Shown here in pieces: positions 1 to 39,281 of a stretch of DNA of 39,281 bases. The notes beneath the pieces were generated by a model. It had not been told where the DNA came from. It worked only from the letters and a program-made list of their open reading frames with translations, and made no database searches. How positions within the stretch are numbered: position 1 is the stretch's first letter; the number at the start of each line of letters is the position of its first letter. The translations under genes and the position numbers were made by a program. Source of the stretch: Comamonadaceae bacterium (GTDB lineage: Bacteria; Pseudomonadota; Gammaproteobacteria; Burkholderiales; Burkholderiaceae_C); the NCBI GenBank assembly GCA_947446885.1, contig CANFHZ010000011.1, positions 1 to 39,281 of the forward strand. Direction: 5' to 3'.

Positions 1-79
1 ACTCGCCCCGGTGCTCCTGCACCATGCGTACAGCGCGTTCGCGCATTTCTGGTGAAAAACGATTTGATTTCTTGTTCAT
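1..79 (-). mobile_element. IS3-family transposase OrfA N-terminus (partial, runs off window edge)
   Basis: Minus-strand translation from ATG at 79: [26 protein letters not shown]..., typical IS3-family OrfA start; IS end probably near 112 (minus TGAGGAGGCTCCGAAC...). Confidence 0.8.
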
Positions 80-112
80 GGCTCCATCTTCTCAAAGTTC
101 GGAGCCTCCTCA

Positions 113-631
113 ATTCCCGGGGCGATTCATACCGGCCACCTGATTGCGGCCAATGCGTTGGCCGAGTTTGCGCCGGACAAGGCAGCCGCCGTCATTGACA
201 TTGGTTGCGGTACGGGTCTTGTAGGACAAGCACTGAAAACCCTTGGCTACAGCCACATCGACGGAATCGATTTCTCTGAAGAAATGCTCAATGTCGCACG
301 ACCCAAAGGCATTTACAGAAAGCTGGTGTCAGGCGATTTGACGACGACGACGGTGGTTGAAACCGGTGCTTATCAAGCGGCTGTCTGTGCAGGATCATTT
401 GCTCCGGGCCACCTGGGGCCCGAGTGCTATCCAGAAATTATCCGGCTTGTACAACCGGGCAGCCCGATTGTCATTTTTATGAATGGGGCGCATTTTTTTG
501 AGGACGACTACCCGTCTCACATCGACCGGCTGGAGCAGTCCGGCGTGTGGAGAATCATCGAGATCAAGGCCTTCAACTACATGAGCGCCTTAGAGCGGCC
601 AGGCCGTTTAATTGTTGCGGGTAAATGCTGA
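113..631 (+). pseudogene. Class I SAM-dependent methyltransferase, 5' end apparently removed by the adjacent IS
   Basis: ORF 158..631 has VIDIGCGTGLVGQAL motif I; reading frame continues upstream without stop (IPGAIHTGHLIAANALAEF) into the IS end; ORF-track start is a TTG. Confidence 0.7.
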
Positions 632-859
632 TCCCGCGGCTCCACCCTCATGCCCATTCATGTTGACCTTTGTATCAACTGCGGCATGGGCTGGATCATT
701 ATTTGACGTCTCGGCCTTTGGAAAACACATTTCCTCACCATTCCATCTTTGCCCACACCAACACGAGCCATCTTCGTTAATGATGCAAGTGCCAGTACCG
801 CAGCATCGTGGGTCTTCCGTCATATATATCTCCGAATGCGTTTCATCAACAGTTGGCAC
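608..859 (-). CDS. Small Cys-rich hypothetical protein
   Basis: 83 aa ORF with CCGTGTCIINEDGSCWCGQRW; start overlaps the stop of the upstream DUF2805-like gene. Confidence 0.5.
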   Translation of the reverse strand: MPTVDETHSEIYMTEDPRCCGTGTCIINEDGSCWCGQRWNGEEMCFPKAETSNNDPAHAAVDTKVNMNGHEGGAAGSAFTRNN

Positions 860-1133
860 GCCGATGGTCAGCCACCCATCGGTCTTCGAATTTCATTTCC
901 GAACTTCTCAGAGCACGGTGTTTGGTGACACGGCCCTTCATCCGCATACGCCACATCCGAAATGAACGCGCTGTGAGTTCTTGACGCATCAGCCGAATGA
1001 CTTGAGACTCCGCCAAGCCAACCCGCTCTCTGATGGTCTCAAAGGACGTTCTATCTTCCCAAGCCATCTGAATCACCGCAGATACATCTCCGGCAGACAG
1101 ATCGACCAATCGCTGGGTAAATTTGGATGCCAC
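846..1133 (-). CDS. TIGR03643/DUF2805-family protein
   Basis: 95 aa with DVSAVIQMAWEDRTSFETIRERVGLAESQVIRLMRQEL...RMWRMRMKGRVTKH motif. Confidence 0.8.
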   Translation of the reverse strand: MASKFTQRLVDLSAGDVSAVIQMAWEDRTSFETIRERVGLAESQVIRLMRQELTARSFRMWRMRMKGRVTKHRALRSSEMKFEDRWVADHRRANC

Positions 1134-1368
1134 AGCTGTTGTGAATAAAAATGTGAGGCGCTGATTTAGATCTGATCCATGCGAGCGTGGCAGTCAGTAT
1201 ATGGGCACCGGTCCTGAGCGGCTTTGAACCATCAGTTCCTTAAATAATGCGACTCAATTGCATACAACACGGTGCGCGGGGGGCCTGGGCAATCCAGAGC
1301 GGGCGCGCTCGGATAGCACGCCTTGCGGTCTGGCAATGAATTTGCGCAGCCCAGGAAACCAAGGAAAC

Positions 1369-2886
1369 TCAATAGTTCCCTGCCGCGATGGCCTTGAGTC
1401 GATGTGCCACGTCCTTGGTATTCAGGTACAAGCCAAGGTATTCACGGTAAATCGCATCGTAGATGGCCCGGTTCTCAGGCTGAGGAGCAATTTCACTTTC
1501 CACGCAAACCCAGCTATCCAGATCTTTGGGCTGCAACAAACCCGCTGCACGCCCTGCTAAAAATGCGTCTCCATACGCAGCACCCACGGTGACCTTGGGC
1601 AGGATCTGGGTCACACCGGTAATGTCGGACACGATTTGCAACCAGGTGCGTGTCTGCGCACCGCCGCCCACCGCAACGATGCGCCGCACGTCGGCACCGA
1701 TGTCGGCAAAGGTTTCCAGGTTGTGGCGCACGCCGAAACCCACGCCTTCCAGCACGGCCCGGAACATCTGCGCACGGGTATGCGACAGCCGCAGCCCCGC
1801 GATCACACCGCTGGCATGAGGGTCATTGATGGGCGTACGTTCGCCACTGAAGTAAGGCAGTACCAAAAGGCCCTCGCTGCCCGCCCGCTCGCTGGCCGCG
1901 GACGCAAACAAACTCGCAAAGGCGCTGCTGTCGTCCAGATCACGCGCGCATTCATCCCTGAACCAGCGGGTTAGGCTGCCGGTGGTACCCATGCCCGCGG
2001 CGAGGTTGAACTGACCGGGTTGGGCGCCGCAAACCGTCCAGACCCGGGTGTCGGGCGTCGCTTGGTTTTGCACCAGCACAAAAAAGGTGGTGCTGCCGTA
2101 CATGAGCATGAGGTCACCCGGTTCGACCACACCCACGCTGATCGCCTCGCTCAAGGCGTCAATGGTGCCAAAGGCCACCGGGGTACCAGGAGCCAATCCG
2201 GTCGCTGCCGCAGCCTCGGCATGCAAATGGCCGGCCAAGTCTTCTGCCCATCCCAGTTCCGGCAAATGGCCCAGGGGCGCAATGGCGGAGGAAAACCGGG
2301 TATCCCATTGGCCCGTGCGCGGATTGAACAGGGGCATGAAATGGCTCGCGCTGTGGCGATCCATACGGTGCAAGCCGGTCAGCCGGTACACCAGATACGC
2401 TGTGGCTGAAGTGAGTTTGGCCGTAGCGTCCCAGACGTGCGGCTCGTTCTTTTGCAGCCAGCGAATTTTGGGACCCACGGCCTGGCTGGTCAGCGCCATG
2501 AGCGAAAAATCGCTGATGGCTTGCGTACCCAGCTCCTGCTCCAGTTCGCCAATCTCGGCAGCCGCTCGCACATCCACGCCGTACAAAATCGCCGGACGCA
2601 GTGGCCGCATGGTGGCATCCAAAGGCAACAGGCAGGGGCCTATTGCGCTGACGGCCAACGCGGCAATCTGATTGGGGCGCGCCCCGGACTCGACCAGAAT
2701 CTGCCGGCTGAGCTGGCACACATCGGCCCACCAGACCCGATCAGCGTCCTGCTCGACATGGCCTGGATGGGGCATGGAGATCCCGTGCTGTACCACAGCG
2801 GTGTGCACGACCTGGCCAGCAAGGTCCGTCAATACCGCCTTGCTGCTGTAGGTGCCTACATCAATGCCCAGAAGATAGGATTTCAC
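1369..2886 (-). CDS. FGGY-family carbohydrate kinase (xylulokinase-like)
   Basis: 505 aa; GIDVGTYSSKAVLTD N-terminal ATPase motif, GGGAQTRTWLQIVSDITG C-terminal FGGY motif. Confidence 0.85.
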   Translation of the reverse strand: MKSYLLGIDVGTYSSKAVLTDLAGQVVHTAVVQHGISMPHPGHVEQDADRVWWADVCQLSRQILVESGARPNQIAALAVSAIGPCLLPLDATMRPLRPAILYGVDVRAAAEIGELEQELGTQAISDFSLMALTSQAVGPKIRWLQKNEPHVWDATAKLTSATAYLVYRLTGLHRMDRHSASHFMPLFNPRTGQWDTRFSSAIAPLGHLPELGWAEDLAGHLHAEAAAATGLAPGTPVAFGTIDALSEAISVGVVEPGDLMLMYGSTTFFVLVQNQATPDTRVWTVCGAQPGQFNLAAGMGTTGSLTRWFRDECARDLDDSSAFASLFASAASERAGSEGLLVLPYFSGERTPINDPHASGVIAGLRLSHTRAQMFRAVLEGVGFGVRHNLETFADIGADVRRIVAVGGGAQTRTWLQIVSDITGVTQILPKVTVGAAYGDAFLAGRAAGLLQPKDLDSWVCVESEIAPQPENRAIYDAIYREYLGLYLNTKDVAHRLKAIAAGNY

Positions 2887-2915
2887 GTCCGTGCAGCGTC
2901 CAAGAAACTCCGGTT

Positions 2916-3821
2916 TCAGCTGGTCAGTGTGGCGGGCCCCGCCTTGGGTTCCATACCGGCCATGACCTCAAACAACTTGAAAATAGCCGAGGCATTCTCC
3001 TCGCCCCAACCCATGTTTTGTGCGACCTTATTCAGCTCATGCACGGTATTAGAGAGCAGCACTGGCACACCTATGGACTCCGAATAATTGCGTATCAATT
3101 CGGTGTCTTTGACCATGGTGCGCAGGTGGAAAGACACCGCAAAATCATGCTTCAACATGGAGTGGCCCGCGCCCTCAATAATGGGCGATCGGAAATCCGA
3201 CTCGCCCCACAGCTTGATGAGTTCCTCGCAGTCCAGGTCGGACTTTTTGGCCATGGCCAGCGACTCGCCCAGCGAAGCCAGAATGGCGGATACCAAATGG
3301 TTGCCGCAGAGCTTGGCCGCGCAACCCGCGCCGACCGGGCCCATATGGTGCACCGTGGCGCCGATCGTCTTGAGCACCGGCAGGGCCGCGTCCCAGGTGC
3401 TGTGGTCTGCGCCGCACATGATCCACAGCCCACCGGAATGCGCCTCACCCCGGGTTCCGTGTACCGGTGCGTCCATGAACACAGCGCCACGGCTGGCAAA
3501 TCCGGCCGCACTGTCTTTGGCTGTTTGCGGCAGCTGCGTGCTCATGTCAATAAAAACCTGACCCGGTGCAGCGTGCGCCAGGAGCCCATCCGCGCCATGG
3601 AGCACGGCCTGCAAGGCCGCTTCGTTCCAAACCAAAATAATCACATGGCTTGCACCTTGCGCCGCCTCAGCCGGCGTGGCGCACAACACTGCGCCGGCCT
3701 GGACCAAAGCGGCAGCGTTTTCAGGCGTGCGGTTGTAGCAGCGCACCGTGTGCCCCTTGCCCAGCAGGGTCTGGCCCACGCCCGTACCCATGACGCCGGT
3801 TCCGATGATTGCAATATTCAC
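2916..3821 (-). CDS. NAD(P)-dependent oxidoreductase, 3-hydroxyisobutyrate dehydrogenase family
   Basis: MNIAIIGTGVMGTGVGQTLLGKGHTVRCYNRTPENAAAL Rossmann; FMDAPVHGT; GAGCAAKLCGNHL. Confidence 0.85.
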   Translation of the reverse strand: MNIAIIGTGVMGTGVGQTLLGKGHTVRCYNRTPENAAALVQAGAVLCATPAEAAQGASHVIILVWNEAALQAVLHGADGLLAHAAPGQVFIDMSTQLPQTAKDSAAGFASRGAVFMDAPVHGTRGEAHSGGLWIMCGADHSTWDAALPVLKTIGATVHHMGPVGAGCAAKLCGNHLVSAILASLGESLAMAKKSDLDCEELIKLWGESDFRSPIIEGAGHSMLKHDFAVSFHLRTMVKDTELIRNYSESIGVPVLLSNTVHELNKVAQNMGWGEENASAIFKLFEVMAGMEPKAGPATLTS

Positions 3822-4468
3822 GTGCTGCTCCTGGATTGCACGACAAATGCGTGCAGGGTTTCGATCATTAAGACGCCGACCGTGGCACCTGCGTCCTGCA
3901 AGCCCACGGTTTTTTCTTGAAAGCAGGCCGCTTTGCCGTGCTGGGCCATCATGTTTTTGGTGGCTTCAAGACCATCCCGTGCGGCCTGTACGGCCTGCGC
4001 CAAGGCATCAACCAAGTCAGCCCCTTGGCTGCTGGAGGATTCCAGCGACAGCGCAATCGGGCTGAGCACATCCAGCAGGGTCTTGTCGCCCAACTGCGCC
4101 TTGCCCCGGTCAGCCACACCTTTGAAAAAGGCAGCCCAGAAGGCACCCATTTCTGCGGTACCCCACGCCTGGGCGCCCTCCAAGGCCTTACCCCCACGCA
4201 TCAGGCCGGTTGCGACCAAGGTACCCATGGTGGACGGTGCGGCTTTGGCGACTGCCATGCCGGCGAGTTGCAGGGTTTTGCCGATAGGGTCTGTGCTGTT
4301 CCCACGCACCGACTCAAAAGCCGCAATAAAACCCTTGTTCATGGTGATACCCAGATCGCTGTCACCGACCTTGCCGTCCAGCGCAATCAGGGCCTCGCGT
4401 TGCGCCGCAAAAACATCCCGCAAGGCCTCAAACAAGCCCGCCAAATCGCTCTTTTCGATGCGGTCCAT
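3818..4468 (-). CDS. dhaL: Dihydroxyacetone kinase-like subunit L
   Basis: VGDSDLGITMNKGF and DKTLLDVLSPIA motifs; internal ATG (MDRIEKSDL) preferred as start; ATGA-type overlap with the next gene. Confidence 0.8.
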   Translation of the reverse strand: MDRIEKSDLAGLFEALRDVFAAQREALIALDGKVGDSDLGITMNKGFIAAFESVRGNSTDPIGKTLQLAGMAVAKAAPSTMGTLVATGLMRGGKALEGAQAWGTAEMGAFWAAFFKGVADRGKAQLGDKTLLDVLSPIALSLESSSSQGADLVDALAQAVQAARDGLEATKNMMAQHGKAACFQEKTVGLQDAGATVGVLMIETLHAFVVQSRSST

Positions 4469-4475
4469 AGCGGTC

Positions 4476-5480
4476 TTAGAGCTGTGCCTGCTCAAAGAAA
4501 GGGGACGCTGCAGGCGCGGCGACCAGGCGCTTGAGCTCCTCGTCCAGATACAGCAAGGAGATGGAGGCACCGGCCATTTCCATGGAGGTTGCGAATTCGC
4601 CCACGTAGACGTGGAAGATGGCTACGCCGCGCTCCTTCAGGATGGCCGACACGCGGCGGAACAGCACATACAGCTCTTCCTTGGGCGTGGCACCCAAACC
4701 GTTGATCAGCACCGCGACTTCATCGCCCGCCTTGAGCGCACGCTCGGCCAGCAAGGGCTTCATCATTTCATCGACCACCGCGTCGGCACTCAGCAAGTCC
4801 CCACGGCGAATGCCGGGCTCGCCATGGATGCCCATGCCGATTTCCATCTCGCGCTCACCGATGCTGAAAGTCGCATGCCCGACCTCGGGCACGATGCAAG
4901 GCGTCAGCGCCACACCCATGGTGCGGGTATTGGCTTTGGCCTTTTCTGCGACACGCTTCACGTCGTCCAAGGACATGCCTTCGGCTGCGGCGGCACCGGC
5001 GGCCTTGAACACAAAAAATATCCCGGCGACGCCGCGGCGTTTGTGTTCCTGCCCGGGCGGCGACGAAGCCACATCATCATTGCCCACCACGGACAGCACC
5101 TTGATGTCTTCCATCTCGGCCATCTCGGTGGCCATGTCAAAGTTCAAAATATCGCCGCTGTAATTGCCGTAGATGTAGAGCACGCCCGCACCCTGGTGAA
5201 TGGCCTTGGTGACCTCGAACATCTGATCGGCACTGGGCGACTGGAACACACCACCCACGGCCGCTCCGTCCAGCAGCCCTGCGCCCACGTAGCCCAAGAA
5301 CAATGGCAGATGGCCGGAGCCTCCGCCCGTGGCCAGGCCCACTTTGCCGGTCACGCGCTTAGCCGAGACCATGCAGCGCTTGTCATCGGCCACATACTGA
5401 AGCTGCTTGGGATGGGCGCTGTAAATGCCATCCAGCATTTCATCGACAAAATCTTCGGGTGCGTTCAAGAATTTTTTCAT
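4476..5480 (-). CDS. dhaK: Dihydroxyacetone kinase-like subunit K
   Basis: MKKFLNAPEDFVDEMLDG...LATGGGSGHLPLFLGYVG...GNYSGDILNFDMA...GMGIHGEPG typical of DhaK. Confidence 0.85.
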   Translation of the reverse strand: MKKFLNAPEDFVDEMLDGIYSAHPKQLQYVADDKRCMVSAKRVTGKVGLATGGGSGHLPLFLGYVGAGLLDGAAVGGVFQSPSADQMFEVTKAIHQGAGVLYIYGNYSGDILNFDMATEMAEMEDIKVLSVVGNDDVASSPPGQEHKRRGVAGIFFVFKAAGAAAAEGMSLDDVKRVAEKAKANTRTMGVALTPCIVPEVGHATFSIGEREMEIGMGIHGEPGIRRGDLLSADAVVDEMMKPLLAERALKAGDEVAVLINGLGATPKEELYVLFRRVSAILKERGVAIFHVYVGEFATSMEMAGASISLLYLDEELKRLVAAPAASPFFEQAQL

Positions 5481-5564
5481 CAGTTTTCCTTTTGTTGCAC
5501 GTGGGAGTCTGTCCACTCCGCGGTTAAAAAAACAATACGCAGGGGCTCCCGGCGCTGCGCGCAC

Positions 5565-6599
5565 CTAGCGCTTGCTGCGCACCACAAAAAATGCCCCGGC
5601 CACCAAGATAAAAGAGCCCACCACCACCCGCTGCCAGGTACTGGGTACCCCGGCCATGATCAGCACGCTGTTGATCATCACCACCAGGAACACACCCAGC
5701 AGGGTTCCGAGCACGGTACCGGTGCCCCCGGTGATACGGGCACCGCCCAGCACCACGGCGGCAATCACGTCGATCTCGGTGCCCACCAGATCGAAAGGAT
5801 TGGCCAATCGGTTACTGCACACGTGGATCATTCCTGCCAGACCTGCCAAGGCACCGGTGTAGCTGAAGATGAAGATGTGGACCGCGCGCAGGTTGTAGCC
5901 CAGGCGCTCGGCAATCACCGGACTGCCACCCACCGCAAACACCGCCTTGCCCAGCAAGGTGCGGTTCAGAATCCACCAGGTCAGCAGCGACACGGCCAGC
6001 AGAACCAGCACAAAGGCCGGCAGGATGATGGTGTTGCCGCGCGCGGTCTGCAGGCTGAGCAGCGCCATCTTGCCGAAGGCATCCATCTGCGTGGGCAGAT
6101 CGATGATCCAGACGGTTCCCACAAAAGTCAGCAGCAGGCCGCGAAACAGGTACTGGGTGCCGATGGTGACGATCAAGGACGGCGCCTTGAGCGACTGCAC
6201 CAGCACACCGTTGATCAAGCCCAGCAGACCGCCGCTCACAGTGGACAAGAGGAACACCAAAGAGATGGGTGCGGTCGGGAAGTACACGACGACCAGCTTG
6301 GTGAAGGAGTACATGGACAGCGCTGCAATCGCCGTGAAGGACACGTCGATGCCCCCCGCAGCCAGGATGACGAACACACCCAACGCAAAAAGGCCCACCA
6401 CCGTGCTGGAGCGGGCAATATCAAACACGGTAGAAATCTGGAAAAAGCTGGGATTTACCGCACCCACAAAGGCGGACAAGGCACACAACAGGAACAATGT
6501 GAAAAGCTCCGGGCGGCGCTCCAATTTATCGCGGATACGGCTGACCAGGCTGGTGGCACTGGGCTTGGTGGAGTCGGTCACATTAGACACGGAGAGCAT
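5565..6599 (-). CDS. Sugar ABC transporter permease (RbsC/BPD_transp_2 family)
   Basis: Multi-TM protein with GGIDVSF and GGARITGGTGTVLGTLLG motifs. Confidence 0.85.
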   Translation of the reverse strand: MLSVSNVTDSTKPSATSLVSRIRDKLERRPELFTLFLLCALSAFVGAVNPSFFQISTVFDIARSSTVVGLFALGVFVILAAGGIDVSFTAIAALSMYSFTKLVVVYFPTAPISLVFLLSTVSGGLLGLINGVLVQSLKAPSLIVTIGTQYLFRGLLLTFVGTVWIIDLPTQMDAFGKMALLSLQTARGNTIILPAFVLVLLAVSLLTWWILNRTLLGKAVFAVGGSPVIAERLGYNLRAVHIFIFSYTGALAGLAGMIHVCSNRLANPFDLVGTEIDVIAAVVLGGARITGGTGTVLGTLLGVFLVVMINSVLIMAGVPSTWQRVVVGSFILVAGAFFVVRSKR

Positions 6600-8157
6600 C
6601 TTTCTCGGCACCGAGCATGGCGCAGTACAAATCTTCTTCTTGCGCGGCATCTGCGGCAAATTCCTGCTGCACAAGGCCATCGCGCATCACGATGATCCGG
6701 TCTGCGTTTTGCAGCAATTCCGGCAAGTCATCGCTAATCAGGATGACGCCCAAGCCCCGCCCGGCCAGCGCCTGTATGGCTTTGTAAATCGTATCTTTGG
6801 AGCCCACGTCCACACCCACGGTCGGGCCGTGCAGTACCAGCAACTCCGGCTGAATCGTGAGCCAGCGCGCAATCAGCACGCGCTGCTGGTTGCCACCGGA
6901 CAGCGACTGCACCGGCAGATCCACATTCGGTGTCGCGATATGCAATTCGTGCACCAGGTCTTTGGCCACCGCGCGGGCACGCGCATGGTCCAGCGTACCC
7001 AAAGCGGTACGCAAGCGTTCCAAAATAGCAGCCACCATATTGGACAAAATAGGCTTGTCCAAAAACAGTCCCTCCCCCAAGCGGTCTTCTGGCACATAGC
7101 CAATGCCCTTGTCGATGGCGTCAGCCGGGCAGGTCAAAACAAGGGGCTGCCCCCGCAACATGAGGGTGCCGGCGGTGGCCGCCATCACGCCTGCAATCGT
7201 CTTGGCGAGTTCGTTGCGACCGGAATCCATCAAACCGGTGATACCCAGAATCTCGCCTTTTTTGAGGGAAAAACCCACGCCTTGGAAATGGGTACGGCAG
7301 GCAAGCCCCTTGAGCTCCAGCAACATCTCGTCGGAGGGGCTGGCATGGCGATAGCGGCTTGCGTCAATGTCGCGCCCGGTCATCAAATGGCTGAGCTGGG
7401 CTTTGCTGTAGTTTTCTATGGGCCCCTGCGCCACGCATTGGCCGTCGCGGAAAACAATGGCCTGGCCACCTATGCTGTAGCACTCGTCAAGTTTGTGGGT
7501 CACGAACAGCACCGCCACGTGGTCGCGGCGCAGGTCTGCAACCACACGAATCAGCTTGTCGACCTCCCGCCGTGTCAGCGAAGTGGTGGGCTCGTCCATG
7601 ATCACCAGCTTGGCCTGGGTCGCGATGGCACGGGAAATAGCCACCAGCTGCCGCACCGCCAGCGGCAGCGTGCCAACCGGGGTCGACAAAAACGCCGCGC
7701 TGGTCGGCAGATCAACAGCAGCCAGTGCGCGTTGGGCAGTGGCATGTAATTCGGCTTGCCGCAGGGGGCGGGCCAACCGGCCCCCTGATTTGACCAACTG
7801 CTCGGTGAGGGCGACGTTTTCGGCCACCGTCAAATTGGGAATCAGTGACAAGTCCTGGTAGACGGTTTCAATGCCGGCGGAGAGCGATTCAATCGGCGTC
7901 AACGCGCTATGGGCACGCCCTTCAATAACGATCTGCCCTTCGTCGGGCGGCTGCGCGCCCGAAATAATTTTGATCAGGGTACTTTTGCCACAGCCGTTCT
8001 CACCCAAAAGGTGGTAAATCTGGCCGCGCTCAATCACAAAGCCTACGCCACGCAAGGCGTGTACGCCGCCAAAGCGTTTATGGATGCCGCTGACTTCCAA
8101 GAAGACCGAGGAAGCGGATGCAGAGCGTGCGGGTTCCTGGCTCTGTGCTGCTTGCAT
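6583..8157 (-). CDS. Sugar ABC transporter ATP-binding protein (RbsA-type, two ABC domains)
   Basis: GENGCGKSTLIKIISG Walker A, VIMDEPTTSLTRREVD Walker B, second domain LSGGNQQRVLIARWL. Confidence 0.9.
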   Translation of the reverse strand: MQAAQSQEPARSASASSVFLEVSGIHKRFGGVHALRGVGFVIERGQIYHLLGENGCGKSTLIKIISGAQPPDEGQIVIEGRAHSALTPIESLSAGIETVYQDLSLIPNLTVAENVALTEQLVKSGGRLARPLRQAELHATAQRALAAVDLPTSAAFLSTPVGTLPLAVRQLVAISRAIATQAKLVIMDEPTTSLTRREVDKLIRVVADLRRDHVAVLFVTHKLDECYSIGGQAIVFRDGQCVAQGPIENYSKAQLSHLMTGRDIDASRYRHASPSDEMLLELKGLACRTHFQGVGFSLKKGEILGITGLMDSGRNELAKTIAGVMAATAGTLMLRGQPLVLTCPADAIDKGIGYVPEDRLGEGLFLDKPILSNMVAAILERLRTALGTLDHARARAVAKDLVHELHIATPNVDLPVQSLSGGNQQRVLIARWLTIQPELLVLHGPTVGVDVGSKDTIYKAIQALAGRGLGVILISDDLPELLQNADRIIVMRDGLVQQEFAADAAQEEDLYCAMLGAEKDALRV

Positions 8158-8246
8158 GGGGTGCCTTCGATGGGTACAGGAGTACATCCCAAAAGCCACC
8201 GCACAAGGCGGTAGCTTTCAGGACGTTGCTTTTCGCAGTCGGTAGC

Positions 8247-9245
8247 TTAGAACAGGTAGTTTTTGTAGGTGGACTTGTCAGCAATGACCATGGCGTTACC
8301 CACAATCAATACACCAGCGCCAGCACCTTTGGTCACCGTGACTTTTTCGTAGCCCTTCACACCCAGGCTCATGCCATTGGTCAGGGGCTGCTTGTCCAAG
8401 AGCAGCTTGGCTGTCTTGTTCATCGCCAGGCCGGCGTCCTTGGGATCCCAGAAGCCGATGGCGGTGATCGCGCCGGACTCGATCAGCTTGGCCGAAGGCG
8501 TCGCCAGACCAGTACCTACCACGCAGACCTTGCCGGCCAAGCCCGCCTCTTCAACCGCGCGGCCAATGCCGATCACGTCGTTACCCGCAGAGCCCTGAAA
8601 GCCTGCGATGTCGGGGTGCTTGCGCAGGATTTCTTTGGCCTTTTCGTAGGTCTTGTTGGCATCGTCAAAGGACTCGTTCTTGGCATCCACCAGGGTCATG
8701 CCAGCGTGTTTTTTGGCATTACCGGCACCGGCTTCCACCCACTGGATATGGGTACGGCTACCCAAGGAACCCACGAACGAGGTCCACTTGCCCTTATTGC
8801 CCATGCAAGAAGCCAGCTTTTCATTCAGAGCCACGCCATAGGCGGCGTTGTCGAAGGCTTCGATATCAGCATGGGTATTCTTTTGTGTGTCAGCCTCATG
8901 GGTGACGACCACAATGCCACGGTCCATCGCGCGCTTGAGGGCGCCTTCAATCACGGTGGGATCCATAGGAACAACCGCCAATGCACTGACCTTGCGGGCA
9001 ATCAGGTCGTCGATGATTTTCAGTTGCTGCGCAGCGTCGGCAGTAGCCGGGCCACTTTGGCTGGCGTTCACCGAGGGCGTGGTCGCAGCGTACTCTTTCA
9101 CGCCCACTTCCATGCGGTTGAACCATGGGATACCGCTGATTTTGACCACGGTCGAAATCGTCGGCTTCTCTTGCGCAATCAGTGCGCTGCCGGAAGCGGC
9201 AAGCAGTACCGCCACGATGGCTGCGTTGACAGGTTTGATTTTCAT
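8247..9245 (-). CDS. Sugar ABC transporter periplasmic substrate-binding protein (Peripla_BP_4-like)
   Basis: Signal peptide MKIKPVNAAIVAVLLAASGSALIAQ and RbsB-like body. Confidence 0.85.
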   Translation of the reverse strand: MKIKPVNAAIVAVLLAASGSALIAQEKPTISTVVKISGIPWFNRMEVGVKEYAATTPSVNASQSGPATADAAQQLKIIDDLIARKVSALAVVPMDPTVIEGALKRAMDRGIVVVTHEADTQKNTHADIEAFDNAAYGVALNEKLASCMGNKGKWTSFVGSLGSRTHIQWVEAGAGNAKKHAGMTLVDAKNESFDDANKTYEKAKEILRKHPDIAGFQGSAGNDVIGIGRAVEEAGLAGKVCVVGTGLATPSAKLIESGAITAIGFWDPKDAGLAMNKTAKLLLDKQPLTNGMSLGVKGYEKVTVTKGAGAGVLIVGNAMVIADKSTYKNYLF

Positions 9246-9268
9246 TGAAGTCTCCAAGTAGTTAGCCC

Positions 9269-10303
9269 TCACGAATGGCTCTTGGGTCCAGGAGGGGACC
9301 GTACCCAAGAGATGAATTGCAGGCCCTTTTCACGCGCCCTGGCAAACAGTTCATAGCGGCCAAAGGCCAAGAAGATCAATAACAACGCGCCCCAGGCGAA
9401 GTCGCGGAAAAAGTTCGATACGTCCAGAAAATTCAACATGCTGGAGAGCAGCTGCAGCGCGGTAGTGGACAGGAATAAACAGACCATGCGTCCGTACCCG
9501 CCTTCAGGTTTGACCCCGGCCATCACCGTAATCAGGATGGCGATCAGCAGGTAGGACTGGCCGTAGTCCCACTTCACGTTGACGTTGCGCGATGCAATCA
9601 GCACGCCCGCCACGCCGGCCATCAGACCGCTGAGGGCATAGGTGGTCACCAACAGACGCCCCTGCGCAAAGCCAGCGAAATACGCTGCCTTGGGATTGGT
9701 GCCCATCAAGAACAGGCGGATACCAAAGGGGCTGTACTTGAGTACCGCACCTATCACCGAAGCAATCACCAAAAAAATCACAAAGGAGATCGGCACGCCC
9801 AACCACAGCCCGTTGCCGATTTCCATCAACAAATCGGCACTGCCCACGCGCACCGAGGGTCCGCCGGACAGCACCACAGCCAGGCCAGTGAAGAGCAGCT
9901 GGGTGCCCAGGGTGCACAGAATCGGCGTGAGCCCCAAGCGGGAAATCAGCAAGCCGTTGACAGCGCCGCCGACCAGCCCTGTGCAGACCGCAAGGGCGGC
10001 AAAGGCGATGGTGAACAGCTGTGGCGCCTCATCCACATTGATGAAAGCAGTCACCACGGTCGCCGAAAAAACGCCGGACAGATTGGCCAGCGCAATACCC
10101 GACAGGTCAATGCCGCCGTTGCCCGCGCACATGGCCAGCATGACCCCGATAGCCAGCAGGCCCAATTCGGGCAGCTGTGAGGCCATGGACTGCAGGTTGT
10201 AGGGATCAATGAACGCGCCCTTGGACAGGACGGATGCGCTCAGCAGCACCAGCAGGTTGATGCTCATCAGGAATACCAATTGGGGATCCGCTTTAGACTG
10301 CAT
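9269..10303 (-). CDS. Sugar ABC transporter permease (second RbsC-type permease)
   Basis: Multi-TM; CAGNGGIDLSGIALANLSG; MAGVKPEGGYG. Confidence 0.85.
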   Translation of the reverse strand: MQSKADPQLVFLMSINLLVLLSASVLSKGAFIDPYNLQSMASQLPELGLLAIGVMLAMCAGNGGIDLSGIALANLSGVFSATVVTAFINVDEAPQLFTIAFAALAVCTGLVGGAVNGLLISRLGLTPILCTLGTQLLFTGLAVVLSGGPSVRVGSADLLMEIGNGLWLGVPISFVIFLVIASVIGAVLKYSPFGIRLFLMGTNPKAAYFAGFAQGRLLVTTYALSGLMAGVAGVLIASRNVNVKWDYGQSYLLIAILITVMAGVKPEGGYGRMVCLFLSTTALQLLSSMLNFLDVSNFFRDFAWGALLLIFLAFGRYELFARAREKGLQFISWVRSPPGPKSHS

Positions 10304-10385
10304 GGCGGATTCAGCTCAGCCCAAACGCGCGGGCGCGTTTGGGCTGCAAACAAAGTGGGAAAAGCTGTGTAAGCACGTGCTTCCG

Positions 10386-10399
10386 ACTAAACGTTTAGT
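10386..10399. promoter_or_regulatory. Candidate LacI-family operator ACTAAACGTTTAGT
   Basis: Perfect 14-bp palindrome with central CG upstream of the ABC-transporter operon and divergent to the lacI-type gene. Confidence 0.6.
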
Positions 10400-10572
10400 A
10401 ATATTCAATTTCACAGCCGCACTGTAGTACATCATTCGGCCTGTGAAATAGGTAAATACCCTCGCTTGTTTTCGCATTTTTTCAACGGTGGCATCGCGCT
10501 TTTTCACAATAAAGCCAACCCGCGGGCGATACCTGCCGCCCAGGCATGCCGGGGCAAGAAACGGTATAAATA

Positions 10573-10597
10573 ACTAAAACATTTAGTAAAATTTAGT
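10573..10597. promoter_or_regulatory. Second candidate operator, ACTAAA-ACA-TTTAGT-AAAA-TTTAGT
   Basis: Same half-sites (ACTAAA/TTTAGT) as at 10386-10399, upstream of the regulator. Confidence 0.45.
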
Positions 10598-10675
10598 TCA
10601 TTCACCTGCGCAAACCCAGCCGCTGGATGGCCCGGCGTGCCTTTAATATGTAAAACCTAGGAACCAATAAAAACC

Positions 10676-11734
10676 ATGGCATCAACGGTGAAAGATGTAG
10701 GCAAGCTGGCCGGCGTGTCAGCCACGACGGTGTCGCTGGTCATGAACGGCAAGTCCGGGATTTCTCAGGAGACGCGCAACCGCGTGATGCAGGCCGCCGC
10801 AACGCTGCGCTACACCCAGCGGGGTGTGCGCACTGCGAAAGCCAGTGGAAATGGAACGCTTCGCTTCCTGAAAATTGCCAAGCACGGCCACACGGTCAAC
10901 CGGGACCACAACACTTTTATTTCGGATTACATCGACGGCATGTCGCGGGAAGCGAGCGCCTCCGGTTACAAGCTCGAAATCGTCAGTTTCGAGGGCGAAC
11001 CGGTGGAAAGCATTGTGGCCTCGATGGGCGCGACCCAGGTGGACGGGTTCATTGTTTTGGGTACCGAGCTGACCGAGCAAGACATTCAGCTGTTGCAAGC
11101 CCTGCCCACCCCTTTGGTGGTGATTGACTCTTTTTACGACGTCGTGGAATGCAACTTCGTGAACATGAACAACAAGGATGCGGTGTACAAAATCATTGCC
11201 TACTTTGTAGAGCGCGGTTTCAAAAACATTGGCTTCATCGCCAGCAATGTGCAAACCGTGAACTTCCAGCTGCGCAAAGAAGCCTTTATGGAGGGAATGA
11301 AAGCTTTTGGCTTGGGCTACAACACCCGCGATATCGTCACCGTGGACTCCACCTACGAGGGCGCCTACCAGGACATGCTGGCCAAGCTCCATAACGGGCT
11401 GGTCGTGCCTGAATGCTACTTTTGCACCAATGACGTCATCACCTACGGCTGTATCAAGGCACTACGGGAATTCAATATACGCATTCCACAAGACATCTCG
11501 GTGATTGGCTTTGACAACCTACCCATGAGCGCCACTATGGAGCCGCCGCTGACGACAATTGATGTATCCAAGACGAAAATTGGTTATCTGGCAATACGCC
11601 TTCTGGATGAAATGATCAATGCGGATGAACGCCAACCGGCCGTCAAAATTCTTGTCGGAGCCAATTTGGTAGCACGCGATAGCGTGGCACCAAAAACGCC
11701 CCCTCTGTCACGCGTGAATTCAGAACCGTCGTGA
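10676..11734 (+). CDS. LacI-family transcriptional regulator
   Basis: N-terminal HTH MASTVKDVGKLAGVSATTVSLVMNGKSGISQETRNRVMQAA; periplasmic-binding-like C-terminal domain. Confidence 0.9.
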   Translation: MASTVKDVGKLAGVSATTVSLVMNGKSGISQETRNRVMQAAATLRYTQRGVRTAKASGNGTLRFLKIAKHGHTVNRDHNTFISDYIDGMSREASASGYKLEIVSFEGEPVESIVASMGATQVDGFIVLGTELTEQDIQLLQALPTPLVVIDSFYDVVECNFVNMNNKDAVYKIIAYFVERGFKNIGFIASNVQTVNFQLRKEAFMEGMKAFGLGYNTRDIVTVDSTYEGAYQDMLAKLHNGLVVPECYFCTNDVITYGCIKALREFNIRIPQDISVIGFDNLPMSATMEPPLTTIDVSKTKIGYLAIRLLDEMINADERQPAVKILVGANLVARDSVAPKTPPLSRVNSEPS

Positions 11735-11793
11735 ACGCCGCTGGCGGAATCATCGGAACCTGATCAGGCTCCCTCGCGCTCTGCCATCAGTTA

Positions 11794-11817
11794 GCCGCAT
11801 TCATGCGGCCCCTTTTG
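11794..11817 (+). terminator. Rho-independent terminator downstream of the lacI-type gene
   Basis: GCCGCAT-TC-ATGCGGC followed by CCCCTTTT. Confidence 0.6.
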
Positions 11818-11918
11818 TATTCGTGTGCCGGTGTGTGTGATACGGTGGCGCTTTGCAACTTCGTGCGTGGTGGATCACCATCGCCACCGCTGCACAAACC
11901 TATGATCGGTATGCCTGA

Positions 11919-12299
11919 ATGAAACTTATGACCGCAGCCATCATCAGGAATGGCGAGGACATTCTGGTAGTCCGTCGCGGGGCCGGCGACATGCTGGCCG
12001 GCTTGTGGGAATTTCCAGGCGGCCCGGTAGAACACCCTGAGACCATTCAAGAGTGCCTGGAGCGTGAGCTGTTTGCACTCCTGGACATCGCGACCAAAGC
12101 CGGCCCGGTCGTCGCAGTCTGTGATCACGCGTACGAGAGCGGCTCGATCAAGCTGGTGGCGATAGAGACGGAGATTGTCCAAGGCAAGATCACCCTGAGC
12201 GTGCATGACAAGATGCGCTGGCTCGCTCCCAGCGATATTCGGGGCTTGACGCTCGCCCCTGCAGCGATACCGATTGCCCAATCGCTGACCGATTTCTGA
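11919..12299 (+). CDS. Nudix-fold protein with degenerate Nudix box
   Basis: MKLMTAAIIRNGEDILVVRRGAGDMLAGLWEFPGGPVEHPETIQECLERELFALLDI; MutT-like context. Confidence 0.75.
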   Translation: MKLMTAAIIRNGEDILVVRRGAGDMLAGLWEFPGGPVEHPETIQECLERELFALLDIATKAGPVVAVCDHAYESGSIKLVAIETEIVQGKITLSVHDKMRWLAPSDIRGLTLAPAAIPIAQSLTDF

Positions 12300-12318
12300 T
12301 GCCATCGCCGTGCTGCGG

Positions 12319-13278
12319 CTACGGACTATGGGCGGACGGTCTCCGGCGCGGCGTGCGACTCGCATCCTGGAGTTTGTTCCAAACATGCAATGCCTGCCGA
12401 AAGCTTTCGAGTTGCAGTGCGACGGTCTCCTCAATGCGCACGCCGTAGCCTCCTGCCATCAGCAACACCACGGGAATACCCCGCGCGAGACACCAATCGA
12501 ATACCTGCTGATCCCGCGCCTGCATGCCTGCGGGCGTGAGCTTGAGACGACCCAGCCGGTCGCCCTCGAAGGCGTCGGCCCCGGCCAGAAAAAATACGAA
12601 GTCAGGATTGCACCGCTGGTCTAACTCCAGCAAAGCAATATCCAAAGCGGCCAGGTAGTCCGCGTCACCGCAACCATCGGGCAAACCGACATCGATATCG
12701 CCCGCTTCTTTGCGAAATGGAAAATTCTTTTCACCATGTATCGACAAGGTGAACACACTGCCATCGCCTTGGAAAATTCGCGCCGTTCCATTGCCCTGGT
12801 GCACATCGAGATCAATCACCGCTACCTGTAAGGACCTGCCCTCGCGGGCGCGCTGAGCCTGCAAGACACGGGCTGCGACGGCCACATCGTTAAAAACGCA
12901 AAAACCGCCGCCCTTGTCAGCATAGGCATGGTGGGTGCCCCCCGCCAGGCTGGCTCCGATACCCCAGCGCAAGGCCGAACGGGCAGCGGCCACTGTCGCT
13001 CCGACCGAGCGCCGTGCCCGCTCTGCCATGGCCTCACTCCAGGGAAAGCCAATCTCGCGCATCACTGCTGCGCTCACTGTGCCATCGGCAATCGCCTGCA
13101 CATACGCTGGCGTATGCACCCGCGTCAGCTCGGCATCGCTGGCCCTTGGGGCCTGCAGGAGTTGAACCGCAGGCAGATGGTGCGCCACCGCATCGCGCAA
13201 CATCGCGTACTTCGCCATGGGAAACCGGTGTCCAGCCGGTAGGGGCAGAACAAACTGATCACTGTAAAAGGCTTGCAT
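12319..13278 (-). CDS. Histone deacetylase family protein
   Basis: GGTHHAYADKGGGFCVFNDVAVAA and VIDLDVHQGNGTARIF motifs. Confidence 0.85.
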   Translation of the reverse strand: MQAFYSDQFVLPLPAGHRFPMAKYAMLRDAVAHHLPAVQLLQAPRASDAELTRVHTPAYVQAIADGTVSAAVMREIGFPWSEAMAERARRSVGATVAAARSALRWGIGASLAGGTHHAYADKGGGFCVFNDVAVAARVLQAQRAREGRSLQVAVIDLDVHQGNGTARIFQGDGSVFTLSIHGEKNFPFRKEAGDIDVGLPDGCGDADYLAALDIALLELDQRCNPDFVFFLAGADAFEGDRLGRLKLTPAGMQARDQQVFDWCLARGIPVVLLMAGGYGVRIEETVALQLESFRQALHVWNKLQDASRTPRRRPSAHSP

Positions 13279-13457
13279 GACTCACCATGAAATATCTTTT
13301 TGCTTGAGGGCGATGCGTTCGGCGCGGCGCAGGTTCGACGCCCTCTCGCATAATGCACCGGCAGGTCGACACGACCATCTGTAGTGGCCAGCGTCATCAG
13401 CAAACCTGCTACCCGCCGATCAACTTCCAGCATACCCTCATCTACCGAAAGCCCCCT

Positions 13458-14336
13458 GTGCGCGCACTCAACGGACAGCTGTGTTCCATCCCTAGCAAAA
13501 ACGGCCTCCTGAGTGCCTACGTCAAAGGGCATGGCAAGCCCATTCTGTTGGTTCACTCCGTCAATGCTGCAGCAAGTGCGGCCGAAGTTCGACCGCTATT
13601 CGATTTGCTGAGCCGGAACCGTACGGTGTATGCCATCGATCTGCCGGGTTACGGCACATCGGAACGCTCAGACCGCCTGTACACACCCCGCCTCATGACC
13701 GATGCGATTGGGGACTTAGTCACCTACATCCGCGCGCAGCATGGCGACGCAGCCATTGACGCCATGGCTGCATCCTTATCGTGTGAATTTCTGGCGCGTG
13801 CGGCAATGGAACAACCCGCAAATTTCCGTACCCTGACCTTGGTCAGTCCCACGGGTATGTCCGGCCTCAAGTTGCGCCAAGCACAAGAGGGAAGCACCTA
13901 TGGGCAGACCTGGTTACGGTCTATTTTGAAAGGCCCCGGATGGGGCCGCCTTTTGTTTAAGGGCCTCACGCGACCAGGGGTGATTCGCTATTTTCTGAAC
14001 AAGACCTGGGGCTCCCGCGCGATTGATGAAGCCATGTACCAGTATGCGGTCTGGACTACGCAACAGCCCGGTGCGGAACATGCGCCCTTGTGCTTTTTAT
14101 CGGCCCAGATGTTCAGCGCCGACATCACCACGGTCTACGACCGGCTTCGCCTACCGGTCTGGATGAGCCACGGTGTACGCGGCGATTTTGTTGACTACCG
14201 GGGAAAGCAACGATTTGCCGCGTGCGGCAACTGGCGCTTTACCGTCTTTGACTCTGGCGCACTTCCCTATTTTGAACATCCAGAGGCATTTGGGGAAACG
14301 ATGCTGGATTTCCTCGGCTCACCGCTTGCCGGTTGA
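13458..14336 (+). CDS. Alpha/beta hydrolase
   Basis: ILLVHSVNAAASAAEVRPLFDLLSRNRTVYAIDLPGYGTSERS; GTG start chosen inside ORF 13353..14336. Confidence 0.7.
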   Translation: MRALNGQLCSIPSKNGLLSAYVKGHGKPILLVHSVNAAASAAEVRPLFDLLSRNRTVYAIDLPGYGTSERSDRLYTPRLMTDAIGDLVTYIRAQHGDAAIDAMAASLSCEFLARAAMEQPANFRTLTLVSPTGMSGLKLRQAQEGSTYGQTWLRSILKGPGWGRLLFKGLTRPGVIRYFLNKTWGSRAIDEAMYQYAVWTTQQPGAEHAPLCFLSAQMFSADITTVYDRLRLPVWMSHGVRGDFVDYRGKQRFAACGNWRFTVFDSGALPYFEHPEAFGETMLDFLGSPLAG

Positions 14337-14389
14337 ATTGGCGTTGAAAAAATCACTTCCATAGGCGTACTTTTTCTCTCTTCTGCAAC

Positions 14390-14827
14390 ATGATCCCTGT
14401 ACAACATCCCTTACCGCGTATTGCCCAATTGCTGGGCTATGCCGGTCTTGTTCCGTTCCTCGCGCTTGCTGCAATGGCTTTGGCGCTGACGCCCCCAGAT
14501 CAAGCCCTGGCAGCGTTTGCCTTGCGCGCGTATGCGGTGACCATCGTCAGCTTTCTGGGCGCAATCCATTGGGGATTCGCCATGCGGCAAAGTCCCGCTG
14601 ACACCCTGCTCTTCGGTTGGGGGGTTGCACCCAGCTTGCTCGGATGGATGTCGCTCGTGGTACTGCCCGCCTTTGGTTCGCTGCTGCTTGCCGCGACGCT
14701 CTGGCTATGCTTTTTGGTCGACCGCCGGGTCTATCCCCGGTATGGATTACAAGAATGGCTGCGTATGCGCCTGGTACTAACCGCGGTTGCAAGCGCTGCG
14801 TGTGTGATCAGCAGCAGCATTTTCTAG
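14390..14827 (+). CDS. DUF3429 membrane protein
   Basis: LLGYAGLVPFLALAAMAL...SFLGAIHWGFAM typical motif; multiple TM segments. Confidence 0.75.
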   Translation: MIPVQHPLPRIAQLLGYAGLVPFLALAAMALALTPPDQALAAFALRAYAVTIVSFLGAIHWGFAMRQSPADTLLFGWGVAPSLLGWMSLVVLPAFGSLLLAATLWLCFLVDRRVYPRYGLQEWLRMRLVLTAVASAACVISSSIF

Positions 14828-14888
14828 CACCAGACCTGCGGCCTATACCTTGCTGCTGGGCAGTGAATGCCCTTTGCCCTCTATCCCA

Positions 14889-16484
14889 TCAAGCGAGCGC
14901 CTGCTCCTCCACCACCGAAGTGCTGGCCGCCGGTGTGCGTATCAAATAGTCAAATGCACTGAGCGCCGCTTTCGCGCCCTCCCCCGCAGCAATGACAATC
15001 TGCTTGTAAGGAACCGTGGTCACATCGCCTGCTGCGAATACGCCGGCGACATTGGTGTGGCACTTCGCATCGACCACGATTTCACCGTACTTGCTCAACG
15101 CAAGGGTGTTCTTGAGAAATTCGGTATTGGGGACCAAGCCGATTTGCACGAACACGCCCTCCAGCGCCACATCCTGCACGAGGCCGGTAGCCCGGTCTTT
15201 GTAACGCAAACCGTTGACCTTTTGACCATCACCGGTGATCTCAGTGGTCTGCGCGTTGGCACGCACGCTCACATTGGGCAGGCTTGTGAGCTTACTCACC
15301 AGCACCGCGTCGGCCTTGAGCGCATCAGCGAACTCAAGCAAGGTCACGTGCTGCACCAGCCCAGCCAAATCGATGGCCGCCTCAACGCCGGAGTTACCGC
15401 CGCCGATCACCGCCACGCGCTTGCCCTTGAACAAGGGGCCATCGCAATGCGGGCAATAGGCCACGCCTCTGTTTTTGTACGTGTCTTCGCCCGGCACATT
15501 GATGTTGCGCCAGCGCGCACCAGTGGACACCACCACACTGCGCGCACGCAGCACACCACCGTTTTCCATGTGCACCTGCACCAAGCCACCGGGCTGCGTC
15601 GCAGGAACGATTTTTTCCGCACGCTGCAAGTTCATGATGTCCACCTCATAGTGCCGAACCTGGCTTTCCAGTGCAGCCGCAAATTGAGGACCATCGGTTT
15701 CCAGCACCGAAATGTAGTTTTCGATGGCCATGGTGTCGTTGGTTTGGCCGCCAAAGCGCTCTGCAGCCAAGCCCACGCGAATACCCTTGCGCGCGGCATA
15801 GACGGCAGCTGCCGCGCCCGCAGGGCCGCCACCCACAATCAGCATGTCGAAAGGGTCTTTCGCGTTTAATTTTTGGGCCTCACGCCCCTCTGCGTTGACA
15901 TCCAGGCGCGCCAGAATTTCTTCCAAACTCATGCGCCCGGCGCCAAAAACCTGGTCATTCATGTAGACCATGGGCACGGCCATCACCTGGCGTGCTTCGA
16001 CTTCGGCCTGGTTCAAACCACCGTCAATCACCGTGGTCTCAATCTTGGGGTTGTACACGGCCATCAAGGTCGCTGCCTGCACCACGTCGGGACAGTTATG
16101 GCACGACAAGGACATATAGACCTCGAATTTCAAATGGGCGTCCAGTCCTTTGATCTGCTCCAGCACTTGCGGTTCCACCTTGGGCGGATGACCGCCTGTC
16201 CACAACAAGGCCAGAACCAGTGATGTGAACTCGTGGCCCAGCGGAATGGCTGCAAAACACACTCCGCGCGATTCACCTTCTTTGGCCACCACAAAGGACG
16301 GCTTGCGCGCGTCCGTGCCCGACTCATCCACACGCACCTTGTCCGAGAGCGATGCGATGTCGTGCAAGAGTTCTCGCAACTCCATGCTCTTTTCGCTGCC
16401 ATCCAATGTGGCAATCAAACGAATGGGGGAGCGCAAGTTTTGCAAATAGGCTTGCAACTGGATTTTCATGGCAGCGTCGAGCAT
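14889..16484 (-). CDS. ahpF: Alkyl hydroperoxide reductase subunit F
   Basis: 531 aa; N-terminal [10 protein letters not shown] and [32 protein letters not shown]. Confidence 0.95.
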
Positions 16485-16524
16485 GTAATGTCCTGTGATT
16501 CGCGAAATACCGGATTGCGGCGGG

Positions 16525-16558
16525 AAAAAAGGGGCGCGGAAACCGCACCCCCTTTTTT
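16525..16558 (-). terminator. Hairpin between ahpC and ahpF (candidate attenuator/terminator)
   Basis: AAAAAAGGGGCGCGG-AAA-CCGCACCCCCTTTTTT, near-perfect inverted repeat with A/T tracts on both sides. Confidence 0.6.
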
Positions 16559-16571
16559 GGAGATACCCTGC

Positions 16572-17135
16572 TTAGATCTTGCCAACCAGATCCAACGAGG
16601 GGGTCAAGGTTTTTGCGCCTTCGTTCCATTTGGCAGGGCACACTTGTCCTGGATTGTTGGCAACGTACTGGGCAGCCTTGAGCTTGCGAACGGTTTCCTT
16701 CACATCGCGGGCAATCGCGTTGTCGTGCACTTCAGCGGTCTTGATGAGGCCTTCCGGATTGATGATGAAGGTGCCGCGCAGTGCCAGGCCTTCTTCCTCG
16801 ATGTGCACGCCAAAAGCGCGGGTCAGTTGGTGCGTAGGATCACCTACCAGGGGGAATTTGGCTTTGCCAACCGCAGGAGATGTCTCATGCCACACCTTGT
16901 GCGCGAAATGGGTGTCCGTGGTGACGATATAGACCTCAGCACCCGCCTTCTGGAATTCCGCGTAGTTGTCAGCCGCATCTTCCACTTCGGTGGGGCAGTT
17001 GAAGGTAAATGCGGCCGGCATGAAAATCAGAACCGACCACTCGCCTTTGAATGTCTCGTCTGAAACCTGAACGAACTTGCCATTGTGGAAAGCCTGGGCC
17101 TTGAAAGGTTGAACACGTGTGTTGATGATCGACAT
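16572..17135 (-). CDS. ahpC: Peroxiredoxin AhpC
   Basis: MSIINTRVQPFKAQAFHNGKFV...MPAAFTFNCPTEVEDAADNY...NPGQVCPAKWNEG. Confidence 0.95.
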   Translation of the reverse strand: MSIINTRVQPFKAQAFHNGKFVQVSDETFKGEWSVLIFMPAAFTFNCPTEVEDAADNYAEFQKAGAEVYIVTTDTHFAHKVWHETSPAVGKAKFPLVGDPTHQLTRAFGVHIEEEGLALRGTFIINPEGLIKTAEVHDNAIARDVKETVRKLKAAQYVANNPGQVCPAKWNEGAKTLTPSLDLVGKI

Positions 17136-17384
17136 GGAAAATTCCTTTGCTTGGTTGATGAAAACTATCGAATGGGAAAAACCCATTAATCATGATCATA
17201 ACCAAGACTAGGGTTAACCCTGATCACTTATTCAAATAGCACGTATTGAGGAAATCTAAGAAAGGCTGCGTAGTCGCACCTTGTCGCTTCATCCCGTTTG
17301 CTGTGACCAGCGAGGAACCAGGGCAGAACTCGTGTGGCATTTGTCATCATCCCAGGGCAATCAACTGCCCGGCAAACAAGAACG

Positions 17385-17556
17385 ACCTACAAAGCCGTGT
17401 GAGTCCGTCAAGTGCTTGATCTGAAACCATGGCGCACCCATCTTGATACCCAATGCTTTTGCCTCGTTTGAGCGTGCTATGGCACAGCCGTCGTTGTTAC
17501 TGAGCACAACGGCTGCAATACCGTTCAGACTTGGCCGAAAGATGCGTTCGCAACTC
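17385..17556 (-). pseudogene. umuC: umuC internal fragment (continuation of the split umuC; 3' part missing)
   Basis: Minus translation [54 protein letters not shown] then diverges to a stop; matches residues following FYVSC of UmuC. Confidence 0.9.
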
Positions 17557-17565
17557 TTCTGAATG
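17551..17565. other. Predicted left recombination junction of element (core + terminal inverted repeat)
   Basis: Minus strand CATTCAGAA-GAGTTG followed by umuC; the 6-bp core and 9-bp arm are matched at 30202-30216. Confidence 0.7.
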
Positions 17566-17655
17566 ACCCTAACAGTTAGTAGGTCTTATCTGCATTAGGT
17601 TTAGGCCGATTTTGACCGCTAACAGTTTTTCGCAACCTTAGCCACGCCCAATGTT

Positions 17656-17931
17656 TTATTTGATATAGGACTTGAGCACTGCCACGACCTCTTCAAGATC
17701 ACGACCGCGCTGAGCCGCATCGGTGGCCTCCGAGCCCAAGTGATCGCGCAAATGGTGCTCCAGAACTTCGGACATCAAGCCATTGACCGCACCACGAATC
17801 GCAGCGATCTGCTGAAGGATGGCCGCGCAATCGGCCTCTGACTCCAACGCCTTCTCCAAGGCGTCGGACTGGCCGCGAATGCGGCGCACGCGGGTGAGCA
17901 GTTTGGCCTTGCCTTTGATCGTGTGAGCCAT
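17656..17931 (-). CDS. rcnR: Metal-sensing transcriptional repressor, RcnR/FrmR (CsoR) family
   Basis: MAHTIKGKAKLLTRVRRIRGQSDALEKALESEADCAAILQQIAAIRGAVNGLMSEVLEHHLRDH; divergent from rcnA. Confidence 0.85.
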   Translation of the reverse strand: MAHTIKGKAKLLTRVRRIRGQSDALEKALESEADCAAILQQIAAIRGAVNGLMSEVLEHHLRDHLGSEATDAAQRGRDLEEVVAVLKSYIK

Positions 17932-17963
17932 ATGTCATTTTCCTTTTTTTTGTCAATATATCA

Positions 17964-17978
17964 TACTGGGGTATAGTA
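17964..17978. promoter_or_regulatory. Candidate RcnR operator TACTGGGGTATAGTA
   Basis: TACT-N7-AGTA with G-tract, in the rcnR-rcnA intergenic region; resembles the known RcnR site architecture TACT-G6-N-AGTA. Confidence 0.65.
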
Positions 17979-18024
17979 TCAATCCTGCCGCTAATCAAGC
18001 GACGCTATCTTCCAGAATCACCCC

Positions 18025-19182
18025 ATGCCACCCATCGCAGAACTCATTCAACAGGGCGCCACGAACTTGTGGATCTTCATTCCAACGGCCATTTTGCTGG
18101 GCGCATTGCATGGCCTGGAGCCTGGGCACTCCAAAACCATGATGGCGTCGTTCATCATCGCAGTTAAAGGCTCGGTCGGCCAAGCCGCACTTTTGGGACT
18201 CTGCGCTGCATTTTCCCATTCGTTGATCGTGTGGGCCCTTGCCGCTATTGCCTTGAAGTTCGGAAACGAATTGATTGCAGAACAGGCTGAACCCTATCTC
18301 ATGCTTCTGTCCGCTGTGGTGGTCATCGGCGTATCCATCTGGATGTTTATGCGCACGCGCCGCGATGAGTTGGCCGCAAAAGCTCAACAACATGCGCCAC
18401 ACGGCGGCAAGATCATCAACACAGGGCACGGAATTGTTGAACTTGAAGTCTTTGAGACAGGTGTTCCTCCCCGGTTTCGCGTCCACGCTTACGACAACGC
18501 GATGGCTGTAAAAGGGTTTGATGACCACGATAAGGTTTCTATCGAGACCCTCCGCCCGGACGGGACGAAGCAAGCCTTTGAACTCAAAGTCTCTGGCATC
18601 TATCTGGAATCCCTTCAGGAGATTCCCGAACCCCATGAATTTGAGGCGGTTGTGAGCATGGGGCATGGTGACCACATCCATCGCTTTGAAGTCAGTTTTT
18701 CTGAGGACGATCATGACCACGCACATGGAGACCATCATCATGGTCACCACCACCATGATGTTGCCGATGACTTACTGGGAGGCGATGGGACGTATCAGGA
18801 TGCCCATGAGCGCGCCCATGCCGAGGACATCAAGCGCCGGTTCGTTGGTCAGAAGGTGACCACAGGGCAGATTGCGATGTTTGGCTTGACAGGTGGCCTG
18901 GTGCCTTGCCCCGCATCGGTGACCATACTGATGATCTGCCTGCACTTGAAGCGTTTCACGCTGGGTGCCGTCATGGTTGCCAGCTTCAGCCTGGGGTTGG
19001 CTATTTCTTTGGTGAGCGTAGGAGTGATCGCCGCGTGGGGCGCGCGCCAAGTTGGTAAACGGATTGGCAACGGCCGGTTCAGTGACTTGGCACGCAAGAT
19101 GCCCTATTTTTCCAGCGGCTTGATGGCTTTAGTTGCGGTTCTCATGGGCTTCCAAGCTTTGATGCAGCTCACCGTGAACTGA
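18025..19182 (+). CDS. rcnA: Nickel/cobalt efflux protein RcnA
   Basis: Multi-TM NicO-family protein: HGLEPGHSKTMMASF, His-rich loop DDHDHAHGDHHHGHHHHD, TGGLVPCPASVTILM. Confidence 0.92.
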   Translation: MPPIAELIQQGATNLWIFIPTAILLGALHGLEPGHSKTMMASFIIAVKGSVGQAALLGLCAAFSHSLIVWALAAIALKFGNELIAEQAEPYLMLLSAVVVIGVSIWMFMRTRRDELAAKAQQHAPHGGKIINTGHGIVELEVFETGVPPRFRVHAYDNAMAVKGFDDHDKVSIETLRPDGTKQAFELKVSGIYLESLQEIPEPHEFEAVVSMGHGDHIHRFEVSFSEDDHDHAHGDHHHGHHHHDVADDLLGGDGTYQDAHERAHAEDIKRRFVGQKVTTGQIAMFGLTGGLVPCPASVTILMICLHLKRFTLGAVMVASFSLGLAISLVSVGVIAAWGARQVGKRIGNGRFSDLARKMPYFSSGLMALVAVLMGFQALMQLTVN

Positions 19183-19339
19183 ATATTTTGCCTAATACTC
19201 GGTCCGTCACCGGGGAGTAGCTGGCTTCATATAAATCGAAGGAGCTTGCGTCAACACACTTGATCAGCATGATCACGGTGAAAGCGGCTTTCACCGATAT
19301 GATGAATCGACTCAACCTTCAACACTGGGACTGACACCT

Positions 19340-19675
19340 TTGAATTTCGCAAAAACCACTTTGCTGTTCGTCGCGACTGCGATTGCGGAGATCTTGGGTT
19401 GCTACTTGCCGTGGCTTGTCATCAAGCAGGATAAAACGGCTTGGTTGTTGATTCCTGCGGCACTCTCGCTTGCACTCTTTGCTTTGCTGCTGACTCTTCA
19501 CCCCAGTGCGGCAGGCAGAACCTATGCCGCCTACGGAGGTGTGTATATCGCGGTCGCTCTGGTGTGGCTTCGTGTTGTGGATGGTGTCTCGCCGACGCCA
19601 TGGGACGTGCTCGGCGCCTGCATCGCGCTTGCTGGAATGTCCGTGATTGTTTTGCAGCCAGTCGTTAAGACCTAG
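19340..19675 (+). CDS. YnfA-family (UPF0060) membrane protein
   Basis: 111 aa, four [13 protein letters not shown] and [24 protein letters not shown]. Confidence 0.85.
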
Positions 19676-19896
19676 GCGCGTGCCGCAGGCAAATCGCAGA
19701 ACTTAGTGGTGTATTGGGGCGCAAGTCTCTCTTGCCGGACGGGCCAATCGCGTTCGACGCGTTAGTGTATTTGACGGTAACGACATTCCTCTGAAACCCG
19801 CAACCTTGGCATTTCGGCTGGACCACAAACTTAGATCTTTCACATTGCAGTTTTTTCGCCCCTTGGGAGCCTCCAAAGCAAGCTTTGATTTGCATA

Positions 19897-19920
19897 ATAT
19901 TCTAACATTCGTTAGAATAT
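19897..19920. promoter_or_regulatory. Candidate autoregulatory operator ATATTCTAAC-ATTC-GTTAGAATAT
   Basis: Perfect 10-bp inverted repeat with 4-bp spacer ending 4 bp before the ATG of the ArsR-rhodanese gene. Confidence 0.75.
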
Positions 19921-19924
19921 CAGA

Positions 19925-20596
19925 ATGGAAAACCGCGCAATTAAAGACATCCTCTACGAACAAGTCGCCCGCATTGGCAAAGCCGCATCGAGCCCCAAGC
20001 GGCTTGAGTTGCTGGAGCTGCTGGCCCAAGGTGAGAATTCTGTCGAAGCCTTGGCCGAGCTGCTCTCTATCGAAGTCAAGCTTGCCAGCGCGCATTTGAA
20101 AGTCCTCCGAGAGGCCCGCTTGGTTGCTTCGCGCAAAGAGGGCAAGTTCGTCCACTACCGGCTGAGCGGCTCTGACGTTGCAAACCTTTGGGTATCCATG
20201 CGCGAAGTCGCCCAAGAGCACCTGGTCGAACTCCAAGTCGCGCTCGACCAGATCGCCTCCGCCCCCGACAAGCTGGCCAGCGTCAGCCGCAAAGAGTTCA
20301 TGGCACAAGCCAAGCGCGGCGAAATCGTTGTGATCGACGTGCGCCCGCGTGCGGAGTTCGATCATGCCCATCTCCCATTTGCCAGGTCCATGCCTTTGGA
20401 TGAGATAGCAAAGCGCATTGCTGAGTTGCCCAAGGGCGTGGAAATCGTCGCTTACTGCCGCGGCCCCTTCTGCCTGTTTTCGGAAGAAGCGGCTCAGTTG
20501 CTCAAATCCAAAGGCCGCAAGGTCAGCAAGCTTTTGGACGGCGTAGCCGAATGGACATCCGCTGGCATGCCGATTGAAACCAAGGAATCCCCATGA
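19925..20596 (+). CDS. ArsR-family HTH regulator fused to a rhodanese domain
   Basis: ArsR wHTH (SSPKRLELLELLAQGENSVEALAELLSIEVKLASAHLKVLREARLVASRKEGKFVHYRL) then rhodanese (VIDVRPRAEFDHAHLPFA...YCRGPFCLFSEEAAQLL). Confidence 0.9.
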   Translation: MENRAIKDILYEQVARIGKAASSPKRLELLELLAQGENSVEALAELLSIEVKLASAHLKVLREARLVASRKEGKFVHYRLSGSDVANLWVSMREVAQEHLVELQVALDQIASAPDKLASVSRKEFMAQAKRGEIVVIDVRPRAEFDHAHLPFARSMPLDEIAKRIAELPKGVEIVAYCRGPFCLFSEEAAQLLKSKGRKVSKLLDGVAEWTSAGMPIETKESP

Positions 20597-20943
20597 GCTC
20601 CATTCTTTCTGTCGTCAACGACGCGCCCTATGGCAACGAACGCGCCTACAACGCGCTGCGCCTAGCGGGCTCCCTCGCCGCCAAGGAGGACGTTCATGTT
20701 CGTGTGTTCCTGATGGCCGACGCGGTCGGGTGCGCCAAGGATCACCAGAAGGTGCCCGAGGGCTACTACAACACCCAGCTCATGCTCTCCAAGGTCATCC
20801 GCAAAGGCGAGGTTGGGCTGTGCGGCACCTGCATGGATGCGCGCGGCCTGGCCGAATCCGAAGTGATCGAGGGCGCCAAGCGCTCTACGCTGGCCCAGCT
20901 CGCCGACTGGACGCTGGAAGCCGACAAAGTTCTCGTTTTTTAA
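20593..20943 (+). CDS. DsrE/DsrF-like sulfur-relay family protein
   Basis: YGNERAYNALRLAGSLA...VRVFLMADAVGCAK...GLCGTCMDARGL; overlaps the upstream stop. Confidence 0.8.
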   Translation: MSSILSVVNDAPYGNERAYNALRLAGSLAAKEDVHVRVFLMADAVGCAKDHQKVPEGYYNTQLMLSKVIRKGEVGLCGTCMDARGLAESEVIEGAKRSTLAQLADWTLEADKVLVF

Positions 20944-20953
20944 GAGGCCAATC

Positions 20954-21684
20954 ATGTTCTTCAAACAACTCCCAACCAAAGAATCTTCACTGTCCTATTT
21001 CTTTGGATGCGCTGGCCACGCCATCGCCGCTGCTGTCGATGTGGTCGCAGGCGATGAAGACTGGTTCATCGAACAAGCTGCCCAAGCGAACGTGCGCATA
21101 GCCTACGTCATCGACACTCATGTCCATGCTGACCACTACTCCGGAGGCAGGGAATTGGCCAAGCGCATTGGCGCGCACTATTGCCTGCACGAGAGCGCTC
21201 GCACCTTAGTGAAGTTCGACTACGAGCCCTTGGTGGACGGCCAAATGCTTGATTTGGGTAACGTCAAGATCAAAGTCCTGCACACACCGGGTCATACGCT
21301 CGACAGCATGTGCCTGCTGGTGTCGGACGCGCGGCGCGGTCCCGAGCCCTGGTTTGTCATCACGGGTGACACCTTGTTTGTTGGGGCCACTGGGCGCCCA
21401 GACCTGGCGGGGCGCGAGCACGAGATGGCGGGCATGCTTTTCGACAGTTTGGGAGCCAAACTCTTGAGCTTGCCTTTGGAGTGGAGATTTTTCCAGGCCA
21501 TCAAGCGGGCAGCGCCTGCGGTGTGGGCCTGTCTGGCAAACCGTCTTCGACCATTGGTTTTGAGAAGCGTTGGAATCCCTTGTTGGCAATGGATCGCGAC
21601 GCCTTCGTGACCGAACTGACTTCCAACATTCCCGCGCGCCCGGCCAATATGGACCAGATCGTCGCCACCAACATCGCGGCCTGA
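20954..21684 (+). pseudogene. MBL-fold hydrolase (ETHE1/persulfide-dioxygenase-like), frameshifted near 21475
   Basis: VIDTHVHADHYSGG and HTPGHTLDSMCL in frame of ORF 20954..21610; conserved continuation VEIFPGHQAGSACGVGLSGKPSSTIGFEKRWNP in frame of ORF 21481..21684. Confidence 0.8.
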
Positions 21685-21691
21685 TCCTGCT

Positions 21692-22975
21692 ATGGAGTTG
21701 AAGCACGGCATCCGCCACAACAAGAGCCAATTCATTCACCAGCTCTTGCAGGTGTTGTTGGTGGGCCTCACCATTGGCATGACCCGCACGGTCGTGCCTG
21801 CGCTCGCCGAGTCAGACTTTGGTGTGCCCAAGAACTCATTTGTATTGCTGAGCTCTTTCGTGGTTGCCTTTGGCTTGGTCAAGGGGGCCATGAACTTTGT
21901 TGCAGGGCGCCTCTCTGAGCGCATCGGTCGCAAGCAAGTTCTGCTACTGGGGTGGTTGGTCGCACTGCCCATCCCAGTCATGATCTGGTTCGCGCCCAAT
22001 TGGAGTTGGGTCGTTGCAGCTACAGTCCTATTGGGTGTCAACCAGGGACTGACATGGTCGATGACCCAGACTTCCAAGCTCGACATCACACGATTGGAAG
22101 AGCGCGGTCTGACCCTCGGGCTCAACGAGTTCTCTGGCTACGTGGGTGTGGCCCTTGCAGGCATTGCGACGGCCTACATGGCATCGCATTTCGGCGCGCG
22201 GCAAGGAATTCTTATTTTTGGCATGACCGTCATCGTCATCGCCTTGGTTCTAACGCAGCTATGGGTCAAGGACACTCTTCCATGGGCCAAGGCAGAAGCG
22301 GCAAAGCACGCTCCAGGCACAACGCAAACTCTGCGCCCCCGTTATCCCCAGGGTGTTTCCAGCAACCCTTCCACTAAGGAGATTTTCACGCTCATGAGCT
22401 GGCGGGATAAACGCATGATGGCCTTGAGTCAGGCGGGACTGGTGGAGAAGTTTGTCGATGCTCTGGTGTGGATTTTTTACCCGGTTTTCCTGTATCAAAA
22501 AGGCGTGAGCCTGCCCAACGTGGGATGGATCATCGGCTTCTACGGCTTCGTCTGGGGCGGCTCGCAACTCTTCACCGGCAGGCTTTCAGACCGCGTCGGG
22601 CGACACCGGCTCAACGTCTGGGGCATGTGGATTTGCGGTGCGGGCGTGGCGGCCATGATGCTCGGCGACGGTGTCGCTTGGTGGGCCGCGTCGGCTGCCG
22701 TGTCTGGCTTTGGTATGGCTTTGCTGTATCCCAATCTGTCGGCGGCGGTTGCAGACATCTCGCATCCGTCCTGGCGCGGATCTGCCATCGGCATTTATCG
22801 CTTCTGGCGCGATCTAGGCTATGGCATCGGTGCGCTCGGTCTGGGTCTGGCTGCGCATTTCACAGGCCAGATGCAATCGGCTTTTTGGTTCGTCGCCGTA
22901 TCTATGTTCGCCTCCGGCGCCTTGCTCTGGTGGCTGGGCGAGGAGACGCATCCCCGGCTGAACCCCGCGCAATGA
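21692..22975 (+). CDS. MFS transporter
   Basis: 12-TM-type protein, GRLSERIGRKQVLLLG and GRLSDRVGRHRLNVWG motifs. Confidence 0.85.
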   Translation: MELKHGIRHNKSQFIHQLLQVLLVGLTIGMTRTVVPALAESDFGVPKNSFVLLSSFVVAFGLVKGAMNFVAGRLSERIGRKQVLLLGWLVALPIPVMIWFAPNWSWVVAATVLLGVNQGLTWSMTQTSKLDITRLEERGLTLGLNEFSGYVGVALAGIATAYMASHFGARQGILIFGMTVIVIALVLTQLWVKDTLPWAKAEAAKHAPGTTQTLRPRYPQGVSSNPSTKEIFTLMSWRDKRMMALSQAGLVEKFVDALVWIFYPVFLYQKGVSLPNVGWIIGFYGFVWGGSQLFTGRLSDRVGRHRLNVWGMWICGAGVAAMMLGDGVAWWAASAAVSGFGMALLYPNLSAAVADISHPSWRGSAIGIYRFWRDLGYGIGALGLGLAAHFTGQMQSAFWFVAVSMFASGALLWWLGEETHPRLNPAQ

Positions 22976-22997
22976 ATTTACTTCAACAGAAAGCACC

Positions 22998-23459
22998 ATG
23001 AAACTTCGCTCGACAATCACGCTCGCCTTGGCATGTGCCACCTTGGCCTTCACTCCCGCCGTATGGGCGGACAAAGCTCAGGCCATTGACGAAATGGAGG
23101 CCTACTTGGAGTTTGTGGATTATGGCGGCGGGGTGATCTTCGCCGAGCAAATCCCCAAAGATGACTGGAAGAAGTTTTTGGTCATCGACGCCCGCGATGC
23201 CGCTCAGTTCGCAAAGAGCCACATACCGGGGGCCATCAACATCGAATGGCGCCAAGTCCTCGCCAAGCGCGCCTCGATCCCGAAGGACAAGCCCGTGCTG
23301 ATCTATTGCAACAGTGGATCACTATCGGCGCAGGCCGGTTTTGCCATGCGGGTGGCCGGATGGGACAACCTGCGCATCTTGCAAGGCGGCTTTGACGAGT
23401 GGCGGACAAAGGGTGGTTTCGATGCTGCCTCGAAGACCACGACTCCAGCCACGCACTGA
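22998..23459 (+). CDS. Exported rhodanese-like protein
   Basis: Signal peptide then VIDARDAAQFAKSHIPGAINIEW...VLIYCNSGSLSAQAGFAMRVAGW. Confidence 0.85.
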   Translation: MKLRSTITLALACATLAFTPAVWADKAQAIDEMEAYLEFVDYGGGVIFAEQIPKDDWKKFLVIDARDAAQFAKSHIPGAINIEWRQVLAKRASIPKDKPVLIYCNSGSLSAQAGFAMRVAGWDNLRILQGGFDEWRTKGGFDAASKTTTPATH

Positions 23460-23469
23460 TTTTTCCCGG

Positions 23470-24768
23470 CTAGGCCTTAGCAACGGGCATGTCACTCCAA
23501 TTGGTTGTGTATTGCGGTGTGCGGCGCTCCTGTCGCATTGACCAGTCACTCTGAGTGTGCTGGCGGGCCGCGCTCCCGACATGGACTGTGCCTCGGCCAT
23601 ATCGGCCATTTAACGCATCCATGGCCATCATCAATTTCGTGCGGTCGCGGGTCTCGACGGGTTCGAGTTCCAACTCACCTTGCGTCAGGGCATCGTTGGC
23701 CAAATCCATCAACATGACTCCTGCCTTTGATAGCCGGTAACCCGGTTGGTAAATTTGCCTGACTCCAGCCACTGCTGACTGCACCAGCAAACGACTATCC
23801 GCCGTGGGTCGCCGAAGTGGAACAACGACGCTCTTCGAGAAACGTGGACCGGGTCGGAACGGCGAAGTGTGCGCAAATACAAGTATCTGTCCGGCTTGGC
23901 TGGATTGACGTCGCAACTTTTCAGCAGCACGACTTGCGAATTCGCTGATCGCCTCGATGAGATCCGGGAGCTCGGTGATCGGGTGCCCAAAACTCCGGGT
24001 GCAGGCGATTTGCTGCTTGGCGGGAGGTGCATCTTCCAATCCAATGCAGGGTTGACCTTGAAGTTCACGCACGGTGCGCTCCAACACAACACCCCAGCGA
24101 CCGCGAACCATGGACGGGCTCAGCCGGGTCAAGTCGAGGACCGTATTCACCCCCGCGTCCCGCAGTTGCTGTCCGATGCGGCGACCGACACCCCAAACTC
24201 TACCCACTTCGGTGGCAGCGAACAAGGCATCCAAATCGGATGTGGTCAGAGCTTCCAGGTTGCAAACCGTCGCCATGCACTCAGGGTAGCTACCGGGCTT
24301 GCGGTCAGCCGTTTTTGCGATGTGATTTGCAAGCTTAGCCAACGTCTTTGTCGGTCCAATGCCGATGCCGCAGGGTATGCCGGTCCATTGAAGAATTCGC
24401 GAGCGAATCGCCCATGACCGTTTGGTGAGGTCGCCACGAACGCCATCAAGCCCTATAAACGACTCGTCAATGCTGTAGATCTCCTGCGTTGGCCCCAGTC
24501 CCGCCGCAATGCTCATCATCCGATTTGACATGTCGCCATAGAGGGCGAAGTTTGCGGAAAGCGCAATTAGTCCTGCCTCTTCTTCCAGGTGCCGTATCTC
24601 ATGCCAGGGCTGCCCCATCTTGATGCCGAGGGCCTTGGCCTCGTTGCTGCGCGCTATGGCGCAACCGTCATTATTGGAAAGCGAAACGACTGGTCGACCA
24701 TTCAAACTGGGGCGGAACACGCGCTCGCAGCTGACATAAAAGTTCGACGCGTCAATCAAGGCAAGCAT
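23470..24768 (-). CDS. umuC: Y-family DNA polymerase UmuC (complete, cargo copy)
   Basis: [52 protein letters not shown]...[10 protein letters not shown]; start 4 bp after the upstream stop codon. Confidence 0.92.
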
Positions 24769-24772
24769 GTGA

Positions 24773-25192
24773 TTACCTTGAGGCGATCGTCGGGGTTGCA
24801 AAGGACACGACCTTGCCTTTTACTGTCTCTTCGTATACGGCGAGCTTGCTCAAAAGGGTTAAGTTGATCGAGGCCAGTTTCGCAGTCTCATGACGCAAAC
24901 GTTCAACTTCGGCGCGCAGGTCGCGGTTGCGCTCTTTCTCTTTGATCAGGGCTTCATGCTTCGCGTCCCGCTGCAATCGGGTAGATTTCCCAACGACACC
25001 ACGGATTCTCTCGGCGATGTCGGGGTAGGTGTTGTGGATCAGCGCAGGGGTGACCTCCGCCGCTTTGGCGACCGCCGAGATGCTGACCTTTTCCCCCGAA
25101 TGTTGGACCCGATCAATGGCCTCTCTGAGGCGCTTTTCCGTCAGCTTGCGGCTTCTGGTGGCGGCTGATCCGCTCGATGCTGATGGACTCAT
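24773..25192 (-). CDS. TnpC/DUF6262-like transposition accessory protein
   Basis: 139 aa helical HTH-like protein ([50 protein letters not shown]...) in the position of Tn554 tnpC. Confidence 0.65.
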
Positions 25193-25204
25193 GTTCAGTG
25201 ACTT

Positions 25205-27019
25205 TCAAATGATTGGATCGGCGGTCCCGCCATTCGCCGTCACGCCAAAGTCTGCGATCACTTTGGCCGACAGCGCAAGATCGCGGCGAATGCGCGCGTT
25301 GGCGACTGGCCCCAAGTCGTCCAGATCCAGCATTTCCCGATGCTGCTCATGGATGCCTTGCCACATGGCGATGTGCTCTTCGTCGATGACCGAGTTCTTG
25401 CAATCCACACATCGGGTGCTTTCATAAAGGCCGGCGCCACCGCAACCTGAGTCCTGTGCAATGCACCAACCATGTCCCGTTGCGCGAATGTTGATCTGCA
25501 TGGCCGTGCTGGCCACAAGTCGCTCGCGGTCAGGCACGGCGCTTGCCCTCATTTCAAGGATTTTCCGGCCAGCGCCGCCGCTCAGGCGCTGATCCGGACT
25601 GCTCCAGCTCTCCAACAGATCCTTCTTGATGTCGAAATACTCGGTCAGAATGTCTTCGTAAAGGGCAGGATCCTGAGCCGGGTTCGAGGCATAGAGCTGG
25701 GACATGCTGATGCTCGAATGCTTGAACTGCCATTTGAGAAACACCAGCGATTGGCGCCCCATCCTGGACTCCACAAAGGTTCTGGCGTAAGTGCGACGAC
25801 ATTGGTGGGGACTGAGTTTCCACTCCTGCCCAGCCTTACTGGCCAGACGCAACATGGCCACGCGCGATGCCACACCACTCAATGCGGTGATCTGGTTGTA
25901 TTTGCCATAGATCACCCCCAGGAAGACCCGCTGCACATCCCCTCTGGCTTGATTGAGTCGCTTGACCAGATCCCTGCGTGCTGCGGCATACCTCATTTGA
26001 GCGATGGATGCTTCAAGCGCCTGAATCTCCACTTTGAGAGCGGCGCGCAATGGTTCGGAGTAGCGCTCCAGGACCTCAACGACTTTGAGCGTCATCGGAG
26101 GCACCATGTATTCAACACGGCCTTTTCCAGTCTTGTGCTCAACCGAGGTGACCCAGCAATATTCGACTCCGTCGCGCAGCTCGCGCCGACCCGCTCCCAC
26201 CTCGATGCCGATCGCCTCATCATTGCGCATTCCCGATGTGATGGAGAGCAGGTAAAGGCACGCATCGCGCAAGTCGCGCATGGGTTCAGTGGACGGGCCA
26301 AGGGCGCCTATGTCGCGCTGTCTGAGCAAATTTTCCGCCTGGTTGAATATGCGCTCACAATGAAGAAACAGCGCGCTTTGCACCTCTCGTGGAATCACGG
26401 GCGTTTTACCCACGCCCAATCCCGCCGACGATCTGATCTCATGGCCCATAACGCCACAGTAGGACGCAAATGGAATTTCACCCCATGGATATTGACTGGG
26501 TGGCTCATGCAGGTGATCCCGAAAGACCCACGCCAAGTCGACAATTTCAAGTCTGGATTTGATCCCCCTTGGCCGAAGGCCTTCTTCCTTGCACGACTGG
26601 CGGTAGGTCGACAGGTGCAGTGGCTTGATCTCATCGAAGGATTCAACACCATGCTGTGCCAGCCATCGAAGGAGCGGGCCCGCGCTAACTGCGGCAATAA
26701 AAATAGTTCTGGCAATCGCAGCCTTGTAGCCCGGCCGACCTTCCTTGAACCATGCAAAAAATGCGGCTTTTGCGTCCTTGAGAAGTGCTGGCGGCACGTC
26801 CACGGGCCAGACGATGGTTTTCATGGACTCTGGAACGTTGGACTGCTCGAAGTAAGGGGTCAAATCCCACCTCGCATCGTCAAAGCGACTGAGCACATAC
26901 TTATGCCCATGGTCATCGATCACTTCGCTTACCACCGCGTGGGTTAGATCGGAAGGTCTGACATGGTGCTGTGTGGCGAGAATGGCCAAGTTATCCAGCA
27001 TAGGCTCCCCCGTTCGCAT
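25205..27019 (-). CDS. Tyrosine recombinase/integrase (third of trio) with C-terminal Cys-rich region
   Basis: TSGMRNDEAIGIEV; LSPHQCRRTYARTFV; FKHSSISMSQLYA; C-terminal C..C..CVDCKNS. Confidence 0.85.
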   Translation of the reverse strand: MRTGEPMLDNLAILATQHHVRPSDLTHAVVSEVIDDHGHKYVLSRFDDARWDLTPYFEQSNVPESMKTIVWPVDVPPALLKDAKAAFFAWFKEGRPGYKAAIARTIFIAAVSAGPLLRWLAQHGVESFDEIKPLHLSTYRQSCKEEGLRPRGIKSRLEIVDLAWVFRDHLHEPPSQYPWGEIPFASYCGVMGHEIRSSAGLGVGKTPVIPREVQSALFLHCERIFNQAENLLRQRDIGALGPSTEPMRDLRDACLYLLSITSGMRNDEAIGIEVGAGRRELRDGVEYCWVTSVEHKTGKGRVEYMVPPMTLKVVEVLERYSEPLRAALKVEIQALEASIAQMRYAAARRDLVKRLNQARGDVQRVFLGVIYGKYNQITALSGVASRVAMLRLASKAGQEWKLSPHQCRRTYARTFVESRMGRQSLVFLKWQFKHSSISMSQLYASNPAQDPALYEDILTEYFDIKKDLLESWSSPDQRLSGGAGRKILEMRASAVPDRERLVASTAMQINIRATGHGWCIAQDSGCGGAGLYESTRCVDCKNSVIDEEHIAMWQGIHEQHREMLDLDDLGPVANARIRRDLALSAKVIADFGVTANGGTADPII

Positions 27020-28658
27020 GCGTGACGGCCCTCATACGCGCCGCCCAGAATGGATGTGGCTTCGTGCTGGCCAAAGACTTTGCTTCCTCCACAACAGAGC
27101 GGGCGAACTTCGCAGCGGTGAATCGATCGATCAGCGCCATCAATTCACGTTTGTGGTCGCGCCAAGGCTCCATGTCTGGTCCAACCATGTAGTCAATTTC
27201 AGATTGAAGAAACAGTTGGAAGCTGAACAAGCGGTGCAAGTCCTTGACGCTCCCTACCACCACATAGGTCGGACAGGTCAGGCATTCGGTAAAACGGTCG
27301 CAGTGGTCAACGCCATTTTTGGGCGCGCGATTTCCATCCAAGGAGCTTGCGCATCTCCCAACGGGCGTGTTTTGAACGGTCTTTCTAATGGACACCGGCA
27401 TGTTGGATTTCACAGCCTCGCTGCCACGCAAAATCTCCGGCAAGGCCAGCCCAACAAAGCGCGCCGCATCAACCTTCATGTCTTCAGTCAGGCTAAGGTA
27501 GTGTTGATCTGCCACATGTGGGGAATGACCGATGGCGGCAGCTACCGCAATCAAATCGCCATCGCTGAGCTTCCAAAGCTTGGCCTCCATGGTCTTGCGC
27601 AGGCGATTCGGGGTTGGTTCCAATGGTTTTCCGTCGTCGCCAAGCAACCCATGCCGTGAGACAAATTTCCTGATCCCAACTCTCAAGGTGCTTTCGCCCA
27701 GCGCCAACAAGTCCCCCTGGACTTTTCGTGATCGGGATCGATACAGCCATATCCGATCTCGGATTTTGGGTGGAGCTTCTGCGCATAGGTGTTCCGTCCT
27801 AGCGATCACCCCTCGCAACACGGCAACGCCGTCCATGGGCACAACGGTTGTGCCCAGGTTGCCATCAGATTGACGCATGGGGTTTGCTTGCTGGCCTTTT
27901 CCACGCCGCTTGAAGGTCTGCATCACCACCATGTTGGGAACGAATGGATTTGGCGACAGACAATCCCGTGTGGCTTCGAGCAAAGGAGTGGTGTTGATTC
28001 CTGTGCGCAACGCGATCACCAGAAATGCCACGGCCAGCGCTTCGGAATCGGGACCACTGAATTCACTGCGGTGGATCGCGACCAAGTCCATTTTCAACGC
28101 TGCTGCCAAGCGAAGGATTTCCGTATTCGACAACGCTTTGGCGCTATGGCGATTTGCCGCCTTATCGCTGAAGGCCTTAACCGGAAACAGCCTCTCGACA
28201 TCATTCGGACCCAGCCCAAGATTGCAAATGGCAATCAGCATCGGCTTTAGATGAGCGTAATTTGTGCGAGCGCTCGTTTTGGCGGGATACCTGCGGGTGA
28301 GCCAGGCTACAAAGCCATTTATGTGCTCCGGCCGCATGTGTTTGGGGTCGGCAGGTCCTTTCGATGTAATCAAAAAGTCGAGCCATCTGGGCCAGCCGGA
28401 ACCGGCATAGTTGAGGATTGTTTTCCGCGCAACCGTTCCAGAATCAGCAACCGATCGCAACGCGGCAAGACCAGCCCACACCCACGCGTCAATGCCTCTG
28501 CCCAAATAGTCCTTGTAGTCCACCCTCCTGCTGGATGTCGCATCGACTTCGAGCTCGAATGCGGGACCGTCTGCGAGCAAGGTCGCCGAGGGGTCCGTTT
28601 GTGGCTGCGGGTTGCCAGAGTGTGCTGACGACACGCGGTAGGACTTTGGCTTTCTCAT
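26991..28658 (-). CDS. Tyrosine recombinase/integrase (second of trio)
   Basis: ALRTGINTTPLLEATRDCL; TPNRLRKTMEAKLW; AAAIGHSPHVADQHYLSL; ATGA overlap with upstream gene. Confidence 0.8.
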   Translation of the reverse strand: MRKPKSYRVSSAHSGNPQPQTDPSATLLADGPAFELEVDATSSRRVDYKDYLGRGIDAWVWAGLAALRSVADSGTVARKTILNYAGSGWPRWLDFLITSKGPADPKHMRPEHINGFVAWLTRRYPAKTSARTNYAHLKPMLIAICNLGLGPNDVERLFPVKAFSDKAANRHSAKALSNTEILRLAAALKMDLVAIHRSEFSGPDSEALAVAFLVIALRTGINTTPLLEATRDCLSPNPFVPNMVVMQTFKRRGKGQQANPMRQSDGNLGTTVVPMDGVAVLRGVIARTEHLCAEAPPKIRDRIWLYRSRSRKVQGDLLALGESTLRVGIRKFVSRHGLLGDDGKPLEPTPNRLRKTMEAKLWKLSDGDLIAVAAAIGHSPHVADQHYLSLTEDMKVDAARFVGLALPEILRGSEAVKSNMPVSIRKTVQNTPVGRCASSLDGNRAPKNGVDHCDRFTECLTCPTYVVVGSVKDLHRLFSFQLFLQSEIDYMVGPDMEPWRDHKRELMALIDRFTAAKFARSVVEEAKSLASTKPHPFWAARMRAVTHANGGAYAG

Positions 28659-29806
28659 GCAGCAGTCCCATCGCCAAGGATGCCATCGACAAAGTCCTCG
28701 TGAGCGAGCACAAGCTGCGCTTCCAACTGATTGATCAGGTGCAGATATTCGGCGGTGGTCTGAACGTCCGAGTGGCCCAATCGATCCCGCACATACAACA
28801 GCGGTTCGCCCATGAATGATGGATTCTTCCGAAGCGCTGCCAAGGTGTAGGTGGCATAGGTGTGGCGCAGCATGTGGGCCGTGACTGGGAACCCCACTTT
28901 TTTGGATAGTTCACCGAAGAGTCCCACTACGCTAGTTCTGGCCATTTCAGAACCGTATGCCGTCAATACCAGAGCGTCGGGTTCACCCCCACCACGGGTT
29001 TTTCGCAGCTCGCGTTCCAAATTCTTATAGGCATTGAGTTCTTCCATCAGCCGCCATGGAACGTCCACCGCTCGAGGGCGCTCAAATTTGATCGACAAAT
29101 CTTGCGGGCTCAAATCCACGCGTATCACCTGTCCCGCAACAAGATCTTTTCGTCCTGCTGGGTCGAACACGTATTTCGCCGGGAATGTCCGCGCCTCGCA
29201 TGATCGCAGTCCGGATCGCAGCATCAACTCGAATAGGAGTCGATGGCTTGGGTTGTGCAGGTGTAGACGGCAAACCTGAACTTGGTGATTGGTGAGGAAC
29301 TTGATGGGCGAGCGGTATTCACGGAGCATTACGGTTGCGCGTTCAACCGTTGACCCGCCTGTTTTCACATGCCCAAGCATTCCGTGTTTGCCATGCGCTC
29401 GGATCTGTCGATAGGAGAAGGGCAAACTTGCGATGTATCCCCTCTGGCATGCCCATTCATAGAAACGAACAACCAGGGCGAGTCGTTTGTTGATGGTTCT
29501 TGGCGCGAGCTTCAGTTCACCGGCCGACCAATCTCGATAACGACTCAGAGGCGATGCGCCTACTGGCGCATTGGTTTGATCCCATGCCAACCCGTTGGCG
29601 TTCAGGAAGGCAAAATAGTCGTAGAGGCGTCTGCCAACTGCTTCCCAGGTCAACTTGCTGCGCGTCGAACCGCTGTCAAGCAAGGCGTGCAAGAGAAAGT
29701 TCTGGGCTGGCTGCAATGGCATGCACTCGTCGTCAATCAGCAGAGGAAATCCTTCCATGGGCCTGCCACCGATTTCCAGATCACGAGTCGAGAAGAGCAG
29801 CTTCAT
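28655..29806 (-). CDS. Tyrosine recombinase/integrase (first of trio)
   Basis: RSGLRSCEARTF; VTAHMLRHTYATYTLA; LGHSDVQTTAEYLHL (full R-H-R-H-Y set); start MKLLFSTRDLEIGG with ATGA overlap. Confidence 0.9.
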   Translation of the reverse strand: MKLLFSTRDLEIGGRPMEGFPLLIDDECMPLQPAQNFLLHALLDSGSTRSKLTWEAVGRRLYDYFAFLNANGLAWDQTNAPVGASPLSRYRDWSAGELKLAPRTINKRLALVVRFYEWACQRGYIASLPFSYRQIRAHGKHGMLGHVKTGGSTVERATVMLREYRSPIKFLTNHQVQVCRLHLHNPSHRLLFELMLRSGLRSCEARTFPAKYVFDPAGRKDLVAGQVIRVDLSPQDLSIKFERPRAVDVPWRLMEELNAYKNLERELRKTRGGGEPDALVLTAYGSEMARTSVVGLFGELSKKVGFPVTAHMLRHTYATYTLAALRKNPSFMGEPLLYVRDRLGHSDVQTTAEYLHLINQLEAQLVLAHEDFVDGILGDGTAA

Positions 29807-30099
29807 AGATTGCGTTCCGCAAGCAAACGTGCTGCCTTCTTGAAACTGATGCCAAGCAGGTGCATGGCCAAATCCAGCGCGCCTCCGCCACCGCAATTGG
29901 CTCGGTCGTCCCAAAATTTTGGCCCTGTGCACAGAATTTCAAAGTCATTGCCCGACACAGAAGCATGCCAACGGGAAGACCGCGTGTTGAGCCGAGGCAC
30001 ATAAGACAGATCTTCCTTGGCATAGTCAGCCAGTGCTCTCAGCACCATGGCTGCATCAAGCGAGTGCCAACGGGCCAATTCAGAGTTATCAACAGGCAT
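29803..30099 (-). CDS. Small protein resembling the N-terminal zinc-finger/primase-like domain of DUF3991-type proteins
   Basis: WHASVSGNDFEILCTGPKFWDDRANCGGGGALDLAMHLLGISFKKAARLL; first gene of the recombinase operon. Confidence 0.6.
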   Translation of the reverse strand: MPVDNSELARWHSLDAAMVLRALADYAKEDLSYVPRLNTRSSRWHASVSGNDFEILCTGPKFWDDRANCGGGGALDLAMHLLGISFKKAARLLAERNL

Positions 30100-30201
30100 C
30101 GTCCTCCCCCAGACCCCCACCTGCTACTCGTCTCAAAGAGACGATGAATCCGAAGTCAGGAAGGCAGGAATACATGACTAAATATTACTAACAACTTCAT
30201 A

Positions 30202-30216
30202 CAGTCAGAACAGCTC
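30202..30216. other. Predicted right recombination junction of element (terminal inverted repeat + core)
   Basis: Plus strand CAGTCAGAA-CAGCTC; minus strand ...TATGT-GAGCTG-TTCTGACTG, where umuC homology stops after GAGCTG(T). Confidence 0.7.
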
Positions 30217-30251
30217 ACATAGAAGTTGTTGCCGTCCACCAATGCGTACAC
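30211..30251 (-). pseudogene. umuC: umuC 5' fragment downstream of umuD (host copy, truncated by the element)
   Basis: Minus GTG-initiated MYALVDGNNFYVSC immediately after the umuD stop with AGGAGA upstream. Confidence 0.9.
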
Positions 30252-30263
30252 AAGCGTCTCCTC

Positions 30264-30680
30264 TCAAACATTGAATTGCTTGATGGTGCTGGTGACTACG
30301 CCCCATATCTCAATCGTCTGCCCATCTTTCGGAGTGATGTCAGGGTAGGTGGGGTTGGCAGATTTGAGCTTGATGCGCCCGACGCGCTGGCTCAGAACCT
30401 TCACGGTGAAGTCTCCGTCCACGATGGCGACCACGATGTGGGTGTTGCGCGGTTTGATGGCGCGGTCCACCACCAGGATGTCCCCGTCAAAGATGCCGAC
30501 CTCAGTCATGGAGTGGCCGCTGGCACGAAGAAAATAGGTGGCTTGAGAGTGTTTGATCAGCAGCTGGGCCAGGTCGATGCGCTGTGCTCCCAGATCTTCG
30601 GCTGGCGAGGGAAAACCGGCTTGTACATGGCCGCGAATGAGTGATACCGTTAAGGGAATGTTGGAGGCAAGAACCGGGGC
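30264..30680 (-). CDS. umuD: UmuD-like S24 peptidase (no canonical start codon evident)
   Basis: Minus frame SFDAPVLASNIPLTVSLIRGHVQAGFPSPAEDLGAQRIDLAQLLIKHSQATYFLRASGHSMTEVGIFDGDILVVDRAI...; ORF track shows only the part from internal ATG 30509. Confidence 0.85.
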   Translation of the reverse strand, partial: APVLASNIPLTVSLIRGHVQAGFPSPAEDLGAQRIDLAQLLIKHSQATYFLRASGHSMTEVGIFDGDILVVDRAIKPRNTHIVVAIVDGDFTVKVLSQRVGRIKLKSANPTYPDITPKDGQTIEIWGVVTSTIKQFNV

Positions 30681-30697
30681 GTCGAAAGATTGAAAAT

Positions 30698-30713
30698 CTG
30701 TATATTAATACAG
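30698..30713. promoter_or_regulatory. LexA (SOS) box CTGTATATTAATACAG
   Basis: CTGT-N8-ACAG, 16-bp LexA-type operator directly upstream of umuD. Confidence 0.85.
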
Positions 30714-30998
30714 TATAGTCATCCAAGAGGAAGAAGTGCTGTGTGCAGCCAGTAGTAAGCACTCTAGGGACGGATAAATTTCCCAACGGTCTTTGTGGTG
30801 AAAAATCGGGCTTTAAAGATGCTTTTAATGATCAGCGCTGGCGTGCGGTCGTGGCATAGCCCTTTGTGTGGAGGGTGCGGGGCCGAGCTACTGCTACCTG
30901 AAAAGTGTGGACAAAATCTGAGCTAACGCGCTTACCGGGCGGAAGGAGCCTGTCAGAAATTTTGTGTGTGAGGCATACCATGTCACCAAGGAGCATGT

Positions 30999-32255
30999 AT
31001 GCCGAGCAATACAAGGAAGGCCGCTGCCGCACAGGCGTTGCCAACAATACCCAAAGAACTCATTGACCAGTTTGTCAATGGCCCCATGAGCGCGGAGGCG
31101 GTCAATGCCGCCTCCATGGCCTTCAAGAAGGCGCTGATTGAACGGGCCTTGGGCGCTGAACTCACCCATCACTTGGGTTATGCCCCTGGTGCTGACAAGC
31201 CAGTGGACGCCAGTAACCACCGCAATGGTGCGACGGGCAAGACCGTTCTGACCGAGGACGGCCCCCTGCGCATCGAAGTTCCTCGTGACCGTGCTGGCAG
31301 CTTTGAGCCTTTACTCATCCCCAAGCACGAACGCCGTTTCACCGGCTTTGACGACAAGATCGTGGCCATGTACGCACGTGGCATGACGATGCGCGAGATT
31401 CAGGGATTTTTGGCAGAGCAGTACGCCACGGAGGTCTCCCCGGAGTTCATCAGTTCGGTCACAGACGCGGTGATGTGCGAGGTGACAGCCTGGCAGGCAC
31501 GCCCCCTGGAGCCGATGTATCCGGTGGTCTTCTTTGACGCCTTGCGGGTGAAGATTCGTGAGGATGCGGTGGTACGCAACAAGGCCATCTATCTGGCCCT
31601 GGGCGTGCAGCCTGACGGTACGCGCGACATTCTGGGCCTTTGGATTAAGAACACCGAAGGCGCCAAGTTCTGGATGAAAGTCTTCAACGATCTCAAAACG
31701 CGCGGCGTCAACGACATTCTGATTGCCGTCACCGACGGCCTCAAGGGAATGCAGGAGGCACTGGGTGCGGTGTTCCCGGCCACCACGCTGCAAACCTGCA
31801 TCGTCCATCTGATGCGCAACAGCCTGGACTATGCGAGCTGGAAGGACCGAAAGGCGCTGGCGGCAGCCATCAAGCCCATTTACACAGCGGCCAGTGCCGA
31901 GGCAGCCGTGGGGCAATTGGATGCGTTTGAGGCGGGTCCATGGGGTGCCAAGTTCCCCACCGTAGCGGCAGCCTGGAGGCGCAACTGGGATAAGGTGATT
32001 CCGTTCTTCGCCTTGCCGGCACACATCCGGCGGGTGATCTACACCACCAATGCCATTGAGAGCGTCAATGCCAGGCTGCACAAGATTATCAAAACCCGGG
32101 GGCACTTCCCATCTGACGATGCGGCTTCAAAGTTGATTTGGCTGGCCCTGCGAAACATCACCACCGGTTGGGGGCGTGCCAGCAGAGACTGGAAAGAAGC
32201 GATGAACCAGTTCGCAATCCTCTACGAAGATCGCTTCACCAAAAAAGTCCTTTAA
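30999..32255 (+). CDS. IS256-family transposase
   Basis: Mutator-type transposase: VVFFDALRVKIREDAVVRNKAIYLALGV, AVTDGLKGMQEALGAVFPATTLQTCIVHLMRNS, YTTNAIESVNARL. Confidence 0.95.
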   Translation: MPSNTRKAAAAQALPTIPKELIDQFVNGPMSAEAVNAASMAFKKALIERALGAELTHHLGYAPGADKPVDASNHRNGATGKTVLTEDGPLRIEVPRDRAGSFEPLLIPKHERRFTGFDDKIVAMYARGMTMREIQGFLAEQYATEVSPEFISSVTDAVMCEVTAWQARPLEPMYPVVFFDALRVKIREDAVVRNKAIYLALGVQPDGTRDILGLWIKNTEGAKFWMKVFNDLKTRGVNDILIAVTDGLKGMQEALGAVFPATTLQTCIVHLMRNSLDYASWKDRKALAAAIKPIYTAASAEAAVGQLDAFEAGPWGAKFPTVAAAWRRNWDKVIPFFALPAHIRRVIYTTNAIESVNARLHKIIKTRGHFPSDDAASKLIWLALRNITTGWGRASRDWKEAMNQFAILYEDRFTKKVL

Positions 32256-32263
32256 GATGAAAT

Positions 32264-32291
32264 TTGCTTACCCAATACCGTGGGTAAGCAA
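32264..32291 (+). terminator. Hairpin downstream of the transposase
   Basis: TTGCTTACCC-AATACCGT-GGGTAAGCAA perfect 10-bp inverted repeat. Confidence 0.5.
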
Positions 32292-32494
32292 TCCCGCCTC
32301 ACACACAGAAATTCAGACACTCCCGGCGGAAGCTGCCTGTCAGCATTCGACGATGCTATTCAGCAGCTTGAAATTTCTCGCCCTAGACCGCTGGATCCAC
32401 GTCACGAATATTTCCCGAAATTGCAGGGGGAATTGTGTGAATGAATCAGCAGCTCAAGCAGTGCCCTGAACCGAGCGCACACGGCGGGGTCTGA

Positions 32495-32818
32495 TCAGCG
32501 GCAATGGTTTGATGAATTTTCGATGCCAAGATGGTCAATGACTACTGGCGGACGGTTCGGGAATTGTGCTACTAATTCAAGCTTTCCGCCCATACCTTCC
32601 ACATAGTGCCTTAACGTCGAGAGCAGCATGTCGCTGCGCTTCTCCAATCGCGAAATGGTGTCCTGTCCAACCCCAAGGGTTGAAGCCAAATCCTCTTGCG
32701 TTTGCTCTGCCGCTTTGCGAAGGTCTTTAAGCGTGGTTAATTCCATGGCCCGCCCCTCAATCCGTTCGCGACGCTGAGTTGGCATGTTTGCTAGGAGGTT
32801 ATCAAGTTTCCTTGCCAT
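32495..32818 (-). CDS. XRE-family antitoxin (HigA-like)
   Basis: MARKLDNLLANMPTQRRERIEGRAMELTTLKDLRKAAEQTQEDLASTLGVGQDTISRLEKRSD. Confidence 0.85.
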   Translation of the reverse strand: MARKLDNLLANMPTQRRERIEGRAMELTTLKDLRKAAEQTQEDLASTLGVGQDTISRLEKRSDMLLSTLRHYVEGMGGKLELVAQFPNRPPVVIDHLGIENSSNHCR

Positions 32819-33191
32819 TTGATGGTTCCTTTTCGGTTGCATAGCCTAGGGTCATGACGTGTTCGCTGTATCGGTTGTCTGCTTTATCTATCAAACGCTT
32901 ATAAAACCGCTTTTGATTGGCACCGCCTTTGTCCCCGCCGACGAGCAAAACCGCCTGTCGCTGTGGATCAAATGCAAACGCTATGCGCCACACCTCACCC
33001 CTCCAGTTAAATCGCATCTCCTTCATGTTTGAGTGCGAACTACCTTTGAGCGTATCTACTGTGGGGCGACCTAAATTGGGGCCGAACTCTGCCAACAACT
33101 TTGCATGAGCAAACAATTCATCTTGCAATTCTTCGCTTAACGCCGCCACTTCTTCCACAAAGTCATCGTGAAGAAGTACGTCCCATTTCAT
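32802..33191 (-). CDS. RelE/HigB-type toxin (Gp49-like)
   Basis: MKWDVLLHDDFVEEVAALSEELQDELFAHAKLLAEFGPNLGRPTVDTLKGSSHSNMKEMRF...WRIAFAFDPQRQAVLLVGGDKGG; toxin-first order. Confidence 0.88.
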   Translation of the reverse strand: MKWDVLLHDDFVEEVAALSEELQDELFAHAKLLAEFGPNLGRPTVDTLKGSSHSNMKEMRFNWRGEVWRIAFAFDPQRQAVLLVGGDKGGANQKRFYKRLIDKADNRYSEHVMTLGYATEKEPSNGKET

Positions 33192-33473
33192 AGATCAAAT
33201 TATGACTTTAAATCCATATGGAGTCAACTTCATAAATTACAAATGATTGCATGCACTTGCTAAAAATCTGCGCGGAGTCCGCGTCACTGGGAAAAAGACG
33301 CAGCATCCAGGCGGGCAAAAAATTTCTCGGAAGAAGCTCCGAAATTTGCCGTTACTTGAATTTTTTGAGTTGGAAAGCGAGGCTGAGATCGCCTCGTTTC
33401 AGACAGGACAGAAACCCGAAATTAGCCCCAGAAGGGGTCAACCCTTGTAAGTCGTTGATTTTAAAGGGAAATT

Positions 33474-33550
33474 TGGGGTGGCTGATGGGGCTCGAACCCA
33501 CGACAACAGGAATCACAATCCTGGACTCTACCAACTGAGCTACAGCCACC
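33474..33550 (-). tRNA. tRNA-His (anticodon GTG), CCA encoded
   Basis: Minus GGTGGCTGTAGCTCAGTTGGTAGAGTCCAGGATTGTGATTCCTGTTGTCGTGGGTTCGAGCCCCATCAGCCACCCCA; G-1:C73 pair. Confidence 0.95.
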
Positions 33551-33595
33551 GCAGAGCATCGATTATAGGCAATAGGATTACCGTGATACGGTCGG

Positions 33596-35527
33596 TTAGC
33601 CGGCTTCGGCGAGCGGGGCCGGTTTGGCCTGGGGTTTGGGGGCCGTGATCTGCACCTTGTATCGTGCCTTGAGCAGCTGGTAATAGGCGTCGGCCTCCGC
33701 GCTTCCCAACCATTGGGCGAATTGGGCACGGTGCTGCTTATCCGCGTTGGCGTCCACTGCTTTACGCGGTAGAACCTGCGAGATGCGGGCAATCACATAG
33801 CCCTGCGCAGCCGTATCAATGCCCACCCAGTTCGGCAGGCTCGCGGTGTCGGCACGCAGCACGGCATCCAGCACAAGGCTGCTGACATTGGGAGCAGAGT
33901 CACGGGAAATCACAACGGCATCCGGGAGTTTGGACGGCGTCAATTGCGCCTTCCAGCTTGCCAGGTCAGCCTGAGCGGCCTTTTTAGCCAGTGCCGTGGC
34001 TTGCTCACCGGCCAGTTTGTCGCGAACTTGGTTGCGCACCTCGTCTAGGGACAACGCGCGCACCGGTACGTGGCGGGTTACACGGGCTGCCATCAAGGTA
34101 TTCGGGGCGACCTCAATGGCTTCGGTATTCTGCTTTTTAGCAATCGAATCGGGGTTGAATACGGCATCCAGCACGCGGGGCTGGAACAAGGCACCCGGCA
34201 ACTTGGCGGGCGGACTACGCAACACGCCGCTGGCTTGCTTGATCTCGAGTTTCAGCTTGTCTGCAACCGGTTTGAGGCTGTCGCCTTGTTCGTACACCGT
34301 ATTCGTAAATACTTCGGCCACTTCGGCAAATTTGCGCTGTGCCTGCTGATTTTTGTACTCGGCCTCGAGTTTCTCCCGCACGCTGTCGAAACTGGCTTGC
34401 TTGGCTTCTTTGACATCAACGAGCTTGATGATGTGGTACCCGAAATCGGACTCCACGACCTCGCTGATCTCGCCTTTTTTGAGTGCGAAAGCCGCCTCTT
34501 CAAACGGCTTGACCATGGCGCCCCTGGCAAAGTAACCGAGGTCGCCGCCTTTGTCCGCAGAGCCGCCGTCCTGCGAGTTCTTACGGGCGAGTTCCGCAAA
34601 ACTGTCGGGCTTGGCGCGCAGTTTGGCCAGAAGCGCCTGGGCTGCGGCCTTGGCCTTATCCCGGGCATCAGCAGGCCCGTCTTTGGCGGCGGCAATCAGG
34701 ATGTGGCTGGCTCTGCGCTCCTCTTTGGCAGCCAGGCGCTGGGCATTTTGTTCGTAATAGGTCTTCAGATCGGCTTCGTTGACCGTCAGAGAATTTTTCA
34801 CTGCATCCAGGTTCAAAACCACGTACTCCACATCAGCCGATTCCGGGGACAGGAACTGGCTTTTGTTGCTGTCGTAATACGCCTGGATTTCGGTATCGGT
34901 CGGTTTGACTTTCGCAAGGTAATCCGCCGGTTTGTAGTACACCAACTGCACCTCACGCCGCTGAAAAAACGCATTCAATGCGGAATCTGCCACGGTCTTG
35001 GTCGCAAAAGCACTACGTCCTACGGCCTGCTCGTTTTGGCGAAGCAGCAATTCATCGCGCACGCGGGCATCAAACTGGGCGGGTTCCATTCCATTGCTTT
35101 TCAGCAATTGCTTGTATGCCTCTACATTCAGGGATCCGTCGGCACGGCGCATCGCAGCTATTGCGGGTATGGACTCAATCTCTTTGGCCAAGCGGGCGTC
35201 GGTAACAACCCGTACCGCGTCTTTACCTGCCTCTTGCCACACTTTTTCACGCACCAGACGCTCCAAGGTTGCGTAGCGGGCTTCCGGAGAGTCCAACAAC
35301 TTCGGATCCGCATTGGGCATGGCCGCACGGATGCGCTTCACTTCCTCTTGCTGGGCCGCATCCCATTCAGCTTGGGAGATGCTATGGCTCCCTACCTTGG
35401 CCACCGCATCTGCACTGGCCTGAAAACCCCGGTAGCCCTGAACGCCACTGAACACAAATCCCACAATGATCAAGCCGTACATCGGCACCATGATGAGTTT
35501 GGAATACTTGCGAATCGAATCAAACAT
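33596..35527 (-). CDS. ppiD: SurA-N/PpiD-type peptidylprolyl isomerase
   Basis: [32 protein letters not shown]; parvulin domain [10 protein letters not shown]...[28 protein letters not shown]. Confidence 0.9.
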
Positions 35528-35587
35528 GCGGAACAACTCCAGGGGAAACAAAAAAAGGCGAACCATTGTTCGCCTTCGATCGTGGGA

Positions 35588-35663
35588 TGGTGGGTGATGA
35601 CGGGCTCGAACCGCCGACCTACGCCGTGTAAAGGCGCCGCTCTACCAACTGAGCTAATCACCC
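35588..35663 (-). tRNA. tRNA-Val (anticodon TAC), CCA encoded
   Basis: Minus GGGTGATTAGCTCAGTTGGTAGAGCGGCGCCTTTACACGGCGTAGGTCGGCGGTTCGAGCCCGTCATCACCCACCA. Confidence 0.95.
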
Positions 35664-35800
35664 CACCTGAAACAAACTTGCCCTAGCACCGCCGCGTAGC
35701 GACGGATGCAAGCGATATCGCAGAACTTTACCAGTTTTGATTTTACGTGCACCCCGCGAGCAGCGCCCTCGCCCGCAAGGGGAGCCAATAAGGGCAGCCT

Positions 35801-36376
35801 TCACAGTCCGCGTGAACGAATCTCCGGCAAGGCCTTCTGCAGGTAGTACACCATCGACCACACGGTCAATACCGCAGCGAGCCAAATCAACCAGACACCC
35901 CACACATGGGTGTCTACCAGACCGAACACCGGGCCGTCGAACAGCAAAAATCCGATGGCGACCATCTGCGCGGTGGTTTTGAGTTTGCCGATGCGGTGCA
36001 CGGCCACGCTTCGCGACGCCCCGATCTGGGCCATCCATTCGCGCAGAGCCGAGATGGCAATTTCACGGCCAATGATGATCAAGGCCACAAAGGCGTCCAT
36101 GCGCTGCAGGTGGACCAGCACCAGCACACAAGCGCAAACCAGAAATTTATCGGCCACCGGGTCCAGAAAAGCGCCAAAGTTGGAAGTCTGATTGAGCTTG
36201 CGTGCCAGGTATCCATCCAACCAATCGGTGAGCGCGAAAACCACGAACATGCTGGTAGCCCACAGGTTTTTTTCCGGCACCGACATCACGTCCACGGGCA
36301 AATAAAAAACTCCGACGATCAGCGGGAGCGCGCAAATCCGCGTCCAAGTCAACAGTGTGGGCAGTGTCCAGAACAT
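35801..36376 (-). CDS. pgsA: CDP-diacylglycerol-glycerol-3-phosphate 3-phosphatidyltransferase
   Basis: CDP-alcohol phosphotransferase motif DWLDGYLARKLNQTSNFGAFLDPVADK. Confidence 0.92.
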   Translation of the reverse strand: MFWTLPTLLTWTRICALPLIVGVFYLPVDVMSVPEKNLWATSMFVVFALTDWLDGYLARKLNQTSNFGAFLDPVADKFLVCACVLVLVHLQRMDAFVALIIIGREIAISALREWMAQIGASRSVAVHRIGKLKTTAQMVAIGFLLFDGPVFGLVDTHVWGVWLIWLAAVLTVWSMVYYLQKALPEIRSRGL

Positions 36377-36394
36377 CGGGCCATTGTGGCACGC

Positions 36395-38365
36395 CTAATG
36401 CAGCGCACGGTAGATTTCATCGGCAAGCTCACGCGATATACCCTCCACGCTGGCCAAATCCTGCGCACTGGCCTGGGCGACGCCACGCACTCCACCGAAA
36501 CGCTGCAACAACCGGGCGCGGCGCTTGGGGCCGATACCTGCGATGGACTCCAGCTCACCCCCACCCATCCGCACTTTGGCGCGTTTCTGGCGCATGCCCG
36601 TGATCGCAAAACGGTGGGCTTCATCGCGGATCTGCGCCACCAGCATCAAGGCGGCGGAGTCGGGCGGCAATGCCACTTTGCTGCGGCCGTCCGCAAACAC
36701 CAGCTCTTCCAGCCCCACTTTGCGGCCCTCGCCTTTTTCGACACCAACGATGAGTCCCAGGTCCAGCCCGAGGCTCTCAAAAACCTCGCGCGCCATCGAC
36801 ACCTGGCCCCGCCCGCCGTCAACCAGCACAAGATCGGGCATACGGGCGGCGGGCGGCGGCGTCTCGCCCTGCACGCGTGCCTGGGCTTGGGCCTGGGCGA
36901 CCTTGCCGTAGCGGCGGGTCAGCACCTGGCGCATGGCGGCGTAGTCGTCGCCAGGGGTGATGCCCTCGATGTTGTAGCGTCGGTACTGGGCGCTTTGCAT
37001 GCTGTGTCCCGAAAAAACGACGCATGAGGCCTGCGTCGCCTCGCCCGCCGTGTGCGAAATATCGAAGCACTCAATTCGGAGGTCTTCCAGAACCTCCACC
37101 GCCAGATCCAGTGCCTGCACCAGGGCCCGGGTGCGCGCCTGTTGGGAGCCTTCCTCGGACAAGAGGCGGGCGAGTTGCAAAGCGGCATTGGTCTGCGCCA
37201 TATCCAACCAGGCGCGGCGCTGCTCACGCGGCTGGTGCACCGCAGTGACCCGGATGCCGTGCTGCTCCGACAAGGCTTCCAGCAAGCCCTTGTCCACCGG
37301 TTCGCTGATGACCAGCACACCCGGCATGGGAATGCCGATGTAATGTTGCGCGAGGAAAGCCTCCAATACCCGCTGCTCCAGGCTGCGCGGCGTGGCAGCG
37401 TCGCTGGAAGCGTCCTCGTCCACGCTGGCTGCCGCCTCCAGCTGGGCCGGAAAATAGGGCCGGTCGCCCAGGTGCCGACCACCCCGCACCATCGCCAGAT
37501 TCACACAGGCGCGGCCGCCCTGCACCTTCACGGCCAGGATGTCAACGTCGCGGTCGGAGACGTTGTCCACCGACTGCTGGTGCAGCACACTGGACAACGC
37601 AGCCACCTGGTTGCGCAATTCAGCCGCCTGCTCAAACTCCAATCGTTCGGCATGCGCCATCATGCGCGCCTCCAGATCGCGCAAAACATCCTGCGCGTCG
37701 CCCTGCAAAAAGCGCTGGGCATTGGCAACGTCCAGGGCGTAATCCACCGGGCTGATATGCCCCACACACGGGCCGGAGCAGCGCTTGATCTGGTAGAGCA
37801 AACAGGGACGGGTGCGGTTGGAAAACACCGAGTCTTCGCAGGTGCGCAGGCGGAATACCTTTTGCATCAACAGCACCGCTTCTTTGACGGCCCAGGCGCT
37901 GGGATAGGGGCCGAAGTAGTGGTGCTTTTTCTCGACCCCGCCACGGTAGTACGCCACGCGCGAAAAATGCAGGGGCTGTGCGCCCTGCCCGCCCGCCGGC
38001 CGGGGAGCATCTGCGGGTGGCAGGGCGGCTGTCATCTTCAAATAGGGATAACTCTTGTCGTCGCGAAACAGGATGTTGTACTTGGGCTGCAGGGTTTTGA
38101 TCAGGTTGTTTTCCAGCAGCAGAGCCTCAGCCTCCGAGCGCACCACGGTGGTCTCCATGCGCACAATCTTGCCCACCATGTGGCCGATGCGGGTGCCGCC
38201 GTGGTTTTTCTGGAAGTAGCTGGAAACCCGCTTTTTCAGGCTGTTGGCCTTGCCGACGTACAAGAGCGCTCCATCGGCGTCGAAGTAGCGGTACACACCC
38301 GGCAGGTTGGGCAGGCTGGCCACTTCGTGCAGCAAAGCGGGGCTGTGGGGGCTGTCGTCCGGCAT
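36395..38365 (-). CDS. uvrC: Excinuclease ABC subunit C
   Basis: [37 protein letters not shown] and HhH motifs; [12 protein letters not shown]. Confidence 0.95.
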
Positions 38366-38402
38366 GGGCGTATTGTGCAGGGCAGCGCCGACAATCGCGC
38401 CC

Positions 38403-39281
38403 ATGCCTCGCCCGCCCTTTTCGTCCGCGCAGCCCGACGCGCCCCGCCTGTGGGACATTTTTTGCCGCGTCATCGACAACTATGGCGATGTGGGTGTGTT
38501 GTGGCGACTCAGCGCCGAGTTGGCTGCGCGCGGCGAGCGTGTCCGCCTGTGGATAGACGACCACCGCGCCCTGGCCTGGATGGCCCCGGGCGCGCTGAAT
38601 GGAAGCTGGCCGGGGGTACAGGTGCTGCCTTGGGCCGATGCCGAAAGTCCATCCGCCTGTGCCGAACTAGCGTGCGCCCAGGTCTGGATTGAAGGTTTTG
38701 CCTGTGAGATTCCCGACGCGTTCGTCGCCCATTTCGCAGCCCGTGTGGGCAAAGCCGATGGGGCGGCGCGGCCGGTATGGATCAACCTCGAATACCTCAG
38801 CGCCGAAGGCTACGTAGCCCGCAACCACGGACTGCCTTCGCCCATCCGGCGCGGCCCGGCGCAGGGCTGGACCAAGTATTTTTTTTACCCCGGTTTCACC
38901 CATGGCAGTGGCGGCCTTGTGCGCAACGCCTGGTCGAACAGTTCCCCGCAAAGCGCCGACCTAGGGCGCAGTGGGGAGCTGCGCATCAGCCTTTTTTGCT
39001 ACGAGCCGCCAGCGCTGGAGGACTTGTTGCGCTGTCTGGGACAGCAACAGCGCCCTACCCGCTTGTTGGTCACCCACGGCCGCGCCGCGCAGGCAGTGCG
39101 GCAGCTGCTGGCGCGGGCCGACCTCGCGCTGCCCGCGCACCTGGCGCTGGAATTTCTGCCCGCCCTCAGCCAAAGGGAATACGACGCCTTGCTGGCAGGC
39201 TGTGATCTGAACCTCGTGCGCGGCGAAGACTCGTTGGTGCAGGCCCTGTGGGCGGGCAAGCCTTTTGTCTGGCAGGCCTAC
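38403..39281 (+). CDS. earP: EF-P arginine rhamnosyltransferase EarP (partial, runs off window)
   Basis: Frame from ATG 38403: [44 protein letters not shown]...[14 protein letters not shown]...[14 protein letters not shown]...[21 protein letters not shown], open to the window end. Confidence 0.88.

Follow-up and report, generated by a model that had tools for sequence, protein, structure and literature searches.

Elements with three recombinase genes are known from rulB, a homologue of the mutagenic-polymerase gene umuC, and were shown to be mobile by Rhodes et al. 2014 (PMC4542609). These rulB integron-like elements (ILEs) include ILE-FH1, ILE-FH4, ILE-FH5 and those of pGRT1, pUM505 and PAGI-5, and one rulB-type insertion left UV tolerance unreduced (PMC4542609). 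A second group, the 'strand-biased circularizing' elements (SEs), which circularise in a strand-biased way that leaves no empty site, carries the genes IntA-Tfp-IntB-Srap (PMC10214605, PMC9345347). Three further reports give umuC as a hotspot for int-int-hp-hp elements with tmexCD-toprJ (PMC8547460, PMC9134201, PMC10654056). Since umuC is a published hotspot for both rulB ILEs and tmexCD-toprJ elements, that part of our observations is not new, although a first-pass annotation of the DNA studied here had suggested that a Tn554-like arrangement with umuC as integration site might be undescribed (PMC4542609, PMC8547460, PMC9134201, PMC10654056).

The divided host umuC and the ends of the insert

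The window is the whole 39,281-nucleotide stretch analysed, contig CANFHZ010000011.1 of the Comamonadaceae assembly GCA_947446885.1. On its minus strand umuD is followed by the GTG-initiated sequence MYALVDGNNFYVSC (30251-30211) and then by non-umuC sequence; the umuC reading picks up again at 17556 (minus) as CERIFRPSLNG... The features around the two junctions are as follows.

30698..30713, minus: predicted LexA (SOS) box CTGTATTAATATACAG upstream of umuD; one match to the pattern CTGTATNNATNNACAG, 0.05 expected
30264..30665, minus: umuD, 5' boundary provisional; NCBIfam NF007621, 151 bits against a cut-off of 110; 97% identical to umuD of genome G327
30211..30251, minus: 5' part of the host umuC, from its GTG start to codon C14 and ending in the 6-bp left spacer GAGCTG (30211-30216)
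30186..30210, minus: left end of the element, TTCTGA-N12-GTTAGTA; one of only two matches in the window
17557..17581, plus: right end of the element, with TTCTGA-N12-GTTAGTA in the opposite orientation to the left end; the other of the two matches
17376..17556, minus: 3' part of the host umuC, about codons 14-71 and cut short after that, including the right spacer GAGTTG (17551-17556)

An intact umuD-umuC is present in the same-genus genome G327 (L022/L033), and both flanks of the insert align to it, 30211-30721 at 82% and 17413-17556 at 87%. The two flank alignments to the G327 umuC overlap by exactly 6 bp (GAGYTG), a spacer that takes in the end of codon V12, all of S13 and the first two bases of C14. 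The left spacer, GAGCTG, is that of the G327 empty site. The right spacer, GAGTTG, still encodes V-S-C, suggesting that the site occupied before was probably a umuC as well. In the window the motif WTCTGA-N12-GTTAGTA has exactly two matches, 17557 (plus) and 30210 (minus), compared with 0.00 expected in shuffles. Because the G327 alignment is clean, with its 6-bp overlap, and the two terminal motifs are in place, the insert is bounded at 17557-30210 (12,654 bp).

The first-pass annotation had placed a 12.65-kb insert at FYVSC|ER, between a GTG-initiated 5' piece after umuD and a umuC that resumes at 17556, and had assigned everything between (recombinases, metal and sulfur genes, a second umuC) to it. 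Both pieces are present, the empty site exists in G327 and the terminal motifs bracket the whole span, whose 12,654 bp agree with that size; this supports one site-specific insertion into umuC. The junction itself is ambiguous within the 6-bp spacer. The host umuC in the window is additionally cut off past about codon 71 (17376); excision would therefore leave it incomplete, and useful excision of this copy may have been lost. LexA boxes are similarly placed before umuD in L003, L004, L006, L016, L033, L037 and other loci. No terminator-like site was found in a search between umuD and the first recombinase gene.

Genes carried by the insert

28655..29932, minus: gene 1, intA/ginA-like tyrosine recombinase with complete RHRHY (motif scan); Pfam Phage_integrase; SE IntA E=3e-36
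26991..28658, minus: gene 2, tfp-like; degenerate protein of the recombinase fold, first catalytic Arg missing (motif scan); SE Tfp E=1.8e-15
25205..27019, minus: gene 3, intB-like large tyrosine recombinase; Pfam Phage_integrase; SE IntB E=5.4e-33
24773..25192, minus: gene 4, srap/ginD-like small accessory protein; SE Srap E=6.3e-8; homologues annotated as TetR family
23470..24768, minus: umuC2, full-length, element-borne, 4 nt past the gene 4 stop; NF002955, 426 bits, just below the cut-off of 431
22998..23459, plus: rhodanese (Pfam)
21692..22975, plus: MFS transporter (Pfam)
20954..21610, plus: MBL-fold hydrolase (Pfam)
20593..20943, plus: DsrE/TusD-like protein (Pfam)
19925..20596, plus: ArsR-rhodanese fusion regulator (Pfam)
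19672..19752, minus: 3'-end remnant of a further umuC; DNA 76.5% identical to the L014 umuC fragment, E=6.5e-9, and translation
19340..19675, plus: YnfA/UPF0060 membrane protein (NCBIfam NF002586)
19200..19340, plus: yybP-ykoY Mn2+ riboswitch (Rfam RF00080, 62.7 bits)
18025..19182, plus: NicO nickel/cobalt exporter (NF007454, 341 bits)
17656..17931, minus: FrmR/RcnR-like metal-sensitive repressor (Pfam Trns_repr_metal; NCBIfam below cut-off)

Fragments of umuC lie between cargo blocks in L006 and G242 too.

Profile searches paired genes 1-4 one to one, and collinearly, with SE genes IntA-Tfp-IntB-Srap. The products of genes 1-3 are 425, 555 and 604 aa long; the catalytic motif set of gene 3 is complete by motif scan, and a Pfam search with gene 2 gave no match. 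The earlier description of the arrangement as Tn554-like was therefore right only in a loose sense, the four genes being collinear homologues of the SE set.

A full-length umuC occupies the slot of umuC2 in L004, L005, L006, L016, L037 and L052, the gap to gene 4 being 4 nt where the element sits at codon 14 and about 21 nt where it sits at codon 34; the L006 copy is frameshifted. The UmuCs of the elements group in a single clade, separate from those of hosts (support 98/97), and the dN/dS of the element genes is 0.05-0.12, indicating purifying selection. In its own genome (a 92%-complete assembly) umuC2 is the only intact umuC found. Judged from these sequence comparisons, umuC2 belongs to the recombination operon as its conserved fifth gene, is not random cargo, and apparently stands in for the host umuC broken by insertion.

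At the codon-34 target, host UmuCs read SNND in 62 of 63 sites. Codon-34 elements have three distinct gin-linked umuCs, and each of them, like the L004/L006 umuC, reads SSND, with the spacer sequence destroyed (4/6 gin-linked vs 0/63 hosts; Fisher p=1.7e-5, phylogeny not corrected). At codon 14, where the window element itself inserts, comparable recoding was not evident. It is a tentative idea, which we think less likely than not, that the operon has a fifth core gene in the form of a dedicated replacement copy of the gene it targets, with a recoding that keeps the element from landing in that copy. If so, this would be both a target-gene replacement and a self-immunity system coupled to the SOS response.

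Recurrence and target choice

As the first-pass annotation had suggested might be looked for, the recombinase genes recur in other genomes beside a umuC truncated at the same codon. The left junction is identical at five loci, with codon-14 left junctions in L003, L004, L005 and L006, and the left-end sequence is common to L003-L006, with a variant form in codon-34 elements. Both junctions are shared by a 28,248-bp element in G242, built by joining two contigs through a 66-bp exact end overlap; beyond it codons 15-436 of the host umuC are intact. The right end of codon-14 elements was seen only in the window and the joined G242 element: it lies off-contig in L003 and L005, was not found in L006, and a search of the Diaphorobacter plasmid for the right-end motif found none. 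The window right end is near-identical to those of G242, pGRT1 and L052.

The GinA phylogeny predicted the umuC target codon (14, 34 or ~103) with the minimum number of changes, and 0 of 200 shuffles were as low. Codon-14 and codon-34 recombinases are separate clades, and the members of the codon-14 family are Burkholderiales. The genome-contig scan gave only two relatives, and surveys at order and class level with gene 1 found almost nothing outside this family, which makes the codon-14 subfamily look rare. A scan of IMG/VR with gene 1 gave no match. The sampled codon-34 elements of Pseudomonas and enterobacteria are without an extra umuC.

We think it probable that the insert belongs to the SE class (IntA-Tfp-IntB-Srap) as an SOS-linked integrative element, with the rulB ILEs as its sister group, and that it replaces its target gene. 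It might instead be just another rulB-type ILE or GInt, with the umuC behind the recombinases as chance cargo and no replacement role. The gene set and end sequences are the same as in pGRT1-type elements, SOS polymerase genes are often on plasmids and islands, and the Pseudomonas members do without the gene. However, the slot is filled by a full-length umuC in seven elements of two target-site clades while the remaining cargo varies between elements, and these genes form a clade of their own under purifying selection. On balance chance cargo seems unlikely, although it is the alternative that we take most seriously.

Two independent events might also have brought in, side by side, one unit of recombinases plus umuC and, separately, a metal/sulfur island, in which case the 12.65 kb would not be one mobile unit. 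The umuC 3' remnant does split the cargo at 19672-19752, as umuC fragments do in L006 and G242, but a single matched terminal motif pair brackets all 12,654 bp with no internal match, and the G242, L052, pGRT1 and Providencia elements keep the gin-to-right-end span with different cargo; we consider two events improbable. An assembly chimera is more improbable by far. The source genome is in 161 contigs, which might make the split umuC an artefact, yet both ends fit the conserved motif with a clean 6-bp overlap, and the same junction is present in other, independent assemblies, among them a complete circular plasmid. We reject an artefact because the junction recurs in independent genomes.

Proposed mechanism and comparison with known systems

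In the SE-class reading that we prefer, recombination would be site-specific across the 6 bp that span codons V12-S13-C14. Circularisation or copying of the element would fall to the products of genes 1-4 (two recombinases, one degenerate recombinase and a small accessory protein), and the circular form would join the ends as TCAGAA-[6 bp]-TTCTGA. On integration, the 6 bp of the target would go to the left end and those of the previous site to the right end. Because the element has the orientation of umuD and follows its LexA-controlled promoter, the recombinase genes and umuC2 would read as an extension of the SOS operon. As umuC2 would replace the destroyed umuC, UmuD would retain a partner and the host would not be penalised. 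The other genes on board, for a Ni/Co exporter, a metal repressor and sulfur and metal functions, are probably passenger DNA. Replacement is not essential to the lifestyle, because the Pseudomonas and enterobacterial codon-34 elements persist without an extra umuC and one such insertion left UV tolerance unreduced (PMC4542609).

If correct, this would explain how a conserved SOS gene is repeatedly broken at no cost, the element's own copy being wired into the same damage-inducible operon. The codon-14 subfamily in Burkholderiales appears to be new, as does a dedicated, purifying-selected replacement umuC behind the fourth recombination gene; that recombinase phylogeny predicts the umuC codon hit is, from the sequences compared, also new. 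Codons 14, 34 and ~103 offer a natural series for studying target choice by multi-recombinase systems. Elements inserted in umuC matter in clinical bacteria too, where they mobilise last-line resistance genes.

The rulB ILEs resemble the window element in that their left end has three recombinase-type genes and a small gene labelled 'TetR', they lie co-directionally inside a umuC homologue, their cargo varies and a LexA box lies upstream. Homologues of their gene set (xerD, two int/rec and tetR-like) are found in pGRT1 (L007) and pUM505 (L048); window genes 1-4 are 58, 38, 53 and 49% identical to those of pGRT1, and the terminal motif is shared. The rulB ILEs hit codon 34 (GAT point, 123 bp into rulB), whereas the window element hits codon 14. 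Terminal repeats were reported as not found in rulB ILEs (PMC4542609), while the window element has inverted ends, so that precise ends are now given for this family.

Like the window element, SEs have the four collinear homologous genes at one end, imperfect inverted termini and a 6-bp spacer with current-site bases on the left and previous-site bases on the right, a likeness in arrangement; conjugation genes are absent among the recognised genes of both. The SE-6945 proteins are only ~22-23% identical to those of the window. SEs were reported solely from Gammaproteobacteria, with protein searches finding none in Betaproteobacteria (PMC10214605), whereas the members described here are Burkholderiales. 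The Gammaproteobacteria-only criterion is a statement of host range, not of mechanism. Our results connect rulB elements with SEs by sequence and extend the class to Betaproteobacteria.

GInts (ginABCD; PMC5385486) are by description also similar, with a four-gene operon at one end, cargo directly after the fourth gene, site specificity and a 6-nt exchange (PMC5385486), but those described occupy ABC-transporter or ssb genes (PMC5385486) rather than umuC. Their degenerate recombinase is reported as GinC (PMC5385486), whereas in the window the first Arg is missing from gene 2, with gene 3 complete, taking the GInt order as described. By description, Tn554-family elements (tnpA-tnpB-tnpC, radC-type target) are set apart by the four genes and umuC target of the window. 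RIT elements have three recombinases of 315-410 aa, all with the catalytic Tyr, and 34-bp terminal inverted repeats; the window has larger proteins, a fourth gene and different ends. The tmexCD-toprJ elements are, by description, likewise recombinase elements with umuC as their hotspot; they carry resistance efflux cargo, and the available text of those reports mentions neither the insertion codon nor a replacement umuC. The Vibrio cholerae recA genomic island (PMC4405046) is by description site-specific in an SOS gene and carries a divergent copy of its target, as the window element does, but that target is recA, not umuC (PMC4405046).

Split host umuC and element ends

On the minus strand of the window, umuD is followed by a umuC that begins at GTG, is broken after MYALVDGNNFYVSC (30251-30211) and picks up again at 17556 as CERIFRPSLNG, which bears out the first-pass annotation's reading of a host umuC split at these codons. 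The unoccupied site sought there was found in G327, a genome of the same genus with an unbroken umuD-umuC, to which the window's two flanks align at 82% and 87%, sharing exactly 6 bp (GAGYTG). On the umuD side, synteny is broken a short way upstream of that gene by a gene for a Mutator-family (IS256-type) transposase (30999-32255, plus strand).

Across its 39 kb the window holds two copies of WTCTGA-N12-GTTAGTA, at 17557 (plus) and 30210 (minus), compared with 0.00 in shuffles, and the span so bounded is 12,654 bp. Slightly variant forms of the same ends bracket the pGRT1, Providencia and G1131 elements and mark right ends in genomes G286 and G142. The left spacer, GAGCTG, is identical to the G327 site; the right spacer, GAGTTG, is one base off and still encodes V-S-C. 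In strand-biased circularizing elements (SEs) the spacer on the right is described as a carry-over from an earlier insertion site (PMC10214605), and GAGTTG with V-S-C kept would be expected if the window's right spacer were the legacy of an earlier umuC site. About 80-105 bp inside the element's left end lies the palindrome TCGTCTCTTTGAGACGA (30097-30158, minus strand), a possible binding site for a regulator or recombinase, kept, at times as one half only, in elements inserted at umuC codons 14, 34 and 103.

The comparison drew on MAG-derived sequences and included few codon-14 elements. The codon-14 left junction is shared by a second locus of the window's own genome (L003), by L004 (G242/MERU01000011), by a Rhodoferax MAG (L005) and by L006, a Diaphorobacter plasmid that is circular. 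For G242, contig C4 carries the right end, and beyond it come GAGTTG and codons 15-436 of the host umuC; joining C4 and C11 by their exact 66-bp end overlap gives an element of 28,248 bp. L003 (contig C4 of the window's genome, 6015-10224) has a second umuD (protein 98% identical), then umuC codons 1-14 and an element whose gene 1 is 80% identical, the contig ending within gene 3.

Element-borne umuC and cargo

In seven elements, at codon 14 (window, L004, L005, L006) or codon 34 (L016, L037, L052), a umuC follows the gene 4 stop by 4 nt or about 21 nt in the same direction, full length in all except L006 (6/7), where it is frameshifted. The seven UmuCs, L006 being represented by a displaced 3' fragment, form one clade separate from host UmuCs (support 98/97), with pairwise dN/dS of 0.05-0.12 and synonymous sites saturated in two pairs. 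The window's copy is the only intact umuC found in its genome. A LexA box lies ahead of umuD in the window, and no terminator-like site was found there between umuD and gene 1. Together these observations suggest one SOS operon, read from umuD through the recombination genes into the umuC that would serve as replacement; both its expression and its function are inferred.

The L006 frameshift falls at the IDES codons. The apparent original 3' half, which for the most part is 96-98% like L004, lies 8.4 kb downstream and is followed by a further umuC fragment, the pieces separating cargo blocks.

Pieces of umuC
L006, 25167-26469 and 33857-34861; L035, 19488-20350: Diaphorobacter plasmid umuC disruption and pieces
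Window, 19672-19752: umuC 3' remnant dividing the cargo

The window's cargo comprises a Ni/Co exporter with an FrmR/RcnR-like repressor, a Mn riboswitch with ynfA, and ArsR-rhodanese regulator, DsrE, MBL, MFS and rhodanese genes. Fragments of umuC lie between cargo blocks in G242 as well as L006; one possible cause would be that umuC copies carried by elements took in further elements and deletions came later. The riboswitch, of the yybP-ykoY Mn2+ type, stands directly 5' of the YnfA/UPF0060 gene (19200-19675, plus strand), which may hint at a part for this YnfA in manganese handling.

Target codons and recoding

When target codon was mapped on a gene-1 tree of 27 sequences, it changed the minimum number of times, a count as low in 0 of 200 shuffles. 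Clade support was 100/99 for codon 14, 98/95 for codon 34 and 100/99 for codon ~103. The last consists of two loci with the element in reverse orientation, L017 (genome G126, 3-14891) and L054 (G1112, 6111-16244), whose recombinases are distant (about 35% identity). Because these fall in a distant clade amid elements inserted elsewhere than umuC, the targeting of umuC probably has more than one origin. L053 (G330), with sister recombinases of the codon-34 clade, an insertion outside umuC and no linked umuC, is an outlier informative on how targets shift. All three target sites lie within conserved polymerase motifs, FYVSCE, SNNDGC and YSIDES; we take the first to include the steric-gate Tyr of UmuC and the last its catalytic carboxylates.

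At the codon-34 site, non-linked umuCs encode SNND (62/63) or SAND (1/63), whereas four of six distinct linked umuCs, including all three from codon-34 elements, encode SSND with the spacer destroyed (Fisher p=1.7e-5, relatedness ignored). This recoding fits self-immunity, and it may instead be a single inherited change. At the codon-14 site, only one base or a few separate linked umuCs from occupied sites, an unconvincing case for recoding.

Recombination genes and known relatives

Genes 1 and 3 of the window element encode tyrosine recombinases with the catalytic residues, gene 2 a degenerate relative without the first Arg, and gene 4 a small accessory protein. The 5.2-kb element of Providencia plasmid p15793B_69 (L038, 13781-20255), which splits umuC at codon 34, has the four genes only and almost no cargo, and is a natural minimal element. 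In profile searches each of the four genes paired with one gene of SE-6945 on pSEA1, in the order IntA, Tfp, IntB and Srap. Among characterised systems the rulB integron-like elements are the closest relatives; experiments have shown them to integrate into a umuC homologue (PMC4542609). Reports on tmexCD-toprJ elements also name umuC as a hotspot (PMC8547460, PMC9134201, PMC10654056). The earlier suggestion that umuC was an undescribed target therefore fails.
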